The notes under the pieces were generated by a model, which had not been told where the DNA came from, made no database searches, and saw only the letters and a program-made list of their open reading frames with translations. Source: a virus. From it: 64,000 nt of DNA. Positions 1 to 64,000 of the stretch are shown here, one piece after another; within the stretch, counting starts at the first letter, position 1, and each line of letters begins with the position of its first letter. The DNA is taken from the IMG/VR virus record IMGVR_UViG_3300005915_001138, positions 62,001-126,000 of that record; one strand, written 5' to 3'. The position numbers were made by a program, and so were the translations under genes.

Positions 1-125
1 CATACTTTATATATTACTCCATTGACTAGAAATACTTTTCCTTCTCCTCCAGAAGCCAAGAATTGTTTATCTTTCAACTTAACTGTTTTACCTGTCGCCT
101 CATTTATAACAGATATCGCAGCCAT
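1..125 (-). CDS. protein kinase, N-terminal fragment cut by window edge
   Basis: An ATG at 125 opens a frame that runs off the left edge, giving the first 41 residues. They end with LASGGEGKVFLVNGVIYKV, a glycine-rich nucleotide-binding loop followed by a strand ending in a lysine, as at the start of a Ser/Thr-type kinase fold. The ATG overlaps the stop of the small membrane gene upstream (TAATG), so the two are probably translationally coupled. Downstream of the PP2C and VWA genes in the same direction, it would complete a kinase-phosphatase-VWA triad like those described with TerY. The catalytic loop lies outside the window, so the call rests on the glycine loop and context. Confidence 0.6.
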   Translation of the reverse strand, partial: MAAISVINEATGKTVKLKDKQFLASGGEGKVFLVNGVIYKV

Positions 126-259
126 TATTTATCATCCTTATCTTTCCCTTTGAACTTCTCAAACAAATCTTTGAAGTCTCTTGGAATCTCTTCTGGATAT
201 GTAACGAAATAAGATACTACAAGAAATGCTATTACGCATAGAAAGATTTTAAACATCAT
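125..259 (-). CDS. small single-pass membrane peptide (44 aa)
   Basis: This short frame has tandem ATGs at 259 and 256. It encodes a hydrophobic N-terminal segment (FKIFLCVIAFLVVSYFV) and then a charged tail rich in K, D and E. It overlaps the stop of the PP2C gene at its start and the kinase ATG at its stop, so it sits tightly inside the phosphatase-kinase operon. One N-in transmembrane helix is likely. No family is recognised. The tight coupling suggests it anchors or regulates the kinase/phosphatase pair, which is inference. Confidence 0.6.
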   Translation of the reverse strand: MMFKIFLCVIAFLVVSYFVTYPEEIPRDFKDLFEKFKGKDKDDK

Positions 260-1137
260 ACCTGATCCTCCCTCCATGTCATACCGGCGATAGAGACATC
301 GTCGTTGTGGACTATTTGATCCTTTGCAAGTTCCTTGAGAACCCGCTTAGCTCTTCTCTGAATGAACTTCCCATGATTAGGCATCCTATCAAATAGTTTT
401 GCAACTATATCATCAACTGGTACTTGCTCTCCAGTTGGAACATGAATAAACGAACCTAGTCCATCAGATGAAATTAATGTGGTTGTTATTTCTTCGAAGG
501 AACCAATATCAACATGGATAAGCTCGGATACATTGAATTGAAACTTACCACCCTGGTACCCAAATTCCCATCCATTAAATTCTATTACTGGTCCCCCATT
601 TAGTTCCCAGGCTTTCACTTTAATGGCTGCCTTCGGGACTTTACTATTATACATGTCCAATCTCTCGGGCTGAGTTTGATAAGAAAGATACGGAGGTGCA
701 CCTTTATAGCAACTTAGTTCAATAATTATAATTCTTCCACTTGTGAATTGTAGAATAATATATCCGTCTCCGTAAACATATACAGTTTTCATACCAGCCA
801 TCATTATTAATGTTGCGTCAAGACATTGTTTTGGAGTTACAGTATTACCAGCATTCAGCTGATTGGCTTCGTTAGAGATTATAAATCCTAAGCTACGATA
901 ATCGGTTCCAAATGAAAGAGCAGAATTAAGTGAATGAATAGTTTTAATTGTTTTCTCTGCAGCAATTGTTAAGAGTCTTGACCCTATGTCTGTATTTGGA
1001 GAACCTGAACATCCATCTGAAACTATGGCAAATGGTACATCTTCTCCTATGTGTTGTCCAATGATTCCAGTTCTGATGTAATCTTCACACATTGCGTGAG
1101 TGGCACCAATTGCCAAAAACGCATCGCTAGTTATCAC
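256..1137 (-). CDS. PP2C-family protein phosphatase
   Basis: The 293-residue protein shows the metal-binding PPM/PP2C signature: VSDGCSGS near residues 39-46, with D41 and G42 as the canonical Asp-Gly, then ISSDGLGSF in the second half and a C-terminal HNDDVSIAGMTW segment matching the final NDD motif. These aspartates normally hold the Mn/Mg pair that dephosphorylates Ser/Thr. The start is GTG at 1137, chosen because a perfect AGGAGGT lies 5 bases upstream (1143-1149). It lies between a VWA gene and a kinase gene on the same strand, so it probably reverses phosphorylation by that kinase, perhaps of the VWA protein or a host target. Confidence 0.85.
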   Translation of the reverse strand: MITSDAFLAIGATHAMCEDYIRTGIIGQHIGEDVPFAIVSDGCSGSPNTDIGSRLLTIAAEKTIKTIHSLNSALSFGTDYRSLGFIISNEANQLNAGNTVTPKQCLDATLIMMAGMKTVYVYGDGYIILQFTSGRIIIIELSCYKGAPPYLSYQTQPERLDMYNSKVPKAAIKVKAWELNGGPVIEFNGWEFGYQGGKFQFNVSELIHVDIGSFEEITTTLISSDGLGSFIHVPTGEQVPVDDIVAKLFDRMPNHGKFIQRRAKRVLKELAKDQIVHNDDVSIAGMTWREDQV

Positions 1138-1204
1138 GGCGTACCTCCTAAAAGATGGTGGAGGCAGAAGGTCTTTCGACCCCCCACCCCCAAGGATCTG
1201 CGGA

Positions 1205-1996
1205 TTATATCGAGAGACTCACTGAAGCCCCACCCGTAACAGGCTGGGACACTGCGCCGGTAAGTGGGTTGATGATCTGAGAAGGACCACCGTTCCCAAG
1301 CGCCTTGCTCTGTGAGCTGATCGACTGCGAGATGAGCTGGACCAACTTGCCGAACGTCGCCTCGGTCATGTCCGGGAACGGCAAGAAGTGATCGATGCCA
1401 AGGTCCGTGCACAACTTGGTGAAGTATGCTTTGTCGGTGCTGGTGTCGCAACCCATTGCAACGAGGATACTGATGTTCGACTCCATCGCCTCGTTTTTCT
1501 TCATCGATTTGATCCGATTGCGAACCTTCTTGTTGCTTGATTTGCTCGAGTTCTCATAGCCGTCCGTGATAATAACCTCGATGCCGTTGGTATCACAGGA
1601 CTGATCAAAGAGTTGGACGCATTCGTCTTCCACGGCACCTACCGAACTGAACACGGCATCATTCAGTGCCGTACCTCCACCGGGCGACGGCACTGCGACA
1701 TCAGCAGGGGTAATCGTGTGGATCGGTTTGAACCCGAAGATTTCCTGCACGGAGTTGTTGAATGCAATGAGCCTCAGAAGGATGTTATCGGCTGTCGCAG
1801 CATTTTGACATGTCTTGATAATCCGCTGCAACGCCTCATCGACTTTGGCTTCTTCCCCCCACATACTACCGCTTACGTCGGCGGAGATGTTTGCGACCGT
1901 GTACTTGAGCTCGTCTAATTTGTCAATATTTACTGAGGAGAAATGGAATTCGCTTCCCGTAATGTTTTGGTCTACCATATCTTCGAATGAAGGCAT
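1205..1996 (-). CDS. VWA-domain protein (TerY-like)
   Basis: The 263-residue protein is essentially one von Willebrand factor A domain. The MIDAS motif DVSGSM has D40, S42 and S44, followed by the GGGTAL threonine loop and the ITDGYEN aspartate loop. There is no signal peptide, so it is cytoplasmic. Such single VWA proteins paired with a PP2C and a kinase form the 'TerY-P' triad associated with tellurite/stress and phage-defence loci. The ATG at 1996 has an AAGGAG-like site just upstream. The gene is noticeably GC-richer than neighbouring structural genes, suggesting separate acquisition. The metal-dependent partner is unknown. Confidence 0.85.
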   Translation of the reverse strand: MPSFEDMVDQNITGSEFHFSSVNIDKLDELKYTVANISADVSGSMWGEEAKVDEALQRIIKTCQNAATADNILLRLIAFNNSVQEIFGFKPIHTITPADVAVPSPGGGTALNDAVFSSVGAVEDECVQLFDQSCDTNGIEVIITDGYENSSKSSNKKVRNRIKSMKKNEAMESNISILVAMGCDTSTDKAYFTKLCTDLGIDHFLPFPDMTEATFGKLVQLISQSISSQSKALGNGGPSQIINPLTGAVSQPVTGGASVSLSI

Positions 1997-2010
1997 TTGT
2001 ATCTGTCTCC

Positions 2011-2859
2011 TTATACGTCTGTGGTTTTGGCGGACTGCATGCCCCGCGCAGTCATTTTCGCTTTGAAGTCAGCTTCCAGGGCATCGAATCCGGGAACGGG
2101 TGAAGTCGCATCTTCGAGAAGGATGAGCTTGTGAATGTTCTCGTCACCGAATTCATCTGCGATGTCCATCACGGAATTTGCCACGCAATGGGTGGACGCT
2201 TGCCCGGCAAGAAACACTTCGTCTGCGGCAATCAAGATATCGATGAGCTTCGTGTTGACTTGTGTCGAGCTGTCGGTGTCATCGGGCACCTCAGCCTTGA
2301 CGATACCGAAGTGTTCGGTCCAGATGTTGGAGCCTTTCACGACTCGCTGGGCTCTACCGAAGATCTTCTGTTCCCAACCAAGAACGGCATCGAAGATGGA
2401 TTGGGTTATGCTGTGACCCACTGATCCGATGATGCAGTGATCCGGCCAGATTGTGTGACCATACCGCCCGCTCTTCTCGAGAGCTTCCAGATAGTCGAGA
2501 GTCCTCTGCGCCGCGAAGGGAGCCGCCGTGATGAGTTCGCGTTCCGGTCCAAGAGAACCATCCGTCAGGTTGATCTCCATTCCGTATATCCGACCATGCC
2601 GCGTAATGACTACGGTGAACGGCTTGACTGCTTGGCCATCCACATACTTCCACCACATAATATGGGAAATGTCAAGTTGGGTATGCGAATCCAGTGTAAT
2701 GTGGATATCTTTGATACCGGTTCCTAGTCGGTCGATCATTGTCGCAAGGCGGACTGAATCTTCCACAGCGCCAGGTACAAATAGGGCTCCGGTCGGATCA
2801 CAAAAGTCCACCTGTGGATCGATGACCAGGAGCTGAGTGTTTTTCCCTCTAATTGCCAC
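2011..2859 (-). CDS. isochorismatase/nicotinamidase-like cysteine hydrolase
   Basis: The fold of PncA-type amidohydrolases is visible: VIDPQVDFCDP with the catalytic Asp near the N-terminus, a LDSHTQLDISH metal-binding-like segment, WPDHCIIGSVGH, and AGQASTHCV carrying the nucleophilic cysteine. At about 282 residues it is longer than typical nicotinamidases (about 210). The longer open frame runs into the tRNA-Pro gene, so I place the start at GTG 2859, preceded by AAGGAG. It could convert nicotinamide to nicotinate for NAD salvage during infection, but isochorismatase-family substrates cannot be assigned from sequence. It is GC-rich like the adjacent VWA gene. Confidence 0.75.
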   Translation of the reverse strand: MAIRGKNTQLLVIDPQVDFCDPTGALFVPGAVEDSVRLATMIDRLGTGIKDIHITLDSHTQLDISHIMWWKYVDGQAVKPFTVVITRHGRIYGMEINLTDGSLGPERELITAAPFAAQRTLDYLEALEKSGRYGHTIWPDHCIIGSVGHSITQSIFDAVLGWEQKIFGRAQRVVKGSNIWTEHFGIVKAEVPDDTDSSTQVNTKLIDILIAADEVFLAGQASTHCVANSVMDIADEFGDENIHKLILLEDATSPVPGFDALEADFKAKMTARGMQSAKTTDV

Positions 2860-2889
2860 TTGTCTTCTCCTTGGGTTCGGGGGTTGTGT

Positions 2890-2967
2890 TGGATGAGGTG
2901 GGAGGACTCGAACCTCCAACATCCAGATCCAAATTCTGGTGCTCTAATCCAATTGAGCTACACCTCA
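2890..2967 (-). tRNA. tRNA-Pro(TGG)
   Basis: Acceptor arms TGAGGTG/CACCTCA pair perfectly, the T-arm is GGAGG TTCGAGT CCTCC, and the anticodon arm CCAGA-ATTTGGA-TCTGG gives anticodon TGG. The 3' CCA is encoded and the discriminator is T. It lies just upstream of the hydrolase gene. Confidence 0.93.
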
Positions 2968-2972
2968 TTTAG

Positions 2973-3386
2973 CTACAAGCTGTTTACGTATGTCTTAACC
3001 ATTATATCTATTATAAGTGTAAGAGAGAATATGATGGGACTTATTATTCCGATAACACCAACTAATACTTTGGGAACAAGTTTCATTGGATCTTCTCTTT
3101 CTTGATCTGCATACATACATGTGAATAATATAATTACCCCAACTAATACACAGAAGAGGACACAAGGTAATACGAAGAAAGATAACATCTCTGAATACCT
3201 AGCCCAGTATACAAACTGAAGTAAATTCACACATATCAATGCAAACGATATAGCAATCATTCCATCTGTACCATTAGAAATAAATTCTTTTGCTTTCTGA
3301 AGATACCCCTTCAATTTTTCATTGTTGTTCATAACGAGAAGCACTGCAATTGCTAAAGCTACGATGCCTAACAGAATTACTTTCAT
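2973..3386 (-). CDS. membrane protein with about four helices
   Basis: This 137-residue protein is dominated by hydrophobic stretches: residues 2-19, a stretch around 44-62, one around 68-92, and a C-terminal one around 106-130. These are separated by short charged loops such as ADQEREDPMK. No catalytic motif is visible and I do not recognise the family. Its ATG overlaps the stop of a smaller membrane peptide upstream (ATGA), so they are co-translated. A holin or other envelope role is possible but unsupported. Confidence 0.55.
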   Translation of the reverse strand: MKVILLGIVALAIAVLLVMNNNEKLKGYLQKAKEFISNGTDGMIAISFALICVNLLQFVYWARYSEMLSFFVLPCVLFCVLVGVIILFTCMYADQEREDPMKLVPKVLVGVIGIISPIIFSLTLIIDIMVKTYVNSL

Positions 3387-3524
3387 ACATTAGGTTCCTC
3401 TTCAGTTGATATTACCTCTTCGGTTTGTGGAGAACGCTTCAGTATATCTGGATTACTCGCCGCCATAATATATAATCCAATTCCAATAATACATATTACT
3501 GTTTTAACAAGAGTCACCACATTA
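3384..3524 (-). CDS. small membrane peptide upstream of the 137-aa membrane protein
   Basis: A frame ending in a TGA that overlaps the next ATG encodes a hydrophobic segment (VVTLVKTVICIIGIGLYIM) and a polar tail ending EEEPNV. The start is uncertain: tandem GTG codons at about 3519-3524 lie directly before the hydrophobic part, but the frame stays open further upstream across the HNH gene on the other strand. Insertion of the HNH gene may have removed the original 5' end. No function can be assigned. Confidence 0.35.
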
Positions 3525-3542
3525 AGAGAATTATAGAATTTT

Positions 3543-4046
3543 GTAAAGCTCTCAACAAATAAAGGAAATAGTATCAGTTCGTCTAAACTTAGAGAGAGAT
3601 TAATAAAAGAAGGGTTTAAATTGTATGTATGTGAGATGTGTGGACTAACCGAATGGAATAATAAACCTATCTCTCTGGAATTAGATCATATTAATGGCAT
3701 TAATAATGATAATAGATTGGAAAATTTAAGAATTATATGCCCGAACTGTCATGCACAGACACCTACATATAGGGGTCGGAAAAATGTGATCAAACAAAAG
3801 ACATCTAAAGTAAGACCTAAATTACAAATCAATGTGTGTATTGATTGTCATAAACATATATCTGCAGGTGCAGTTAGATGTAAATCATGTAGTGGTAAAC
3901 TTCGCCCAAGAAAAGTATCACGCCCAACAAAAGAAATATTAGAACTTGAAATTCGAAATAGTTCTTTTTCGGCGTTGGGTAGAAAGTACAAAGTCTCAGA
4001 TAACGCAGTTAGAAAATGGGCAACTGGGTATAATATAAAATGGTAG
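3543..4046 (+). pseudogene. HNH endonuclease with no start codon for its N-terminus
   Basis: The HNH core is clear: CEMCGLTEW, LELDHINGINNDN, then CPNCHAQT, a Zn-finger pair (CIDCHK, CKSC) and a C-terminal helix-turn-helix (FSALGRKYKVSDNAVRKWA) as in free-standing phage HNH enzymes. The only usable in-frame start is TTG at 3621. Yet the family-typical run SSKLRERLIKEGFKL is encoded just upstream in the same frame, which stays open back to a stop at 3534 without any ATG, GTG or TTG. The N-terminus therefore appears lost, or initiation is non-canonical. The gene is opposite in strand to its neighbours, and its stop overlaps the 3' end of the intron-containing tRNA-Leu. Confidence 0.6.
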
Positions 4047-4222
4047 GGATGGTGGGAATCGAACCCACACGATCTTGCGATCACGAGATTTTACATACCT
4101 CATTGGCTTTCACCAACCAATCTAAAGACATCGATTGTTGAAGTCTGGACCATATCTTCACCATATCCAATCTGGACGTAGGTGTTCCGTGCATGGCCTC
4201 TGAACCTTCCTCTTGCTCCTTA

Positions 4223-4813
4223 TTAGGAGTTTAGAGGCTCGGCTGCTGATTGCCCAATATCATCTATTTTTAGAACCTTCGCACTCGACGTTTCCATCCA
4301 TGCTTTGGTTAGATGATCTCTAAGGGGTTTCCAGCAATCCTCGGAATACTTACTGTTCTCTTTCAGGAACAGCGACCTATGATACTGTAGATTTCTGTGT
4401 AGGGTTGTGTGTGACGACCGCCTCACTGCTATCAAATTCCCAAGATCGTTATTATCTGGATTTTCGTCCAGATGGTGAACAACGAATTCGGTTGGGACAT
4501 CGACGCCAGCGTCAATCATCTTCTGTCGACCCAATGTTCTGCCAGATGGAGACCTCCCGACTAAGTTATAATCCCCAGTCGTTTTAGGTATACATGTAGC
4601 ATGCGTTGCCTGGGTCTTTCTCCACATTGTCATGGGTTTTCCACATATAGGACATGTGGATATACCATAATTGTGTCTTCCCAACCGAGCGTGTCTTTCC
4701 TTCGCACGCGCTCGATTGTATTCTTTAACACATTCCTTACACCGTCTTCTTTCTACAACACCCTTTTTATCACAATCAATACAGCGTCTTTCTTCTTTGG
4801 ATTTCCAACTCAT
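4223..4813 (-). CDS. intron-encoded HNH homing endonuclease
   Basis: The 196-residue protein begins with a CIDCDKKG...CKECVKEY zinc ribbon and a second CPICGKP pair. It carries the HNH core VVHHLDENPDNNDLGNLIAV and a following histidine-rich segment. Such enzymes cut intronless alleles of the host gene and drive intron spread. The ATG at 4813 has a good AAAAGGAGAG site. The gene lies entirely within the tRNA-Leu group I intron. A GGACAAAC motif (motif B) lies just upstream at 4833-4857, so the gene may be transcribed on its own. Confidence 0.88.
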   Translation of the reverse strand: MSWKSKEERRCIDCDKKGVVERRRCKECVKEYNRARAKERHARLGRHNYGISTCPICGKPMTMWRKTQATHATCIPKTTGDYNLVGRSPSGRTLGRQKMIDAGVDVPTEFVVHHLDENPDNNDLGNLIAVRRSSHTTLHRNLQYHRSLFLKENSKYSEDCWKPLRDHLTKAWMETSSAKVLKIDDIGQSAAEPLNS

Positions 4814-4832
4814 TCGAGAACTCTCCTTTTAA

Positions 4833-4857
4833 GAGTTTGTCCTCAAAATAATAGTCC
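4833..4857 (-). promoter_or_regulatory. motif B copy upstream of the intron HNH gene
   Basis: On the minus strand it reads TTTTGAGGACAAACTC, preceded by AT-rich sequence. Copies with the same (A/C)GGACAAA core occur at 6481, 11334, 11577, 12541, 14041, 35043 and 37100, each before a gene start or RNA gene. Confidence 0.5.
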
Positions 4858-4938
4858 AAATCAGGAATACACTGATGATTGCGATAACCGTACGAGTCTC
4901 GCGTGTCTGCCAATTCCACCACACCCCCACTGAGAAAT

Positions 4939-5244
4939 CTACATTGTTGCCTTTGGAATTGTTCCCATATCAATAAGAGACCCAACGAAGATACATAACT
5001 TTCCAAGTATCTTCAAGTGGTCGACTGGGAACAGCAGAGCAAGTTCGCTATTTGACAGACCATTCCCATCAACAAGATGAAGTTCCATGCCTTTGTCTCC
5101 AATCAATTCCACAATCGAATCATTTTTATCTACTCCGATTGTTATAATTTCCCCGTGGATCTTTCTATGTATTTCAGTGCCTACTGCTTTCATTTGCTCC
5201 TCAGAAAGCTGGTACTTGAATCTCCATGGCCCTGCCTCGTTCAT
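4939..5244 (-). CDS. hypothetical protein, 101 aa
   Basis: The start is ATG 5244 (MNEAGPWRF...), nine bases inside a longer frame opening at GTG 5253, because AAGAGGTG sits at the right distance from the ATG. The protein is mixed alpha/beta, with an amphipathic helix around LSEEQMKAVGTEIHRKI and strands around EIITIGVDK. There are no membrane segments, cysteines or recognisable motif. It lies between tRNA-Leu and tRNA-Thr on the same strand. Confidence 0.6.
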   Translation of the reverse strand: MNEAGPWRFKYQLSEEQMKAVGTEIHRKIHGEIITIGVDKNDSIVELIGDKGMELHLVDGNGLSNSELALLFPVDHLKILGKLCIFVGSLIDMGTIPKATM

Positions 5245-5323
5245 ACTTATCACCTCTTGTTTCTTTTAAACAACCCTGCCCAATCTCAATCCGTTGATTC
5301 TGGATGAACATATATATTAAAAA

Positions 5324-5414
5324 TGGAGCCGAGGGTAGGATTCGAACCTACGATGCGGCGTAAAGCCATCCGGATTACAAGTCCGGTGCAATCGACCAAC
5401 TATGCGACCCCGGC
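5324..5414 (-). tRNA. tRNA with anticodon TGT (Thr) and an enlarged variable region
   Basis: The acceptor GCCGGGG/CCTCGGC, T-arm GTAGG TTCGAAT CCTAC and anticodon arm CCGGA-CTTGTAA-TCCGG give anticodon TGT, which reads ACA. CCA is encoded and the discriminator is T. About 18 nt separate the anticodon stem from the T-stem, and they can pair as GATG...CATC. That is a class II-sized variable arm, unusual for a threonine tRNA. Confidence 0.85.
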
Positions 5415-5432
5415 TTTTTAATATGTCTTACA

Positions 5433-6092
5433 TTAAATGTCTTCGAATACAATTCCTTTACTTAGGAAGTGTTTCATAATTACATCTGTACTTCTTCCGT
5501 TTGAAAACAGTAGTGCTATATTTCTCATCTTATCCATTACCTCGTAAGCACCATAGGCACCAAGAAGAATTTTACTAATGTAATAAATGCCTCTCATATT
5601 TTTTACATGTGGAGCATATTGTGGATGTAGGCCGCGCTCAATAGCATCGTCTTCTATTCTTCTTATAACAGATCCATATATCTCAAATAATTCTATATAA
5701 CTCTTACATCTTGTATTCAACCAGTAATTATTAGTTGCACCTACTATATCTTTAAAAGTATATCCAGTGTATGTATTATATGTATTACCGGGTACTGATT
5801 TCCATACATTTGTTTTACAAGCTTCAAAATTCTTAGTTTTAGCATACGTTTCGAGCGCATGTCTAAAAGCTAGATGGTTTATTAATAATGATATACTGGG
5901 TTTGAAGTATCTTACTGCTGTCGCATAAGCATTACAATTAGGAAAGATTGTATGAAAATGTCTATTTGCTGCTGCTTCGATTAGTGACCCACCGAATATA
6001 CAATCGTGTATGAATAATTCAAATGCTGTAAATATTTCCCGATCTCTATCATCTGCAATGGTTGGGGCGTAAAGAATATCAGACATTTCCAT
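5433..6092 (-). CDS. hypothetical protein, 219 aa
   Basis: A largely helical, aromatic-rich cytoplasmic-looking protein with no recognised motif. It overlaps the stop of the 92-residue gene upstream by TAATG, so the two form a coupled pair between tRNA-Thr and tRNA-Asn. Internal segments such as FELFIHDCIFGG and LISSDG-type signatures of neighbouring enzymes are absent or uninformative. I assign no function. Confidence 0.6.
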   Translation of the reverse strand: MEMSDILYAPTIADDRDREIFTAFELFIHDCIFGGSLIEAAANRHFHTIFPNCNAYATAVRYFKPSISLLINHLAFRHALETYAKTKNFEACKTNVWKSVPGNTYNTYTGYTFKDIVGATNNYWLNTRCKSYIELFEIYGSVIRRIEDDAIERGLHPQYAPHVKNMRGIYYISKILLGAYGAYEVMDKMRNIALLFSNGRSTDVIMKHFLSKGIVFEDI

Positions 6093-6370
6093 TAGAGTAT
6101 AGCTCCGGTTTCGTCAAGAACAGATCTGGGAACTTCACAAGATCTATGTTGACTAAGTTGTTTTGGTACGTCTCCAGAGAGATTATATACTTCCATTATC
6201 TTCTGCATACCAACAGACCTAATTCTTTTTACTTCTGAAATTAAATGAGCTTCATCGTTTACTCTAACTGGATAATCTTCCCAATCAAATGTATCACATA
6301 CAATCATTAGAAATTGGTTATCACCTGATTCGTCTATCCAGCTTTGGATATCTTCTCTAGTTGTAGCCAT
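6092..6370 (-). CDS. hypothetical protein, 92 aa
   Basis: A short, acidic protein beginning MATTREDIQSWIDESGD. Its N-terminal half looks like a strand-helix unit (FLMIVCDTFDWEDYPVRV), followed by a helix (EAHLISEVKRIRS). It is translationally coupled to the downstream 219-residue gene. No family is recognised. Confidence 0.6.
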   Translation of the reverse strand: MATTREDIQSWIDESGDNQFLMIVCDTFDWEDYPVRVNDEAHLISEVKRIRSVGMQKIMEVYNLSGDVPKQLSQHRSCEVPRSVLDETGAIL

Positions 6371-6398
6371 AACTCTCCAATCTCCCTCTCTTTAAAAA

Positions 6399-6474
6399 TG
6401 GCTCCGGGAGCAAGGTTCGAACTTGCGACCTGATGGTTAACAGCCACCCGCTCTACCAACTGAGCTACCCCGGA
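6399..6474 (-). tRNA. tRNA-Asn(GTT)
   Basis: The cloverleaf has acceptor TCCGGGG/CTCCGGA-type pairing, D-arm GCTC...GAGC, anticodon loop CTGTTAA (GTT) and T-loop TTCGAAC, with encoded GCCA at the 3' end. A motif B copy lies six bases upstream of its 5' end. Confidence 0.93.
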
Positions 6475-6480
6475 TCTTTT

Positions 6481-6510
6481 TATTTGTCCTAAAAATTTTT
6501 AATATAAAAG
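6481..6510 (-). promoter_or_regulatory. motif B copy upstream of tRNA-Asn
   Basis: On the minus strand it reads AAATTTTTAGGACAAATA, immediately before the mature 5' end of tRNA-Asn. This close spacing suggests GGACAAA marks or lies near a transcription start. Confidence 0.5.
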
Positions 6511-6527
6511 AATTTTAAATTCTTTTA
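6505..6527. repeat. AT-rich inverted repeat between tRNA genes
   Basis: TAAAAGAATTT and its complement AAATTCTTTTA are almost contiguous, forming a stem of about 11 A/T-rich pairs. It lies between the interrupted tRNA and the motif B copy of tRNA-Asn, so it may terminate or separate the two tRNA transcripts. Confidence 0.4.
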
Positions 6528-6551
6528 ATATATTATTTAAATAAATTGTTT

Positions 6552-6685
6552 TGGAGGAGACCAGACTCGAACTGGCGACCTCTTGCTTTTTGCGAAGTAA
6601 CCCTGTTCCTCATAACCCTTGAAGGGGAAAATATCGAATAGGGCATTTTTACGGGCATGCGCTCTACCAACTGAGCTACTCCTCC
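6552..6685 (-). tRNA. tRNA-like gene interrupted in the anticodon arm
   Basis: Acceptor arms GGAGGAG/CTCCTCC, D-arm GCTC-AGTTGGTA-GAGC and T-arm GCCAG TTCGAGT CTGGT are intact. The stretch between the D- and T-arms is about 61 nt longer than normal. It can form nested hairpins (CCCT...AGGG and CCCTTCAAGGG). The anticodon stem halves CATGC and GCAAG pair imperfectly. CCA is not encoded. The insert is too short for a standard group I intron and the anticodon cannot be read safely. It is either a tRNA with a tiny intron-like insert or a decayed gene. Confidence 0.6.
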
Positions 6686-6707
6686 AAAACAAAAACATTA
6701 AGTTCCT

Positions 6708-7091
6708 CTAGATGGGAACCTCTTCGTCTATTGAGTCTTTATCTTCCGCCATGATTTCACTAAGGATCTCAGTATCGCTAGGAGGATTAGTACTCGTTAC
6801 TAGGACTTCATTGGCATCATCTGCCATCAACTCTGCTAGTAATTCACTATCTTCAGGTTCAATGTATAAAGTATGTGCAACCGATCCATCAACTTTTCTC
6901 AACTCTATTGAAATTTTTCCAGAATCTCTTTGGTCTACTTGATGTAGAAATCTACCAGCCATCGCTAATTCGATAAGTGATTCGTTATCACTATCATCTG
7001 ATTCTAATTTTCTAACCAAAGTAGCCTGTAATTTTTTGTTAAATTTTTCTAAATCTGCGGTCATTAATTTTGCCGGTCTACCTCTAGGCAT
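6708..7091 (-). CDS. hypothetical acidic protein, 127 aa
   Basis: It starts MPRGRPAKL, an AT-hook-like RGRP turn, followed by a helical region and a strongly acidic C-terminal half (EPEDSELLAELMADDANE, EDKDSIDEEV). The basic N-terminus suggests nucleic-acid contact, which is inference. Its start region overlaps the end of a small Zn-finger frame upstream. No family is recognised. Confidence 0.6.
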   Translation of the reverse strand: MPRGRPAKLMTADLEKFNKKLQATLVRKLESDDSDNESLIELAMAGRFLHQVDQRDSGKISIELRKVDGSVAHTLYIEPEDSELLAELMADDANEVLVTSTNPPSDTEILSEIMAEDKDSIDEEVPI

Positions 7092-7186
7092 TCCACTTTC
7101 TCCTCATTAGTTTCTTTTATTTTACATTTTATACAATTCACAAATCCTTCGCGAATTGGTAATCCACAACCAATACAATACTGCAT
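7064..7186 (-). CDS. 40-aa zinc-ribbon microprotein
   Basis: ATG 7186 follows AAAGGAGAT at optimal spacing. The product MQYCIGCGLPIREGFVNCIK continues with a second C-x2-C (CIKC), giving a minimal four-cysteine zinc ribbon like those at the ends of 'zinc-ribbon domain' proteins. It overlaps the start of the next gene, suggesting coupled translation. It may be a small adaptor or regulator. Confidence 0.55.
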   Translation of the reverse strand: MQYCIGCGLPIREGFVNCIKCKIKETNEEKVECLEVDRQN

Positions 7187-7195
7187 TAATCTCCT

Positions 7196-7330
7196 TTATG
7201 AAAGAATGAACATAAACAATATAACACCAGCGACAATTGCCCCGAGTGCTAATATTCCAAGGATGGCAACAACAATTATCAATTCTATTAATGTAAATCC
7301 TTTTTTCTTCTGGACAGGATGTATATCCAT
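7196..7330 (-). CDS. prepilin-like peptide (44 aa) with class III signal
   Basis: ATG 7330 has GGAGGAAAG directly upstream. The product carries a textbook type IV prepilin leader and N-terminal helix: a basic run KKK, then GFTLIELIIVVAILGILA with the conserved Glu at position 5 after the Gly-Phe cleavage site. A host prepilin peptidase would cut before F and N-methylate it. After this helix the protein ends within about 16 hydrophobic residues, so the globular pilin head is missing. It is a pilin-mimicking membrane peptide rather than a normal pilin. Confidence 0.75.
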   Translation of the reverse strand: MDIHPVQKKKGFTLIELIIVVAILGILALGAIVAGVILFMFILS

Positions 7331-7338
7331 CTTTCCTC

Positions 7339-7710
7339 CTAAATTATAAGCCCTGCGTTTTCAGAGATCAGTCGGTGTAACTGATCCCTTAGAAAATCCA
7401 TTCGAACTTTTTTATCCCTCTTGGGATGCATTTCAGAAGGAAGAAATATTCTTAAATCGTCATCAGTCTTATTATCAATATATCCTAACTCAATAGCATT
7501 CCATATTCTGTCGTGCCATGTCTTTAATAAAATTAATTGTTGTCGTTTATAACTCCGGTCATATGTTCTAACGAACGTCAATGTATTAATTAATGTCTCA
7601 AGGAGCCTATAGGCTTTGCCAGTGGAACAAGTACCAGAGATATAGTAATCCACTACGAATTTTTCCCCCAATGGATAAACATGATCACTTCCCATGGTAA
7701 AGTATTCCAT
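7339..7710 (-). CDS. hypothetical protein, 123 aa
   Basis: A basic, aromatic-rich helical protein (for example RTYDRSYKRQQLILLKTWHD) starting at ATG 7710, four bases after the GH10 gene's boundary and just upstream of the prepilin-like peptide. It has no transmembrane segment and no recognised motif. Confidence 0.55.
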   Translation of the reverse strand: MEYFTMGSDHVYPLGEKFVVDYYISGTCSTGKAYRLLETLINTLTFVRTYDRSYKRQQLILLKTWHDRIWNAIELGYIDNKTDDDLRIFLPSEMHPKRDKKVRMDFLRDQLHRLISENAGLII

Positions 7711-7714
7711 CTAT

Positions 7715-8950
7715 CTATCTACCCCATCTCCAGAATTTCCACCATCTTTTCCTTGGTTTTGGTTCTGGAACTGGTTCCGGATCCGGTTCAGGATCGGGTT
7801 CTGGTTCAACTACTTCAACAGCAACCGCGACTGTAACAGTAGGATTACTCTTATCTAAAGTAAGCGGAACCTCTACGTCTTCTACCAATATTTTATAATT
7901 GCCACGGAACCCATTAAATATTACTTTACCTTCACTATTAGATTCAACTGTTAATTTAGTATACCATTCATTTGTAATAAGATTTTTCAATCTATCGAAT
8001 GCTGGCTTCGATGTACCATTCGTTCTGAATAATCCAATCGTAGGTTTCCAAGGATCTCCATCTGGAATGCTCCACCAGGTAATAACTTCTACTGAGGGTA
8101 TTGAGAAATACAATCTATATAATTTCTCTGCATAGTCTGCTTGATTGGTTTCATTCCAAATTCCACCAGCGGACTGAACAGATACTTCACTAATGTGAAT
8201 AGGTTTTCCAAGATCATTAAATTCTTCTATCTTTGATTTTATATAATTAATATCATATTCTTTATCGTCTGGAATATGAGACTGAATTCCTACATAGTCA
8301 TAGTCAAATTGGCTTCCAACACCTTTCAGTATAGTAGCAAGATTCAACCAACCACCAAGGATTCCATATTCATTAATTCCTATCTTCAAGTCATTGTATG
8401 GTAATGTTCTTATATAAGAATGAACAGATCCTATATCTATTCCAGGATTATTAATAGGTTCGTTCACCGTATCCCAGAACATAAAGTCATCTGCATATTC
8501 ATTTAATAGTTTATTAATATGTTCTATTTGTGCTTCTGGCGTAGCGCCCCATGTTGGTTGTGCTATAGTATAAAGAATTGGATGTCCTTTCATAGGCCAC
8601 CCTCTTGTCTTGCACCAATCTACCTGGATCTGAAGTGTTGGAAACTTATAGGTACCTTGTGGGCTTTCTAAGCTAGACCAATACAACCCGAGTGTAGCAT
8701 TGTTGAAGACATCATCAACTTTATCCAGGAGTTCTGGTTTATAGAATACTCCTGGACCCATACCAAATAGGAACTCGTGACCGGTCTGTGTGACTTCTAC
8801 ACTCACGCCGGGCGCAGCATTACCACTCAAATCTGTTACCTCGATGGTAGCAGATGATTTTCTATGTGAGTAATCATATGATTGTGCTGCAGCAGTTAAA
8901 CTGATTACCATGAACGAAACTAATACCAACGACATAATCTTCTTAAACAT
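7715..8950 (-). CDS. secreted GH10 endo-beta-1,4-xylanase-like protein
   Basis: A Sec signal peptide (basic start, hydrophobic core to about residue 22, AAAQS cleavage region) precedes a GH10 catalytic barrel. The acid/base glutamate is in WDTVNEP (E164) and the nucleophile in HISEVSV (E255). GHPILYT and the ITWWSIPDG loop also match GH10. The tail has Pro-Glu-Asp repeats followed by a Trp/Arg-rich end (KRWWKFWRW), which may stick to membrane or polysaccharide. Hydrolysis of xylan-like or capsular glycans by infected cells is the likely role. SD and ATG are clear at 8950. Confidence 0.85.
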   Translation of the reverse strand: MFKKIMSLVLVSFMVISLTAAAQSYDYSHRKSSATIEVTDLSGNAAPGVSVEVTQTGHEFLFGMGPGVFYKPELLDKVDDVFNNATLGLYWSSLESPQGTYKFPTLQIQVDWCKTRGWPMKGHPILYTIAQPTWGATPEAQIEHINKLLNEYADDFMFWDTVNEPINNPGIDIGSVHSYIRTLPYNDLKIGINEYGILGGWLNLATILKGVGSQFDYDYVGIQSHIPDDKEYDINYIKSKIEEFNDLGKPIHISEVSVQSAGGIWNETNQADYAEKLYRLYFSIPSVEVITWWSIPDGDPWKPTIGLFRTNGTSKPAFDRLKNLITNEWYTKLTVESNSEGKVIFNGFRGNYKILVEDVEVPLTLDKSNPTVTVAVAVEVVEPEPDPEPDPEPVPEPKPRKRWWKFWRWGR

Positions 8951-9020
8951 TCTTTCTCCTTTTTTTCAAAATCTAAATCCCTTCTATATACATACATTTT
9001 ACAGACGAATTAAAAAAGTT

Positions 9021-9191
9021 GCTGAGACGTTGAACAGCAATGAGCTAGGAATTGGTCTCGTCTACACCTTTTATTGGTACCAGTTAAGTTCCGCTCTTCA
9101 AGAATCATGCGGGCTGGTTTGTGAGCATCGGTGATACGGATGACCAGTGGAGGTATATTCCTTTGACCAAGGAGGTTTTCAACGTCTCAGC
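9021..9191. repeat. 171-nt non-coding element bounded by 14-bp inverted repeats
   Basis: GCTGAGACGTTGAA at 9021-9034 recurs as its exact complement at 9178-9191. The sequence between (and 8951-9214 as a whole) has no convincing gene on either strand and is GC-richer than the flanking DNA. It could fold into one long hairpin-closed RNA or be a small terminal-inverted-repeat insertion. It lies between the GH10 gene and the 187-residue gene. Confidence 0.55.
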
Positions 9192-9214
9192 GGACTCGTC
9201 ATCATCCAGTAATC

Positions 9215-9778
9215 CTAGAGGACACTGAACAATGAGTCGTCAAAACCTACGAACTCTCCCTCTCCGAGAGTTACAGCGGTACCATTTGCTTCTGCAATAA
9301 CAGATCTACAGGCACTTGCAAGTTTAGAAAAGCTTAATGAATTATTTCTACATGCCACGATTGAGATTCTCCGTTTGGCTACCATGTCGTCTACCTTCCT
9401 GGTCTCGGCACCGCCTCCCCCAAATCGTTCTCCAAACATGCCTCTACCCTTAGAAGTAGACATGGAAGTTTTCCATAGTTTTTCAAATCTCCCCATATAC
9501 CCAGCTATTTTTATGGCTGTTGCCAATGGCATAACAGAGCGATGTTGATTAGTATCTTTAATAATAACCTCAATACTAAGGTTATACTTTTGTTGTAATG
9601 TTTGTAATCTTACAATTGCTGATTCTGCCTCAACTATTTCTACAAATAAATCGCTTGGATCTGCTTCCTCGTCGCCTTCAAATCCAAAGATTGTTGTTGG
9701 GAACTGTTCACTCAATGCTTCTAATTTTAAATTCCAATACTTTAATGCTTCTCTTATGGTATAGCCAGTGACTTCCAT
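9215..9778 (-). CDS. hypothetical protein, 187 aa (weakly DIP1984-like)
   Basis: The N-terminal half is a helical pattern with SDLFVEIVEAESAIVRLQTL and a QHRSVMPLATAI segment, vaguely like bacterial DIP1984-type proteins. This is a pattern impression only. The middle contains a glycine-rich loop (MFGERFGGGGAE) before a basic segment. It overlaps the end of the upstream truncated frame. Function unknown. Confidence 0.55.
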   Translation of the reverse strand: MEVTGYTIREALKYWNLKLEALSEQFPTTIFGFEGDEEADPSDLFVEIVEAESAIVRLQTLQQKYNLSIEVIIKDTNQHRSVMPLATAIKIAGYMGRFEKLWKTSMSTSKGRGMFGERFGGGGAETRKVDDMVAKRRISIVACRNNSLSFSKLASACRSVIAEANGTAVTLGEGEFVGFDDSLFSVL

Positions 9779-9978
9779 ATTTCCTCCAGGTTAGGGGTTT
9801 TATCCCACTGATCTCTCTCAGTATAAATAATCTTTCCGTCTTCCGATATCCAACACCAGTATCCAGTAGGTAGGATCGGTACTGGTTTCTCTGGTGTTAG
9901 TTCTGCCTTAGGTATAAGTTCCCAATGTCTTTCATTATTTACAAGAACGTATCGAGCATATCCTTCATCTCTTAAAAA
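9754..9978 (-). CDS. hypothetical protein lacking a clear start, next to tRNA-Ile
   Basis: A frame encoding a WELIP...TGYWCWISEDGK-type small beta-rich protein is open up to the 3' end of tRNA-Ile. No ATG, GTG or TTG exists in frame between the tRNA and the conserved-looking part. The only ATG (10017) lies inside the tRNA anticodon stem. Either the 5' end was replaced by the tRNA gene, or a non-standard start is used. Confidence 0.4.
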   Translation of the reverse strand, partial: FLRDEGYARYVLVNNERHWELIPKAELTPEKPVPILPTGYWCWISEDGKIIYTERDQWDKTPNLEEIWKSLAIP

Positions 9979-10055
9979 TGGTGGGCGGAGAAGGAATTGA
10001 ACCTTCGACCTCGACATTATCAGTGTCGCGCTCTAACCAACTGAGCTATCCGCCC
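9979..10055 (-). tRNA. tRNA-Ile(GAT)
   Basis: Acceptor GGGCGGA/TCCGCCC, anticodon arm CGACA-CTGATAA-TGTCG (GAT), T-arm GAAGG TTCAATT CCTTC, discriminator A and encoded CCA. Confidence 0.94.
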
Positions 10056-10064
10056 ATGCTTCAC

Positions 10065-10523
10065 TCACATGTAACTTCTACCGAATCGTCCCTTCCTGTG
10101 AAGGATCGCATCCGTATCCAGCGTAGTGATTACCTTCTTCTTGGGCTGGACTACTACATCTTCGACACCTACCCCATCTCCCTCAGCGATCCCCGAATGA
10201 TCATGTGGTTCATCGTCGATAGGTTCTTCTTCCCGAAGCGGTTCTACGATTCCTCTTAATGCTGCCTTTGCGGCCAAAGGATATTTATTTTTTGCGAAAA
10301 AGGAATATGGGATATACGATCCATCTCTGGTGGGACAGACTCCCGTTTCGTTGGAGAAGCATACAATTTGAGTATCCTCAATTGCAACTTGATCGTCTGT
10401 TCCATCAAAGGGAACAACATTGATCTTACCAACTGTTTGGAATCCATCCACTTGTCCATGAATTATGACGCCTCGTTCAGCGTCGAAATATCGAACGAAC
10501 GTTCCTACTTTAATTACCTGCAC
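10065..10523 (-). CDS. hypothetical protein, 152 aa
   Basis: GTG 10523 follows AAGGAGGATAT. The N-terminal half looks like a small beta-barrel (VGTFVRYFDAERGVIIHGQV, then KINVVPFDGTDDQVAIEDTQIV), as in KOW/SH3-like folds. The C-terminal half is acidic then basic (PKKKVITTLD), ending GRFGRSYM. No family is identified. It lies between tRNA-Ile and tRNA-Arg and is moderately GC-rich. Confidence 0.6.
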   Translation of the reverse strand: MQVIKVGTFVRYFDAERGVIIHGQVDGFQTVGKINVVPFDGTDDQVAIEDTQIVCFSNETGVCPTRDGSYIPYSFFAKNKYPLAAKAALRGIVEPLREEEPIDDEPHDHSGIAEGDGVGVEDVVVQPKKKVITTLDTDAILHRKGRFGRSYM

Positions 10524-10555
10524 GATATCCTCCTTCGTTTGTTCTTCGAAAAAAA

Positions 10556-10632
10556 TGGCACCCCAAGCAGGGCTCGAACCTGCGGCCTACGGCTTAGAGG
10601 GCCGTCGCTCTATCCAGCTGAGCTATTGGGGC
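10556..10632 (-). tRNA. tRNA-Arg(TCT)
   Basis: Acceptor GCCCCAA/TTGGGGT, anticodon arm ACGGC-CCTCTAA-GCCGT (TCT), T-arm GCAGG TTCGAGC CCTGC, discriminator G and encoded CCA. It would help read AGA codons, which are frequent in this AT-rich genome. Confidence 0.94.
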
Positions 10633-10647
10633 TAATTGAATAACGAG

Positions 10648-10695
10648 GGGAGCGGGGTGAAAGTATGTTAATACTCCGTGTTTCACCCCGCTCCC
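10648..10695 (-). terminator. 15-bp perfect hairpin between the 153-aa gene and tRNA-Arg
   Basis: GGGAGCGGGGTGAAA (10648-10662) pairs exactly with TTTCACCCCGCTCCC (10681-10695), with an 18-nt loop. It lacks a clear T-tract on either side, so it is either an inefficient terminator or an RNA-processing/stability element that separates the upstream mRNA from tRNA-Arg. The rest of 10633-10770 holds no gene. Confidence 0.55.
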
Positions 10696-10770
10696 TAGCG
10701 GAACCTGCGATCTCTTCGAAACAGCCACCATCCCCTGGAGCCATTCCGGGATCGCTGGACTATGGGTAAC

Positions 10771-11232
10771 CTAGAAAGCCAACGCGAGCATGTCCTGAAC
10801 TACTTCGCTCGCTTCCATTTCTTTGGCCAGGATCATCGCAAAGCGCTTCTGATTCTTATTAGCCAGAGCGACGACGTCCTTGTCTTTGGGCCAATGTGCC
10901 TGCAATTTGGCAATTCCTTGCCGTGCCTGCATCACTTCCTCCAGCTGCTTGCGCGTCGGTTCGGACAGTTTGCGGATTGCCTTGAGTATACTGCCAGGGA
11001 GCCCGCCCTCACCGATAGATGTCGGAGCAGAAGGTCTTCCACGTCCAGTGGATTTGATCCCATCCTTCTTCATTGCATTGACGTCCCAGGCAAATCGCCC
11101 CTTCTTTCCTGTACCTACGTTTCGTGCATACTTTTCCCGGAGCTCTGTCCTGGCGGCAAGACAAACATAAGTCATACCCAATGCCTCTGCTGCTTCGCGG
11201 GTTGATGCCGAGAATTTGTCCGTATTTCCCAT
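10771..11232 (-). CDS. putative DNA-binding protein, 153 aa, early-type gene
   Basis: The start at ATG 11232 is preferred over 11250 because AGGA lies just upstream of it. Near the N-terminus, TREAAEALGMTYVCLAART reads like an excisionase-type helix-turn-helix, followed by a basic stretch (KKGRFAWDVNAMKKDG, GRGRPS) and a helical C-terminus. The gene is much GC-richer than structural genes and has a motif A promoter about 65 bases upstream (11297-11318), so it may be expressed early. A motif B-like string (ATACGGACAAATT) lies inside its first codons, which leaves the start slightly open. Confidence 0.6.
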   Translation of the reverse strand: MGNTDKFSASTREAAEALGMTYVCLAARTELREKYARNVGTGKKGRFAWDVNAMKKDGIKSTGRGRPSAPTSIGEGGLPGSILKAIRKLSEPTRKQLEEVMQARQGIAKLQAHWPKDKDVVALANKNQKRFAMILAKEMEASEVVQDMLALAF

Positions 11233-11296
11233 AGTCCTCATCCTCTTCATTGTGTTGCGATTTCAGAAAGTGTAACACATACTAAAAAACTGTACT

Positions 11297-11318
11297 CATG
11301 TTTTAATATATATAGTCC
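11297..11318 (-). promoter_or_regulatory. motif A promoter-like element
   Basis: On the minus strand it reads GACTATATATATTAAAACATG, one of at least five TATATATTAAA-type copies, all minus strand. It lies about 65 bases upstream of the 153-residue gene. Confidence 0.5.
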
Positions 11319-11333
11319 ATATCAATATGAAAT

Positions 11334-11350
11334 CTGCGGACAAACTATTG
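11334..11350 (+). promoter_or_regulatory. motif B copy upstream of a candidate small RNA
   Basis: CTGCGGACAAACTATTG on the plus strand shares the GGACAAACTAT string with the terminase copy. A Rho-independent terminator follows within about 80 nt and no gene lies between. Confidence 0.5.
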
Positions 11351-11420
11351 CGGGAGTCGCCTTCCCCCCTCAATGGTGGCTCAGGATCGGTTTCTAACAT
11401 GAGACCGGTCCATTTATTTT
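11337..11420 (+). ncRNA. candidate ~85-nt small RNA
   Basis: The interval runs from a motif B GGACAAA to the end of a terminator hairpin and contains no open frame with a ribosome binding site. The RNA would be GC-rich compared with the flanks (GCGGGAGTCGCCTTCCCCCC), which is unusual for intergenic DNA here. Its ends and existence are inferred from the flanking signals only. Confidence 0.4.
11384..11420 (+). terminator. Rho-independent terminator
   Basis: GGATCGGTTTC (11384-11394) pairs with GAGACCGGTCC (11401-11411) over 11 positions with two G-U pairs and a 6-nt loop, followed by ATTTATTTTT. Confidence 0.75.
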
Positions 11421-11437
11421 TCGAAGAATAAAAAGGA

Positions 11438-11460
11438 CTTAATTCTCATAGAGAATTAAG
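11438..11460. repeat. 10-bp perfect hairpin
   Basis: CTTAATTCTC and GAGAATTAAG flank a 3-nt loop. On the minus strand the stem is followed by TCCTTTTTATT, so it may terminate leftward transcription. It sits in the 11251-11647 intergenic region, which otherwise holds only the promoter-like motifs and candidate small RNA listed here. Confidence 0.45.
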
Positions 11461-11475
11461 AAGAATTCGGCTACC

Positions 11476-11497
11476 TCACTATTTAATATATTTAGTA
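11476..11497 (-). promoter_or_regulatory. motif A promoter-like element
   Basis: On the minus strand: TACTAAATATATTAAATAGTGA, sharing the ATATTAAATAGTGA end with the copies at 35747 and 37548. A weaker relative (ATAATATATTAAATTCGA) lies nearby at about 11532-11553. Confidence 0.45.
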
Positions 11498-11576
11498 GGA
11501 ATCGAATTTCACTTCATATTTAGTATCACATATCGAATTTAATATATTATAGAAATAAAGAAGTAGACGCCCTCAT

Positions 11577-11598
11577 ATAATGAGGACAAAATTGTAAA
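11577..11598 (+). promoter_or_regulatory. motif B copy upstream of the tail tube candidate
   Basis: ATAATGAGGACAAAATTG on the plus strand, about 60 bases before the 268-residue structural gene. TATAAT directly precedes GGACAAA here. Confidence 0.5.
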
Positions 11599-11647
11599 CA
11601 GCAAGAGCTGAGTTTTAACAATAATCAAAAATTTGGAGGATTTAATA

Positions 11648-12451
11648 ATGTCAGTTTCTAATAGTTTCGCATCACTACACGGATTTCAAAATAGATTTAC
11701 AAGAAAGTTTGGTACTACTAACAGTGCAGTAGAACCTTTTATCTCAGGTTATTTTTTCATCCATTTTTCATACCTACCTAAGCAATTGGCCAATAATGTA
11801 TCCCACGCCGCAGGCCCAGATGGTATTGGTAAAGGTGACGATGGTCTTAAATCTATTGCTAGTACTCTACATTCAACTTGTTTATCAGTTACTATTCCTG
11901 GTGGAACAGTAAACACTACTGATATTGTTGGACTAGGTGGAGTAAAGTGGGCAGTCCCTACTAATGTAGAGTGGGATAATACTGTAACACTTAGGTTCCT
12001 AGAACTCTCTTCACTTCCGATTCATGCTATCTTCCATGGTTGGACAAGAATGATTAGAGATTACAGATCTGGAGTTACACCTCTAGACTCTGGTGGAAAA
12101 AAAGATGGGGATGGTGCATATATCAAGACAGAATATGCTGCAACAATGTATTACTGGGTTACTAAACCTGATGGTCATCTTGTAGAATATGCATCTTGTA
12201 TGAGTGGTATGTTCCCGAAGAAAGATCCTACTGATTTACTTAGTTCTGATATTACAACTAATGATAAATTAGAAATAGATATAGACTTTAACTGTGATTA
12301 CTTATGGCACGAAGATTGGGTATTAAGTAACGCTCAAGATCTATCTGATATATTCTATGGTAAAGCTTGGAATGGTGTCACCGATGGTGGTGAAATTGGT
12401 AAGGTATATGGCGAAGCCGAGTCAGGAGATTACGCACCATACACATCATAA
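11648..12451 (+). CDS. tail tube-like major structural protein
   Basis: ATG 11648 follows GGAGGA at good spacing; a longer TTG frame from 11633 is less likely. The 267-residue product is rich in beta-strand patterns (LSVTIPGG, NVEWDNTVTLRFLEL) with a central LPIHAIFHGWTRMIRDYRSG segment resembling gp19-type tail tube proteins of T4-like phages. It has its own promoter-like motif and is closed by a strong terminator, as expected for a highly expressed single virion gene. It opens the plus-strand tail module. The assignment is by pattern, not by a strict motif. Confidence 0.55.
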   Translation: MSVSNSFASLHGFQNRFTRKFGTTNSAVEPFISGYFFIHFSYLPKQLANNVSHAAGPDGIGKGDDGLKSIASTLHSTCLSVTIPGGTVNTTDIVGLGGVKWAVPTNVEWDNTVTLRFLELSSLPIHAIFHGWTRMIRDYRSGVTPLDSGGKKDGDGAYIKTEYAATMYYWVTKPDGHLVEYASCMSGMFPKKDPTDLLSSDITTNDKLEIDIDFNCDYLWHEDWVLSNAQDLSDIFYGKAWNGVTDGGEIGKVYGEAESGDYAPYTS

Positions 12452-12483
12452 TTTAATTAATTTATTTATTACAATTATTAATG

Positions 12484-12525
12484 CTGGATCCTTGAGGATT
12501 TATTTCCTTGAGGATCCAGTTATAT
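12484..12525 (+). terminator. Rho-independent terminator after the tail tube candidate
   Basis: CTGGATCCTTGAGG (12484-12497) pairs with CCTTGAGGATCCAG (ends 12519) as a 14-bp stem with two G-U pairs and an 8-nt loop, followed by TTATAT. The remaining bases up to 12686 hold a motif B copy and an untranslated leader. Confidence 0.75.
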
Positions 12526-12540
12526 AATATTAACCCTTAA

Positions 12541-12562
12541 AATATATACGGACAAATTTTTG
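12541..12562 (+). promoter_or_regulatory. motif B copy upstream of the gp26-like gene
   Basis: AATATATACGGACAAATTTT on the plus strand, placed between the preceding terminator and the gp26-like gene about 125 bases downstream. Confidence 0.5.
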
Positions 12563-12686
12563 AAACATGAGGGGAATAAGATATTGTTATGTCTTGTTTA
12601 AGCTTATGTAATCAATGGAAGGAAACTTTTAAAATTTAGTGGTGCAAACTGCGCCAAGACAAAAGAAAAATAGGAGAGAGTGTAAT

Positions 12687-13796
12687 ATGAGTACCCCATT
12701 CAGAGGATTTAAATTTAAGTACCCAACATATTCTGTTGTAACCCCACAAACAGGAACGGCTTATGATGTTAGGAGCTTGAATGTTTCAGAGGTTTCAAAG
12801 CTGAAGAACTCAGCCACGACCCCAACGAAAGCTACAGAGTCAATTAATAAATGTATATTTGATGCATTAGAAAATAGTCCACCGGAAGTAAAGGACTATG
12901 ATTCATTTAAAAAGCAAGTTACTGTAAGAGATAGAGACGCACTATTATATGGATTATATCATTCCACATTTGGAAACGAAACAGATTTTAATGTTACATG
13001 TAAACAGTGTGCTAATAAGCAAGACATTAAAGTAAATATTTCACAGATGTTTAATATGAATTCGTATCCTGGTAGTGACGGTTTACAGGAAAGTTATAAA
13101 CTTTCTCAATCAAATGATGTTGAACCAGATGATGTAATGGAAGAAGCCATTAAACAGAAGAATGCTGGAAAGGAAACTACACAACCGCTCGATCTTCCCG
13201 AACCTCCTGTAGAGCCTTCTAAGCCTCTTACGCTATCTCAACCACCTGGTTTGCCTGAATCTAACATCGATGTCACTCCTGGGTCACTCAGGGGTCTTCA
13301 GGAGGCACCAGAAGTATCTGAAGAGCCAGTAGTTAGAAACCAGGAGCCTACTGAATTAGATCTCGCTAGAACTATGGATCTTGGTTCAGATATACTATTA
13401 AAGAAAGTTCAGTTTGAACTACCAGTATCCAATGTAGTTGTTACGCTAAGACAACCAACTCTACATGATGAAGAACAAATGATGAGTAGTGTTCCTTTTT
13501 CTCAGAGAGCACAGATTGATATCATTTATGAAACATTAATCATTGAAAGATTTGATCAATATGCTCCAGGTCAAACTATCCCTATGATCAGTGTTACTGA
13601 AAGACAAGAAATTATAATGGCGTATAGAAGTCTCCCACCTAGAGATCAGATTAAACTCATTGAAAAATTCAGAGATGAGTTTGGTCAGTATGGTATTGAC
13701 CTTAAGGCTGTTTGGAACTGCACACAGTGTGGTTCAGAAAACGATCTGGGAGTGGAAATATCAAGTCAATTTTTTCGAATGGTCGCACTCGTCTAA
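12687..13796 (+). CDS. T4 gp26-like baseplate protein with zinc ribbons
   Basis: ATG 12687 has AGGAGAGAG upstream; a longer GTG frame from 12639 lacks one. Two C-x2-C pairs (CKQC around residue 115 and CTQC near the C-terminus) flank a long proline-rich linker and a helical region, the arrangement of 'T4 baseplate protein' (gp26/gp28 hub-assembly) relatives. The C-terminal EISSQFF segment meets an overlapping second frame whose product continues in a chaperone-like way, so a longer frameshifted form is possible. It is the first gene after motif B at 12541. Confidence 0.65.
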   Translation: MSTPFRGFKFKYPTYSVVTPQTGTAYDVRSLNVSEVSKLKNSATTPTKATESINKCIFDALENSPPEVKDYDSFKKQVTVRDRDALLYGLYHSTFGNETDFNVTCKQCANKQDIKVNISQMFNMNSYPGSDGLQESYKLSQSNDVEPDDVMEEAIKQKNAGKETTQPLDLPEPPVEPSKPLTLSQPPGLPESNIDVTPGSLRGLQEAPEVSEEPVVRNQEPTELDLARTMDLGSDILLKKVQFELPVSNVVVTLRQPTLHDEEQMMSSVPFSQRAQIDIIYETLIIERFDQYAPGQTIPMISVTERQEIIMAYRSLPPRDQIKLIEKFRDEFGQYGIDLKAVWNCTQCGSENDLGVEISSQFFRMVALV

Positions 13797-13989
13797 TCAA
13801 GAAGAATCTGAAAGATTTCAAAAGAATTTAGAAGAAAATATTAGATCTATGATGGAGCTTATGAAGCAAGATTATACTGATATAATGATTATGCCATATA
13901 AATTCTTTATTGATACCATTAAATGGAAATTTGACCTAGAAGAAGAGAAGCGTAAGAAGATGGAAGAGTCCACACGCCGAAAGAAATAG
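13660..13989 (+). CDS. overlapping frame, candidate frameshift extension of the gp26-like protein
   Basis: This frame overlaps the gp26-like gene by at least 137 bases. Past that gene's stop it encodes a helical, charged product (EESERFQKNLEENIRSMMEL, MPYKFFIDTIKWKFDLEEEK) reminiscent of small tail-assembly chaperones. No good ribosome site precedes an early ATG, and the two frames share a CAATTTTTTCGA run just before the stop. I infer expression by ribosomal frameshifting. The coding part that matters is about 13780-13989. Independent initiation at the internal ATGATG is the alternative. Confidence 0.5.
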   Translation: MKNSEMSLVSMVLTLRLFGTAHSVVQKTIWEWKYQVNFFEWSHSSNQEESERFQKNLEENIRSMMELMKQDYTDIMIMPYKFFIDTIKWKFDLEEEKRKKMEESTRRKK

Positions 13990-13995
13990 AAGGAA

Positions 13996-14028
13996 ATAGA
14001 GGGTATTTTTACCCTCTATTTTTTTATT
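13996..14028 (+). terminator. Rho-independent terminator
   Basis: ATAGAGGGTA and TACCCTCTAT form a perfect 10-bp stem with a TTTT loop, followed by TTTTTTATT. It ends the gp26-like transcription unit. Confidence 0.9.
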
Positions 14029-14040
14029 AATCATTTCCCT

Positions 14041-14065
14041 AAAAAATTACGGACAAATTTTAAAG
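14041..14065 (+). promoter_or_regulatory. motif B copy upstream of the baseplate operon
   Basis: AAAAAATTACGGACAAATTT on the plus strand, directly after a strong terminator and before the HNH/gp25/gp6 gene run. Confidence 0.55.
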
Positions 14066-14093
14066 TAGTTACATTATGATGAGGTAAGTTCAT

Positions 14094-14132
14094 ATGAAAG
14101 AAGCATCTACAGAAATATACGGAGTCAAGTAA
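14094..14132 (+). CDS. 12-codon leader or remnant peptide
   Basis: ATG 14094 with GAGGT upstream encodes MKEASTEIYGVK and stops at TAA, directly abutting the HNH start (TAAATG). It may be a leader that couples HNH translation, or the 5' remnant of a gene displaced by the HNH insertion. Confidence 0.3.
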   Translation: MKEASTEIYGVK

Positions 14133-14903
14133 ATGAAGAAACATTCTCAGGAATATATAGAAAAGTATTTTAAAGATAATGATTGTAAATTACTATCTTT
14201 TTATAAGAATGCTAAAACTAAGATGAAATATAAATGTTCTTGTGGTAATATATCATATATAAATTTTGATAAATTTAGGCAAGGATGCAGATGTATGAAA
14301 TGTTCCGGAACTCCTAAATATTCACAAAAGTATGTATCTCAATATTTTAGAGATAATAACTGCGAGTTATTAGGAATATATAAAAAATCTCACGATCCTG
14401 TTAAATATATATGTAAATGTGGAAACATATCTAAAATATCTTTTTCGAATTTTAAAAATGGAAAAAGATGTATGAAGTGTGCAAATAAATATAGATCAAT
14501 AATAAAGTCAGGTCGAAAAAATCATAATTGGATTATTGATAGAGAGTATATAAAATTAAAAGAAAGAGTAAGAAGTTTATCAAAATCGTTAATAAGACAT
14601 AGTTTAAAATCTACAGGTCAGTTAAAAAATACTAAAACATATAAATTACTTGGATATTCTGGAGAAGATCTTTTAAACCATTTAAGGAAAGATCCTTTGT
14701 TTGACGCTTGGAAAGAGGATTCGTATCATTATCACGTTGATCATATTATTCCAGTAAAAGCATTTGTTGAAAATGGAATTACCGATCCTAAAGTTATTAA
14801 TTCATTAGATAATTTACAACTATTATCAGCTAAGGAAAATCTAAGCAAACAGGGAAAATATAATTCAACTCAGTTTAAAAATTACGTTGAGGAAAAAGTA
14901 TAA
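14133..14903 (+). CDS. free-standing HNH endonuclease with zinc-ribbon repeats
   Basis: Two tandem copies of a zinc-ribbon module (CSCGNISYINF...CMKCSG and CKCGNISKISF...CMKCAN) precede a C-terminal HNH core with YHYHVDHIIPVKAF and SLDNLQLLSAKEN. This is the modular architecture of phage intergenic homing endonucleases, where the ribbons aid DNA binding. It is very AT-rich and inserted at the head of the baseplate gene run, abutting the gp25 gene with no gap. The gene at 16485 is a paralogue. Confidence 0.88.
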   Translation: MKKHSQEYIEKYFKDNDCKLLSFYKNAKTKMKYKCSCGNISYINFDKFRQGCRCMKCSGTPKYSQKYVSQYFRDNNCELLGIYKKSHDPVKYICKCGNISKISFSNFKNGKRCMKCANKYRSIIKSGRKNHNWIIDREYIKLKERVRSLSKSLIRHSLKSTGQLKNTKTYKLLGYSGEDLLNHLRKDPLFDAWKEDSYHYHVDHIIPVKAFVENGITDPKVINSLDNLQLLSAKENLSKQGKYNSTQFKNYVEEKV

Positions 14904-15332
14904 ATGAATAATATAACTACAAGTGATTTTTTAAAAATAATACCTGGTCGCAGAGATGGACCTATAGATGTCCACTCTACTATTACAAAGACAGGTGATT
15001 TTAGGGAGCTATCTGGGGTAGATGTAGTGGTGCAGGGAATAAAGAATACTCTATTAACTGCTAGAAGGACGTACCCATTTGATCCAGAATTTGGATCCGA
15101 TTTATATAAATTAATATTCGAACCATCTGATACTGAGACAAACATGAGAGCAAGGATGGAGATAGATGATGCTATTGCATATTATAAACACCTTGCCACT
15201 ATAACATACTCAGTTAAATACTTCAGTAATAAGAAAGGCTTCCGAGTTAATTTTTTAATATCATATAAGGGTGAGTCTAAACGAGTTTCTATTGATGTAG
15301 ACGAGACTCTACTTACTACAATGGAGAAATAA
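14904..15332 (+). CDS. baseplate wedge protein, gp25-like
   Basis: The 142-residue protein matches the GPW/gp25 family: GPIDVHSTI near the start, VVVQGIKNTLLTARRTYPFDPEFGSDL, then DDAIAYYKHLATI and strand-rich C-terminus. In T4 and many contractile systems this small protein builds the inner wedge ring and contacts the sheath. It is the first structural gene after the inserted HNH gene and is spaced by only two bases from the next gene. Confidence 0.85.
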   Translation: MNNITTSDFLKIIPGRRDGPIDVHSTITKTGDFRELSGVDVVVQGIKNTLLTARRTYPFDPEFGSDLYKLIFEPSDTETNMRARMEIDDAIAYYKHLATITYSVKYFSNKKGFRVNFLISYKGESKRVSIDVDETLLTTMEK

Positions 15333-15333
15333 A

Positions 15334-16002
15334 ATGTCTACAGTACAACCTTGGTTAAGAAGATATAATTATATAAGTGATTACTTTGAAACAGCTTATG
15401 AACATTATATAAAAGAATACCCAGCGTTTCCAGTAACATATTATGCTACAGATCACGATGAAACTGTATGGGAGAATGAAAATTTATTAGGTGGTTCATA
15501 TGAGAAGCTAGGAGTGGGCGAACTATCTGGACAACAGTGGATAAAAATATCATTGTTACCTGTATTTGGATTAGAACAAGTTCAACCAACAGGAGACTCT
15601 GAGGAAAAAGGATTAAGATTCGGAGCATCTATTAGTACACAATTAGCAATCCCTTCTGTATATGGATTAAAACCAGCAGAAGGGGACTTCGTAGATATTA
15701 GTTTTGGAATAAAAACTGAGTCAGTAAATGAAAGATTGATGGTTGTTACTAATGTTAACTTGGCACACTTCGGAGATTTTTATAATATATATCAGTGTCA
15801 ATTAAAAGGTGCTCCGCACGCAGTGAGGGATTTAGAACTACAAGTGTCTACACATTGGAAATTTCTAGAGTTTACTAAGACTATTTTGCCGTTAGAGAAT
15901 GCTAATTTCTTATTAAGATTACAAGAGAGATCAGCTTCTATGTCTACACGACTTAATAGTTTATTTGATAACACATCTGGATTTTATTTTATAGAGGATT
16001 AA
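15334..16002 (+). CDS. putative baseplate structural protein, 222 aa
   Basis: It lies between gp25-like and gp6-like genes, the usual place for baseplate wedge proteins. The sequence is beta-rich (GVGELSGQQWIKISLLPVFG, DFVDISFGIKTESVNERLMV) with no catalytic motif or membrane segment. A gp53-like role is conceivable from position but I cannot confirm it from motifs. Confidence 0.5.
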   Translation: MSTVQPWLRRYNYISDYFETAYEHYIKEYPAFPVTYYATDHDETVWENENLLGGSYEKLGVGELSGQQWIKISLLPVFGLEQVQPTGDSEEKGLRFGASISTQLAIPSVYGLKPAEGDFVDISFGIKTESVNERLMVVTNVNLAHFGDFYNIYQCQLKGAPHAVRDLELQVSTHWKFLEFTKTILPLENANFLLRLQERSASMSTRLNSLFDNTSGFYFIED

Positions 16003-16005
16003 AAC

Positions 16006-16479
16006 ATGAACAATTTATCAGAAAGCTTTCTTATTTTTTTAGAGTCAGAGAGAATTGATACGAATGACTTCGATTCTTTTTTAGAACATCTCAATTATGA
16101 ACAGCTAGATAGTTTAGAAAAAAGATTAGAAGAACAATATATTAATCTACATAGGGATGAAATGTTAGATGAAGGGAAGGCGAATCTAGCTAAAGATATG
16201 TCTAGAGGATTAAAGGTAATATGGAATAGGATATCTATAGCTATAAGAAATTTAATTAAGAGAAGAAAGATCATAGCTGCAAAGATTAAAAGAACTGAGA
16301 TGAGTAATTTGAGAACGACATTAAAAGCAAAAGACAAAGAGCTAGCAGCTTTATTAAAATCAAAAAGATCAATGCTCCAAATAGTTAAAGAAAAAGGTAG
16401 GGCTCAGATAGAAAAGGCCAAAGATGCTGTCGTGACACGCGTGGCGAAGCACGCTCCAGATTTTTCTAAGAGTGGATAA
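16006..16479 (+). CDS. hypothetical helical protein, 157 aa
   Basis: An almost entirely helical, highly charged protein with a coiled-coil-like centre (LDSLEKRLEEQYINLHRDEM) and a lysine/arginine-rich second half (IRNLIKRRKIIAAKIKRTEM). It may be a small virion or chaperone component of the baseplate operon. It is followed directly by the second HNH gene, so its link to the gp6 gene may once have been direct. Confidence 0.55.
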   Translation: MNNLSESFLIFLESERIDTNDFDSFLEHLNYEQLDSLEKRLEEQYINLHRDEMLDEGKANLAKDMSRGLKVIWNRISIAIRNLIKRRKIIAAKIKRTEMSNLRTTLKAKDKELAALLKSKRSMLQIVKEKGRAQIEKAKDAVVTRVAKHAPDFSKSG

Positions 16480-16484
16480 ATAAT

Positions 16485-17372
16485 ATGGGTAAATGCCTAG
16501 GTTACTATAAGATAAAAGAAGAATTTGAAAAAAGAGGTGGTGTATTATTAGAAGAATATTCCGATAGTATTACATCAAGATCTAAAGTAAAATATATTTG
16601 CCCATGTGGGAACGAATCTATTATACAAGTAAGCTCATTTATACATAACGAAAAAAGATGTAAAAAATGTCATTATAGAAACGTAGGGTCGAAGCTGAGA
16701 TTGTCTCAAGAAGAGGTGGAGAATACGTTTATAGATAGTGGTTGTGAATTGTTAGACATATATGACGGTAACAATGCAAAAACATTAAGATACCGTTGTT
16801 CATGTGGAAATATATCTAAAACACAACTTAAATCATTTAAGGCTGGTCGGAGATGTATGAATTGTTCAGGGAATGTTAAATATACACAGGAAGAAGTGTT
16901 TAAATTGTTTGAAGAAAGAGGATTTAAATTAATTGGGAAATATGTACGATATAATGATTCTGTAGATTCATTATGTTCATGTGGAAATCCTACTAAAATA
17001 TCACTTAGTAGTTTATTAAATGGTGTTAAATGTAGAAGGTGTAAAATAGAGGCATTGTCTGGATCAAATTCATATATGTGGAATCCAGATAGGAAAAAAA
17101 TAAGAATAGTTCTAGAACTACAAAGTTTAAGTAATAGTTATAAGAGAAAACTCAGAAAAAAGAATAATATTAATAATCCAAATATTCATGTTGATCATAT
17201 TTTTCCTATAAAGGCATTTACAGATAATAATATTTATGATTTAAAATTAATAAATCATGAAAGCAATTTACAATTTCTTCCAGCTAAAGAAAATTTGAGG
17301 AAGAATGCAAAATATAATAAAGAAGAATTTAAAAAATTCTTAGAGGGATTGGAGGTACAAACCTGTGTTTAA
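16485..17372 (+). CDS. free-standing HNH endonuclease, second paralogue
   Basis: Three zinc-ribbon repeats (CPCGNESIIQV, CSCGNISKTQL, CSCGNPTKISL, each with a following C-x2-C) lead to an HNH core IHVDHIFPIKAF and HESNLQFLPAKEN. It is one ribbon longer than the 14133 gene and clearly related to it. It is inserted immediately before the gp6-like gene, whose GTG start overlaps its end. Confidence 0.87.
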   Translation: MGKCLGYYKIKEEFEKRGGVLLEEYSDSITSRSKVKYICPCGNESIIQVSSFIHNEKRCKKCHYRNVGSKLRLSQEEVENTFIDSGCELLDIYDGNNAKTLRYRCSCGNISKTQLKSFKAGRRCMNCSGNVKYTQEEVFKLFEERGFKLIGKYVRYNDSVDSLCSCGNPTKISLSSLLNGVKCRRCKIEALSGSNSYMWNPDRKKIRIVLELQSLSNSYKRKLRKKNNINNPNIHVDHIFPIKAFTDNNIYDLKLINHESNLQFLPAKENLRKNAKYNKEEFKKFLEGLEVQTCV

Positions 17373-20193
17373 CGATAGAAATATTCAAATTTACTCGAGC
17401 AGAGATAGAATTAGAGAACAGTTATTAGAATACAGTAGAGATTATCTCGAACTAGAAAACTTAGATTTTTCTAAGGCATCTTATTTATCATATATTATTA
17501 ACATGCTTTCTATTCTTACAACTAACTTAATGTATTATAATACAAGTGTATATAGAGAATTCTTTTTAACGAGAGCAATTCAAAAAGAATCTGTATTGAA
17601 CTTGGCAACAATGCTAGGATATAATCCTACATCTGATGCTCCACCCCTTCCTGCAGAAGTTCCCATAATGATGGAAGTACCTATTGTATTTACACAACCC
17701 GTAACCCAGTTAGTCTTTCATGGACTAAGAAAAGACATAGAAGATCCAGAACCATTTAAATTCTATGCTGGTCTTGAAACAGTATTTACTACAAAAAATT
17801 CAGTGACTGCTACAATATATTCTGAATTACAAACAGCTATAGTTACTGAGAGTCTTGAGAGTGGCGGGACAAAAATAATCCCATCTAATATTAGAGATGG
17901 TAAACTTATTTTTCTTATCAATACAATTCAAATAGAAGAGATAGATCCTGTTGAGGAGTTTACTATCCCAACATTAAAACCATATGAGTTCCTTACACAC
18001 GAAATTAAATTTGGTAAACCTGGACAATTACATCGTGTAAGATTGGTAACGGAAGAGAAGCAGACCACTGCGACTGATGCTAATAAAATTAGATATACAT
18101 GGGGAGGACCAGATGACCCAGATTCTCCTATAAAAGGAAACTCTTTATTTATGATCCCAAATAATTATAGAGGGTTTGTATATAGGATGACAAACACGAA
18201 TCAAAATTCGGGGTTAAAATTATTCTTTGGTAATGGTATAATTGGAGTTCAACCGACTTCAGGATACCTTGCAAAAATATCATATTCATTGACACAGGGA
18301 GAATCAGGAAATGTAGTTGCTGGTTCTATCAAAACTGGAGATAGATTTGCTGTAGTAGATACAATTAATAATGCTCCAGTTACTAGGTACTTACAATATT
18401 CATGTATAAATACTATCCCTGCTATGGGGGGAAGAGATGAATTATCTATTGATGAAATAAGAGCGAACGCTATTGCAAGAGTATCATCAAACAAAAGACT
18501 AGTATCTAATCAAGACTATAAGAATGCTAAGAAAATAATAAGCGATCTACCTATCAATAATGTTATCCATGTCCTCAAGCGAAGTGACATTCAGTGTAAT
18601 GAGATATCTCTTTTCACAGATCTTATCTTTGAGAAGGCCCTGGTTCCAACTAGAAATGAATCATTATCAATTGATACTACCAGCGCAGAAGCACTAGATG
18701 TATTTACTGGAGACGTGTTTAGTATTGGTGGAGAAGAATATGTAAGTATGTTTAATATAAGTATAGATATAGATCAAGAAACAGCCATATATAAATATTT
18801 ACTTGATGATATTACAAAATCACTCGTTCTAGGAAGAAGTGATAATACAGAATCTATAATACAACCCGAGGGCGCTACTTTTACTTTAGATAAATCTGAT
18901 TCAACTGATCCAAAGATAGAGGTTTATTTTAATTACTATCCATTGAAGAACATATACAGTCCTTATCAACATGATGCTACTGATATAGATGTATTAAGTC
19001 TTATAGATCTTACAACAATTAGATGTTTAGTTGTTCCTAGTTGGTCGGGCGAAGAATTATATATGACTTCACAATATTCACATAACGATTCCGAACCTGT
19101 GTTTAAATTTAAATACGTGTTCTCTTTATCAGATATACCAGAAGACAACGTACAGTTTTTCTTTTCTACTTATGAGGTTGTTGATGAAACACTTGTGACT
19201 CCTACTGATTTAATATCTAAGAAGTGGGTCCAGAATCCTACATATGGTACATGGGAACAATTCGGAAGTATAAATAAATCCGAAGCAACCATAACTATCC
19301 ATAGCAATCTATCTGAGTTTATGTTAAGTAATGTAGATATAAGTGGAACAGAAGGGAATGAGAATGTAGTAATATATAATGTTCCTGTTATTAAAAAATT
19401 ATACTATGACAACGTAGATCAAGATAACTTTGAGTTATTTGTATATCAAAAAATAATGACATTTGATGTTGCCAATTATAAGATGTTAACAGATTTTATA
19501 AATCTTAAATTTAGTAATACTACAGGTCAACTAGATAATATGTATCTCAATCCTCCAACAAGAGAACCAGTCATAGGAATAAATCCAGATACCCTTCCTA
19601 TTGTTCCTGTGAATGGAGATAGATATGCTGTGAGTGAGGCACCAGATGTTAATCCATGGGGATATCCGACTAATACAGATGGAACATCTGATGGATTTAT
19701 TGCAGAGTATGACTCTACTGCTAGTAGCGGATTTGGTGGATGGGTGTATGAAAGATTAATTGTTAATGATCAATTTAATTTAGTAGTTGATCAAGATTTA
19801 GGAAACCTCTCAGGAAATATAATTCAGAAATATATATTTAATGGAGAAACATTTGAAGATCCTTTACAGGAAATACCTATCCAACTTCATATAGTTATAT
19901 GGATAGATAGATCTAAACCATATACTGATTACGCTGTAGTAGAAACTGTCAAAACAAATTTAGTTAATAAATTATATAATATATTTGGTTACGACACTGG
20001 ACTATATATGTCTGATGTTACAAAGGTAGTACAAGAAGTAGAAGGCGTTGATCATTGTAAAGTATTAAAACCTTCACATGATATATTTTTTAAGTATGAT
20101 CCGCTAAATGATTTTTCTCAGTCACAGCTACTCACATACACTCCTGAGCTAGTATATTTCGATAGGAATAGTATATTGATAGAGGTTAGATAA
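17365..20193 (+). CDS. baseplate wedge protein, gp6-like (baseplate_J type)
   Basis: At 942 residues this is the largest plus-strand gene. The N-terminal region (RDRIREQLLEYSRDYLELEN, YREFFLTRAIQKESVLNLAT, MLGYNPTS) is typical of T4 gp6/baseplate_J proteins that dimerise around the hub. The middle is strand-rich (GESGNVVAGSIKTGDRFAVV) with the SNKRLVSNQDYKNAKKI segment also seen in this family. The start is GTG 17365, overlapping the HNH stop. Confidence 0.8.
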   Translation: MFNDRNIQIYSSRDRIREQLLEYSRDYLELENLDFSKASYLSYIINMLSILTTNLMYYNTSVYREFFLTRAIQKESVLNLATMLGYNPTSDAPPLPAEVPIMMEVPIVFTQPVTQLVFHGLRKDIEDPEPFKFYAGLETVFTTKNSVTATIYSELQTAIVTESLESGGTKIIPSNIRDGKLIFLINTIQIEEIDPVEEFTIPTLKPYEFLTHEIKFGKPGQLHRVRLVTEEKQTTATDANKIRYTWGGPDDPDSPIKGNSLFMIPNNYRGFVYRMTNTNQNSGLKLFFGNGIIGVQPTSGYLAKISYSLTQGESGNVVAGSIKTGDRFAVVDTINNAPVTRYLQYSCINTIPAMGGRDELSIDEIRANAIARVSSNKRLVSNQDYKNAKKIISDLPINNVIHVLKRSDIQCNEISLFTDLIFEKALVPTRNESLSIDTTSAEALDVFTGDVFSIGGEEYVSMFNISIDIDQETAIYKYLLDDITKSLVLGRSDNTESIIQPEGATFTLDKSDSTDPKIEVYFNYYPLKNIYSPYQHDATDIDVLSLIDLTTIRCLVVPSWSGEELYMTSQYSHNDSEPVFKFKYVFSLSDIPEDNVQFFFSTYEVVDETLVTPTDLISKKWVQNPTYGTWEQFGSINKSEATITIHSNLSEFMLSNVDISGTEGNENVVIYNVPVIKKLYYDNVDQDNFELFVYQKIMTFDVANYKMLTDFINLKFSNTTGQLDNMYLNPPTREPVIGINPDTLPIVPVNGDRYAVSEAPDVNPWGYPTNTDGTSDGFIAEYDSTASSGFGGWVYERLIVNDQFNLVVDQDLGNLSGNIIQKYIFNGETFEDPLQEIPIQLHIVIWIDRSKPYTDYAVVETVKTNLVNKLYNIFGYDTGLYMSDVTKVVQEVEGVDHCKVLKPSHDIFFKYDPLNDFSQSQLLTYTPELVYFDRNSILIEVR

Positions 20194-21269
20194 TGGAAAA
20201 TATGAGCAAGTTCGGTCTCAATATGAGCAATTCTGATGACAGTAAATTCTATAGACAGTTATCAAAGATAGTCGCTTTCGAAGTGTCTAACATATCTGGG
20301 CCATGTTACTTCCCAAAATTTATTAAATACTGGAGAGATCTACATAAGACAACAAACTTTGATGCTAAACAAATAAAAGAATTCAAAAAGTTTATGAGTC
20401 CTGAGTTTAAAAAGTTTGCTATATTTAATGATAGCTTTAATGTATTTCTTTACATTTGTATAATACATTATACTAACAAAAATAATAAGAACTTTGTAAA
20501 TTTAATTTACAAGTTCCTAGCTGTAAAACAATACAGTCACTTGGTTCATAAATACTTTCCAGAGTTTTGTAGGAATGATTTATGGGAGTTAGCATTGAAT
20601 CAAGTTTCCCCTCGTCATTTATTTAAGGTACATAAAGGTGTTCCTAATGCTGTTACATTTATATCTGATGCAGAATTTGCAAAGATATATCCTAAACTAT
20701 TAAAGGCTACAACCGATAAACAAATATTTGATTTTGTATATGCATTAAGAAGTAGAATAGAACAATCGATGAGATCGTTTGCCAATCTTTATTATGAATT
20801 ATATGAGTCTAATGTTAAAGGTATTACATCGTCTGATGGAGAAGAAGAAGGAGAGGTTATTGAAAGACTAGCAGATAAATTGAGTACTGTTATGTGTACA
20901 TATGAGCAGATAGATAAGATAGCATTATTGAAGGCCATATCAATGAGTGGATTAAAAAAAGAGACTTGCGTCCCGTTAATATCTGAATTATCATCTGTTG
21001 CCTATAGAGATAAAATCAAATTTATTTTGATTTTGATTTGTAGAATAAGAAATCCAAAGGATGTTTGTTTAGAGAATAAGAGAAATTCTCTGGTTAGAAA
21101 AATAGAATCAAAAGTAAAGGTTGTTAACTACGAGGTGAGAAAAGAAATACTAAAGGTCCTCTATGAAACAGAAATGGGATATCAATTAAAGAAGTTAAAT
21201 TCTTCTCAATTGAATATGTTCTTCTGTCATTATATTACTATGTTCATGAGGTCAAAAATATGTGTATAA
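20193..21269 (+). CDS. hypothetical helical protein, 358 aa, last of the plus-strand module
   Basis: A long helical protein with many aromatic and lysine residues, no membrane segment and no recognised motif. ATG overlaps the gp6-like stop by one base, so it is probably a baseplate or assembly partner. It ends head-to-head with a minus-strand gene with no space for a terminator. Confidence 0.55.
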   Translation: MENMSKFGLNMSNSDDSKFYRQLSKIVAFEVSNISGPCYFPKFIKYWRDLHKTTNFDAKQIKEFKKFMSPEFKKFAIFNDSFNVFLYICIIHYTNKNNKNFVNLIYKFLAVKQYSHLVHKYFPEFCRNDLWELALNQVSPRHLFKVHKGVPNAVTFISDAEFAKIYPKLLKATTDKQIFDFVYALRSRIEQSMRSFANLYYELYESNVKGITSSDGEEEGEVIERLADKLSTVMCTYEQIDKIALLKAISMSGLKKETCVPLISELSSVAYRDKIKFILILICRIRNPKDVCLENKRNSLVRKIESKVKVVNYEVRKEILKVLYETEMGYQLKKLNSSQLNMFFCHYITMFMRSKICV

Positions 21270-22538
21270 TTATTTAAGATAATTAACAAACGTACTTAGT
21301 TCCCCGGCTATTGTGTCAGATAAATTTGACACAGTAGCCTCAAATTTTCGTAGAAACGAATCGTTTATCGTTAGTTTCATAATATCTATTTTAGATTGAA
21401 TCCGTTCTGGGGTGGGGGATGTAGAAATAATTAATTCTATTTCGGAGACACCTTCTAATATAACTGACTGGAATGTTGTAATTTTTTCAGACAGATCCGA
21501 TACTTCTGATTGTACAGATCTATACATAGTTCCAAGAGGTGCTGTTAGATCTGCATTTTTTATGTTCTTCAATTTTTCTATATTTCCAGCATTAATATTA
21601 TCTAACCCTCTGGGAATATCTGCTGGGAAACTAGTTATATTACTAATCTTTGGAATATGAGAAGATAGTATTTTTATATAAATGTCTATCGATTGTAAAA
21701 GATTATATACCATCCCAGTATATGAATGGACTCCTGTGTTTTCATTAACACTATAGATTCCTAACTCTTCTACTCCAAATATATTTGGTTCATTCCCATT
21801 GATTGAATTTGTCATATTGGATAGTAACCCTATCACTGTAGTAGAATTAACCCCGCCATCAATTTCTCTTTCCAACTCATCTATATATCCTAATATAGAT
21901 ATCATCAAACTTCTAAATCCAGAAAGCAGATCATGTAAATTTCCATACGTTACACTTTCACCTAGTGTCGATAGTCTTGATAGTTTTGATAACTTCCATA
22001 AGTTTCCTAGCTTACCAAGGTTAGATAAATTTATTAGATACCCTAGACTTTGTTTAAGTCTTAATGTTGATGCATCATTGAGAGTTGGAAATTCATATGC
22101 TGATAATGTTCCAAGTACTCCAAGAACCTCAAGATTTTCTAAATTTTTTAATGAGACTAAGTCAGCTAATTCATTTAGGTTTGATAGATCTCCAACGTTA
22201 ACGTCAGTTCTATGTTTGCTAAGATCCCACAACTCATCTCCCATATCTCCAAGATCACCAAGGTAACCCAATGTTCCTAGATCAGCGAGTCTTTTTATAT
22301 CAATATTATTCCCAAGATTATTTAATCTACTTAATTGTCCTAGCTCTCCAAGCTGTTCTAATTGACTTAGAGCAGATAGTTCTTCCAATCTGTAAAGATT
22401 ATACATCTCACTTATCCCTGTAATATCTCCCAGCTTACCTAGCTCTCCAAGGGATGCTAATTCTCCAAGCTGTCCTAAACTAGATAGATCTTCTAGTTCA
22501 GAAAGGGCCTCTATATCTACATAATAATTTGCTGTCAT
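21270..22538 (-). CDS. Leu/Gly-repeat tail protein, 422 aa
   Basis: The start ATG 22538 (MTANYYVDIEAL) has AAGGA upstream. The first half is a run of short LxxLGxL-type repeats (LGQLGELASLGELGKLGDI and many similar). The second half is helical with coiled-coil character. The repeats differ in spacing from true leucine-rich repeats and resemble an amphipathic filament or membrane-facing surface. The preceding gene carries similar LGGLGDLG runs, so the two probably work together in the virion. Confidence 0.5.
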   Translation of the reverse strand: MTANYYVDIEALSELEDLSSLGQLGELASLGELGKLGDITGISEMYNLYRLEELSALSQLEQLGELGQLSRLNNLGNNIDIKRLADLGTLGYLGDLGDMGDELWDLSKHRTDVNVGDLSNLNELADLVSLKNLENLEVLGVLGTLSAYEFPTLNDASTLRLKQSLGYLINLSNLGKLGNLWKLSKLSRLSTLGESVTYGNLHDLLSGFRSLMISILGYIDELEREIDGGVNSTTVIGLLSNMTNSINGNEPNIFGVEELGIYSVNENTGVHSYTGMVYNLLQSIDIYIKILSSHIPKISNITSFPADIPRGLDNINAGNIEKLKNIKNADLTAPLGTMYRSVQSEVSDLSEKITTFQSVILEGVSEIELIISTSPTPERIQSKIDIMKLTINDSFLRKFEATVSNLSDTIAGELSTFVNYLK

Positions 22539-22549
22539 TTTATTCCTTC

Positions 22550-25072
22550 CTATACGCTCTCGCCGTTCCAAAAGCTAACTTCATTTTTTGCAACCCCGAA
22601 GGATGCATTCGCAACAGTCATTGTATCTTTCATTGTACCTGCTATCTCTCCAGCTTCTTTAATAATTGATGTTGCTCCGCATATTGCTAGCATATCATCA
22701 GCATCCACCTTTCCAGCGCCAGTATAATATGTTGGTGATGTTGCGGACGCTGCTAAATCTGTAAAGAATATGGGTGGTAATGCAGGGGCAGCAGCGCCCG
22801 GAGCAATAGGTAATAAGTCTGCATAATTAGCATTGTCGAATGTAAACATCTCCGGCATTTGTTTATCAACCCAATCCATATCTGTTTCCATACCACCAAA
22901 GAATGATTCAACGTCTATAGATTTGCTTATACATTCATCTAAGTTATCCAATATACTAGAATCTAATCCAGCATTGCTTATTGGATCTTCTATAAGACTA
23001 GATAAGTCAGTTGTTATACCTCCACTTAAGGATGTAATGGTCGACATTAATCCTTCGGCATCGGCCAATCCAGATATATTAGAATTTAAAACCGCCGTTA
23101 ATGGATTAGATCCACTTACTCCACTAAGAAGATTAGTAGCTTCTTGTAATTTACCTGATAGATCTCCATCTAGGCTACCAGTTAATGCGTCTAGACTAAA
23201 TGCATCTGCACTAAGTCCTCCAGTAAGTCCACCTAATGCTCCACTTAATGTATCGCCAAATCCATTATCCAATATATCCATGTTACCCATTAACCCACCT
23301 AATGATCCGGTCAGCATATCTCCTACACCATCTCCCATAAGTGAACTAGTCAATCCATCTAAGCTATCCAACAACCCACCCAAGATATCAGTCAATCCTC
23401 CAGTTAGTCCTCCTAATCCACCAGTCACTAGAGATCCTAACCCACCACTGGCGACGCCAGCCACTCCTGTTACTGAATCTAGTCCACCCATAACCCCACC
23501 CATCGCGTTTCCAAGGCTTCCTGTTATACCACCACCCCCACTTAATATACTTGTAACTGGAGAGAATATACCATCAGTTACACCACCAAGATCTCCTAAT
23601 CCCCCAAGCTGTCCTAGATCTCCTAGTCCTCCTAAATCTCCTAATCCTCCTAGGTCTCCCGCAGAGTTAAATAGATCTCCTATACTATCTGTCGCACTAA
23701 ACATTCCACCGAGTGCTTCATTCTGTCCTAGGAATGATCCATTGTTTAAAGATAATTGTTTACCTAAGTCGAGGTCATCTACATTCAATCTTAATGGGGA
23801 TTCTAATCCTCTTGTGTCTAATCCTGAAGCCCCCACAGGTGCGAGTGGAATCAAATCATCCATTAAATTGATACCTTTATTTGTAGAACTACTGCTACCA
23901 TTCGGACGTTTTATATCTGGTGGAGTAGTACTCTTTCTTAAAGTATCTATATATTTTGCAAAGGTTGGTCTCAACGGATCAATAGTGTCTCCTTCTTGCA
24001 TAGACATTATTACACTATATACTTCTTGAAATGTTACTTTTAGATCTACACTTCCTGCTCTTTGATCAAAAGAAATATCATTACTTTCCCCACCTTTAAT
24101 AACATCTATTCCAGATATGTATCCTGCATCTATATGAAACAATCCAGGACAAGTTACTTTACACATTAAAGGATAACTGTATGTAAAGTTTGAAGATGAT
24201 GTTGGTACAACCATTGCTAGTAGTCTAGCAACAGGAATAACTATATTATCCTCATGGGCAGTCATATCATTCGGATAGGGATTATATAATCTTACGGTAA
24301 CAGAATAAGATGGAGTATAAGATACACCTTTCCATATTTTTGGAAAGTCTACCTTGTCTCCCTCAAGAATATTACCTAGTCCTTCCTTTAGTTCATTTAA
24401 CCCACCACTAGCCATGTTCATAATCCCGCCAGCTGCACCTAATCCAAACTTACTTAAAGCACCCATCACTCCTTTTCCATCTTCTCCAATTTGAGACAAT
24501 GCATTCCCTGATTCTTTTTCACCAGTTACAAATCGTAACTCCTGAAGTTTTTGAGAAGCCATATTACCCATACTCTCAAAAGAAGATTCTCCAAAGTCTA
24601 CACTGAATGATTCTGATATAGATACGTCATTTAAAAATGCAACTTGTATAGGTATCTTAACCCCGGCACCTTCTATCCCGCACTTAGTTAATATCTTTTT
24701 ATAATCCGCACCCGCATCTTTTAATCCGTATAATGTAGCGCCTGCTTGTGCTCCACTAGACTTCGAAAATACAGGAAGCATGGGATGAATATCTAAGACA
24801 GGCATAGTATTTAATACCATACCCTCCATTAATCCAGATATATCAGGAGTCGATCCTCCTCCTCCAGTATTAGGACCAACATTATATGAGGCCTGAGGAG
24901 GGAGTCCGATAATCCCTGCCGCACTCTCTTTGCTAGTATTTTCTATTAGTTGGTTCTGTCCAGAGCCTGCCGATTCTGGTACATTCATTGCAGGAGACAA
25001 TCCCGGTCCTTTATCTGCACCTGTAATTCCCTCAAACGATCCAGAATTTATATCATAATCACCTATTGGCAT
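22550..25072 (-). CDS. large Gly-rich virion/baseplate protein, 840 aa
   Basis: An N-terminal structured part contains FSVDFGESSFESMGNMASQ and a beta-rich domain (YSVTVRLYNPYPND, PLMCKVTCPGLFHIDAGYIS, SVDLKVTFQEVYSVI) of the kind found in tail hub proteins that dock on the tube. Residues about 430-680 are a low-complexity Gly/Leu/Asp region with GDLGGLGDLG-type repeats. It is directly downstream of the tape measure gene, fitting a tail tip or tail-completion role. Confidence 0.5.
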   Translation of the reverse strand: MPIGDYDINSGSFEGITGADKGPGLSPAMNVPESAGSGQNQLIENTSKESAAGIIGLPPQASYNVGPNTGGGGSTPDISGLMEGMVLNTMPVLDIHPMLPVFSKSSGAQAGATLYGLKDAGADYKKILTKCGIEGAGVKIPIQVAFLNDVSISESFSVDFGESSFESMGNMASQKLQELRFVTGEKESGNALSQIGEDGKGVMGALSKFGLGAAGGIMNMASGGLNELKEGLGNILEGDKVDFPKIWKGVSYTPSYSVTVRLYNPYPNDMTAHEDNIVIPVARLLAMVVPTSSSNFTYSYPLMCKVTCPGLFHIDAGYISGIDVIKGGESNDISFDQRAGSVDLKVTFQEVYSVIMSMQEGDTIDPLRPTFAKYIDTLRKSTTPPDIKRPNGSSSSTNKGINLMDDLIPLAPVGASGLDTRGLESPLRLNVDDLDLGKQLSLNNGSFLGQNEALGGMFSATDSIGDLFNSAGDLGGLGDLGGLGDLGQLGGLGDLGGVTDGIFSPVTSILSGGGGITGSLGNAMGGVMGGLDSVTGVAGVASGGLGSLVTGGLGGLTGGLTDILGGLLDSLDGLTSSLMGDGVGDMLTGSLGGLMGNMDILDNGFGDTLSGALGGLTGGLSADAFSLDALTGSLDGDLSGKLQEATNLLSGVSGSNPLTAVLNSNISGLADAEGLMSTITSLSGGITTDLSSLIEDPISNAGLDSSILDNLDECISKSIDVESFFGGMETDMDWVDKQMPEMFTFDNANYADLLPIAPGAAAPALPPIFFTDLAASATSPTYYTGAGKVDADDMLAICGATSIIKEAGEIAGTMKDTMTVANASFGVAKNEVSFWNGESV

Positions 25073-25083
25073 TCTGTTATCTC

Positions 25084-28000
25084 CTATAAGTTACCTGTTA
25101 ATATTGCATGTAGATCAGGATCTGCACCTTCATCAAACTTATCACTATTTCCACCACCACCCGCTAAACTACTAGCCATAGAATTAATAGATGATACCAT
25201 ATTATTTATTACTATTAATCCTTGCTCTTGACTTTTCTTCATTGTTTCTCCTACACCAGCCATGCCTTTCTCAACTGCATTTCCGGTTCCTTGATCTCTT
25301 GCTAAATCATAGCTCACACTATTATCTACTAGGGCTGATCTATCTCTAGTAGGTATTGATTGGTTTATACTAGCACTTGGAGGATCTTCTATTCCACCTA
25401 CTGCTGCATTTTCTGGGAATGTTAGGAACTGTCCTGGGTCTCTGTTTGTAAGACCAGTCATTGCAAATCCAGATTTACTTAAGAAATTTTCTGGATCATA
25501 TTTAACTCCGTCTTTTGATATCTCATAGTGTAAGTGAGATGGGTATGAATTTGGTCCACTTGGTCCACGACCGCCTGCCATTCCTATAACTTGCCCGGTA
25601 GATATCTGCTGGCCTGGTCCGACATTTATACTAGACATATGAAGGTATCTAGTTTTTAATCCGCCTCCATGATCTATAACCACACCGCCATATTTTCCAC
25701 CAGCATCTACTACTACTCCACCCATAGAAGCATAAATAGGATCGCCTGTCTTAGCTCTAATGTCTACAGCTTTATGATAACTACTTCCACCTCTAACAGA
25801 TCTAGGACCCCATGGAGAAGTAATATATTTATGATCTGATGGAAATGCAATACCATTTGATATAGAAGCTGCACCTATTGATGCTGTCTTATTATTAACT
25901 TCTGCATCGCCGCCAGCAGGAGCATTGTCTTGCATAAAGGAATCAGATATACTTCTCTTTTGCTCATCAAAGTAATCGCTTCCTGGAGTCATACCAATGG
26001 CCCCACCAGTAGCTTCATCTAACAATCCAGTAGCGCCACCAGCTACCTTACCAAGAGCACCACCAATTGCCCCGCCTGCTTTTTTACCAAAGCCGCCACC
26101 AATTGCTCCACCTACTGATCTTCCAGCCTTTGCTCCAGCCTGCTGTCCTCGTTGAGCTGATCCCGCCACATTACTAATTGAACTAGAGACAGCATTGGAT
26201 ATCTTATCAGCCATTGTATCTGTATCTGATGGTCTATTAACCCAATCAAATACAGCTTTAGTTAACCCTTCGTCTACTTTTTCCCAGTTATTAATAGCCC
26301 AACCAAGAGGAGTAGTTGCTATAACTTTCTTCATCATATCGTCTTCACTTAAGTCCATAGACTTAGATAGGGATTTAGATTTCATCCAATCTTTATTATC
26401 TGGGTGAGAGAAATCTCCGATGGCAGCCTGTTGCTTTTCAGTTAAGACTGCTTCTCCTGCTTTTAATATAGCAGGAACATCTTTTCCAGGTTGTCCTTCT
26501 ACGATTCCACCTGAGTGGAATTTTGGTGGGGCTGCACCCATTTTATTATCTTCTCTTTCCTTCAGCAGCTTCGTATTTTTTAATCTCATTTCCAACTGTC
26601 TTACTTTGTCTGGGTTCCCTTCTTTTTTTGCAGCTTCAAGTAGTTCAGATATATTTTTTATTTTTTCTTCGGGTGACATACTACCGTAATCAATACCCTG
26701 ACCCATTCCCTCTAACGCTCGTTTTCTTTCTTTCTCTTTAATTTCTCTTTCGAGTTGTTTGAGTCTTTTCTCTTTTCCTTCATCTGTTTTCAACTCTGCT
26801 AATTTTGATTTTCTTTGTTGGTATACAGAGCTCTCTCTCCAACCAGTAAATACTGAGGAATTTGAGGAATCCATTTCTGTCTTTGTATTTCTTAATTCTT
26901 GCCTATAAAGGCGACCAGCTTCTTCTTTTCTTTTTCCTTGAGATTCTTCAGACTCTATTGCTTCGGCGGCCTTAGAATCTAGGCGTTCAAGTTTTCCTTT
27001 TTCTTTTCCAGCCATCACCCCACCCATGGATCTAACCGCTTTTTGATTCTGTGTAAGTCTCTTCTCGCTTTCACTTGCTGCCTTTAATTCTTTAGCAGTC
27101 TTTGCTGCAGACATAGCTAACATAATCATAGGTCCTGCTGCTGCACCTGCTGCTGCACCTATTCCAGCACCTGCTGGACCACCCATCATGAAACCTAAAA
27201 TAGTACCGACTAATGCTCCGGTTGCCATTGCTGAGGTAGAATTCATAGCACCAGATGCAAATCCACCCTTAGCCATGTCTTTATCGTCACCGCCAAATAC
27301 ACCTATCATTTTTTTAATAGTCCATACAGCACCGCCAGCGATAGCTCCAACTGCTAGTCCAAGAGCAGCACCAAGTCCGAGACCTATAGGTAATCCAATT
27401 GGACCACCCATTGCAGTTCCAACTATTCCACCAAGTATTGCTCCGGCTGCTGCACCCATACCAGCACCACTACCTATCTCTCTCGGAAGTCCTAATTTTT
27501 CTGCCATGTTTCCAAAGAACCCACCTGAAATTCCTACGACTGTACCTACTGCACCACCAATGGCAGCACCAGCAGCTATACCAAATGGGATTCCTGCAAG
27601 CGTAGGAGCAGCAAGCATACCACCTAGGATACCACCGAGTACTGCTCCAGTTCCAGCCATTGCTGGGACCTCTGGTCCAAATGCATCTGCTAATTTTGGT
27701 ATAGCGAATCCTGTTATAGCTCCACCTAAAGCTGCACCAATACCAACACCCCATATGGTACCAAGTACTGGTACGGCTGATCCTAGGAATCCACCAAGGA
27801 CAGCACCAACAGCTGCACCAACACCTAGGCTTACTCCACCCATTATAGGATGTTCACCTAATACTTCAGATAATGGTTTAACTACAAATCCTCCAAGAAG
27901 GCCACCTAATGCTGTACCTACTGCAAACCCAGCAACAGAACCAACAGGTCCTCCTGCCATTCCAATAATACCACCGAGGATTCCACCTATCATTCCTCCA

Positions 28001-31000
28001 CCACCAGCAAACATTGCTGTCTTAACATCTCCGGTTATTGCTCCAGCAATTATCATCGGAATAAGTCCAGCTAATAATTTGGGACCTATGCCTCCTAGCA
28101 TGCCGCCAAATACTCCGCCGCCCATTCCACCGCCTCCACCTTTCTCATCTTTCTTCTCTCTCTTCTTTTTAATCCTATCCCATATTCCACGGTACCTACT
28201 TTGTTCTTGCGCTTCGTCACTTCCTTCTTCTTTACCACTGAAGTGTGCAGCCATCGCACTTGTATTACGTTTTATTCCTACTAGGTGTCTAATTATTGCA
28301 CCTGGCCATCTAGCTTTAATGGGTTCGCCCATTGAGTCCACACCAATAACTTCGTTACCTAACAATTTATCTTTAAGTTTGGTTACACCTTTCTTCATTG
28401 CTTCCCAAGGTTTCTTAAGAAAATTAGAAATGAATTTAAATGGTGCAGTTATTACTGCTTTGAATCCTCTCCACCCGACTTTAATTGTTTCTCCTACTGC
28501 TTGAACAGCATAACCTAATGCTTTGAATCCAGTATTAAGCGCTGATCCAATCGCCTTTGACGTTGCATGTATGGTTGCTCTTACAGCTTCTAGTCCAAGA
28601 TTAATAGCTTTCATTGGGAACTTAAGTGCTTCGCCTACTGCTGCACCAATGTGCCCGGCTATGCCTCGGAATCCTGCAGCTATACCAGCTGTAACTTTGA
28701 GAGGAATACTTACTATCGCACCTATGATTCCATGACTCTTACGACCCTTACCAGAATAAATATTAGTTGTTTCTTCAATCAACCGTCCAAGTAAACCAGT
28801 ATGTACTTCTAGTTCTGCCTGCATATGTTCTAATATAGTTGTAACAGGTGAAAACATTTCTTTATTGTTTTGACCATCTAAAGATAGAACTCCTTCTCCT
28901 GCATGTCCAACCATATCCACAGGAGCACCGGCTGGTTGACCTTCTCCTATCACCCCACCTTTAGCATGGGACTCAATTGGTTTCTGGGGCTTAATCGGTT
29001 TTTGATTCATCGCAGACACAGTAGCTTCATCTCTACCCATAACAGATACACCCCAGACATCTGAAAATCTATCATGAATATCATGAGAAACATTTATAAT
29101 ATTAGTCCAAGTATCTAATACATCTCCCATTACACTTTTAACAAATGATACTATGCTTAGATTTCCTCCAGAGGATTTACCTCTAGCATAGAATTCTACA
29201 CCAGCCCACAGCTCTTTAATATTATCTTTTAGTCTAGCTACAAAATCGAAATATGGTTTCGCACCAGCCCAAGCAATGTTTCCAAGTCCTGCCCATATTC
29301 CTTTAAGATTTGGAAGGCCGAATCTCTGAATGTAAGCTTTTCCTTCCTTCTCTTTCTTAGCAGCCTTCTGCCATACAGCTTCTCTATACGCTACACCAGC
29401 AGTAGCAGCTCCATCTTTTGATCCAAACATTGCTCCGATCACACCCTCAAGTGAGTGGAAAGAAGACAGTGCCCAGTCAAACATTCTTTCTTCTATTGCT
29501 TCATATATATGTTGAAATGGATCAGACAAAATATTTTTGGCTAGCTTAACTCTCATGTCCTTCATTATTCTTTTCATTTTAGCTGGGACATAATATAGTT
29601 CCATCTGGGAATTCATTATTTCCATTAATCCAGATCCAACTTTAATGGTACCATCTATGAAGTCCTTTAAAAGAACTGGTATCTCTGTGAGCGGAGCCAT
29701 AAGTTTCTTAAAACCTCCGGCTTCTTTATCGTTCCATATTTCCTTTACAGAATCTTTATACTTAGATAAAGAATCTCCAAAATTTTTGACAGCATTAAAA
29801 AATGTAGTACCTGCTTCACCAAATACCTTAGCAGCTTTTAAACCAGCATCAAATATGCCTTTCATTATTCCAAATATACCAGTGGGTTTTCCTTCTGCAT
29901 CTGTATCTCCGAACAGAGCAGAGGTTACTGCTTGTGGTACTAACTTCTGATAAGCAAATATGAGTCTCTCACCTATAGATTTATTAGCAGGATCCAATTC
30001 TTTATTAATTGTTTCCATTAATTTACTATGACCAGAAGATATGGCGCTTACAACAAAGTCAAAGAATCTAGCAATAAATCCCTGCTTCTCTTGGAACCCT
30101 TTGAACTTACCTTCTTTCCATTCAGTATCATCCCAAAGAGAACCTAGTCCTTCTTTTAAACCCGTAGCCATTGCCACTATCCCATCTTTAATTCCTATAA
30201 GTAAACTTATTATTCCGCCTTGTGTATTTCCTTCTCCATCTATTTTCCCGAATATAGCATTAGATAGGAGAGATGGGATCTTCTTAATACTTTCCCACAT
30301 ACCTAGTAATGATTCCTTAATACTTTTTAAATTAACTAAGGCTCCAAAGAATGCTCCTATCTTTCCAAAGATTCCTTTAGCTCCACCGCCTCCTTCTTCG
30401 CCTTCCTTGTTTTTAGCTAGACCTTCATCTCTTATTTTAGACTTATCTTTAGCCTGTGCAACATTTGATTTTTCTTCTTGTGCAGTTTCCTGAGCAGATG
30501 ATATCTTTTCTTTACCTTTCTCTCCAGCAATGATTAACTCTCCACCGTGTTCGCCAACAGTACCACCATCAGCAAACCTTTTTATATTTAAAAAGAACTC
30601 TAATTGCTTTTGAAGTATATCCCTTATGCCTATAAGTATACCTGCTTGACCCCCTTCAGCAATTTTGAAGTCGGCTTCTCGTCCATGTTCAATATATGAA
30701 TCTACTAAGTCTCCAGCCATCTTTTGATACTCTTCACTCTTAATAAATTGTCCCATTATTTTATTAAGTTGAGAGTCTGGATCCTGTTTTTGTTTAATTA
30801 ACTCTTGAGCTATTCTACTTTTAATAGCAGAACCAAGCCATTGACCAATAGATCTAGACTTAGGTCTTTTTAGATTACCTTCTATTCCAAATCCTTCTTG
30901 TATTAATCTAGACTGTTGATATACTAAACCATTAATTTCATCTGATGCAAATCTAGCATGCACATATATAAGAGATAGTACTTTATATATTGCTGGAATA

Positions 31001-32403
31001 ACTCCTATAGATCTGGGGTTAGGTAATTCAGATCTATAACCCATACCAAAGAATGGAAGAGCATAACCAATAACAGATTTAATACCAAATATATTAGAGA
31101 ACTGTTCTCCAAGGAACCCAGGCATCTCTGGGGATTTCGGTCCCTTGTCATCTTTCGATTCTCTTTCATTCTGAGTCCATAGTATTCTACTCTTACCTTG
31201 TCTAACTCCAGGCATTCTTCTGAGTTGAACTCCTTCATGCGCGGCGTGGGCAACAGCTACTTGTTTTATATCTTCCAGTCTTTTTACGACTGGATCATCC
31301 ATTTCACTACCACCATCAATATCTTTTTCTTTTGTAGAGAGGATTATATTTGCACCCCTATTATCAGATTTTATTTCATAATCATCTTCTGGTCCTACTA
31401 TTTCCCCACTAGATGCTAATCTAAATGATCCTTTTGCTGCATCTCTTTTTAAATCTTTGGCCCATTCATTGCCATCTCTTCCTTGCTTAGCACCAGGTAT
31501 ATTTTTTATCCACCCAACCATCTCACCCATCGTATTCTGTAGACCACCAAAACCAGCTAAGGTAATATCTTTAGATGCCCCGAGTATTTTTGATATTGTT
31601 CCAGAGCCACCTTCACCTTCATCTCCTTTCTTTCCAAATATAGAACTGAACCCAGTTCTTACCATTGCATTTGCATCCGCAGCTACAGGACCTCCCTTTC
31701 CACCTATCAGTCCAGCGCCCAGGAGACCTTTAAAATTATCTACTATATTATCTGTTTCTTGTCTAGCGGGATCAAGCACCTTATCTCTAGCTTCACCCAT
31801 GACTCTCAGAGGAGCTCTGATTGGAGCAGTGGCTATACGTGCAGCCTTCTTTGTAGCAGCCACACCTGTCTTCGCACCATACTTAACACTTAAAAAACTA
31901 ATAGCTTTAGTAGCACCAAAGACACCCTTCGCCAACTTCAGGGAAGATGATTCAAATCCTTTCATCACATAGTCTAATCTATCAGAGTGCTCTGCAGTCA
32001 TGTCTCCAAATTCAGAAACAGAGTCTCCAATATCTGAAGATGCTTTAGCCATCTTTTCAGATGAATCATTTATTGTTTCAAAATTAGTAGTCATACTATC
32101 TACTGAAGTGAAGAGAGAATCTGTAGCCTCAGTGATAACTTTCAATCCCTCTTTGTTTGCATTTTTTACTTTACTTACTTCAGTGTCCATAGATTTAATC
32201 ATGGACTTAGTAATTCTATCCTTAGCCATCTTACGTATCTCTTCCATCTGCTGGGTGCCTTGAATAATTCCTTTATTCATAGTTATAGCAGCTTTTCTAG
32301 ATGCACGTTCGACTTCTGAAGAGCTTTGAGTAATGGTCTTACTTAGCCCACCGAGACTTTTTGCTAGTTCTTGTTTTTCTTTTTTGAAATCTTCTTCTGA
32401 CAT
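25084..32403 (-). CDS. tape measure protein with C-terminal M23 peptidase
   Basis: At 2,439 residues it is the largest gene. The N-terminus is coiled-coil, and the long middle contains Gly/Ala-rich glycine-zipper helices (GGMIGGILGGIIGMAGG and similar) that could insert in membranes during ejection. Near the C-terminus lies an LytM/M23 zinc endopeptidase: GGSSYHKAVDIRA with the first His and Asp, and SHLHYEIS with the final H-x-H. It would set tail length and cut peptidoglycan cross-links on entry. It follows the HExxH gene and precedes the Gly-rich tail proteins. Confidence 0.9.
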   Translation of the reverse strand: MSEEDFKKEKQELAKSLGGLSKTITQSSSEVERASRKAAITMNKGIIQGTQQMEEIRKMAKDRITKSMIKSMDTEVSKVKNANKEGLKVITEATDSLFTSVDSMTTNFETINDSSEKMAKASSDIGDSVSEFGDMTAEHSDRLDYVMKGFESSSLKLAKGVFGATKAISFLSVKYGAKTGVAATKKAARIATAPIRAPLRVMGEARDKVLDPARQETDNIVDNFKGLLGAGLIGGKGGPVAADANAMVRTGFSSIFGKKGDEGEGGSGTISKILGASKDITLAGFGGLQNTMGEMVGWIKNIPGAKQGRDGNEWAKDLKRDAAKGSFRLASSGEIVGPEDDYEIKSDNRGANIILSTKEKDIDGGSEMDDPVVKRLEDIKQVAVAHAAHEGVQLRRMPGVRQGKSRILWTQNERESKDDKGPKSPEMPGFLGEQFSNIFGIKSVIGYALPFFGMGYRSELPNPRSIGVIPAIYKVLSLIYVHARFASDEINGLVYQQSRLIQEGFGIEGNLKRPKSRSIGQWLGSAIKSRIAQELIKQKQDPDSQLNKIMGQFIKSEEYQKMAGDLVDSYIEHGREADFKIAEGGQAGILIGIRDILQKQLEFFLNIKRFADGGTVGEHGGELIIAGEKGKEKISSAQETAQEEKSNVAQAKDKSKIRDEGLAKNKEGEEGGGGAKGIFGKIGAFFGALVNLKSIKESLLGMWESIKKIPSLLSNAIFGKIDGEGNTQGGIISLLIGIKDGIVAMATGLKEGLGSLWDDTEWKEGKFKGFQEKQGFIARFFDFVVSAISSGHSKLMETINKELDPANKSIGERLIFAYQKLVPQAVTSALFGDTDAEGKPTGIFGIMKGIFDAGLKAAKVFGEAGTTFFNAVKNFGDSLSKYKDSVKEIWNDKEAGGFKKLMAPLTEIPVLLKDFIDGTIKVGSGLMEIMNSQMELYYVPAKMKRIMKDMRVKLAKNILSDPFQHIYEAIEERMFDWALSSFHSLEGVIGAMFGSKDGAATAGVAYREAVWQKAAKKEKEGKAYIQRFGLPNLKGIWAGLGNIAWAGAKPYFDFVARLKDNIKELWAGVEFYARGKSSGGNLSIVSFVKSVMGDVLDTWTNIINVSHDIHDRFSDVWGVSVMGRDEATVSAMNQKPIKPQKPIESHAKGGVIGEGQPAGAPVDMVGHAGEGVLSLDGQNNKEMFSPVTTILEHMQAELEVHTGLLGRLIEETTNIYSGKGRKSHGIIGAIVSIPLKVTAGIAAGFRGIAGHIGAAVGEALKFPMKAINLGLEAVRATIHATSKAIGSALNTGFKALGYAVQAVGETIKVGWRGFKAVITAPFKFISNFLKKPWEAMKKGVTKLKDKLLGNEVIGVDSMGEPIKARWPGAIIRHLVGIKRNTSAMAAHFSGKEEGSDEAQEQSRYRGIWDRIKKKREKKDEKGGGGGMGGGVFGGMLGGIGPKLLAGLIPMIIAGAITGDVKTAMFAGGGGMIGGILGGIIGMAGGPVGSVAGFAVGTALGGLLGGFVVKPLSEVLGEHPIMGGVSLGVGAAVGAVLGGFLGSAVPVLGTIWGVGIGAALGGAITGFAIPKLADAFGPEVPAMAGTGAVLGGILGGMLAAPTLAGIPFGIAAGAAIGGAVGTVVGISGGFFGNMAEKLGLPREIGSGAGMGAAAGAILGGIVGTAMGGPIGLPIGLGLGAALGLAVGAIAGGAVWTIKKMIGVFGGDDKDMAKGGFASGAMNSTSAMATGALVGTILGFMMGGPAGAGIGAAAGAAAGPMIMLAMSAAKTAKELKAASESEKRLTQNQKAVRSMGGVMAGKEKGKLERLDSKAAEAIESEESQGKRKEEAGRLYRQELRNTKTEMDSSNSSVFTGWRESSVYQQRKSKLAELKTDEGKEKRLKQLEREIKEKERKRALEGMGQGIDYGSMSPEEKIKNISELLEAAKKEGNPDKVRQLEMRLKNTKLLKEREDNKMGAAPPKFHSGGIVEGQPGKDVPAILKAGEAVLTEKQQAAIGDFSHPDNKDWMKSKSLSKSMDLSEDDMMKKVIATTPLGWAINNWEKVDEGLTKAVFDWVNRPSDTDTMADKISNAVSSSISNVAGSAQRGQQAGAKAGRSVGGAIGGGFGKKAGGAIGGALGKVAGGATGLLDEATGGAIGMTPGSDYFDEQKRSISDSFMQDNAPAGGDAEVNNKTASIGAASISNGIAFPSDHKYITSPWGPRSVRGGSSYHKAVDIRAKTGDPIYASMGGVVVDAGGKYGGVVIDHGGGLKTRYLHMSSINVGPGQQISTGQVIGMAGGRGPSGPNSYPSHLHYEISKDGVKYDPENFLSKSGFAMTGLTNRDPGQFLTFPENAAVGGIEDPPSASINQSIPTRDRSALVDNSVSYDLARDQGTGNAVEKGMAGVGETMKKSQEQGLIVINNMVSSINSMASSLAGGGGNSDKFDEGADPDLHAILTGNL

Positions 32404-32411
32404 ATCTTATC

Positions 32412-33293
32412 CTACAGTTTAAGATTATTAATCATAGTTATTGTAAATCTTGAAGGTTTAAATTCATTACATATTGCTACTATTTCTGATGGATAAATAG
32501 CTTCTTGACATGGAGTGGTTATTCTCCCATCCACACCGAGCGAATCATACGCTTTAAAATAGTGAGGCAATGTTCTTTTGGCACATATACGATACTTAGA
32601 TTTTCCCATTACAAAATATGCATACGATCCTATCATATTTGTTGTTACTTCATCCGCTCTATCCTTACTTAAAAATGTAGTTAAAAAACTATTCAATATA
32701 GCTGCGTGGTTTTTTAAACTAAATACACTTTCCATACCATCAGATATAAGCGTTAATTCTATTGCAAACTCTCTAAGTCTTTTCTGATCTATTTTTTTAT
32801 ATTCATTGGGCAGCATAGATCTAAAAAATTCTTTATAGAATGGTGCAATATAAGGACCCAATGAATACTTTAAAAATAATTTGGTGTCTATGTTAGCAAC
32901 AAAGTGAACGAGCTCATGTACTAATATTGGTGGTAGTTCTCTCATAGCCTTACCAAAAAATGTAACATTCTTATCTAATACTAATGCAATGTTCTTAGTA
33001 TTGGATGCATAAAACCCTAGAGTAGTAGTACCTCTATTTTTATATAGAAGTTTTTTAAATAAAAAAGAAACTGTACTTGAGTCTAAGTATCCAGGTATGA
33101 TTCTTTTCTTATCTATTCCCTCTGATATTTTAGCATTTATATCTTTTGTGATTTTTGATTTGCTGCACCAATCTTTAGTATTCTCTCCAATCTTTTCGTT
33201 GGAGTGTATCATCTGACTCCCAACTATCCCATATGGTTTTAACATAACAGGAGAGAGTTCTAAAAATTCATTAATATTTACCGGCTTGCTCAT
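32412..33293 (-). CDS. putative HExxH zinc metallopeptidase, 293 aa
   Basis: The central segment PPILVHELVHFVANID contains a consensus HExxH (HELVH), preceded by hydrophobic residues as in zincins. A third ligand could be among downstream Glu/His residues but is not certain. No signal peptide or membrane helix. It overlaps the terminase stop by 23 bases and precedes the tape measure gene, so it belongs to the virion/assembly operon and may be a maturation protease. T4-type prohead proteases are unrelated serine enzymes, so this is not that family. Confidence 0.55.
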   Translation of the reverse strand: MSKPVNINEFLELSPVMLKPYGIVGSQMIHSNEKIGENTKDWCSKSKITKDINAKISEGIDKKRIIPGYLDSSTVSFLFKKLLYKNRGTTTLGFYASNTKNIALVLDKNVTFFGKAMRELPPILVHELVHFVANIDTKLFLKYSLGPYIAPFYKEFFRSMLPNEYKKIDQKRLREFAIELTLISDGMESVFSLKNHAAILNSFLTTFLSKDRADEVTTNMIGSYAYFVMGKSKYRICAKRTLPHYFKAYDSLGVDGRITTPCQEAIYPSEIVAICNEFKPSRFTITMINNLKL

Positions 33294-35019
33294 TATCTTG
33301 TCTCCAAAGGTCCATTACATTTACATGACCAGTAAGTTTGGTTCCTACATTTTCTTTAATGTATCTCTCTAATGACTTTTTAAATTGTTTAGGTTCTTGT
33401 TCTAATGAATCTAAATACAATGATCCATTCGTATTATTCATTTTTATTATATTGTCTATTGTATTCTCTAATGGCATAGTCTCTAGTTCGCTCTGGGTTA
33501 CAGTGGATGTGTTTCCTAATTGTACTGAACAGTATTTTCTTACGTAACAACAGAAGCCCCATGATAATGCTAAGTCATCATTGAATCCTAAGTCAGCTTG
33601 AATCTTATCATTTTTATTTGTGAGTCCTAATAACTCCATGGCTAATCTCTCAGACTTAATTGTATTTGTATCTGTAGTTACATAATCAAATAAAGAATCT
33701 AAAATCAATGGTCTAGATTTACCATTAGTACTTAATCCATATACGAATTGTTTATTTTGTTCTTTCTTATGACTTCTACTGCTACTATGATTGGGTTTAT
33801 TCTTACCTCTAAACTCACCGAAGATGTTAAACTTAGTTTGTGTATCGAATTGTAATTCATTTATTACAGTTAATCCAAACCCACCTGTATTTTCTACAAC
33901 TATTATATTATGTGGTACCATTCTGGCTACCATCTTAACTACTTCGGAAAACATTTTAGGCTCTAGCTTTCCTTTATACTCCATAATCTGTTCACATGTT
34001 TCAAAGTCCATCACCTGGATACCAGAGAAGTCATCACCCGCAGAGGAAGCAGTGTCCACTCCTATGATATAAAATTTACCATGTTGTCTTTCACTAAATA
34101 TAAAAAGTTCTCCACCCCATTTTAATTTCATTTCTTTTAATGGAGTTCTGTCTCCTTCCTGTAAAGCTTCCTGAGTATCTGCATCAAACAATGTACTATC
34201 TGTACCAATGAATTTGAGTTCTAACTCTTGAGCAATCTTTCTTTGATCATTATTTAATAGATTGCATTGTCGAACATACCAAAATGGATCATTTTTAAAC
34301 AGTGGAATCTCAGACCAGTGGATCTCATGAGGAATAAATTGATTTTCTTTTCTCTTTGCCTTTTGATAGTTATTAAAATACCACTTACCTATACCCTCTG
34401 TTTTATTTGGAGTAGAAATAACTATGTTTCCATATGGAATTCCTGCTGCCTTTGCATCCTGCTGCGATCTATTTACTGACTGAGAAAGAGCTGTCCATGC
34501 ATCGTCTATGTTTCTTAAGAAGGCTGCCTCATCTACAACTAACATAGTAATTGCTTTACCACGAAGAGTAGAAGCTGGGTTAGTGGTAGGTATAGTTGCT
34601 GCATATAGTGCTGAACCGTTTGTTAATACAAAATATTGTATCTGATCATTAGCATATTCTGGTTTAATCCAATCAGGAAGATGGAATAACATGTCCTTTA
34701 CTTTTCTACAAAAGTCAGACGCCTCAGCATTATCTCTAGATACTAATCCAATTATACAGTTGTCAAAGAAAATACTTAGATATGCTATCATAGCTTGACA
34801 GATAGTACTCATACCAATCTGTCTGCTTTTTAATAGGATTAAATCATGATTTATTAAAAAATCCTTTACAATTCTTTTCTGTGGTTCATACAATTTAATG
34901 AATTGGGAGCCACCTGGAACAGGTATTTTAATACACTCTTCCATAAATTTAATAGGATCCTTTTTATATTTAATTATTAAATTAGCTTTTTCTACTGAGT
35001 TAGTTGTTACAACTGCCAT
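33271..35019 (-). CDS. terminase large subunit (T4 gp17-like)
   Basis: The packaging ATPase has KSRQIGMST (residues 64-72) as the deviant Walker A, TMLVVDEAAF as Walker B with the catalytic Glu, and the STPNKTEG coupling motif. The C-terminal RNase H-like nuclease shows GVDTASSAGDDFSGIQV, VVENTGGFG and GFNDDLALSW, carrying its acidic metal ligands. At 582 residues it is near T4 gp17 length. A motif B copy lies directly upstream at 35043. No small subunit was identified. Confidence 0.93.
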   Translation of the reverse strand: MAVVTTNSVEKANLIIKYKKDPIKFMEECIKIPVPGGSQFIKLYEPQKRIVKDFLINHDLILLKSRQIGMSTICQAMIAYLSIFFDNCIIGLVSRDNAEASDFCRKVKDMLFHLPDWIKPEYANDQIQYFVLTNGSALYAATIPTTNPASTLRGKAITMLVVDEAAFLRNIDDAWTALSQSVNRSQQDAKAAGIPYGNIVISTPNKTEGIGKWYFNNYQKAKRKENQFIPHEIHWSEIPLFKNDPFWYVRQCNLLNNDQRKIAQELELKFIGTDSTLFDADTQEALQEGDRTPLKEMKLKWGGELFIFSERQHGKFYIIGVDTASSAGDDFSGIQVMDFETCEQIMEYKGKLEPKMFSEVVKMVARMVPHNIIVVENTGGFGLTVINELQFDTQTKFNIFGEFRGKNKPNHSSSRSHKKEQNKQFVYGLSTNGKSRPLILDSLFDYVTTDTNTIKSERLAMELLGLTNKNDKIQADLGFNDDLALSWGFCCYVRKYCSVQLGNTSTVTQSELETMPLENTIDNIIKMNNTNGSLYLDSLEQEPKQFKKSLERYIKENVGTKLTGHVNVMDLWRQDNEQAGKY

Positions 35020-35042
35020 AATCTCCTCTGCTCCAATCGTTT

Positions 35043-35075
35043 ATAGTTTGTCCTCATTTTTCTTTATATTATCAA
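35043..35075 (-). promoter_or_regulatory. motif B copy upstream of terminase
   Basis: On the minus strand: AAAAATGAGGACAAACTATA, 24 bases before the terminase ATG, with a long A/T-rich stretch further upstream. Confidence 0.5.
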
Positions 35076-35076
35076 A

Positions 35077-35340
35077 TTAAATAAAAAAAGAAATAAAAAA
35101 TATACGGTACTGACCCTCATCGGGCCAGCACACAGATAAGGGTATTGATATGATTAAAGCCCTTTGGGCTATTTGAAGAGTATCTTTCAGTACGAGTAGC
35201 ATCTTCTTGAATGATATAATACCATCCCATGCAAGCCCCTCGGCAGGGAGCTTTCCATCTGTCATGGAAGATGACTCTTCATCTCGTACCACAATACGAC
35301 CACCACATCGAAATCTTGCCGAACACTTGTCTGCTTTCAT
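35077..35340 (-). CDS. small cysteine-containing protein, 87 aa
   Basis: ATG 35340 (MKADKCSARFRCGGRIVV) is preceded by a GGAAGGGG-like site; a longer frame from 35373 is possible. The protein has a charged N-terminal half with three cysteines and a hydrophobic helix-like second half. It is GC-richer than terminase. A short 8-codon frame (about 35366-35392) ends just upstream, so the two may be coupled. Function unknown. Confidence 0.4.
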   Translation of the reverse strand: MKADKCSARFRCGGRIVVRDEESSSMTDGKLPAEGLAWDGIISFKKMLLVLKDTLQIAQRALIISIPLSVCWPDEGQYRIFFISFFI

Positions 35341-35466
35341 GCAGAACCCCTTCCTGGAATGCCTCTTAAACATCCCTCAGTTGCACATCCATGTGAACTC
35401 TCGCCTTTAGGAGATCCATTTTCTAAAGGGCAACTTGAAGTTATAGAAGTGTTTCCGGATCGGATA

Positions 35467-35700
35467 CTACTTAGAACTTCTATTTTTCCGTCTCTCCTTT
35501 CTCTGTCGTGATTTGTTCCGCTTACTCTTAGCAGCTCTTATGGAAAGAGGTACTTTAGGGCCAGATGTCTTCTGGAGGGCTTTGCCTCGAAGAAGTTTTC
35601 GCATCTTCTTCTGAGCCTTCAAAGCTCCAAGCAGATTGTCATCGACGTCTGCAGGATCTAATCCCGCTTCCCGAATTGCATTCCAAATACTACCACTCAT
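35467..35700 (-). CDS. basic early-type protein, 77 aa
   Basis: ATG 35700 has GGAGAG upstream. The C-terminal half is extremely basic (RAAKSKRNKSRQRKERRKNR), so it probably binds nucleic acid. The promoter region holds a motif A copy (35747-35769) and a palindrome directly between promoter and gene. The gene is GC-richer than its neighbours. A host-takeover or regulatory role would fit but is inference. Confidence 0.6.
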   Translation of the reverse strand: MSGSIWNAIREAGLDPADVDDNLLGALKAQKKMRKLLRGKALQKTSGPKVPLSIRAAKSKRNKSRQRKERRKNRSSK

Positions 35701-35730
35701 GGCTCTCCTTTCGGGGTGCTTGAAATGATA

Positions 35731-35750
35731 GTGACAACGTGTGCTGTCAC
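35731..35750. promoter_or_regulatory. operator-like palindrome overlapping motif A
   Basis: GTGACA and TGTCAC are separated by 8 bases and the second arm is inside the motif A copy. Wider arms TGAAATGAT/ATCATTTCA flank the whole element. A dimeric repressor site is a plausible reading. Confidence 0.45.
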
Positions 35751-35769
35751 TATTTAATATATATAATCA
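35747..35769 (-). promoter_or_regulatory. motif A promoter-like element
   Basis: On the minus strand: GATTATATATATTAAATAGT then GA, about 47 bases upstream of the basic 77-residue gene. Confidence 0.55.
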
Positions 35770-35814
35770 TTTCAAAAGTTACCCACTCTTTATTTTACCA
35801 CTTAAAATCTTCTT

Positions 35815-37074
35815 CTATCCCCCACCTGTCTCTAGAACATTACCCCTGAAGCATTTATTCCTCACATGACAATCATACATTGTTCCAGAAGATCGTTCGA
35901 ATACTGCGTATGAGGAGCTAACTATATATTTTCCTTTATATTCATCGTACTCTGCTACATGAGGTTCTATTAATATAGGAACCCCTATCTTAATTAGTTC
36001 ACTAATATCCATATTTCTATGCAATTCAAATGTAAGGTATGTTAAATTAGATATACTTCTTGCTAGATCTGCTCTTGCAAATGTCTCAGTTGTTTCATAT
36101 CCAGTATGATTTGTGTGTACTTGATATCTTTCTTTTACATCGTCATTATAATAGAAGTCTCCACCGGACGCGGACTGTACAGAATTGTCATTATACACAT
36201 CATCCACAGTAAAATCTATATTATGAAATAATTTATCCATAGGTAGAGATACATATCTTTGTTTATATGCGTTCTTCATTACCTGTTTATTACCTTCGTA
36301 TTTAGATACCATTGGATTATAAACATAAAAAACATTATTAGTAGGATCAGATTCCTCATATATTTTTGATTCATCTCCACCCTCAGTTAACAAATGGATT
36401 TTATATTTTTCTTCATCCTTTATCATATGACTAAGATCAGCAATAGTTAATACTATGTCTCCATCTAATACTGTACAAAATGAATTCATTGGTCCATTAA
36501 ATATTCCAAAGTATTCATCTAGATATTTTATACTCTTAGATAGTGTCATAGGAGGTATAATTATTTGATAAATCTTTTCTGTATTTTTATTTTTATCTAT
36601 TATATTTGGAGAAATATCTGTACAGTTATCTATTATATCCTGCAATGCTTCAATGGGAGTGAACTCTTTTGACTCATCTATAAGTCTATTTATTGTTGTA
36701 TTCATTGCTTTAAATGCTTCTTTTATTACACATGTCAGCTTAACATGATTAGATTCTTGATGATCAGATTCTTGGTTCTGTCCCTTAGGTTCTATTGTAG
36801 ATTTAATATCAACATTAATTAAATTAAATTCAAACATACCTTTCTCATCTTGATCTTCAGTAGTTAATTTAATTGATAATGTAATAGATTCTTGTCCATA
36901 TATTTTCTCTAACACCATCTCTGCCGCATCTATTTCAAATTCAATAACTACAGCAGGATAAACAGACGCTATTGAACTAGCTAATTTAACCGATGTTACA
37001 TTTAATGATAGGTCCATATCGCCTACATTAAAATTAATAACATAAAATGGTCTCTCGTTTCTTGGAATTGACAT
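35815..37074 (-). CDS. putative baseplate hub protein (gp27-like), 419 aa
   Basis: A beta-rich protein starting with a PFYVINFNVGDMDLSLNV strand set, later IEPHVAEYDEYKGKYIVSS and YDCHVRNKC, the kind of pattern seen in gp27/late-control-D hub proteins (a tube-like domain followed by a docking domain). Length is close to T4 gp27 (391). It has its own motif B promoter at 37100. The assignment is by overall pattern and location. Confidence 0.5.
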   Translation of the reverse strand: MSIPRNERPFYVINFNVGDMDLSLNVTSVKLASSIASVYPAVVIEFEIDAAEMVLEKIYGQESITLSIKLTTEDQDEKGMFEFNLINVDIKSTIEPKGQNQESDHQESNHVKLTCVIKEAFKAMNTTINRLIDESKEFTPIEALQDIIDNCTDISPNIIDKNKNTEKIYQIIIPPMTLSKSIKYLDEYFGIFNGPMNSFCTVLDGDIVLTIADLSHMIKDEEKYKIHLLTEGGDESKIYEESDPTNNVFYVYNPMVSKYEGNKQVMKNAYKQRYVSLPMDKLFHNIDFTVDDVYNDNSVQSASGGDFYYNDDVKERYQVHTNHTGYETTETFARADLARSISNLTYLTFELHRNMDISELIKIGVPILIEPHVAEYDEYKGKYIVSSSYAVFERSSGTMYDCHVRNKCFRGNVLETGGG

Positions 37075-37099
37075 ATTTAACCCCTATAGTTTAATTGGT

Positions 37100-37130
37100 T
37101 TATATAAAATTTGTCCTCAGAATAAATACA
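37100..37130 (-). promoter_or_regulatory. motif B copy upstream of the hub candidate
   Basis: On the minus strand: TTCTGAGGACAAATTTTATA, lying between a terminator and the 419-residue gene. Confidence 0.5.
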
Positions 37131-37133
37131 ACC

Positions 37134-37163
37134 AAAAAAAGAAAGGGTGTTGCAGTGCACCCC
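37134..37163 (-). terminator. probable Rho-independent terminator
   Basis: On the minus strand a GGGTG/CACCC stem (with an extra G-U pair and a 6-nt loop) is followed by TTTCTTTTTTT. It ends the 117-residue gene just upstream. Confidence 0.6.
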
Positions 37164-37170
37164 CTCTTTT

Positions 37171-37521
37171 TTATTCCTCATCAGCATCAAGGTCTTCCTC
37201 AGACTGAACCTCTGGGAAGATTTCTTCAATCAATGTACCAGTTGCCACCGCGACACCGGCAGCGACTAGTTCACCAACACCGCCGAATTCATTACCAATC
37301 AATGAAGAAAGGAATACGTGCATAGAATTGGCAACTACCGTTTGGATGTCACCTTTTCTTACTAAAACGCCACAAACACTTCGAGCTGGAACTGTCGAGC
37401 CCTGCTGGAGACCCTCAACCTGCTTACGCAAAGCCGCATTTTCTCTGAGAACACGCTCAGATACCTGCGTATTTTTGGAATTTCTTAAACGGTTTATCCT
37501 TTCGTCCTGGATGGTTGGCAA
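37171..37521 (-). CDS. coiled-coil early-type protein, ~116 aa
   Basis: I choose TTG 37521 because AAAGGAG lies five bases upstream; the longer GTG frame from 37551 starts inside the motif A copy. The N-terminus is a leucine-zipper-like helix (SERVLRENAALRKQVEGLQQ), followed by a hydrophobic alanine/glycine-rich segment (GELVAAGVAVATG) and an acidic tail. It is GC-rich and has a motif A promoter and its own terminator. Function unknown. Confidence 0.6.
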   Translation of the reverse strand: MPTIQDERINRLRNSKNTQVSERVLRENAALRKQVEGLQQGSTVPARSVCGVLVRKGDIQTVVANSMHVFLSSLIGNEFGGVGELVAAGVAVATGTLIEEIFPEVQSEEDLDADEE

Positions 37522-37547
37522 CAATACTCCTTTCTGAAAATGTGTTC

Positions 37548-37569
37548 TCACTATTTAATATGTATAGTA
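37548..37569 (-). promoter_or_regulatory. motif A promoter-like element
   Basis: On the minus strand: ACTATACATATTAAATAGTG, 27 bases upstream of the preferred TTG start of the coiled-coil gene. Confidence 0.55.
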
Positions 37570-37797
37570 TTATTTATTATCTTGTTTACCTAAATTAATT
37601 TTAATAACTGGAGCAGAGCCAGACTTTTCTAGACTCTGCTCCAGTTCAACGTCTGCACACATGTCTGATCCGTCATCGATGTTCACGGACAGTGAGTGCT
37701 TTTTATCTGCATCGAGCTCGTAACTAATTTTTGTAGTCTTTAACAACTCCGAGAAAAAACTTGCTATTTGATTCTTAGATTTTTTATTCTTACCCAT
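37570..37797 (-). CDS. hypothetical protein, 75 aa
   Basis: A small protein with a basic start (MGKNKKSKNQ), a helix and a strand-rich half ending INLGKQDNK. It follows the 153-residue gene on the same strand. AAAGGT precedes its ATG. No recognised family. Confidence 0.55.
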   Translation of the reverse strand: MGKNKKSKNQIASFFSELLKTTKISYELDADKKHSLSVNIDDGSDMCADVELEQSLEKSGSAPVIKINLGKQDNK

Positions 37798-37816
37798 TTG
37801 ACCTTTCGTTTATATT

Positions 37817-38278
37817 CTAATAATTTGTGAAGTCGCTATCTGTTCCATTCATTACTGTAGCTGCTTCAACTTGTTCATCTGATAATTCTTCTTCTATTAA
37901 TTTAATCATTTCATCTCGGTTTCTTAGCTTGTCACTATGGAACAGACAAGCCACGAGATTCTCTTCTATTCTTGTTTTCAATGCCATCACTAGCCACATT
38001 GTTTCAAAGCTCTCTCCGAGCTTCTCATTGGATGAGGAGTCAATGTCTCCATCATTATGAGAAAGCTCTTCAAGCATTGCTTCTGCGCTCATGGCTCTCA
38101 ATTCATCTGATTCAAATCTGAAATAGAAGTCCAGTTTGTTACCGGTTTTGTCTTTAATAATGCCTACGAAATAGTGATACTGATGTTTAACCCAATTGAC
38201 ATTACTATCTTCTTTAGAAGTCTCGTCTTTTGCCTCGACCGTGAGCGTCGAGGTGGATTGACTTTGTTCTGCACTCAT
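37817..38278 (-). CDS. hypothetical acidic protein, 153 aa
   Basis: The sequence has a central strand pair (HYFVGIIKDKTGNKLDFYFRF) and an acidic helical C-terminus (EEELSDEQVEAATV). Its start overlaps the end of the metallopeptidase-VWA gene by 65 bases, so they are co-translated. It may be the small partner of the MoxR/VWA pair. Confidence 0.55.
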   Translation of the reverse strand: MSAEQSQSTSTLTVEAKDETSKEDSNVNWVKHQYHYFVGIIKDKTGNKLDFYFRFESDELRAMSAEAMLEELSHNDGDIDSSSNEKLGESFETMWLVMALKTRIEENLVACLFHSDKLRNRDEMIKLIEEELSDEQVEAATVMNGTDSDFTNY

Positions 38279-39674
38279 CTAGGAATACCTCTTCTTTGCT
38301 GTTTAGAACCCATATGGTTTCGTAATCATGGAACCATCTGTAATCTGTATGTATATGTTGTACATCAGAATAATAATCTGTCAGAAATAGTATTGTACTT
38401 ACCCGTTCTTCCTGAACTATATTTTGAATTCTATCAAATGGTTCTCTGTGACTAGTGCCACCTCTACCTCTGAATGATTTGACATGCTCTGCGACACCAG
38501 CTTCTGTAAGATTACTAGTAATCATTAACTCATCTTGTATTGCGTGGTCATGTACAATCATATGAATCGCTTTATAATACTGAGCACTTCCTATTAATAC
38601 TCCAGCAAATCTCTTCAGATCATTCTTACTGATAGATCCTGAACAGTCTACTGTTGCTATAAGATAGAAAGGATTTCGTTTATTTCTTTTACCTGGGACA
38701 CGAGGATGCCGAATGTAAAAGTTCTTCTCTACCCAAGATCTGCTCTGGGCGTTTTGAACATTATACAATACAGCATCTTCAAGTACATCGTCCCAAGGAA
38801 TCTCCACTTTAAATAAAGTGTCTAGAAATTCTATCATTGATCCAGAAAGAGATCCTCTTGCTTCGGTAGGAGTAGCGTACCATAGGGTACGAGCATCTTG
38901 TGCTATATCTCCAAAGGCTTCTTCTGCCTTTTTCCGATACTCTTCATCTTCCATTTTGGAATCATATACCATTGTTTGTTCGTCACCAGTCTCTATATTT
39001 TTGACAGTAACTTTAATTTTACCAGTACTATTTCCTTCATTGTCTTTTAAGTCTTCCCAGGTGATTTCATATGTCGGATCAGAACAATCTCCAGTACCAT
39101 AAACATTTGTTATTTTATCTGAGTCTTCTCCCTCTTTAGAATTCATACTTGCTTTCTTGCACATTATTTCATATAGTTCTTCAGGAATTATATCTGGAAA
39201 CTCTCTGTGGATATCCTCAAAGAATATACATCCACCATGGGGTTCTTTAATATAATTTTTTCTATTGGCTATCTCCCTTACAAATCTATTCGTGACGTGA
39301 TCGATTGCAAGGTTCCACATCATAGGGTGCCTGTTTCCACGCCGCCTAACATGTGAACAAATGATATGAATTATTTCATGGATAGTAATGAATATAATTT
39401 CTGATTTAGTTGTTTCATTATCTGCAAGAAATACTATACATTCGTGATCAGTATATCCAGCCGATGGTATTCCACCACTATTTGATTTATATTGTTCCTT
39501 ATCTAAAACATGAAACGGAATTCCATAGGCTAGAGTGCCAAAGAATTCCGTGTCTTGTTTGTTGAGAAGAATGACAAGAGCGTCTTTTAATTCCTCTCCA
39601 AATCTTGATAATGATGGAGGTATCTCCTCTGTAGCCTCCTTGGGAACCTCGGGGGCTGGAGTTTTTTCTGACAT
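38214..39674 (-). CDS. metallopeptidase-like + VWA-like protein (DUF2201 type)
   Basis: Two parts are visible. Around residues 100-125, IIFITIHEIIHIICSHVRRR has an HExxH motif (HEIIH) in a helix. The C-terminal third has ATVDCSGSISKND (a D-x-S-x-S MIDAS), a RGRGGTSH threonine loop and LFLTDYYSD, forming a VWA-like domain. This combination is the DUF2201 architecture, which normally works with a MoxR-type AAA+ ATPase, and such an ATPase gene lies immediately upstream (39689). A chaperone-like or metal-insertion role is the usual idea; the phage target is unknown. Confidence 0.8.
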   Translation of the reverse strand: MSEKTPAPEVPKEATEEIPPSLSRFGEELKDALVILLNKQDTEFFGTLAYGIPFHVLDKEQYKSNSGGIPSAGYTDHECIVFLADNETTKSEIIFITIHEIIHIICSHVRRRGNRHPMMWNLAIDHVTNRFVREIANRKNYIKEPHGGCIFFEDIHREFPDIIPEELYEIMCKKASMNSKEGEDSDKITNVYGTGDCSDPTYEITWEDLKDNEGNSTGKIKVTVKNIETGDEQTMVYDSKMEDEEYRKKAEEAFGDIAQDARTLWYATPTEARGSLSGSMIEFLDTLFKVEIPWDDVLEDAVLYNVQNAQSRSWVEKNFYIRHPRVPGKRNKRNPFYLIATVDCSGSISKNDLKRFAGVLIGSAQYYKAIHMIVHDHAIQDELMITSNLTEAGVAEHVKSFRGRGGTSHREPFDRIQNIVQEERVSTILFLTDYYSDVQHIHTDYRWFHDYETIWVLNSKEEVFLDECRTKSIHLDAHGRGKRRDF

Positions 39675-39688
39675 AGAATTGGTCCCAT

Positions 39689-40930
39689 CTATTTATCTGC
39701 GTTTAATAGAGCTACTGTTTGTCTCAAGTCATCAACCAGCTTAAGATCAAGGATGCCTGCTTTGATGATCTCTGTAAGGATCTCTGCACCAGAGTAAGCC
39801 TTAGCTCCTTTTATTTTATCGAACTCTTCAACTTTTGGTTTCTTTGCTATTGTTCTTAATGTTTTGACTGCAATCTCTCTTGAGTGAGTCTGAAGGTCAT
39901 TCATAATACTAACAAATAGGTGAGCAGCTTCTTTCTTTCTTTTACCAGAAGTGAACCGATGATAGAACTCAGCACATATGGCAGAAGCGAATGCAAATCT
40001 ATTAATGTTCTTTTCTGGAATGACATATTTACCAGTGTCGAATATTTTTGTAGCATTTACTTCTCGGTATATTCTGTAATACTCTATGAATTTTGCAGCG
40101 GCTTTCTTACTTACTGATCCCTCTAAGATAGCTTGAAGGTCGGCAATTGGAAGCCCAGTCTTCTTGGTTCTAGGATCTACTGCGTGGTACTTCTCATTAT
40201 TTTCAGCCCAAGTTAACTGAATGAACGCATGGGTCCAAGATCTCGGAGAACCAAATTGATGTGAAGTGGCCTCTTCTTCATGGAACAATGTGAAATGATC
40301 CTTTGAACTGAAGAAGCTTATTCCAATATCATGAATTCCTTTTGGTGCTGCATAATTATCAATCCAATATTCTGGATCACTGAACACTCTGTAATTCACA
40401 CATCTATTTCTTATGGCTGAAAGCTGAACTCTTGCTCCTGCAGCACTGGTTTCATTACCAGCTAAGATGAACTGAGCATTTTCAGGAATCTTATGACCAT
40501 TGAGTGAATGATATGTAAACAATTCAAAACCAATTTGCTGAATCTCTTCTGGGCAGAGATGCCAGTCATCAAGAAGAACTACCGTGGGCTTTCCATTCTC
40601 TGAAACTTTTCTTATTTCACAGATCAATTGAGGTACTGACCATACGGTATGAAGATCTCCATTTTCCATATGAACTAGATCGGGAATTCCACCGAACTTC
40701 TCTACTCGTTCAAGGGCAGGAGAAGCTGAGATGAAATTGTATCCGCGTTCAAGAGCAAATTTATTGGTCATTTGAGTCTTCCCGCCACCGGGAGTACCTA
40801 CTAGATACGGAATCGCACATTCGATTCCCTGCATCCTCATTTCAACACTATCCAATGCATACATAATTGCTCGTTGAATGGGCATATTTGTTCTTGATAG
40901 TTCGTCGTCTATTTTGCTACCTGATGCCAT
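39689..40930 (-). CDS. MoxR-family AAA+ ATPase
   Basis: Walker A GTPGGGKT (residues 45-52), Walker B VVLLDDWHLC, sensor-1 FILAGNETS and an arginine-containing AIRNRCVNY segment show an AAA+ module of the MoxR class, 413 residues. MoxR ATPases remodel partner proteins together with VWA-domain adaptors, and the DUF2201-type gene is directly downstream. Its start overlaps the end of the 104-residue gene upstream. Confidence 0.85.
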   Translation of the reverse strand: MASGSKIDDELSRTNMPIQRAIMYALDSVEMRMQGIECAIPYLVGTPGGGKTQMTNKFALERGYNFISASPALERVEKFGGIPDLVHMENGDLHTVWSVPQLICEIRKVSENGKPTVVLLDDWHLCPEEIQQIGFELFTYHSLNGHKIPENAQFILAGNETSAAGARVQLSAIRNRCVNYRVFSDPEYWIDNYAAPKGIHDIGISFFSSKDHFTLFHEEEATSHQFGSPRSWTHAFIQLTWAENNEKYHAVDPRTKKTGLPIADLQAILEGSVSKKAAAKFIEYYRIYREVNATKIFDTGKYVIPEKNINRFAFASAICAEFYHRFTSGKRKKEAAHLFVSIMNDLQTHSREIAVKTLRTIAKKPKVEEFDKIKGAKAYSGAEILTEIIKAGILDLKLVDDLRQTVALLNADK

Positions 40931-41231
40931 TTGGTACCTCTTGGGTGTCTACCCTATTTAGTTCCTTGCCTATACTGACAAGGAGTTCTCCAACCTTCTG
41001 TACATTCTCCATTGGGAGATTACCTTTATTCGATACGACTTCGGTGTTATCACCTTCATCAAACCCTTTGGATTTTTTATAGTATCGTAGTATATTTACT
41101 TTTGGTTTACTTCCGTCGTAGGTATATACTCTTATCAGTGCTCCTGATTCTGCTCCATCCCACGGATCGGGAACTCTAAATTCTTTAAGTACTTTTAATT
41201 TACCATCATCAAAACTAGTTTCATCAGCCAT
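40917..41231 (-). CDS. possible PC4-like ssDNA-binding protein, 104 aa
   Basis: After a polar N-terminus, LIRVYTYDGSKPKVNILRYY and a later KGNLPMENVQKVGELL reproduce the PC4 pattern of a short strand hairpin, I-R-Y-Y core and Lys-Gly before the C-terminal helix. PC4-like proteins bind single-stranded DNA and occur in several phages. The match is by eye and modest. It lies between the MoxR and methyltransferase genes. Confidence 0.4.
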   Translation of the reverse strand: MADETSFDDGKLKVLKEFRVPDPWDGAESGALIRVYTYDGSKPKVNILRYYKKSKGFDEGDNTEVVSNKGNLPMENVQKVGELLVSIGKELNRVDTQEVPNGIR

Positions 41232-41234
41232 TAT

Positions 41235-41828
41235 CTATTTCCTTATTGCAAGGATCTTTAAATACCAATCCCTACCTTCTATTGTAATATGTTCCATGTC
41301 TTCAACTGTCCAAAGCCCTTCACATTCTATATAATATCTAGCAAGTAAAGGTGTCCATGCTGATTGATGAGGATCTTCCTCATCGTTAAATATTTCTGTA
41401 TCTACCCTAACAAAATCTCGTTGGAATTTATCCGCTTGATCGTCAAACGGATTCAACCGGCGAAGGGAATCAAATACTTTTTCAAAGTCTGGAACAACTA
41501 TTTCTAACTCTGCTCTTGGTGCAGACATACCATATAATCCAAACAGGGTATACATCACTGCCATATAATCCAAATGTTCTAGTACTCTCTCAGCAACTAT
41601 GTAATCATATGTCCCTTCTGGAACAGGACGCTCAGAATAATCTCGTATACTTTCAGCATACAATCTGATGTCAGTTGGTCTATTATCTCCAGAGAATGCT
41701 ATGTTACTAGTTACATCAATTGAATCTTTATCTACTATATCAATTCCATCTCTTTCTTTGTAAGTGTATGCGTGGTTACACCAGTGTACCCAACGTTTCC
41801 CTGGTCCTATTATAAGGGATCTAGCCAT
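41235..41828 (-). CDS. SAM-dependent methyltransferase-like protein
   Basis: The start is ATG 41828, overlapping the S21 stop, rather than the longer frame through S21. The protein has a class I methyltransferase outline: a WCNHAYTYKERDGIDIVD strand with the acidic SAM-binding end, YDYIVAERVLEHLDYM as motif IV, and ELEIVVPDF as the following strand, as in type 11 methyltransferases. The usual GxGxG loop is degenerate. Substrate unknown; proximity to S21 suggests, weakly, an RNA or ribosomal target. Confidence 0.65.
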   Translation of the reverse strand: MARSLIIGPGKRWVHWCNHAYTYKERDGIDIVDKDSIDVTSNIAFSGDNRPTDIRLYAESIRDYSERPVPEGTYDYIVAERVLEHLDYMAVMYTLFGLYGMSAPRAELEIVVPDFEKVFDSLRRLNPFDDQADKFQRDFVRVDTEIFNDEEDPHQSAWTPLLARYYIECEGLWTVEDMEHITIEGRDWYLKILAIRK

Positions 41829-42078
41829 GGTGATCCATTTTCTCCAACTCGTCGAGTTCGGCATCCATACAGCGTTTAATTGCTGCTCGCCTTCTCCTTC
41901 TACGCTTATCGCTTGGTTTCTCAAAGCTTTCTTTTTCTCTCAGGTCCTGTAAGACTCCTTCATTGTTACACATTCTTTTAAATCTTTTCAAACCTTTTTC
42001 AAAATTTTCACCATGATTATTAACTACTACTTCTACGCCTTTTAAATTAGTTATTGGATATACTTTTGGTTTACTCAT
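41821..42078 (-). CDS. rpsU: ribosomal protein S21 homologue
   Basis: The 85-residue protein (ATG 42078, overlapping the upstream stop as ATGAGTAA) has the S21 core: VVVNNHGENFEKGLKRFKRM, then CNNEGVLQDLREKESFEKP and the basic run KRRRRRRAAIKR. Bacterial S21 sits beside the anti-Shine-Dalgarno and mRNA exit on the 30S subunit. Phage copies are known in huge phages and are thought to bias initiation to phage mRNA. Its acidic C-terminal tail (AELDELEKMDHHG) is longer than in many cellular S21 proteins. Confidence 0.92.
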   Translation of the reverse strand: MSKPKVYPITNLKGVEVVVNNHGENFEKGLKRFKRMCNNEGVLQDLREKESFEKPSDKRRRRRRAAIKRCMDAELDELEKMDHHG

Positions 42079-42520
42079 CGTCTCTGCCCTCAGCTTCTTT
42101 TTGTAGCGACTCAATTACTTCAGGATCATCCCAGTCATCAACATAATCAGGTGGAAGCCCCTCTCCAAACTCCTGGTCGCTATACACTTCTTGAGAATTA
42201 TCTTCTTCGATTAATCTATCTATAATACTCATTTCCTCATCGGATATAAGACCATGATCTAATTCCTCAACTAATTCATTATCGAATATAGTTCTTTTAC
42301 GTTTCTTTAATAGCACATCTATTAAATCCATTAATCCTAATTGTTGTTCAGCACCACTAAGTCTAATTTTAGCACATTCAATTTTATACATTGCAAATTC
42401 AGTTGCTAATTCCTCATGTAGTTTCATCAATGATTCAATTTTGTCATTTAATTCTTCTACCTGTTTACTTTCTTCTTGTGCTCCGCACAAGTATCTACCG
42501 ATCTTTTCTAGATGTTTCAT
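42071..42520 (-). CDS. acidic coiled-coil protein, 149 aa
   Basis: The N-terminal half is coiled-coil (KQVEELNDKIESLMKLHEEL), followed by a basic KKRKRT patch and a very acidic tail (PPDYVDDWDDPEVIESLQKE). No family is recognised. It lies between the RNA polymerase-associated genes and S21, overlapping S21 by eight bases. Confidence 0.55.
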   Translation of the reverse strand: MKHLEKIGRYLCGAQEESKQVEELNDKIESLMKLHEELATEFAMYKIECAKIRLSGAEQQLGLMDLIDVLLKKRKRTIFDNELVEELDHGLISDEEMSIIDRLIEEDNSQEVYSDQEFGEGLPPDYVDDWDDPEVIESLQKEAEGRDDE

Positions 42521-42523
42521 ATT

Positions 42524-43246
42524 TTATCCTATTATATACACAGAAACTAGAGACTGGACAAATGGCCATACGTATTTATCCCATAACAAATCTTTATCTA
42601 TATCGTTTTGATCTATTGAATGTAGGCTAGACTTTCTAAGTTTTATTTCACCTTCTCCTTTTACAGGAATAGAGTATTCGTCTTCTGATTTACATGCAAA
42701 CCATTCTACGTTCTCACTGCTTAGTATTTTTCTTCTTATTATTTCTATCCCCTTCACTAAATTTTTCTTATTAGTGAAGTCTAAGTTTCTAAATAGATTA
42801 TAGAAGCTGATGTCTACTGGCTTATTTGATACTCCTTTTACATCTACTCGTCCATCCATGTAAAGGATAAGCCATTCATTGTATGTTCTACTTATTATTA
42901 ATTTAGATACAACTCCTCTGAAATCTATTGGTAATGTTAGATTAATTCTTTCTAGATTTTTAGTTAGAATCACCCCATCTTTTTGTCTCACTGCTACCTC
43001 ATTGGGAGATATATTATTTTCCTTTAGGTAGAAATCTATTATGGATTTAGTTGAGTCCTGAAGAAAACGGGATAACTTTACATTATCCCGCTGCATCAGT
43101 CCCAATTGAATATTTCTAGTTATCTTATCGTCTTCGACAACCTCGCTTAAGTCCCAACCAATATTTTTAAGTATTCTATAATAACATGAAGAGATATCAT
43201 ATTCAAATAAATCAGATAGAACTAATGGTAAGTTTTTATTAACCAT
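42524..43246 (-). CDS. hypothetical protein, 240 aa, in the RNA polymerase gene cluster
   Basis: The N-terminus contains LFEYDISSCYYRILKNIG, which looks like a polymerase motif A (D-x-S-x2-Y), and AVRQKDGVIL further on. No complete polymerase motif C is present, so I do not call it a polymerase. It lies four bases downstream of the 248-residue gene that overlaps rpoB, so it is probably co-expressed with the transcription machinery. Confidence 0.5.
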   Translation of the reverse strand: MVNKNLPLVLSDLFEYDISSCYYRILKNIGWDLSEVVEDDKITRNIQLGLMQRDNVKLSRFLQDSTKSIIDFYLKENNISPNEVAVRQKDGVILTKNLERINLTLPIDFRGVVSKLIISRTYNEWLILYMDGRVDVKGVSNKPVDISFYNLFRNLDFTNKKNLVKGIEIIRRKILSSENVEWFACKSEDEYSIPVKGEGEIKLRKSSLHSIDQNDIDKDLLWDKYVWPFVQSLVSVYIIG

Positions 43247-43250
43247 AAAT

Positions 43251-43997
43251 TTAACCGAATGATATTATTCTATTAGCGTCCATTAGCTGATAGAGATAGT
43301 TGGGATCAATTATTTTATTAATAGCATGATTAAGAAATTCTATAGTATTATATTTTGTATTAAAATATCCATATCGTTTACAATGTCTAGCCAACTTAGG
43401 ATATAGTTTTACTATCGCATTATATTCATCTATCTTCAGTCTGTCTGTAAGTTTCTTTGTCTTCGCTGGGATATCTGTTAAGGTTGGCACTGGTACATTT
43501 CCACCACTATTTGAAGTGTAATAACAACACCGACTGCTACTATGTATAGTAGTTTTAAAGTCTTTAAACATACCGAATACTCTGACTTTACCAGAGACAA
43601 GAGGGATCATTGCATATGTTGAATATTTAGTAGACCCTATTTCAAATGAAGTTCTTACCTCTACTCTATTCTTTAGAGGTCTTTTTCCCTTGAAAAAGGA
43701 TACAGCTATCGATCCATTTTTATCGAGAGCCTGTTCCACAAATGGTACAACTACATCTGATGGTTCTAGAACGATTATGTCTTCTAATCTATTATCCACC
43801 TTCATGTGATATACTGATTTATTTCCTTGATATGCAGGAACATCAACCACACTAATAGATGTTCCTCCCATTAGATTTTTAGAATCTTGTATGTATTTTA
43901 TAAATTCTTTAAATGTTAAATTAGAAATCATAGGAAATTTTCCAGAATCTTGTTCTAGAAATGATTTCGTTATAGATCCTGCTTTCGCTATTGGCAT
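43251..43997 (-). CDS. hypothetical protein overlapping rpoB, 248 aa
   Basis: A soluble alpha/beta protein with a strand-rich middle (GSTKYSTYAMIPLVSGKVRV, FGMFKDFKTTIHSSSRCCYY) and a helical C-terminus. Its start overlaps the rpoB-like stop by ten bases, implying tight stoichiometric coupling. It may be an accessory subunit of the phage polymerase; no cellular subunit is recognisable. Confidence 0.5.
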   Translation of the reverse strand: MPIAKAGSITKSFLEQDSGKFPMISNLTFKEFIKYIQDSKNLMGGTSISVVDVPAYQGNKSVYHMKVDNRLEDIIVLEPSDVVVPFVEQALDKNGSIAVSFFKGKRPLKNRVEVRTSFEIGSTKYSTYAMIPLVSGKVRVFGMFKDFKTTIHSSSRCCYYTSNSGGNVPVPTLTDIPAKTKKLTDRLKIDEYNAIVKLYPKLARHCKRYGYFNTKYNTIEFLNHAINKIIDPNYLYQLMDANRIISFG

Positions 43998-46900
43998 TCT
44001 TCTTCATCCTCTTCTAAATCTACTCCAAGTATCTTGAAGTATGAGCTAAGTAATCTTAATGATTGTGGTCTAATATCCAGTTCATCTGATGATATCAAAT
44101 TCGGATTTTGTAAAATCTCAGATAGTAATCTATTCTTTAGTCCAGGTGAATCTGAATGTACTGTCAATAGATCTCTCAGATAATCCATCGATCCATGTGA
44201 CATAAGTGCCCAGACTTCCATCTCACCTAATCGTTGTCCACCCATTTTACTTTTTCCACCAAGTGGTTGTAACGTCTTCTTACTATATGGTCCAATAGAT
44301 CTAGCAGCCATCTTCTCGCTTGCTCTGTGGACCAATTTTAGAAAGTAAATGTATCCCATTGCTATTGGATTTTTAAGTTCTAATTTAGTTTCAGGATCAA
44401 ATAATTTTGTTTTATATTCTGACCCAGTAAACTTCATTATATTATCTAATTCTTTTGGGTGTATACTTTGAAATGGTGGTTGCATAATATAAAGATTGTT
44501 AATCGCTATCGCTCTACCAACACCCTTAAAGTCTTTCTTATATTCTTTTATTATTTTATTTGTCGCCCAGGCCTTTGGAGTTTTATCTACCAGTGCCATG
44601 AACTCTTTTATCATCTTAACATCATTTCTAATAGACTCTTTCTGAGCCCTTAAGTTCTGTCTGAAGTTATGGAATGCTTCATTCAGATGTAATTCAAATA
44701 ATTGCCCAGCGTTCATTCTAGATATGATGCCTAGTGGATTTAATATTACCTCTAATTTTCTTCCGTCGTCTAGAACCGGCATCTTTTCGTCAGGTATGAT
44801 TCGAGATATAATTCCTTTGTTTCCATGCCGGTTAGCGATCTTATCACCAATGCCTATCTTCTCTTCGTATACAGCATTGACTTTAATATATACTCCAGTT
44901 ACTTTTTGTCCTTTAAACGAATACTTACCTTTTCTACTATTACAATCTAGTCTAGACAATCCATGTAGAGTAATAAATTTTTCTATTTCATCTTCATCCA
45001 TAAATGCACATAGTTTATTTATTAACTGAATAAATCTATCGCCTTGGTATGTCATAAGCTCTTGTATGAATAGATTATATTCTGATACTTTTTTATTCCA
45101 TCCATTTGGATATATTTCTATAGATGTGACCGTACAATTAGTAGGTGAATATTTCTCAAATGGATCTATGTTAATTGCCTCGAATCCATCATCACTATCT
45201 AATGTTTTTATCTTAGCATAGACTTCACCCTGCTTTAACTTCTGCCCGATCTTTGGTATCGGGGAGTATCCGTTATCTCCTAGACTTAATAATATTTGGC
45301 CGGGGTCTATACTGAAACTCAGATCTACAGAGTGAACAGAGACAAGCTTTTTAGATGCTGTTTCACTTAGCACTATACCATCTTCGTAGTTATAACCTTT
45401 CCATATAGCAATACCTGTCGTTAAATTTCTACCTAAAGATAGTTCCCCATCTTTTAAGAATTTAGATTGACATAATATATCACCTTTCTTAAATGTTTCC
45501 CCTTCCTTTTTCATAGGCTCAAGGAAATCTATTGTATTCTGATACAAAGTTCTATAGTATGTTTTAAATACATCCTTCTCTCCGTTATCATATAATACTA
45601 CCATGAATGTAGGATCTAGATGTACAACTTTTCCATTGTCTTTTGCGTTATATAAGAACGTGGTCTTATTCATATAAGATCCTTCGACACCAGTTCTTAT
45701 TAAAGGCTTCTCTGATTTCTTAAGAAGAATCGCCTGCTTAGTTTGGTTACTTGCCATTTGTAATCTGGTCTGGTCATCGTTCTTCATGAACGGAGTAAGT
45801 GTTATCGGAAAACTAGTTACAATTTCTCCATCAGTATCCTTAAACTTACCTAACTCATTAAGCCCTACATTTGGAACCATGTTTAGTATCACACCGCAGC
45901 CGTCTCTATCTGGAGTATCTGCTGGACATATAACTCCGAATTGGCTATCGTCTAACGTTCTCAGATGTGCGGGGACATTATCTTTTTTAAATCCACCAGG
46001 ACCTGTTAACGAGCATTGAATCATAGACGCAATTTCCCCAACAGGATTCATAGTAAAGTTAAAGTGTACGATGTCACTTATGTTGCAACCATCTTCTATT
46101 ATACTTTTAGGTATTTGAAACTTGACCGTCTTATTATTCTTAAGGGTTACTAACATATCGTATATCTTTTTGACGAGTGGAAATAGAATGTACTCGGAGT
46201 ATCTTATTCTCTTATGCTTGATATTAGTATCTGATCGTTCACCCTCTTGCATAGCATTCAACAACTCTAGGATGAGTGATGATGTTTTAAAGAATGGTCT
46301 AGAGAATATGTCTACTTCATATGCTGCTCTGAATGAGAATATAACACTATTCCCTTTTTTACTTTCATCTATATTAGAAGCATAGAAATAAGAACCTAAT
46401 TTATTTACTCTCTCTTCTTGTGTAGTATCTTTCCATATAGTTTTACAAGTACCTAATAGATACTCTAGTTCTGGATTGATGTCTCCTTTGAACTGACTCA
46501 TGAACTCATCTATTTCTTCTTCAGTATGTATAGCAGAAACTAAATCTGCAAGTTGTATTTTCTTACCGAACACAGAAACAACTAGAGGTCGTTTCGATAG
46601 TACTATAGATACACTAAGTGTATTTGTTTTAAGTTTTAATAGATTAGTAGTTCCTTTAGATGCTCTAAATATTATCGGGTCATCTATTAATTGGAAGATA
46701 GGTACCTTTAGATACCCACCTATATAAAAGAACTGACCCTCTATTAATTCTGGTAGTTGTATGATGTATGATATCTCTTTATCTCTTGGGTTCTTGACAG
46801 TTATTTTAAGAGATTTCATAATATGTCGTTTAAGTTCTTCGGCTGATTTACTCTTAAATTTAATCCATTCGGATTTTACAAACTCCCACCCATCAACCAA

Positions 46901-47005
46901 ATTTATCTTTTCAAATAATTCATCTATTAATGATTTAATTCGATCAGGGTTCCATTCAGTTTGACGCCTGTCGAATATAGTAGCTTTCTTAAATCTTGAA
47001 TCCAT
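43988..47005 (-). CDS. rpoB: RNA polymerase beta subunit (cellular-type)
   Basis: Unmistakable RpoB motifs occur in order: FGVICPADTPDRDGCGVI (fork-loop region), AIWKGYNYEDGIVLSE, GDKIANRHGNKGIISRIIPD with the active-site lysine, ILNPLGIISRMNAGQ, and RSIGPYSKKTLQPLGGK leading to MGGQRLGEMEVWALMSHG and a final LLTVHSDSPG. At 1,005 residues it is shorter than E. coli beta (1,342), so N-terminal lobes are reduced. Unlike phiKZ/AR9-type jumbo phages, the subunit is encoded by one unsplit gene. No alpha or sigma gene is visible in the window. Confidence 0.95.
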   Translation of the reverse strand: MDSRFKKATIFDRRQTEWNPDRIKSLIDELFEKINLVDGWEFVKSEWIKFKSKSAEELKRHIMKSLKITVKNPRDKEISYIIQLPELIEGQFFYIGGYLKVPIFQLIDDPIIFRASKGTTNLLKLKTNTLSVSIVLSKRPLVVSVFGKKIQLADLVSAIHTEEEIDEFMSQFKGDINPELEYLLGTCKTIWKDTTQEERVNKLGSYFYASNIDESKKGNSVIFSFRAAYEVDIFSRPFFKTSSLILELLNAMQEGERSDTNIKHKRIRYSEYILFPLVKKIYDMLVTLKNNKTVKFQIPKSIIEDGCNISDIVHFNFTMNPVGEIASMIQCSLTGPGGFKKDNVPAHLRTLDDSQFGVICPADTPDRDGCGVILNMVPNVGLNELGKFKDTDGEIVTSFPITLTPFMKNDDQTRLQMASNQTKQAILLKKSEKPLIRTGVEGSYMNKTTFLYNAKDNGKVVHLDPTFMVVLYDNGEKDVFKTYYRTLYQNTIDFLEPMKKEGETFKKGDILCQSKFLKDGELSLGRNLTTGIAIWKGYNYEDGIVLSETASKKLVSVHSVDLSFSIDPGQILLSLGDNGYSPIPKIGQKLKQGEVYAKIKTLDSDDGFEAINIDPFEKYSPTNCTVTSIEIYPNGWNKKVSEYNLFIQELMTYQGDRFIQLINKLCAFMDEDEIEKFITLHGLSRLDCNSRKGKYSFKGQKVTGVYIKVNAVYEEKIGIGDKIANRHGNKGIISRIIPDEKMPVLDDGRKLEVILNPLGIISRMNAGQLFELHLNEAFHNFRQNLRAQKESIRNDVKMIKEFMALVDKTPKAWATNKIIKEYKKDFKGVGRAIAINNLYIMQPPFQSIHPKELDNIMKFTGSEYKTKLFDPETKLELKNPIAMGYIYFLKLVHRASEKMAARSIGPYSKKTLQPLGGKSKMGGQRLGEMEVWALMSHGSMDYLRDLLTVHSDSPGLKNRLLSEILQNPNLISSDELDIRPQSLRLLSSYFKILGVDLEEDEEECQ

Positions 47006-47384
47006 TATTTTCTCCTAAAATATTCAATTGCTTATTTGCTTCTTTCTCTGTTTTAAATATCATAGTCTCTTCTACTAAATACACATCTTGAATTGTTGAA
47101 AATTCATATAGGTATTCTTCAGGGGTTAATATTTTTATACAATCAACCCTCAGTGGACCAATTACTTTATAAGATACATTGTGCTCTTCTATTTTACAGA
47201 TACCACGTCCGTCACATCTATGACAAGGCATGTTAATCTTTACAAATTTTCCATAACTGGCCCACTGGGTTTTATTTCCTTTGCATACAGGACACTTTTT
47301 TATAGTAGATGATTTATTATACTCATCATATATAAAATATAATTTAGCATCTGCATTCCATTTAGTTGTTAGATTGATATCCAT
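46989..47384 (-). CDS. DnaJ-type zinc-finger protein, 131 aa
   Basis: CPVCKGNKTQWASYGKFVKI followed by CHRCDGRGIC forms two C-x2-C-x-G repeats of the DnaJ cysteine-rich type, a single zinc-binding unit. The rest is strand-rich and unassigned. It overlaps the rpoB-like start by 17 bases and lies between rpoC-like and rpoB-like genes, suggesting a role in polymerase assembly or as an accessory. Confidence 0.65.
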   Translation of the reverse strand: MDINLTTKWNADAKLYFIYDEYNKSSTIKKCPVCKGNKTQWASYGKFVKINMPCHRCDGRGICKIEEHNVSYKVIGPLRVDCIKILTPEEYLYEFSTIQDVYLVEETMIFKTEKEANKQLNILGENNGFKI

Positions 47385-47390
47385 ATTGTT

Positions 47391-47606
47391 TTAACTAGTG
47401 TAAGTTTGTTCCTCTAATAGACCGTCTCTTATTTCTTCAAGTTCAGATATCATATGATTGAGTTTATCTACAGTTATATTCTTAGCTTCTAACTCAGCTC
47501 CAGTTCCAGATTCCTCATCTTTAATTGAAATTCTTAAAATTATAGATTCTGTGAAGCTATCTGACCATTCAGCAAATGTAAATGGACATTGTATACTAGA
47601 GTTCAT
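47391..47606 (-). CDS. hypothetical protein, 71 aa
   Basis: A small acidic protein with strands (SIILRISIKDEESG) followed by a helix (VDKLNHMISELEEIRDGLLE). It lies tightly between the rpoC-like and zinc-finger genes on the same strand. No family recognised; a small polymerase-associated factor is possible. Confidence 0.5.
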   Translation of the reverse strand: MNSSIQCPFTFAEWSDSFTESIILRISIKDEESGTGAELEAKNITVDKLNHMISELEEIRDGLLEEQTYTS

Positions 47607-47616
47607 TTAATCTCTC

Positions 47617-50415
47617 CTATAATCTAAATAGACTCGTTAATGAAGTTCCTACATCTACTCTATCTTTAATCACACCATCTATTATTTTGGATTTAACATT
47701 ACTGAATGCTGCACCAAGTAACCAAGAGGACTCAGAAGGAATCTTAAGTATACTTAACCACTTGTACATCATAGATCGTCTGTCTTTTTGTAAACGCCAT
47801 AGTCCTTTTCTGGTCCACATCATAGCAGATGCTACGACTTCATAGTGAACTAGATGCATAGAACCATACTGTCCAAAGATTTTATAGATCATCATCACCA
47901 TATCTTCTGGCTTGTTGATGTCTCCTAGATCCTCGGGCTTATGGAATAACTTATTCGCAAGGGTTATCCCAGAGATAATATCTTCATTGTCTTGTCCATC
48001 AGCACTACTAGATGCCACACCACTTATATGGAATGTTCTGAGTACTAACTGAGTTGCTCTTTCACATATGGATTGAGTAGCAATTATACCTATTTGTTGA
48101 CTATGTAATATCTTATGAAGATTACCGTAACATGTTTTACATATCTTTTTACTATTACATGTTATAGGTGATCTGATGTTAATTTTCTGTCCAACAATAT
48201 TATCTAATTCTTTTCTAGTAATAAGAACTTTCTCTCCACTACCATTTATATAGTATCTCCATAGTAATGTTCTTGCTAGATTGAATGAAGCTCCTCTATC
48301 AGATTTACCATTCTTTATAACATCTAAATCAATACATATAGTTTCTTCTGTACCACAGTCATCCACTTCTCCTAGTTCCATGAATACAGTGCTGTATATC
48401 ATTTGTCTAGTAAGGTATCCAGTTTCACCTGTAGATAAGGCAGTATCTAGTAGACCCTTTCTAGATCCCCAAGAGCTATTAAAGAATTCTTTTGGATTTA
48501 ATCCAGTCACTAAACTAGATTTTATTACATTATCTTTTCTTATCTTATTAGAAGCATCTGCAACATACCCTCTAGATAATACAAGTTGTTTTACTTGATC
48601 CCAGGATCCTCTAGCACCACTATTAATAAAATCTGATACAGAAAGAGACTCTAGTTTATCACTTACTTCTTTACTTCTCATCTTCGCCATGTCTTTATCG
48701 AAATCACCTTCGAAAGAAGTAGCAATATCTTCTAGATCTTCTCTATATAAATCATCAAGACTCAGAGTATATCCTTCTAGTGTAGAGAGATTGAATCCTA
48801 ATGTTTTAATTTTATCAAACGATTTGATTACTTCATTCGGAGGATAAGATAAAGATATCTTATTGAATATAGACTTTAAGTCTTTTTTATTTAGTGCTTT
48901 ATTTATTATTGGGAAATCTTCTGGCAGACATTTATTAAATAGATATCTTCCTTCTGATAATTTTACTCCCTTTAATTCTCTTTCTTCTCCATCTTCTTTA
49001 GTGGCTGCAAATATTCCTAATATTATATCTTGATTAGGAGCAGGGACTGTACTTATGTCGGTCGGAGAAACTAAGTTATGTTTGATGTGAATTTTATCTC
49101 TGACATCTTTAAAAGATTTTTTAGTTATTGGTATATATACTGCCATCGCGTCACCATCGAAGTCAGCGTTATACGGATGACACACTAATGGATGTAGCTT
49201 AATAGTATTCCCAAGGTGTACCTTAATATTGAACCCTAAAATTCCTAATCTATGTAGGGTTGGTTGTCTATTGAGAACACATAATTTACCAACGCAGAAC
49301 TCAGATACTAATTTAAACAAAGAAGGATCTCTATTCTTAATGCACTCTTCTATAATAGAACACGCTTGATTATATCTTCTACACAATTTTCTATTAATCA
49401 TGTAAGCAACCAACTGAGGTTTGAATATCTCAAGTATCATATAGTATGGTAATACACATTCACTGAGGGATATTTCTGGTTCAGGAGAGATGACTGCTCT
49501 ACCAGAGAAGTCTATTCTTTTTCCTAGGATGTTTGATCTTATTAGTCCTGTCTTCTTTGACAGTTTCTTTAATACAAAATCATACAGTTTTATTGTAGAT
49601 ATCTGTACGTTCCAGAAGTTCGCATGAAATATTTCATCGTCTGTTGACACAGTGAATGGAAGGTTCTTCATGTTATTAGATCTAATTATGATCTGAGAAT
49701 ATAGTGCATTTATTTCATCTGCAACTTGACTCTTCTTATCTGTTTTAGTTAGAGGTCTAAAGTCAGGAGGGATTACTACAATGTTATCTACCTCAACCTT
49801 ATCGAAATGATCATTTATAAAATCGAATATAGGTTTGCCTTTATTCTTTTCTATTAACCATTTAATATAAGTCTTCACTCCTTCTAATCCATCCAAGAGT
49901 TCAGGTTTATTATCTTCTATTTCCTTAACTACTTCTTCTACTTTGGCTTCTTCTGATTCATCAGTATTTTCTGCTTCAAGTTCTTTTTCTTTATCCTTAG
50001 CTTCTTTTGCTTTAGAAACCCTTACTAATTTTTTATCATTCTCTATGTAATATTTATATCTATATGATAACATATCCATAATTATTCTCTTAGCTGACAT
50101 CTTACTATTTGATATCATATAATAAAACAAAGGATTTAAAATTTTAAATGGAAGTTTTACCCTTGCGAATCGTTTCCTTCTGACTTCAGAGGATGAGATT
50201 TCGACACCACATACCTTACATACTTCGCCAGCTCTCATTCTGCTTGCATTACAAGTAGGCTTTCTGAGTGCGCACGAGTAGCTTTTGACAGGACCAAATA
50301 TCTGTTGACTAAATAGTCCTCCCTTAGCAAACTTCCCACTCTCATATATCTTATGAGAATCTATTTCTGGTAAATCTTTTACCCAATTATCTGTGTCAAG
50401 TACTTTTAACTTCAT
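47617..50415 (-). CDS. rpoC: RNA polymerase beta' subunit (cellular-type)
   Basis: The catalytic NADFDGDAM motif is present, preceded by LNRQPTLHRLGILGF and LHPLVCHPY. The N-terminus has GGLFSQQIFGPVK and a VCKVCGVEISSSEVRRKRF zinc ribbon as in RpoC, GKRIDFSGRAVISPEPE follows, and the trigger-loop region reads QIGIIATQSICERATQLVLR. At 932 residues it is much shorter than E. coli beta' (1,407), lacking C-terminal lineage inserts. A lysine/glutamate-rich insert lies near residues 130-165. It overlaps the E2-like gene upstream by 20 bases. Confidence 0.95.
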   Translation of the reverse strand: MKLKVLDTDNWVKDLPEIDSHKIYESGKFAKGGLFSQQIFGPVKSYSCALRKPTCNASRMRAGEVCKVCGVEISSSEVRRKRFARVKLPFKILNPLFYYMISNSKMSAKRIIMDMLSYRYKYYIENDKKLVRVSKAKEAKDKEKELEAENTDESEEAKVEEVVKEIEDNKPELLDGLEGVKTYIKWLIEKNKGKPIFDFINDHFDKVEVDNIVVIPPDFRPLTKTDKKSQVADEINALYSQIIIRSNNMKNLPFTVSTDDEIFHANFWNVQISTIKLYDFVLKKLSKKTGLIRSNILGKRIDFSGRAVISPEPEISLSECVLPYYMILEIFKPQLVAYMINRKLCRRYNQACSIIEECIKNRDPSLFKLVSEFCVGKLCVLNRQPTLHRLGILGFNIKVHLGNTIKLHPLVCHPYNADFDGDAMAVYIPITKKSFKDVRDKIHIKHNLVSPTDISTVPAPNQDIILGIFAATKEDGEERELKGVKLSEGRYLFNKCLPEDFPIINKALNKKDLKSIFNKISLSYPPNEVIKSFDKIKTLGFNLSTLEGYTLSLDDLYREDLEDIATSFEGDFDKDMAKMRSKEVSDKLESLSVSDFINSGARGSWDQVKQLVLSRGYVADASNKIRKDNVIKSSLVTGLNPKEFFNSSWGSRKGLLDTALSTGETGYLTRQMIYSTVFMELGEVDDCGTEETICIDLDVIKNGKSDRGASFNLARTLLWRYYINGSGEKVLITRKELDNIVGQKINIRSPITCNSKKICKTCYGNLHKILHSQQIGIIATQSICERATQLVLRTFHISGVASSSADGQDNEDIISGITLANKLFHKPEDLGDINKPEDMVMMIYKIFGQYGSMHLVHYEVVASAMMWTRKGLWRLQKDRRSMMYKWLSILKIPSESSWLLGAAFSNVKSKIIDGVIKDRVDVGTSLTSLFRL

Positions 50416-51121
50416 TATTAATCCTCTTTATATAATTCATTATTTTTTCTGGTGCGAAATAACAACTTGATAAATTATAAATATGCAACAACTCTATAAT
50501 AGATTCAACCAAATCAACATTTAATTCCCTGAATCGTAGTTCACCAAGACAAAAACTATGGTTCTCTGCGTTAGGATGTTTCCCATCTATATCTACTGAT
50601 GTTAACTCTCCATTTGGATTTGTAATAAATGATATTTTTCCAATTGGATAAACTAAATGACTAGGCAGCATGTGTATTCTACCATCTAGTACACACTTAT
50701 TCGGTCTTATATACTTATGTAACGTTATACCGTGTGAATTTATTTCCGATTCAGGATATTTTATTTTAATTTCCTTCAGACCATCTAGACTTTTATTTAT
50801 ATATCTATCTATTTCATACTTAGCAATCCTAAAGTATATTGGATCGGGTCTATATGCTTTCTCTATATATTCCAACATGTCTTTCAATGCTCGTACAGAA
50901 AATAGTACAAATGTTGTATCTAGATTATCGTCTACAGCAATTATTAAATCATGTACGATTGCAACCGCATGTTTCTTTGTCAGGTGTTTAATAATCTTTT
51001 TCTTATGGATAGCCTCAGCCAAAAACATTTTCGAATTAATTGGCAGTGTGCTCAAAAGATGTTCAATCATTACAGATTCAAATTTTATCAGATTGTTTTT
51101 TATTTTTTTATTAATCTTCAT
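50396..51121 (-). CDS. E2-like ubiquitin-conjugating-type protein 2 (HPN...CLG)
   Basis: The C-terminal third has SFITNPNGELTSVDIDGKHP then NAENHSFCLGELRF: an HPN (H182) nine residues before C191-L-G. This is the order of the E2 family, where HPN supports the oxyanion and the Cys carries the Ub-like thioester (classic form HPN...CL). The N-terminal 110 residues are helical and unassigned. It is next to rpoC-like and downstream of a second E1-like gene. Homology to prokaryotic E2 family D / PRTRC protein B is inferred from motif and context only. Confidence 0.6.
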   Translation of the reverse strand: MKINKKIKNNLIKFESVMIEHLLSTLPINSKMFLAEAIHKKKIIKHLTKKHAVAIVHDLIIAVDDNLDTTFVLFSVRALKDMLEYIEKAYRPDPIYFRIAKYEIDRYINKSLDGLKEIKIKYPESEINSHGITLHKYIRPNKCVLDGRIHMLPSHLVYPIGKISFITNPNGELTSVDIDGKHPNAENHSFCLGELRFRELNVDLVESIIELLHIYNLSSCYFAPEKIMNYIKRINNEVKST

Positions 51122-51136
51122 CCATATATTATTCCT

Positions 51137-51679
51137 TTACTTATCATCCTTTGGTTTAAATTCTACTACATTATCTTCAGTGGCATCTTCAGATGTATCA
51201 GTGGTACCTTCAATAGAGGTGGCAACACCGTCAAGGGCATCAGCAATACCAGAGAGCTTATCGGCTATACCATCATCCTCGAGATCTATTCCCATAGATT
51301 TTGCGAAATGTTGTGCTTCTTCGTCCGAGATATCTTCGGGGGATCCAATCCCTTCCATGACTTTTGCCATATCTTCTTCGCTTACGCCGTCCATTATCGA
51401 TCCAAATAAACTTTGTAATATATTGTCCTGGCCCTCTGCATCATCTTCTTCATATGGGTCGTATGGTTCTCCTAATACATGTCCACATGTGCAACACGCA
51501 ACTGCTGGTTCTGGAACGTGTGCTTCTTGTCCAGAGTCGTTTGCAATATGTGTGATGGGTAATTTTCTAAGTCTTATTCTTTGATCGAATGTAGTATTAC
51601 CACACTTCACACACGTTTCCAACTCAAGCTCTTCTACATTTATGTTAGCATTTCCCTTGCCGCCTATATCTAAAGCCAT
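51137..51679 (-). CDS. zinc-ribbon protein with acidic C-terminus, 180 aa
   Basis: MALDIGGKG at 51679 is chosen as start because AAGGATG has better spacing to it than to ATG 51688. The zinc ribbon is CVKCGNTTFDQ...CCTCGHVLGE, with about 45 residues between knuckles, similar to small transcription-type ribbons. The C-terminal half is strongly acidic (EEDDAEGQDN and later). Located in the polymerase/conjugation gene run, it could be a transcription accessory, but nothing proves this. Confidence 0.6.
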   Translation of the reverse strand: MALDIGGKGNANINVEELELETCVKCGNTTFDQRIRLRKLPITHIANDSGQEAHVPEPAVACCTCGHVLGEPYDPYEEDDAEGQDNILQSLFGSIMDGVSEEDMAKVMEGIGSPEDISDEEAQHFAKSMGIDLEDDGIADKLSGIADALDGVATSIEGTTDTSEDATEDNVVEFKPKDDK

Positions 51680-51690
51680 TAATGTCATCC

Positions 51691-52539
51691 TTATGTTGTA
51701 TGCATATCGCAAGCAATCGCAATACAATTTGCATTTTCTTCTAGTAACTCAATACAAAAGTCTACCCATTCTTTAACGGGTTTGACTCTATAAAAACGAA
51801 GAGAATCTTCTCTTCTATCGTGCCAATTTCCATTTGAATCTAGAATTGCAAATGGGATACAGTCAGTAGGATCGTCCCCATTTTTTAACCGTTCTAATAA
51901 TTCTTGTACAGTTGATAAATTGTCTTCATATTTTTCATACTCTTCACCTTCATTCATGTTCAGAGAATTAATGCCATCGTCTTCTGAGTGTGATCCTATT
52001 ATTAATCCGTTCCACCTCCCACCTATCCTCCACCAATCAAATTTTCCATTCTTATTATAATCACACTTAAGTATACCATCTCCTATACAGTGTTTACAAT
52101 CAGTATCAATGCTATATCTATTAGGGTGATTCTCCCACTCTAGTTCTTTCTTTTTTTCAAATGAATATTTAAAGTCATTTCTTAAATCATTATATAAATC
52201 CATCACTTCATTATAATTAAACTTATTCCCATTATACTTAATGGGTTCTTTTTTCTTTTTACCAATAAATAATCTATGAAGTATACCAGACTCATAAAAG
52301 TCATGCATTTCTTTACTAACATTATTTTTTAAATACACATCTAACTCTTTTTGGAAGTCGTATGATTGATTAATTTTATCCGCTGCATCTGATCCGATGC
52401 ACCAACACTCTCTAAAGAATGGTATTGATTCAAACTCAATATCAAACTTATGTATTTTATTGTTTAATAATTCCTCTACGATTACCTGTGTTGGATTATC
52501 TGGAAGTTGATCGAGTAAAACAAATGTACAAAATAACAT
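51691..52539 (-). CDS. hypothetical protein with CxxCxG pair and WWRIGGRW motif, 282 aa
   Basis: The middle has CKHCIGDGILKCDYNKNGKF followed by DWWRIGGRWNG, a motif I associate with bacterial proteins of unknown function. A C-terminal part has WVDFCIELL. The cysteines may bind zinc. No membrane segments. It lies in the same gapless run as the E1-like and E2-like genes. Confidence 0.5.
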   Translation of the reverse strand: MLFCTFVLLDQLPDNPTQVIVEELLNNKIHKFDIEFESIPFFRECWCIGSDAADKINQSYDFQKELDVYLKNNVSKEMHDFYESGILHRLFIGKKKKEPIKYNGNKFNYNEVMDLYNDLRNDFKYSFEKKKELEWENHPNRYSIDTDCKHCIGDGILKCDYNKNGKFDWWRIGGRWNGLIIGSHSEDDGINSLNMNEGEEYEKYEDNLSTVQELLERLKNGDDPTDCIPFAILDSNGNWHDRREDSLRFYRVKPVKEWVDFCIELLEENANCIAIACDMHTT

Positions 52540-52547
52540 ATTTCTCC

Positions 52548-52808
52548 TTATGCTGAATTAACGATTGGCATTAGATATATTGTAACAAGTTCTTTGTCAT
52601 GATTTATCTTACTTATTGTCGTGTATGATAGATTAGAATTATCATTTTTAATAAACTCCTCTATGCCATTTTTAATATTTAATTCTTTTGATGATCCGTC
52701 AGGATAAACTAATATATGTTTATAATCTGTATATGTATTCGTAGATGCTATCGTTCCCATATCACATGAAAACTTTTCTCTAGGAATCACCTTAGTATTT
52801 ACTGACAT
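52548..52808 (-). CDS. candidate second ubiquitin-like protein, 86 aa
   Basis: After a polar N-terminus the pattern is strand (KHILVYPDG), strand (SKELNI), helix (NGIEEFIKND), strand (SYTTISKI), strand (ELVTIYLMPI) and a short tail VNSA, a possible beta-grasp order. It overlaps the end of the small E1-like gene (ATG within its last codons). There is no terminal Gly-Gly, so conjugation is doubtful. Small size and its place next to an E1-like gene are the main arguments. Confidence 0.35.
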   Translation of the reverse strand: MSVNTKVIPREKFSCDMGTIASTNTYTDYKHILVYPDGSSKELNIKNGIEEFIKNDNSNLSYTTISKINHDKELVTIYLMPIVNSA

Positions 52809-53368
52809 TTTATTATTTCTCCTCCAGTTAATAAATTTACTATATATTCTCCTTCACTATACATATCTTTAAACTCTTGATTAAATATAAATTCTGAAAA
52901 TATAAATGCAAGCTTTGAAACATAATAGTATGATCTTTTTATTACGTATCTTGTAAATATAGAAGTATCATTATCTTTTGGGTTAACAGATACGTATCCA
53001 TAAGGACCATCTGCTGCTAATTTTAAATTAAAATCTGAACTTGAATTAGTACTATCTCTACAGTCAATCATAAAAGAATTCCCATCACATCCAACGTCAG
53101 GATATCTTCCTAATTTTGAAGTGACTTTTATGGTGTCTCCAATTATATTTTTGACCTGATACTCTAAAGCAAGTATTTTTGGACTTCCAATAAACTTCAA
53201 AGCTTCCTTACCGTTCATCATAGTAAACGGTAAGTTTTTATTTTCTAGTATATCATTGTCTATCAGAGTGAGTTCCTCAACTCCTCCGAAGTCAAAGTGA
53301 AAGAGAGCAATAGTAGTGGCTAAGGTACTTCCTAGATTGCCACATCCAACTATTGTTATTCTCTCCAA
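52799..53368 (-). CDS. E1/ThiF-like adenylating domain protein, short form (189 aa)
   Basis: The N-terminal ITIVGCGNLGSTLA nucleotide-binding loop and LIDNDILENKNL (the D...N...[R/K] pattern of ThiF/E1) are clear, followed by MIDCRDSTNS like the conserved 'D-C-x-D' segment of E1 relatives. It lacks the crossover-loop cysteine domain of full E1s. It is distinct from the 331-residue E1-like protein and is followed by a small candidate Ubl and a second E2-like gene, suggesting a parallel sub-pathway. Confidence 0.75.
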   Translation of the reverse strand: MERITIVGCGNLGSTLATTIALFHFDFGGVEELTLIDNDILENKNLPFTMMNGKEALKFIGSPKILALEYQVKNIIGDTIKVTSKLGRYPDVGCDGNSFMIDCRDSTNSSSDFNLKLAADGPYGYVSVNPKDNDTSIFTRYVIKRSYYYVSKLAFIFSEFIFNQEFKDMYSEGEYIVNLLTGGEIIKCQ

Positions 53369-53378
53369 AATTATCCTC

Positions 53379-55106
53379 CTATTTTTTTACTAATCGATTC
53401 AGTAATCTTTCTTTACCTTCGTCACTTATATTAAGTCTATTAATTAATTCTTCTGGATAAGCAACATACATTTGAGTTGCTTCTCCGTGAAGTAGATCTC
53501 CAGGATCATCGTCAAGTTCGTAGTATTTTCTTGGGTCTTCTAACCCTGCTTGAAGGAATGCTAAATGAGAAAGTATTCCTGACCCACATGCTGGCCAACC
53601 TTTATAGCTACACCCTTCTAGATGCATCCTAGGTCTATCACAACTGATAGTATTGGTAGCAATCATTTCAAATATATCTAACCCATCTAACAGGGTACAT
53701 ATTTCCCGCTTTAATAGATTGCTACAACAAAATAATGGTTCTATTTTAGTCCCTATAATAGATGATAGCACAGCAAATTCTTGAAACCTTCTAACAAATC
53801 TCTCAGTATTATCTGGATAAACTCCTGACTCACTTAGGTTTAGAAATCCTCCAGCAATATATACTTTATCGTAATCTTCTTGTGTAATATATCTCTCTGC
53901 AAGTGCCCCTAAATAAGAAGCAAATATTCCATTTCTAAACGGAGCCCATGCTACTGTAGTTTTTATATAGTTTGGATCTCCTGAGTTGACAGGTACATTC
54001 TTATCTAATAACATACCAAATCCCATCTCTTGCATAGGTTTTTGTATATGCATTACTTTAAGATTATGTAATCCAATTCCGCTCATCTCACACACCCTAC
54101 GGGCTGCCTGAAACTCTGATTGTTCTCCAACATGACCATACATAAAGTGTACAGCAGTCACATCATACCCAGCTAGATGTAGCAGCACAGCAGTAGCAGA
54201 GCTATCCAATCCACCTGAAAGGGAAACAAGAACCTTTTCTTTTCCCGATTTCTTTTTCGTTAATGGATCATAATTATTCGTAATATATCTAGGTGTAAAT
54301 TTTATATCTTCTCGTTGACCAGTTTGAGTATCTATCGATACTATTGTATTCTCTGGTATCTCTTGACAATAATAATCTTCCCATACTTTTGTATTACATC
54401 TAGTTGTATCTTTACCTCTCAGTCTACTTATGACTCTCCATATTGCATCTTCTGAAGACGCGAAGAACATTCCATGCCCGACTACATATCCACAGAACAA
54501 TGGGTTGTGATTACATACGGCATACAATTTGTGTTGATATTTTTGATCAACTAAAATAAATGCAAGACCCCCTACTAAATATTCTACAGCTTTTTTAATG
54601 TCTCCACTATGTAAATAATAGGACCATAGAATTGCTTCACTATCTATAGCTCCACTAGAAATGGATACAAATTTATTCTCTACTTTCTCTCTTAATTCTT
54701 CAACTATATGATTAGATATTCCGCCATTATGAACAAGCTGAAATCCTTCTTCCATTATAGGCTGTAGTTCTAATACACTTGACTCCGCTTCTGTTTCTGG
54801 GATGGCTCTGAAATTAGATAGATGTATATCTCCTACTTGAATGTTCTTACTATCTATTCTAACTACATTCTGGATATCATCTATCATTCTATTTAATCGT
54901 ACTTTGTCTCCCATCTTAACTTCGTAGTTAGGATCTACAACATTAGGATGGGTTCGTCTATGTTGAGAATTTGCTCTTCCATTGGGCTTAATTATACATG
55001 TCCCAAACCCATCCATACCTCGGGCGGGACCCGAACTGAGAAGGCCCATAAGGACCTCCTCAGTCGGTACGGATTCAATCGCCCAATAAGCTGAAATGAA
55101 ACACAT
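53379..55106 (-). CDS. class II glutamine amidotransferase-QueC fusion
   Basis: The start ATG 55106 (overlapping the JAMM gene stop) puts a cysteine at position 2 (MCFISAYW), the N-terminal nucleophile of class II amidotransferases. After about 290 residues, VLVSLSGGLDSSATAVLLHL is the ATP-pyrophosphatase P-loop and FMYGHVGEQSEFQAAR matches QueC's FDYGQRH-like motif. The C-terminus has the cysteine set C...GCSYKGWPACGSGI of QueC. This is the 'Gat-QueC' type reported in phages with 7-deazaguanine DNA modification. QueC makes preQ0. No DpdA/TGT or other Que genes lie in this window, so the target may be DNA or protein. Confidence 0.8.
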   Translation of the reverse strand: MCFISAYWAIESVPTEEVLMGLLSSGPARGMDGFGTCIIKPNGRANSQHRRTHPNVVDPNYEVKMGDKVRLNRMIDDIQNVVRIDSKNIQVGDIHLSNFRAIPETEAESSVLELQPIMEEGFQLVHNGGISNHIVEELREKVENKFVSISSGAIDSEAILWSYYLHSGDIKKAVEYLVGGLAFILVDQKYQHKLYAVCNHNPLFCGYVVGHGMFFASSEDAIWRVISRLRGKDTTRCNTKVWEDYYCQEIPENTIVSIDTQTGQREDIKFTPRYITNNYDPLTKKKSGKEKVLVSLSGGLDSSATAVLLHLAGYDVTAVHFMYGHVGEQSEFQAARRVCEMSGIGLHNLKVMHIQKPMQEMGFGMLLDKNVPVNSGDPNYIKTTVAWAPFRNGIFASYLGALAERYITQEDYDKVYIAGGFLNLSESGVYPDNTERFVRRFQEFAVLSSIIGTKIEPLFCCSNLLKREICTLLDGLDIFEMIATNTISCDRPRMHLEGCSYKGWPACGSGILSHLAFLQAGLEDPRKYYELDDDPGDLLHGEATQMYVAYPEELINRLNISDEGKERLLNRLVKK

Positions 55107-56206
55107 TACTTCCACATCCACGCTGGTATTTTTGCGTACTCGTGGTCAATAGATTCCATATATGCTTCCCATTCTTCGGCGTCCATATCGTTGTACGATT
55201 GTGCGCCTAGAGGTTTTCCGTCATCATCGTCGTCGTCATCGGGGACGCCTGATAATGATTGAAGGTCATCATCTTCGTATGGGTTCCAACCACCTATCCC
55301 ACCGCCTGCGCGGTCTTCGTCGGGATCGAGGTCAGCATCTTCGGCGAACGCAGAACCGCTTCTATTCCCGGTCATCCCCGAAGACGAGTCGTTCGAGCCA
55401 TGACCTTCGGTAGGGTGGAATACACCGCCTTGCCAGTATCCTGGCTTGCCGTTCTGGGTACCCTGGTGTCTCATACCTGCGCCTTGGCTAGAGTGAACGT
55501 TGTGGTTGCCTCTGCCTTGCCAGTTTCCTAGCCCACCAAATTGACTACCACTATAAGCATATGATCTTTTATAAGCATATGATCTTTCTTTTATTTTCTC
55601 TGCATGATTTTCCGGAAGGACTGCTATATGATCCTGCATCGGTATTGGTTTAAGTTTAAGTCTTATTCTTGTTGCACCCATATCTCTGGATCTAGTGTTA
55701 GCAATACCATAATGAAAATCGTGGTTAACCCACAATAAGCTTATTATAAAATTCCTGTTAATATATGATTCATCTGTGGCAGAGAAACTTGTCACTCCAC
55801 CTGGATGTTTGTGTATCACTCCATTGAAGTCTGGATTGTCCTCTTCGTAATCCACATGGGCTCCGGAGACTTCTTGCTGAGGAAGAAAGTATTCGTCTTC
55901 CAATACAAACATATCTCTTTCAACATCCCAGCTACCCTTTACCAGAATGCTCCACTCTACACTGGGATATTCTGCATCTAATCCTCTACATACTTGATAA
56001 ATTGGTTCTGGAATTGCGCAAGGAACTGTTTTACTAGTACTAACGAAATCTATTATTTTTGGATCTTTGGATTCCCACGCGTTCGAAGTCTTTACACCCG
56101 CTCCATAGGCGTGAGTCGGGGCAAGCTTGCTAGCTTTAGGAACCAATCCCGATCCACCCACATCTTTGGGTACACTCTTATCTTTCTTAAGTCTTGTTAT
56201 AGGCAT
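55106..56206 (-). CDS. JAMM/JAB1 isopeptidase-like protein
   Basis: The zinc site is complete: E84 in a strand (SVEWSILVKG), then GVIHKHPGGVTSFSATDE giving H132-x-H134-x7-S142-x2-D145, a perfect JAMM motif. Such enzymes cleave ubiquitin-like tags or mature their precursors. Residues about 195-330 are a Gly/Asn/Gln-rich and then acidic low-complexity linker with a DDDDDDD run, ending in a short conserved-looking tail. Overlapping stop/start (ATG) codons join it to the E1-like gene before and the Gat-QueC gene after. Confidence 0.9.
   Translation of the reverse strand: MPITRLKKDKSVPKDVGGSGLVPKASKLAPTHAYGAGVKTSNAWESKDPKIIDFVSTSKTVPCAIPEPIYQVCRGLDAEYPSVEWSILVKGSWDVERDMFVLEDEYFLPQQEVSGAHVDYEEDNPDFNGVIHKHPGGVTSFSATDESYINRNFIISLLWVNHDFHYGIANTRSRDMGATRIRLKLKPIPMQDHIAVLPENHAEKIKERSYAYKRSYAYSGSQFGGLGNWQGRGNHNVHSSQGAGMRHQGTQNGKPGYWQGGVFHPTEGHGSNDSSSGMTGNRSGSAFAEDADLDPDEDRAGGGIGGWNPYEDDDLQSLSGVPDDDDDDDGKPLGAQSYNDMDAEEWEAYMESIDHEYAKIPAWMWK
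55553..55588. repeat. 18-bp direct tandem repeat inside the JAMM gene
   Basis: ATAAGCATATGATCTTTT is repeated twice in tandem, duplicating the peptide SYAYKR. It could be a recent slippage duplication at the start of the low-complexity linker. Confidence 0.8.
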
Positions 56207-57201
56207 TATGAATCTTTCTCCGTTTCTTTCAATGCGATTTCTACTGCCCTCTCAATAATCTCAGGCGTAAGTTTTTCTTTTATATCATCAAACTGGGCAC
56301 GTAAATAACGAGCCACTATTTCTCTGACAATGCCTTTTCTACTAGATGATACTTCCTTCTGTTGGATCATATCTTTAAGAACTATAGACAATTCTATTCT
56401 ATCTTTTTCTGATGTAGGTGGTTGCACTAGTGCATGACCCATAGATAGCATTTCGAGAAAATCGGTTGAGTTAAAAGTCATAGGATTATTAAATATCCAA
56501 GGCTTCTTGTTCTTATATTCATAATATTTAAACGCTGCTGACACTACTAAGAATGCTGCCATAGAAGCTGGGATCACATGTGATGGAGTCTCTGTATATC
56601 CGCCTTCTCCCCATGATGGGTGACTCTCTGGATCAAAGTCAAGGGTTACAGATATTCCATTATATGCACATCTTAGTATAGCCAACTTATTAAATGAAAA
56701 CTCGGACGCGAGTCTCTTAATCTGATCATGGTCTTGAAAGTCATTGTCTCTACAATCTATTACCAACACAGATTTATCTACACAGTCCTGAAGTAATTTC
56801 TCAGATATTAAATCATTTGCAGTCTCTTCATTAAAGTATCTATTTATTGGAAAGATTGTTGTGTCTAATGAAGAACCAGAGATGATAGATGCTAGAGCAG
56901 ATACTTTTGGTTCTCCTATATGAGAATAATGATAAGGAGTTCTTTGTAAATTGGATGTCTCTATTGTATCAGGATCAATGAGATAAAGATGCTGAATTGT
57001 TCTTATTTTTCCAAGGAAGAAGCTGGTCCAAGAACCTGTTCCCCCACATCCAATTACTATTGCTGCGTTATATAAGTTATAGTCAGTAGTCCCTATGTTT
57101 AATCTAGTCTCTCTGTCGTATTGATTTCCAACCGCATCTCTTACTAACTTATCAGTATATTTGGAAAGCTTCCCTGGAATCTTTTTCTCAGATGGTGGCA
57201 T
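56206..57201 (-). CDS. E1/ThiF-like ubiquitin-activating-type protein (331 aa)
   Basis: AAIVIGCGGTGSW (about residues 46-58) is the E1/ThiF nucleotide loop, LIDPDTIETSNLQR carries the Asp, Asn and Arg of the ATP site, and VIDCRDNDFQDHD follows as in ThiF-family proteins. It is 331 residues, larger than MoeB. The C-terminal helical region could bind the E2. Stop/start overlap (one base) links it to both the JAMM gene and the E2-like gene. Expected reaction: adenylation of the Ubl C-terminus. Confidence 0.88.
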   Translation of the reverse strand: MPPSEKKIPGKLSKYTDKLVRDAVGNQYDRETRLNIGTTDYNLYNAAIVIGCGGTGSWTSFFLGKIRTIQHLYLIDPDTIETSNLQRTPYHYSHIGEPKVSALASIISGSSLDTTIFPINRYFNEETANDLISEKLLQDCVDKSVLVIDCRDNDFQDHDQIKRLASEFSFNKLAILRCAYNGISVTLDFDPESHPSWGEGGYTETPSHVIPASMAAFLVVSAAFKYYEYKNKKPWIFNNPMTFNSTDFLEMLSMGHALVQPPTSEKDRIELSIVLKDMIQQKEVSSSRKGIVREIVARYLRAQFDDIKEKLTPEIIERAVEIALKETEKDS

Positions 57202-58424
57202 TATATTTTCCTTATCTTTTTCTTCTTAGTCTTGTCATAACTCAGAGATTCTTTATCCATTTCACTGAAGCTAAGGGATGACGACAATTGTTTATATGAA
57301 GAATCAAAGTTAATCATTTTAATAGTAGTCTCTGCTCCTATCAATGCATCCATAAACTGTTGTTCATTAAATTTCCCACCTGATCCAATGGTGAGTTCTT
57401 TTGGATGATAGCTACCTAGGCATACTCCGCCGGGCGTTGTTTTACCACCGTTGACATTTGGATGATTACCAACTGCCAAGAATTGAATATGTCTACCAGG
57501 TTTTACACAATTAACAGGTATCATTAATTTCTTTATAGTGTATGGATGTTCCGCTGGAAGAATATATATTGTACCATCGTGGCAACACTTAGATGGTACC
57601 CACTTCGGATGTTTTACAAAATACTCTCCCTCAACTTCATATCCTACTTTACGTAAAACGTTTACAAAAGTAAGGCCAACATTGAATCCATCGTTAAATG
57701 CCTGTGACTTTAACTTATCATTACTAAGTAGATAATCTTTAATTGCTAAACGATAGAATTCATTTCTAGCAAGTAGTATTCTATGAGACATTGGGCTACT
57801 GCTTTCGGGATCGACTAGAGCTGATACCGACTCATCGATAACACGCGTGATCATCTCCTCCGTTATTTTTCTATCAGTTGGTAATGATACTGCTAACTTG
57901 TGCGCAATGGAGTCTGCAGTATCTGATCTTAATGTACCATCTGCTTCCCCTTTTTCTATTTTTGACTTATCATATCTTAGTACTGCCTGTTCTCTAAATT
58001 CAAATATGTCTGCTATTACTGTTTCGAATTCATCTTTACCTAACACATCATAAAAGTGTTGACATGCCACATCGATAAAGAATATTTTACCACTAGTAGA
58101 TATGTAAGCAAAGATTATATCATCAGCACCATAACAAAATAACGCAAATGCATTGTTAAAGTCATTAACTAGAAATGATTGATTGAGTTTTTTCATTGAG
58201 AAGTTCTCTATCAATCTTCTAAATGTTTCGTGATTTACATTAATATTTGTCTTGACTGAATATATATGTTTCCCACTTAATGATATAATTGTCGGAAGAC
58301 CTTCAAATAATTTACCTAACCATTTCTTTTTTTCGAAGTTACAATTATCCAGATACGCTGTAATTTCACACTGAGCATCAGTGAAATATTTCATGACTGA
58401 TACTCTGTATCCACTTGATGGCAT
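57201..58424 (-). CDS. E2-like ubiquitin-conjugating-type protein 1 (HPN...CLG)
   Basis: ATG 58424 is preferred because AAAGGA precedes it. The first ~260 residues are unassigned. The C-terminal domain reads KKLMIPVNCVKPGRHIQFLA, then HPNVNGGKTTPGGVCLGSYH: HPN at H321 and the catalytic-type C335 followed by L-G, the E2 signature and also like prokaryotic E2 family D (PRTRC protein B). A lysine-rich tail ends the protein. It lies between the Ubl-like and E1-like genes as in Bil-type operons. Confidence 0.8.
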   Translation of the reverse strand: MPSSGYRVSVMKYFTDAQCEITAYLDNCNFEKKKWLGKLFEGLPTIISLSGKHIYSVKTNINVNHETFRRLIENFSMKKLNQSFLVNDFNNAFALFCYGADDIIFAYISTSGKIFFIDVACQHFYDVLGKDEFETVIADIFEFREQAVLRYDKSKIEKGEADGTLRSDTADSIAHKLAVSLPTDRKITEEMITRVIDESVSALVDPESSSPMSHRILLARNEFYRLAIKDYLLSNDKLKSQAFNDGFNVGLTFVNVLRKVGYEVEGEYFVKHPKWVPSKCCHDGTIYILPAEHPYTIKKLMIPVNCVKPGRHIQFLAVGNHPNVNGGKTTPGGVCLGSYHPKELTIGSGGKFNEQQFMDALIGAETTIKMINFDSSYKQLSSSLSFSEMDKESLSYDKTKKKKIRKI

Positions 58425-58442
58425 AAATTTTCCTTTCAAGGT

Positions 58443-58467
58443 TAGGGGGTAGCTAGGCTACCCCCTA
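58443..58467 (-). other. strong intercistronic hairpin after the Ubl-like gene
   Basis: TAGGGGGTAGC and GCTACCCCCTA pair over 11 bases with a 3-nt loop between the Ubl stop and the E2-like start. No T-tract follows, so it is probably not a full terminator. It could protect the upstream mRNA or partly attenuate, giving more Ubl than E2/E1. Confidence 0.6.
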
Positions 58468-58474
58468 TTCATTC

Positions 58475-58918
58475 TTATTTTCCAGCCTTGTTGTGTCGTC
58501 TAATGTCTAAGAACAACACAGCAGCCTGAGTATCAATTTCACCGGGCTTAGAAACAGTCTTACCTGTTGCCAGGTCCTCAATGAGTACTACGGAGAATCC
58601 TTTATCATCCTTGAACTTGTTAATAGCAGAGATGACATCTTCCGGGTCTTCCACAACCCATCTGTATTCAGAGTCGCCATTGATTACAAGGACACTCTCG
58701 CCCTTCTCAAGTGTAACTTCTTCATTATTTTCAGGAAGTGTAACTACATTCTTTCCACCTTCTTCTCTAATTTTGTAACCGTATTTTTCACCTACTGCTA
58801 ATGACTTCTTAAATTTTTCTACTTTACCTAGTACTTCGCTCTCGTCGAGCCCTTTACCATCAGATAGTTTACCTTGTACTTTATCTTCTGAAGGTTTTTT
58901 AATTTGGTCTTGGCCCAT
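58475..58918 (-). CDS. ubiquitin-like protein (candidate conjugated modifier), 147 aa
   Basis: Residues 75-147 line up with ubiquitin by eye: strands VLVIN and YRWVVE, a helix in EDPEDVISAINKFKDDKG resembling ubiquitin's VEPSDTIENVKAKIQDKEG, strand FSVVLIED, a GKTV turn, and a final strand AVLFLDIRR followed by a flexible tail HNKAGK. The gly-lys end (G146-K147) suggests maturation by removing one residue to expose a C-terminal glycine, perhaps by the JAMM enzyme. About 70 N-terminal residues are extra. Order Ubl-E2-E1-JAMM in one run is the strongest support. Confidence 0.65.
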   Translation of the reverse strand: MGQDQIKKPSEDKVQGKLSDGKGLDESEVLGKVEKFKKSLAVGEKYGYKIREEGGKNVVTLPENNEEVTLEKGESVLVINGDSEYRWVVEDPEDVISAINKFKDDKGFSVVLIEDLATGKTVSKPGEIDTQAAVLFLDIRRHNKAGK

Positions 58919-58929
58919 TTAGAATTCTC

Positions 58930-59811
58930 CTATTGGGATGTGAATAGACTCTTGTACATTGCTGACGTGTATGACTTTAATCTCCAGTGCCGTGTATGAT
59001 CATAATGTTTATGTAGACAATAAGATGCAATTGATAATACCACAAATAAGTTTCTAAAATCACCTACTAAGTTCTCACATAGTGATGAGAATAGTCTCTT
59101 CGCATCTCTTGTAAAAAGGTTTGTTAGAATTTCTATGTATACATTAATTTCATTATCAATACCAATGCTTTTTAAATTCGCTACTACATGATCTACTCGA
59201 CCCTGTAATTCAAATATGTCGTCTTCAATGTTGGCGATTGTACCAGTATGATTAATCCTTTTTGTCAAGTGAGCCAAACAAAGATAGTCTCTATATGATA
59301 CAGATGTTTCACCAACCCCAGCAGTAATATTTAATGAGAAACTGAAGTTTAATGCAGAGTTACCATCGTATGAATTGGCACACTGAACTTCAGCTACTAC
59401 CATTGGGGATGTTATCTCGGGAGATTCTATTCCTGTTACTAAACTAAATACTAGTTTCATAGTAGCATCATCGAATAAATTTATTTCTTGACTAGTTTTT
59501 CTGAACCACACAGATTTGAATGGAGATACAGTTATAGTTGGGTCTCCAACAAGATCTACATTTTGTTCTATTAGTTCAACAACTTTATCTAATTTAACTA
59601 CTACGTAATTTTCAGACAGGACTCGTTTTGATACAGCCCAGGTCCCACCATCTGTTTGACAAAATACATTAAATACTTTTTTAGGATTAGTATCTGGATC
59701 TAATATTTCTTCATAGACATATACTTGTCTTCCATCTGAGTCTGTAAGCTCATGGCTACCAGTTAAGGGAAATCTCCAATTACTTTCTGGGGACTCCGTT
59801 CTTTGCGGCAT
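58930..59811 (-). CDS. DUF932-like protein, 293 aa
   Basis: VAEVQCANSYDGNSALNFSF matches the NSYDGS-x-A hallmark of the DUF932 phage/plasmid family (often an antirestriction-locus neighbour), and FNVFCQTDGGTWAVSKRVL fits its N-terminal part. The C-terminus is helical with LHKHYDHTRHW. No catalytic role is known. It lies directly upstream of the Ubl-like gene in the same run and its start overlaps the Zn-finger gene's end. Confidence 0.5.
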   Translation of the reverse strand: MPQRTESPESNWRFPLTGSHELTDSDGRQVYVYEEILDPDTNPKKVFNVFCQTDGGTWAVSKRVLSENYVVVKLDKVVELIEQNVDLVGDPTITVSPFKSVWFRKTSQEINLFDDATMKLVFSLVTGIESPEITSPMVVAEVQCANSYDGNSALNFSFSLNITAGVGETSVSYRDYLCLAHLTKRINHTGTIANIEDDIFELQGRVDHVVANLKSIGIDNEINVYIEILTNLFTRDAKRLFSSLCENLVGDFRNLFVVLSIASYCLHKHYDHTRHWRLKSYTSAMYKSLFTSQ

Positions 59812-60055
59812 CTCGTTTCATTGCCTCCGTTATCTCTTTTATGAGATGTTTGTAGTGCTTTGACGATAGAACAGCATTAGACACCTCCTCTACAAGCTGT
59901 TCTATTTCATCTCCACGCTCTCTCCAGGTTGAGTTGTTTTTCTTTTTATTAGGACATGCTTCTCCTACTGGCGGTGGATGTATGTATCCACAAAAGTCAC
60001 AACGAGATCCGCTCATTGCACCTATGGGACCGCCTGAATAAAATCTATTACTCAT
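59780..60055 (-). CDS. small zinc-finger protein, 91 aa, first gene of the conjugation/RNAP run
   Basis: ATG 60055 (MSNRFYSGGPIGAMSG) is chosen because AAGGAGA precedes it. A longer frame from 60157 would run through the promoter region. CDFCGYIHPPPVGEACPNKK has two C-x2-C-like cysteines for a zinc knuckle, followed by a helical acidic/basic region. Its long leader carries a motif A promoter and two palindromes, so it is probably the head of the transcription unit reaching rpoB. Confidence 0.6.
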   Translation of the reverse strand: MSNRFYSGGPIGAMSGSRCDFCGYIHPPPVGEACPNKKKNNSTWRERGDEIEQLVEEVSNAVLSSKHYKHLIKEITEAMKRDAAKNGVPRK

Positions 60056-60124
60056 TTTGATTCTCCTTATTTTTATTAAAATAAAAAAGTTTGGTGCTCT
60101 TAATTTTTCCTCAGCTGAAGATGC

Positions 60125-60138
60125 CTCATACGTATGAG
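60125..60138. repeat. 14-bp perfect palindrome in the leader
   Basis: CTCATACGTATGAG is its own reverse complement. It lies between the motif A promoter and the first gene of the long operon, a position typical of operators. Confidence 0.45.
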
Positions 60139-60143
60139 ACATT

Positions 60144-60155
60144 GGTATAAATACC
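60144..60155. repeat. 12-bp near-palindrome beside the promoter
   Basis: GGTATAAATACC lies 2 bases downstream of motif A at 60157-60181 and can bind a dimer or form a small hairpin. Confidence 0.4.
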
Positions 60156-60156
60156 A

Positions 60157-60181
60157 CTTCATTATTTAATATATATAATCG
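60157..60181 (-). promoter_or_regulatory. motif A promoter-like element at head of the long operon
   Basis: On the minus strand: GATTATATATATTAAATAAT then GAAG, nearly identical to the copy at 35747. It is about 100 bases upstream of the zinc-finger gene. Confidence 0.55.
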
Positions 60182-60183
60182 TA

Positions 60184-62529
60184 CTACATAGGTAGATAAT
60201 CATCTGCTTCTATATTATCTCTGAGTGTATGAGAAATTAGGACTACGCACCGTTTCTTAGACAGTCTCCTCAACATATTCAATGCCACAGTTACATTATC
60301 AATGTCTAGACCGTCTAATATTTCATCTAGTAATAAGATATTAATAGATGTTCCATTCATTACTTCTAACAAATGTCTAAGAGACAGAAGGACTATTATA
60401 CTGGTGAGTCTTGATTCTCCAGCAGAGAGTTCTCCTAGCTCGGATAGGTTTTGTGTATGTATTACATTTATGGAGAACTTATCTCTATGTTCTCCTGACT
60501 TAAGAGTTGTCTGACTGTCGAATGATACCCTGATGTTTTCTGTTAAACGGGATAGCTCTAGCGATTTACTATTTAAGATAGGTATGGCCTCGTCTAACAG
60601 TAAAGATTTTATTCCCATATTAGAAAATGCAGTCTTCCAAAATTCTAGAATTTTAGTTTCTTCTTCTAATGATGATATATTTTTATCTAGTTCTTCTATC
60701 TGCTCATCTCCTTCATCTAGGGAGATCTTTATCTTTGATATATTTCTATTGAATGTTTCTTTATTGTCCCTGTATTGGGATTCATATTCTCCAAGATTTC
60801 TTTCTCTGTTCTCTACCTGTGTAATAGATGTAGAGAGGTCCATCTTAATTTCATCCAACTTCTCACACTTCTCTTTCATATCATTGTAATCGTACTCAAT
60901 CTCTCCGATCTCTTCTAACTTATCTTTCAATTCTCTATTATATTTAATCAGAGAATCGGATATTTTCACCTCAAACTCTCTGTTTATTTTTTCAATTTCT
61001 AATTCTAGATCTTCGTTATATTTATTTTCCATATCAACTAACTCTAATCTTAATGGCCCGACCTCAGACTCCCGCGCTCTTTTATCTTCCTTATACTTTG
61101 AGGTTAATAATTCTGCTGCTTCTTGTCTTTCAGTTTTAAAAAATGATAAATTGTTTACAGACTTTTCTTCCCAATCATTTTTTTCCTTCTGATAATCTCT
61201 AAGAATAGAAGATGCGTTGGCAGCGTTGTCCTCATTTTCACTCAACTCTCTTTTCAATTCTGATATTTCTTTTTCTAATTGTGATATTCTGCTAGATGTA
61301 TCATCCATATCTTTTAGACTCTGCCCACATTCAGGACACTTGGAATTTTTATATTGAGACAGCTTCTCTATTTTATCATTTAAATATAATCCAATAGATT
61401 CGATTCTATTATTACATTTAGATATTACTTCTCTTTGATTGGTTAATACAGAATTAAATTCATTTACTTTCTCAGTAGTTAGTTGAAGTATTGATTCGCG
61501 TTGTCTGGAGTACTTACTATCCATACTACTTTTCTCTACTTCATATATTGTGTATAGTTCTAGTAATTGATTCTCTAATTCATGTACCTTCTGGGTGAGA
61601 GAATCTTTCTTATTCATATATGATCTATATAACTCTGATCTTATGGAATCTATTCTAGATTCTTTCTCTCTTAATAAATCATTCTTTTTAGTTTGTTTTT
61701 CTTCTGAGATCTTTTCAGCTGCATGCTTTATAACTACTAGAGCTTCACCCAATTCAGATCTCTTTTCATAGTATAATAAATGAGTATCTATATACCGTCT
61801 ACCTTCTTCTATTGTCAACCTATGTGTTTCTAATTCATCTAATATTAATCTCTTAGTATCATCATGATGTTCATCTAACTCTGATAAGTGTAATTCATAA
61901 TCAATTAAAATATTATGATTTGAATCTTTGATTCCGTTTATATTATCTTTATCATGTTGTTTGTTTACTATTTCAGAATCAATTTCTTTTATTCTATCTG
62001 ATATCTTATCATAGTAATCATCATATCTATCTAATGATAACATTTTATCTAAGATAGTTTTTTGATTTGTATGATTCATCTCTACGAATCCACGGTCACT
62101 CCCGATGTATTGTGAGAACAACAAGCTGTTCATGAACACTTCTGGTTCCATTATGATATCAGCTATTTTCTTATTTGTTAATCGCCTGAGAGACTCTGTA
62201 ATATCTACACCATTCTTAATTAGAATTTTCTCATTACTAAATTTATAATGCTTTCTATAACACTTAATAATGTATTCGTCTTCTCCTATGGAAAATTCTA
62301 ATTCAACATAACAGTTCTTCTTTGCTCTCTTCCTTATTATTTTGTCGCCGGTGATTCCACGAGTTGTGGTATCATATAAACACCAAAGAAGAGCATCGAA
62401 TATAGCTGTCTTACCAACTCCATTCTTTCCAGTTATACTAACAAATCTATTCGGGGTGAATGCAAACTCCATATCTTCATGACAAAGAAAGTTTTTCATT
62501 CTAATTTTTTTGAATATGATATTAATCAT
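60184..62529 (-). CDS. SbcC/Rad50-like recombination nuclease subunit (gp46 type)
   Basis: An SMC-family ABC ATPase: Walker A GKNGVGKT (residues 34-41), long coiled coils with a zinc-hook CPECGQ in the middle, the signature LSAGESRLTSIIVLL and Walker B INILLLDEILDGLD near the C-terminus, 781 residues. With the Mre11-like partner (probable gene at the right edge) it would process DNA ends for recombination-dependent replication, as T4 gp46/gp47 do. Confidence 0.93.
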   Translation of the reverse strand: MINIIFKKIRMKNFLCHEDMEFAFTPNRFVSITGKNGVGKTAIFDALLWCLYDTTTRGITGDKIIRKRAKKNCYVELEFSIGEDEYIIKCYRKHYKFSNEKILIKNGVDITESLRRLTNKKIADIIMEPEVFMNSLLFSQYIGSDRGFVEMNHTNQKTILDKMLSLDRYDDYYDKISDRIKEIDSEIVNKQHDKDNINGIKDSNHNILIDYELHLSELDEHHDDTKRLILDELETHRLTIEEGRRYIDTHLLYYEKRSELGEALVVIKHAAEKISEEKQTKKNDLLREKESRIDSIRSELYRSYMNKKDSLTQKVHELENQLLELYTIYEVEKSSMDSKYSRQRESILQLTTEKVNEFNSVLTNQREVISKCNNRIESIGLYLNDKIEKLSQYKNSKCPECGQSLKDMDDTSSRISQLEKEISELKRELSENEDNAANASSILRDYQKEKNDWEEKSVNNLSFFKTERQEAAELLTSKYKEDKRARESEVGPLRLELVDMENKYNEDLELEIEKINREFEVKISDSLIKYNRELKDKLEEIGEIEYDYNDMKEKCEKLDEIKMDLSTSITQVENRERNLGEYESQYRDNKETFNRNISKIKISLDEGDEQIEELDKNISSLEEETKILEFWKTAFSNMGIKSLLLDEAIPILNSKSLELSRLTENIRVSFDSQTTLKSGEHRDKFSINVIHTQNLSELGELSAGESRLTSIIVLLSLRHLLEVMNGTSINILLLDEILDGLDIDNVTVALNMLRRLSKKRCVVLISHTLRDNIEADDYLPM

Positions 62530-62551
62530 TATGTCTCCTAAGAATCAAAAG

Positions 62552-63217
62552 TTAGATCTCTATTCCATTATACATAACAAATCTTGACATGTCTTCATTC
62601 CTTATTTTATATAACATTTTTGCTACTACGTATCCTCTATCGGTGAGGTCGTATCTAATGCGATGTTGATCTTTTCTAATGGTACGAGTAAATGGATAAT
62701 TTCTAAGAGTTGGAGTTGGGATCGGTACCGTATTTGGTAATGCCTCTTTGGGGGGGCTTACTGTATAAACAAAAGCTTTAGTTTCTTTATCTCTATAAAT
62801 TAATTCTCTTCTTTTTAAAGCTTGGCATGTATTTATATATTCTCTATAATAAGATTTAAAGTATGGATCTGGATTGACCTCTTCGTCTTTCTGATCAACC
62901 TCTCCAGATTCATATACATATACTTCAGTGTGGTGCCAATTCCAACTAGGAACCCCTTCGGGTCTTTTTTCACCAACTCTAGATATTGGTTGAAATTGTC
63001 CGCTGAAAATCGTATCATCTTCTATCTCTTTTTCATACTTCGTACAATACCTATCGTAATTATAATATCCTGAGTGTAACCACAATCCACAAGGGTAACT
63101 TCTATCAGTATCTAAAAAGTATCCATATATGTTTATCAATGCTTCTTTCATTCTAGGGGATAATTGTTTAATTATACCATAATACCAATCTTTCTTATAA
63201 CCTATACTAGCTCGCAT
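62552..63217 (-). CDS. hypothetical protein with winged-helix-like end, 221 aa
   Basis: The C-terminus RYDLTDRGYVVAKMLYK resembles the end of winged-helix proteins, and the middle is aromatic and strand-rich. There are no cysteine clusters or membrane segments. It lies between the gp46-type gene and a small unknown gene on the same strand, so a DNA-metabolism role is plausible but unproven. Confidence 0.5.
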   Translation of the reverse strand: MRASIGYKKDWYYGIIKQLSPRMKEALINIYGYFLDTDRSYPCGLWLHSGYYNYDRYCTKYEKEIEDDTIFSGQFQPISRVGEKRPEGVPSWNWHHTEVYVYESGEVDQKDEEVNPDPYFKSYYREYINTCQALKRRELIYRDKETKAFVYTVSPPKEALPNTVPIPTPTLRNYPFTRTIRKDQHRIRYDLTDRGYVVAKMLYKIRNEDMSRFVMYNGIEI

Positions 63218-63232
63218 TAAACTCCTTAAATG

Positions 63233-63658
63233 TTATTCTATTCCTGGAAGGTCCATCTGTCCTATTGGTTCACCGTTATGTATTAGCCTTGGTTTTATAC
63301 CAGCTTCAAACCATGCCTCAGCATCTGGCCCTTCACACGGAAGAGCATTTACATTACCAGCCACATGAGTTAAACGTACCATCTTAATAGGAAATACGAT
63401 TACTGTGTTTACTATATCTTCTTTATCTTCCAACTTAATAATACTAGGGTTAAAGAATATATAATTAATACATGCTGACATCGATGCTTCATAGCTTCTA
63501 GCATGTGATTCTTCATAACCTTTCTCAAAGAAATTGGTTGCTGTTTCTAAAGTATCAAATGCTACAATAGTTCCATCAGAATCATTTGCTAATAAATAAT
63601 ACTTATTTTCTGCTCTTATCATTGCTAGATATGCTGGTTCTTTTTTATCCGCTGTCAT
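63233..63658 (-). CDS. hypothetical protein, 141 aa
   Basis: The ATG at 63658 overlaps the stop of the gene upstream. The N-terminal half is a strand-helix unit (AENKYYLLANDSDGTIVAFD, TLETATNFFEKGYEE), common in small phage accessory proteins. No motif is recognised. Confidence 0.55.
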   Translation of the reverse strand: MTADKKEPAYLAMIRAENKYYLLANDSDGTIVAFDTLETATNFFEKGYEESHARSYEASMSACINYIFFNPSIIKLEDKEDIVNTVIVFPIKMVRLTHVAGNVNALPCEGPDAEAWFEAGIKPRLIHNGEPIGQMDLPGIE

Positions 63659-64000
63659 CTGATATGGCCCTCACTGCGATCCGTAGATGCTTGTCTCTTT
63701 CATTGTCTGGAACTTCTTTGATCTTCATATATTGTTTCATTTGATCTTCTATATTCATAGAGGAAGTTATCCCTCTCATCTGATGATCTTCCTCATATAA
63801 ATCTAGAAGTTGTATGTCTTTGAATTCTTCTAATGATTTAGGAAGAGTCTTAACTCTTTTCTTTACTATTATAAAGTCACCATTTTCTTTATATGATCTT
63901 ATTAATTCATTTAATTCTCTAACATCTGATTCCTCAGTGATCTCTACTATTCTATATTGTCTATACCCTTTGGTTGGTATAGACTCAACCTCTAAGGTAG
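63645..64000 (-). CDS. C-terminus of a probable Mre11/gp47-like nuclease (partial)
   Basis: The frame runs in from the right edge and ends at 63645, encoding 117 residues. It begins LEVESIPTKGYRQYRIVEIT, a pattern like the post-nuclease strand of Mre11/SbcD proteins, followed by helices. No catalytic motif is in the visible part. Being one or two genes upstream of the gp46-type gene fits the gp47 position. Confidence 0.4.
   Translation of the reverse strand, partial: TLEVESIPTKGYRQYRIVEITEESDVRELNELIRSYKENGDFIIVKKRVKTLPKSLEEFKDIQLLDLYEEDHQMRGITSSMNIEDQMKQYMKIKEVPDNERDKHLRIAVRAISDDSG

Follow-up and report, generated by a model that had tools for sequence, protein, structure and literature searches.

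A headless prepilin-like peptide with a class III signal encoded in a packed gene run of a large uncultivated phage

The window analysed here, a stretch of 64,000 nucleotides, is part of a 152,423-base IMG/VR record, which is identified as phage by its T4-like terminase and baseplate genes. On the minus strand the window harbors a packed run of genes in the order GH10 xylanase-like enzyme, ORF123, 44-aa ORF, zinc ribbon and ORF127, with the following elements:

7715..8950 (-), GH10 xylanase-like enzyme, 411 aa, opening the packed run; Pfam Glyco_hydro_10 82 bits, PDB beta-xylanases matched
7339..7710 (-), ORF123, directly upstream of the 44-aa ORF with 8 nt between
7335..7339 (-), GGAGG as ribosome binding site, seen in the sequence itself 4 nt ahead of the ATG
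7196..7330 (-), headless prepilin-like ORF of 44 aa that starts with ATG and ends with TAA
7064..7186 (-), 40-aa ORF with two CxxC pairs, zinc-ribbon-like, starting 9 nt after the stop of the 44-aa ORF, own AGGAG site
6708..7091 (-), ORF127, overlapping the end of the zinc-ribbon ORF and closing the packed run

The position, strand and length given for the 44-aa ORF in the first-pass annotation (7330..7196, minus strand, 44 aa) are exact, and the strong ribosome site described there is found as tataatttaGGAGGaaagATG ahead of the ATG. Its translation reads MDIHPVQKKKGFTLIELIIVVAILGILALGAIVAGVILFMFILS. Codon usage tends to that of coding sequence (92nd percentile of shadow-frame ORFs, 23rd of real gene fragments), a weak measure at 44 codons, and the synonymous-only codon score is neutral. 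The 44-aa ORF is a real gene in a large uncultivated phage, and its product is, from the sequence, probably made.

The GH10 xylanase-like enzyme displays by eye a Sec-type signal peptide, a Pro/Glu repeat linker, a basic/aromatic tail (RKRWWKFWRWGR) and both catalytic glutamate motifs (NEP, HISE); named phages hold only one distant relative of it. Profile searches returned no family match for ORF123, and among the neighbours tested they revealed neither a lysis gene nor, beside the 44-aa ORF, an exported partner with a head-like domain. A tRNA at 6552-6685 (-) was detected with Rfam (48.2 bits, E=2.5e-9) and was not listed by ARAGORN. Its anticodon loop is interrupted by about 60 extra bases, which may represent a short intron or insertion, unusual for a phage tRNA, or mark a dead gene. 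The top matches of the DNA of this region to named phages are short stretches at the tRNA gene.

Residues 8-32 of the 44-aa peptide constitute a class III (type IV prepilin) signal, which is recognised by Pfam N_methyl with 38.7 bits (E=6e-10, cutoff 21.2 bits) and by TIGR02532 with 34.3 bits (curated cutoff 16.3 bits). The short basic leader MDIHPVQKKKG, comprising the first 11 residues, ends in G-1 and is followed by F1 and E5 (FTLIE), so that cleavage is predicted between G and F and would release a mature helix of 33 residues containing both F1 and E5. Counted as [KR]GF[TSN]..E., the prepilin-type motif has a single occurrence in the 152 kb record, as compared with 0.017 expected from Markov-model copies. 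Since both profile scores exceed their cutoffs and the motif is rare in the Markov-model copies, the class III signal is beyond chance. In pilins the leader and helix set the N-in position in the inner membrane and present the G/F bond to prepilin peptidase, while E5 serves filament docking; F1 and E5 are the residues by which pilins enter the filament. From signal and helix, N-in insertion of the 44-aa peptide and its presentation to the host prepilin peptidase would thus be expected, in agreement with the entry into the host pilus pathway proposed earlier.

The leader and helix had been described as near-perfect, which applies to residues 8-27. Beyond these, from about mature residue 17 onwards, the peptide leaves the pilin pattern: the usual Pro22 and polar residues are missing, and E5 is followed by 28 uncharged residues, hydrophobic to the last one before the stop. 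The claim that no globular part is added stands, as the product consists of a prepilin-type signal and a membrane helix, with a mature part of 33 residues, and then stops. It has neither the globular head nor the polar second helix half of a type IV pilin or pseudopilin, and no pilin equivalog profile reached its cutoff against it. Judged by sequence, the 44-aa peptide is therefore no pilin but bears a bona fide class III signal. For such genes we define here the headless prepilin-like phage micro-ORF, which combines a class III signal, a mature part not exceeding about 40 residues and its own ribosome site in a phage genome; the 44-aa ORF possesses all of these features.

The phage itself has few relatives. 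Its terminase is T4-like and less than 30% identical to those of named phages, with Flavobacterium phages immuto and Microcystis phage Mel-JY01 ranked first. The sole other copy of the 44-aa ORF was found on a 275,542-base contig with a 100% identical peptide, and as the compared stretches contain 0 mismatches, this contig stems from the same virus population. Searches of viral contigs with the neighbouring proteins, the baseplate protein and the terminase yielded nothing but this identical contig. A tblastn search with the 44-aa peptide against named phages gave no match, for which low-complexity masking is a likely reason. Besides the 44-aa peptide, N_methyl matched nothing in the 152 kb record, and the phage was found to contain no second prepilin-like gene, no anti-phage defence families and, with the 275 kb contig included, no prepilin peptidase. 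For the C-terminal half of the peptide, which is unusual, a bacterial origin was considered and dismissed, its coding pattern being without a match in genome contigs. An SPFH partner was likewise rejected: the single match is borderline and lies far off in the 275 kb contig, hence a link to the 44-aa peptide is not indicated.

Short prepilin-like ORFs recur in other phages. Viral contigs were scanned with the pattern KGFTLIEL and the ORF length was then read, which gave many short ORFs among the viral-contig matches listed. Headless ORFs of 27-41 aa are present in Aeromonas T4-like phages, Aeromonas T5-like phages and uncultivated large phages, with these representatives:

L031/L143/L123, membrane-only or nearly so, 27-28 aa
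L036, membrane-only or nearly so, 28 aa, large uncultivated contig
L068, membrane-only or nearly so, 29 aa, beside a T4-like terminase gene, weak ribosome site
L201, membrane-only prepilin-like peptide, 40 aa with 34 mature residues, 353 kb uncultivated contig, AGGAG ribosome site
Aeh1 ORF040c, AAQ17699.1, depositors' note 'similar to N-terminal sequence of bacterial secretion protein pilin'
PX29p038, ADQ52757.1, depositors' note 'similar to N-terminal part of fimbrial protein (pilin)'
Shenzhenvirus (T5-like) AhSzw-1 AVR76054.1 and AhP_Mru1 XSC61948.1, annotated hypothetical
Shenzhenvirus (T5-like) AhSzq-1, headless ORF absent from annotation
L183:894-977, L184:873-956, L185:642-728, intact headless micro-ORFs missing from Aeromonas phage annotation
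L187:642-728, L188:642-728, L190:800-925, likewise intact and missing from Aeromonas phage annotation

In the Aeromonas Straboviridae (T4-like) the headless peptide sits between nrdB and nrdD, and intact, unannotated copies were found in phiAS5, phiWae14, avDM12-TAAL, AsFcp_2 and Ah1. The peptides of the Aeh1/PX29 type (27-29 aa) share with the 44-aa peptide the class III signal and a single membrane helix without a head, but have a minimal leader, MKG, and a helix ending at 24-26 mature residues; homology to the 44-aa peptide is supported for the prepilin signal only. Those of Shenzhenvirus (37-41 aa) are also headless class III peptides, yet carry a short polar tail, GG.VLT..P, after the helix. 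The L201 peptide is membrane-only and prepilin-like as is the 44-aa peptide, whereas its helix sequence and neighbours differ. A class III N-terminus is furthermore common to the 44-aa peptide and the PHROG families 13280, 10597, 11263, 27437, 11596 (unknown function) and 3433 (pilin); these families span 59-187 positions, of which the peptide matches only about the first 20-30 at the N-terminus.

Several arrangements around such leaders were observed in passing. A 36-aa form in L063, which shares its metagenome id with the 275 kb contig, lies directly behind an SPFH/Band_7 gene, and such a gene directly precedes a prepilin-like ORF in two unrelated phages (L063:8005-9123, an uncultivated contig, and L217:7170-8365, Aeromonas phage 44RR2.8t). 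At L007:9960-10319 the domain fused to the prepilin leader is phrog_301 (99.7 bits), a 'secreted protein' domain of phages; this fusion points to leader swapping. The viral ORF L073:1573-1761 contains the pilin-like helix segment IELLITLVIAA in tandem repeat.

The frequency of short forms was compared by running one pattern on viral contigs and, as a cellular control, on prokaryote genome contigs, with distinct ORFs counted. Among the matches listed, a mature part no longer than 70 aa was found at 24 of 103 viral versus 2 of 117 cellular loci (Fisher p about 3e-7, and about 1e-6 once obvious relatives were merged) and one of at most 40 aa at 9 of 103 versus 1 of 117 (p about 0.007-0.013), these p-values being indicative only because they cover the matches listed, the motif was fixed by the pattern, a handful of loci from the narrower scan was taken into the viral set and the viral contigs include related sequences. 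Whatever the mechanism, the prepilin signal on very short proteins is thus far commoner in phages than in cellular genomes among the listed matches of these matched scans. The 44-aa peptide represents a kind of phage micro-protein that recurs and has been little studied. Most of the headless micro-ORFs in the examined Aeromonas records lack annotation, and phage-encoded pilin-like peptides as a kind are not described in the open-licence literature searched; the depositors of Aeh1 and PX29 had earlier remarked on the pilin likeness in passing.

The Aeromonas copies allow selection to be assessed. The headless frame is intact in 7 of 7 T4-like copies (Aeh1, PX29, phiAS5, phiWae14, avDM12-TAAL, AsFcp_2, Ah1). 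With 24-37 codons per sequence the pN/pS values are rough; they amount to 0.26-0.36 for the most diverged T4-like pairs (Aeh1 group versus phiAS5 group, pS ~0.7, pN ~0.2), to 0.06-0.36 for the T5-like pairs and to a less clear 0.61-0.79 for PX29 versus the Aeh1 group. In codons 3-9 (GFTLIEL) of ten Aeromonas sequences the amino acids are invariant while every codon varies synonymously; Gly, for instance, is encoded by each of its four codons. As these changes are purely synonymous, it is the protein sequence including E5 that is held, not the DNA. Frame and signal, E5 included, are under purifying selection in the Aeromonas phages with headless ORFs.

The reading that we prefer, tentatively and as a real possibility short of an even chance, is that the 44-aa peptide is a phage-encoded headless prepilin acting as a decoy which interferes with a type IV filament machine of the host. 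Translation would start from the ribosome site of the ORF, the class III leader (KKKG/F) would direct insertion of the peptide N-in/C-out, and the host prepilin peptidase would cleave it to a 33-residue helix with F1 and E5, lacking both alpha1-C and a head. Retained in the inner membrane as a decoy subunit, this helix would tie up the platform protein (PilC/GspF class), the prepilin peptidase or the contact through which subunits dock by E5, and would in this way slow or stall a type IV pilus or type II secretion filament of the infected cell. Blocking further phage entry might plausibly be what the phage gains. Translation, cleavage, target and benefit are inferred; pilus interference and superinfection exclusion are suggested by analogy with PfsE of a filamentous phage. 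With equal right the target could be the pseudopilus of type II secretion; the presence of an exported GH10 enzyme in this gene run makes type II secretion worth considering, albeit speculatively.

The decoy reading draws on the N_methyl and TIGR02532 scores, the ribosome site, the packed operon, the recurrence in phages, the selection in Aeromonas, the naturally short Geobacter pilin as closest solved structure and the PfsE precedent. A helix with F1 and E5 and nothing past the membrane is what a decoy subunit would be expected to look like. In pilins E5 matters for assembly and not for cleavage; its retention in the Aeromonas phages was therefore counted in favor of a decoy, while the fact that the 44-aa peptide retains only the first half of the pilin helix counts against it.

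Among the alternatives, a plain membrane anchor deserves most attention, although we consider it somewhat unlikely. Here the class III leader would be reused as a cheap, interchangeable N-terminal signal on a small single-pass protein with a role unrelated to pili, e.g. as partner of another phage protein. This agrees with the distribution of the leader, which is joined in L007 to the 'secreted protein' domain phrog_301 and in L131, L174 and L090 to small tails containing Cys, as well as with the C-terminal half of the 44-aa helix not being pilin-like. However, the headless forms considered carry no attached domain, and an anchor has no need of E5, a charged residue inside the membrane that is present in every copy, with GFTLIEL invariant in the Aeromonas phages. 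As the scans demanded E5, its presence in the wider set is given by construction and only the Aeromonas comparison bears on this question. That a host filament takes up the peptide as a pilin of very small size, alone or together with a separate head protein, in the manner of Geobacter PilA-N, is improbable: F1 and E5 are present and the best PDB match is geopilin domain 1, but the latter has about 61 mature residues whereas the 44-aa peptide ends inside the membrane, and beside its ORF no exported head-like partner was recognised. The alpha1-C half of geopilin domain 1 is polar.

The remaining explanations are weaker still. That the peptide accumulates, disturbs SecY/YidC and thereby aids host shut-off by jamming membrane protein insertion is quite improbable; prepilin build-up in Synechocystis without PilD does harm the Sec translocon, but this effect needs a missing peptidase, and the paper itself doubts direct jamming (PMC8546353). 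A holin- or antiholin-like function in the lysis pathway would suit a short, very hydrophobic single helix with a weak PHROG holin match (E=0.25), yet every holin match falls far below the class III signal, and the neighbours tested included no recognisable lysis gene, making this very unlikely. The same low probability is assigned to the ORF having arisen by chance or being what is left of a captured pilin gene after decay. The leader is clearly pilin-like, and the single copy without diverged relatives found would fit such an origin; against it stand the GGAGG site and packed spacing of the 44-aa ORF and the selection on the same short form in Aeromonas phages. Moreover, the zinc-ribbon ORF begins 9 nt past the stop with its own ribosome site and leaves neither a pilin head remnant nor room for a head. 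With nothing of a head downstream, the decayed-pilin reading was rejected.

Returning to the decoy reading, a broader version of it would hold that membrane-only prepilins evolved repeatedly, in T4-like and T5-like phages as well as in large uncultivated ones, and form a host-takeover class of their own, which uses E5 docking to poison pilus or type II secretion assembly; this is conceivable, but doubtful. If the decoy reading were true, type IV filament machines would have a minimal inhibitor in this peptide, and F1/E5 docking alone could be turned on the host.

Among solved structures, the best match of the 44-aa peptide is Geobacter geopilin domain 1 (PilA-N), over residues 5-32. Like the peptide, PilA-N is naturally short, but it retains the polar second helix half and is a bacterial filament subunit. 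The phage type IV pilus inhibitors PfsE, Tip and Aqs1 bind PilB or PilC and would be analogous to the 44-aa peptide in function only. PfsE of the Pseudomonas filamentous phage Pf4 is a 30-residue N-in inner membrane protein which blocks type IV pili through PilC (PMC8764522). In contrast to the 44-aa peptide, it stems from a filamentous phage and contains a conserved YXWGW motif with no class III motif reported, and the two are not related by the tests employed here. The precedent is consequently a functional one; as a very short N-in phage membrane protein, PfsE provides the working analogy for the 44-aa peptide.

Follow-up and report, generated by a model that had tools for sequence, protein, structure and literature searches.

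A candidate two-branch ubiquitin-like conjugation pathway in the core replication and transcription block of a large-phage clade

Introduction

In the open-licence papers searched, complete ubiquitin-like (Ubl) conjugation in prokaryotes is described from operons of bacteria, where defence is one of the main roles known. For phages, those papers describe just the Ubl and JAB protease of tail clusters (PMC1779556). The window, a 64,000-nucleotide stretch of DNA that was analysed as a whole, contains genes for a candidate Ubl, an E2-like protein, an E1-like protein and a JAMM protease, and the genome it belongs to carries phage terminase, baseplate and RNA polymerase genes. This locus raises the question of what such a gene set does in a phage. 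The virus record that contains the window is 152,423 bases long, and the 5 kb of it that were compared match a 275,542-base contig without a difference.

Results

Gene content and conservation of the first set

The genes for Ubl, E2, E1 and JAMM lie in that order on the minus strand, as the initial annotation reported, and their catalytic residues are conserved. The last three overlap at stop and start codons, by 1 nt at both E2-1/E1-1 and E1-1/JAMM. The features of this set and its flanks are as follows.

58930..59811, minus strand: 293-aa gene with no assigned function, directly upstream of Ubl1
58475..58918, minus strand: Ubl1, 147 aa, candidate ubiquitin-like modifier, ending ..IRRHNKAGK
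58443..58467, minus strand: perfect hairpin in the gap from the Ubl1 stop to the E2-1 start, terminator- or attenuator-like
57201..58424, minus strand: E2-1, E2-like conjugating enzyme, HPNV..GGVCLG, Cys335
56206..57201, minus strand: E1-1, ThiF/MoeB-type activating enzyme, 331 aa
55106..56206, minus strand: JAMM metalloprotease, E84, H132-x-H134-x7-S142-x2-D145
53379..55121, minus strand: Gat-QueC fusion that separates the two Ubl sets (QueC E=2.5e-25, GATase_7 2.5e-9)

The order Ubl1-E2-E1-JAMM recurs in contigs from other metagenomes (L010-L014, L052 and L057) at approximately 17-37% identity. The cassette is therefore beyond chance, because these contigs repeat the order with invariant motif residues. 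Strong, similar hairpins (-21 to -31 kcal/mol) occupy the Ubl1-E2-1 gap in five of seven cassettes (the window, L010, L012, L013 and L014); there is none in L052 or L057. Counterparts of the 293-aa gene occur at the same position in L052 (2331-3395) and L193 (1100-2074), a likeness judged by eye and unscored. The Gat-QueC fusion, whose role is probably DNA 7-deazaguanine modification, is found at the equivalent position in L193 and is absent from the sister-clade stretches that were read.

The E2-like, E1-like and JAMM proteins

E2-1 has no match in Pfam or NCBIfam. With a wider profile, 59 of the 60 best PDB matches are E2 enzymes or E2 fusions, although single matches are weak (best E=0.0017). 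These alignments register at HPN..VCL, and the longer ones continue into the N-x-D segment. E2-1 thus has the HPN and catalytic cysteine in the E2 register of UBC-like proteins, and both are conserved among relatives. The HPN..C motif is present in 57 ORFs among 2,122, all of them at cassette E2 positions. An in-frame TTG lies at 58439, so that C335, numbered from the ATG, becomes C340 when counted from the TTG. The single-sequence structure model of E2-1 is poor (pLDDT 32), and the sister-clade E2-1 is linked to E2 just weakly.

E1-1 matches ThiF (E=1.4e-14) and is nearest by profile to ThiF, MoeB and MccB. It carries the signature of E1/ThiF adenylating enzymes (GxGGxGS, DxD, N..R, K, D and an N-terminal Arg), in agreement with the full ATP motifs of the initial annotation. 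Among distinct relatives, which are mostly 200-340 aa long, G51/53/54/56, N84, R87, K99 and D152 are present in 34/34 and R30 in 32/34. Apart from the DCxD cysteine, the 34 sequences share no conserved catalytic cysteine. C178 is rejected as a candidate, since it is a cysteine in 5/34.

The JAMM protein matches Prok-JAB at 2.7e-4, under the gathering score of that family. All five zinc-site residues (E, HxH, S, D) are invariant in relatives, which places it among the JAMM/MPN+ proteins, and the HxH..S..D motif is present in 53/53 sister-clade sequences. AMSH-type JAMM proteases are the only PDB matches to its profile, with weak E-values (best 0.056). Loss of the E2 and JAMM motifs in close homologues had been named beforehand as a refuting outcome; when examined, both motifs proved conserved.

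The first modifier

Among seven aligned sequences, the C-terminal NKA[AG] of Ubl1 is invariant and in the same position in 7/7. Tails in the window clade include NKAG+K, NKAA+M and NKAA+14 aa alongside exact ends. The last 73 residues of Ubl1 are plausibly a beta-grasp. Its Pfam and NCBIfam matches are at chance level only, and one member of the window clade matches Multi_ubiq weakly (0.13); the single-sequence model of Ubl1 has a pLDDT of 44, and Foldseek on that poor model is uninformative. Nothing usable emerges when the window Ubl1 and Ubl2 are compared to one another, to ubiquitin, or to the Ubl proteins of crAss-like phages and of the sister clade. Relatives of Ubl1 have an additional N-terminal stretch of ~80 aa, winged-helix-like by eye, which the window Ubl1 lacks.

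In the sister clade, Ubl1 consists of a Rho_N/SAP-like domain and a ThiS-like beta-grasp, with profile matches to ThiS in 12/13, TGS in 11/13 and Rho_N in 13/13. The tail is G-x-KG; 32 sequences end there exactly and 19 have 1-9 further residues. The Ubl1 proteins of the two clades have no mutual profile match and are equated by their position and tail. Judged from sequence, the invariant tails are consistent with covalent conjugation through the C-terminus.

A second set beside the RNA polymerase genes

The initial annotation described a single cassette. Its four components are present, but a second set, 2-5 kb downstream of the first and spanning 50396-53368, was overlooked.

52799..53368, minus strand: E1-2, degenerate second ThiF/E1-like protein
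52548..52808, minus strand: Ubl2, small protein, tail MPIVNSA
50396..51121, minus strand: E2-2, second E2-like protein, HPNAENHSFCLG
47617..50415, minus strand: RNA polymerase beta' subunit gene, directly downstream of E2-2 (PHROG RNA polymerase subunit matches, 1e-35)
43988..47005, minus strand: RNA polymerase beta subunit gene (PHROG RNA polymerase beta subunit, 2e-51; 26% identity to AR9/PBS1)

E1-2 matches the E1-1 profile (99.3%, E=7e-21). In the window clade it has neither the Arg finger nor equivalents of N84 and R87, and it departs from the adenylating signature at N..R. Ubl2 follows E1-2 in six relatives with the tail P[IVL]xx[STAG]A. In the sister clade it is fused onto the E1-2 C-terminus in 56/56, and the tail is commonly PETGAA. 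E2-2 matches the E2-1 profile (96%, E=4.7e-9), and the HPN and Cys of the two coincide in the alignment; its HPN..C is conserved, and its profile alone gives one weak E2 match. The E2-2 gene overlaps the start of the RNA polymerase beta' gene, and relatives retain it just upstream of that gene.

An independent search started from the RNA polymerase alone and counted related contigs with sufficient upstream sequence (n=62). The block was counted as complete when JAMM, E2-2 and two or more E1-like genes lay just upstream of RNA polymerase, and it is so in 50 of these contigs. SbcD/SbcC-like genes adjoin the cassette in several relatives. When named phages were searched with E1, E2 and JAMM, weak matches only were obtained, pointing to a crAss-like operon, and the sister-clade E1-2 matched no named phage. 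In a Rhizobium phage whose RNA polymerase is related, no ThiF gene is annotated next to the polymerase.

Discussion

Proposed pathway

The reading favoured here, with moderate confidence, is a two-branch phage Ubl conjugation pathway within the core replication and transcription block of a large-phage clade. It builds on what the sequences show directly, namely the genes and their order, the catalytic residues, the tails, their conservation and the linkage to RNA polymerase. The JAMM protease would trim Ubl1 back to its conserved tail (NKAG in the window, G-x-KG in the sister clade). E1-1 with ATP would adenylate this tail, which would pass to C335 of E2-1. In the window clade, where E1-1 shows no conserved catalytic cysteine, Ubl1 would probably move to E2-1 straight from the adenylate. 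E2-1 would then join Ubl1 to target proteins with no evident E3, and JAMM could take Ubl1 off again. Ubl2, E2-2 and the pseudo-E1 E1-2 would form a partner branch, which probably uses E1-1 too, or in which E1-2 may pair with E1-1 as an E1 heterodimer. Such an arrangement is similar to heterodimeric eukaryotic E1 (SAE1/UBA2, NAE1/UBA3), where an active and a degenerate E1-like protein serve one pathway; here the heterodimer is a prediction, and E1-2 comes with a Ubl2 and an E2-2 of its own. As targets, the transcription and replication machinery of phage or host is likeliest, although gene neighbourhood is no proof of target.

A stronger version is possible and is offered tentatively. There would be two coupled Ubl cascades, core across the clade, whose modifier often carries a Rho_N/SAP-like or winged-helix-like domain and which reversibly tag the phage's own RNA polymerase or replisome. 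If true, viruses would have their own equivalent of the control that ubiquitin and SUMO exert over transcription and replication.

Alternative explanations

The locus had initially been proposed to tag proteins, or to counter host tagging, in phage-host conflict. The cassette might tag host defence proteins or host RNA polymerase, or its JAMM might strip Bil or CBASS Cap2 tags from phage proteins; the biochemistry would be that of the favoured pathway, put to use in conflict. Bacterial Ubl systems take part in anti-phage defence (PMC10097602, PMC11354881), and the adjoining Gat-QueC fits phage DNA protection. However, the cassette is kept clade-wide beside RNA polymerase rather than occurring sporadically, and a core transcription or replication role therefore fits better than an accessory anti-defence one. 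It also encodes a full forward pathway, not a lone JAMM, and its only PADLOC matches are to generic E1-E2 models, confined to the E1 part. The conflict proposal is weakened accordingly and appears unlikely.

Sulfur transfer is less probable still. E1 and Ubl would act as ThiF/ThiS or MoeB/MoaD do, supplying sulfur for nucleotide or tRNA modification, with JAMM processing the carrier. The profile affinity of E1-1 and its lack, in the window clade, of a conserved catalytic Cys agree with this, as MoeB can also be without one, and so do the ThiS-like sister Ubl1 and the position of Gat-QueC between the two sets. Against it, the block has two E2-like proteins with conserved HPN..C, and E2-like proteins are not known to take part in sulfur transfer; neither a rhodanese nor a sulfurtransferase was noticed in the block, and Gat-QueC is absent from the sister-clade stretches read. 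A role in virion assembly, as proposed for the lambda tail proteins TAPI and TAPK, is very improbable: these are likewise a phage-encoded Ubl and JAB pair, known from lambdoid tail clusters, but such clusters have neither E1 nor E2 (PMC1779556), and the neighbours of the present block are genes for polymerase and recombination.

A complete, conserved and doubled pathway tied to RNA polymerase would show that bacterial viruses use protein tagging for core biology, and the presence of both sets in most of the related viruses examined suggests that tagging belongs to the core biology of this clade. The cassette may bear on the origin of eukaryote-like E2 (HPN..C) and of pseudo-E1 partners, and it offers defined genes, tails and cysteines for testing phage protein tagging.

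Comparison with known systems

The set resembles bacterial Bil operons in that Ubl, E2, E1 and a JAMM protease lie in one operon, and the protease is predicted here to process the Ubl C-terminus as it does there. The gene order had been equated with that of Bil, which is incorrect: BilC is the DUB and BilD the E1 (PMC11354881), so the Bil order is Ubl-E2-JAB-E1, and the window has Ubl-E2-E1-JAMM. BilA has two Ubl domains, BilB a CEHH site, and BilD inactive and active adenylation domains (IAD and AAD) plus a Cys domain (PMC11354881). In contrast, the 147-aa Ubl1 has one conserved C-terminal module with no repeat in the alignment, E2-1 has a conserved HPN upstream of its Cys, and E1-1 is short and ThiF-like. 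The window cassette is phage-borne, and it is not a Bil operon: the active site of the E2, the build of the E1, the number of Ubl domains and the gene order all differ.

The suggested resemblance to PRTRC systems stands as a distant one, clearer in the sister clade, where JAMM matches PRTRC_A (1.4e-9) and E1-1 matches PRTRC_ThiF (2.5e-10). These scores are below the curated NCBIfam cut-offs (37.8 versus 101.8 bits and 40.1 versus 144.75 bits, respectively). In the window, the only match to an NCBIfam PRTRC model is that of E1-1 to PRTRC_ThiF at 0.014. With scores below the curated cut-offs in both clades, PRTRC membership is rejected at that level. PRTRC systems include ParB and other PRTRC proteins; none were noticed in passing among the ORFs neighbouring the block.

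In operon type 6d (Iyer et al. 2006), Ubl, JAB, E1 and E2 are likewise encoded separately. It differs in that the histidine usual for an E2 is missing and another lies downstream, and in its alpha-helical partner and JAB-N domain (PMC1779556). The crAss-like phage operon (Steigviridae) is similar in that a replication module contains a beta-grasp-like Ubl (tail KIKSG), an E2-like gene, JAMM and ThiF. It differs in its Bil-like order, Ubl-E2-JAMM-E1, and in having a single set in the stretch read. Its genes are annotated as hypothetical, metalloprotease and thiamine biosynthesis.

The ubiquitin-like cassette in the window

The initial annotation proposed a four-gene ubiquitin-like (Ubl) conjugation cassette, and all four genes are confirmed. 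A second set lies downstream, beyond a Gat-QueC fusion that has a counterpart in the related contig L193.

58475-58918, minus strand, Ubl1
57201-58424, minus strand, E2-1
56206-57201, minus strand, E1-1
55106-56206, minus strand, JAMM
53379-55121, Gat-QueC fusion, separating the two Ubl sets
52799-53368, E1-2
52548-52808, Ubl2, tail PIVNSA
50396-51121, E2-2, HPNAENHSFCLG

The E2-1/E1-1 and E1-1/JAMM pairs overlap by 1 nt. The E2-1 cysteine is Cys335 when counted from the ATG at 58424 and Cys340 when counted from an in-frame TTG at 58439. The window belongs to a 152,423-base virus record that carries terminase and baseplate genes of phage type and genes for a multisubunit RNA polymerase. Across the 5 kb compared, this record and a contig of 275,542 bases have the same sequence.

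Conservation and profile matches of the first set

In an E1 search of viral contigs, the order Ubl1-E2-E1-JAMM is repeated in L010-L014, L052 and L057. Apart from the crAss-like phages, the relatives are all metagenome contigs, some of them redundant, and genes were called as mechanical ORFs. Identities are low (roughly 17-37%), which makes conservation informative. The E2 and JAMM motifs named in the initial annotation are conserved. Counted from the TTG, E2 residues H326, P327, N328, V329, V339, C340 and G342 do not vary among six aligned sequences, and H, N, C and G are constant across ten. JAMM residues E84, H132, H134, S142 and D145 are invariant among relatives. Across 34 distinct window-clade E1-1 sequences, the adenylation residues vary little or not at all. 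Only the DCxD cysteine is widely shared (29/34), which leaves the set without a conserved catalytic cysteine.

Against solved structures, the E2 profile matches almost solely E2 enzymes in the HPN..VCL register, which is agreement beyond chance despite weak single E-values (best 0.0017). The JAMM profile matches only AMSH-type proteases (best 0.056), and the E1 profile matches ThiF, MoeB, MccB and eukaryotic E1. A family search with the window Ubl1, a candidate ubiquitin-like modifier, gave no meaningful match, and structure modelling and profile comparison did not confirm a beta-grasp fold for it. The N-terminal part of window-clade Ubl1 proteins looks winged-helix-like, with weak family support; the window Ubl1 itself does not have it.

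Residues N143, K144 and A145 near the Ubl1 C-terminus are invariant in the seven aligned sequences.

Ubl1 tails in the window and related contigs
NKAG+K: window
NKAG: L052; L193 (as YNKAG)
NKAA: L010, L012, L057
NKAA+M: L013
NKAA+14 residues: L014

The variable residues beyond this tail could be explained by a maturing protease. In 5/7 cassettes the gap from Ubl1 to E2 contains a strong hairpin, which may favor excess Ubl1 production.

The second set and its linkage to RNA polymerase

E1-2 and E2-2 are present in all seven records with an NKA[A/G] cassette (window, L010, L011, L012, L013, L014 and L052). Ubl2 is directly 3' of E1-2 wherever that stretch was read. The E2-2 profile matches that of E2-1 at 96% (E=4.7e-9; wider set, 3.7e-9), and E1-2 matches E1-1 at 99.3%. 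Window-clade E1-2 lacks the Arg finger and the active-site N and R. Within this block, the gene at 51691-52539 has HPN and C..C.G.G motifs and a weak phrog_10079 match.

The position of E2-2 next to the beta' gene of RNA polymerase prompted an independent search with the polymerase as query. Among the best 80 of 383 relatives, 62 loci have an identifiable beta' ORF and >6 kb upstream. At least two E1-like genes lie upstream of beta' in 55/62, E2-2 is present in 55/62 and JAMM in 56/62; all occur together in 50/62. The HPN..C motif is found in 57 of the 2,122 ORFs (>=90 aa) at these loci; 50 of the 57 terminate no more than 1.2 kb upstream of beta'. The remaining seven are also E2-1 or E2-2 genes.

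In the sister clade, the order is an ~850-aa gene (N-I..C-G motif, weak E2 likeness), JAMM, E1-1, Ubl1, usually one more gene, E1-2::Ubl2, E2-2 (about 110-170 aa) and beta'. E1-2 is fused to Ubl2 in 56/56 loci. The fused tail, commonly PETGAA, resembles by eye the free window-clade tails PVTGAA and PLTGTA. E1-1 keeps the M[ST]CEEL cysteine in 54/56; in E1-2, R is absent in 54/56 and N kept in 51. Sister-clade Ubl1 carries a Rho_N/SAP-like domain at the N-terminus in 13/13 sequences (best 3.4e-15), and 12/13 also show a ThiS-like beta-grasp (best 3.2e-4). Its tail is exactly G-x-KG in 32 sequences, with one extra residue, mostly Cys, in 15, five in three, nine in one and a long tail in one.

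Function and comparison with known systems

Protein tagging is more likely than sulfur transfer, judging from the sequences, because the E2 cysteines are conserved and a JAMM is present. A core role is more likely than an accessory weapon, given the clade-wide site beside RNA polymerase and the SbcD/SbcC-like recombination genes near the cassette in L010, L012, L013 and L057.

The proposed identity of gene order with bacterial ISG15-like (Bil) operons does not hold, and all four features tested differ. The suggested PRTRC resemblance is distant: PRTRC models match the phage proteins, but only below cut-off. Phage-tail Ubl and JAB without E1 or E2 have been described (Iyer 2006, PMC1779556); no paper describing a full phage Ubl pathway was found in the open-licence literature searched.

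A related operon, not annotated as a Ubl pathway, is present in named crAss-like phages. Its Ubl-E2-JAMM-E1 genes lie in the replication module (L004, L005, L006 and several of L020-L050; Steigviridae and relatives), annotated as hypothetical, metalloprotease or thiamine biosynthesis protein. Varied-order Ubl/E1/E2/JAMM cassettes occur in L066, L131 (Ignavibacteria MAG), L061 and L065, one of them on a 487-kb bacterial MAG contig. The E1-like protein at L016 6413-7774 has an N-terminal extension resembling a fused Ubl, ending INSYNEAG. At L017 9298-10176, a metallo-beta-lactamase-like gene is immediately 3' of JAMM, reminiscent of type 6a operons.

The Gat-QueC fusion, together with QueD-like (L147 13358-13795) and FolE-like (L185 6818-7414) genes recognized by sequence, suggests 7-deazaguanine DNA modification. 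A helicase gene with an apparent intein lies at L147 10854-13349. In the window, 25084-32403 (minus strand) is a very long ORF of 2439 aa.
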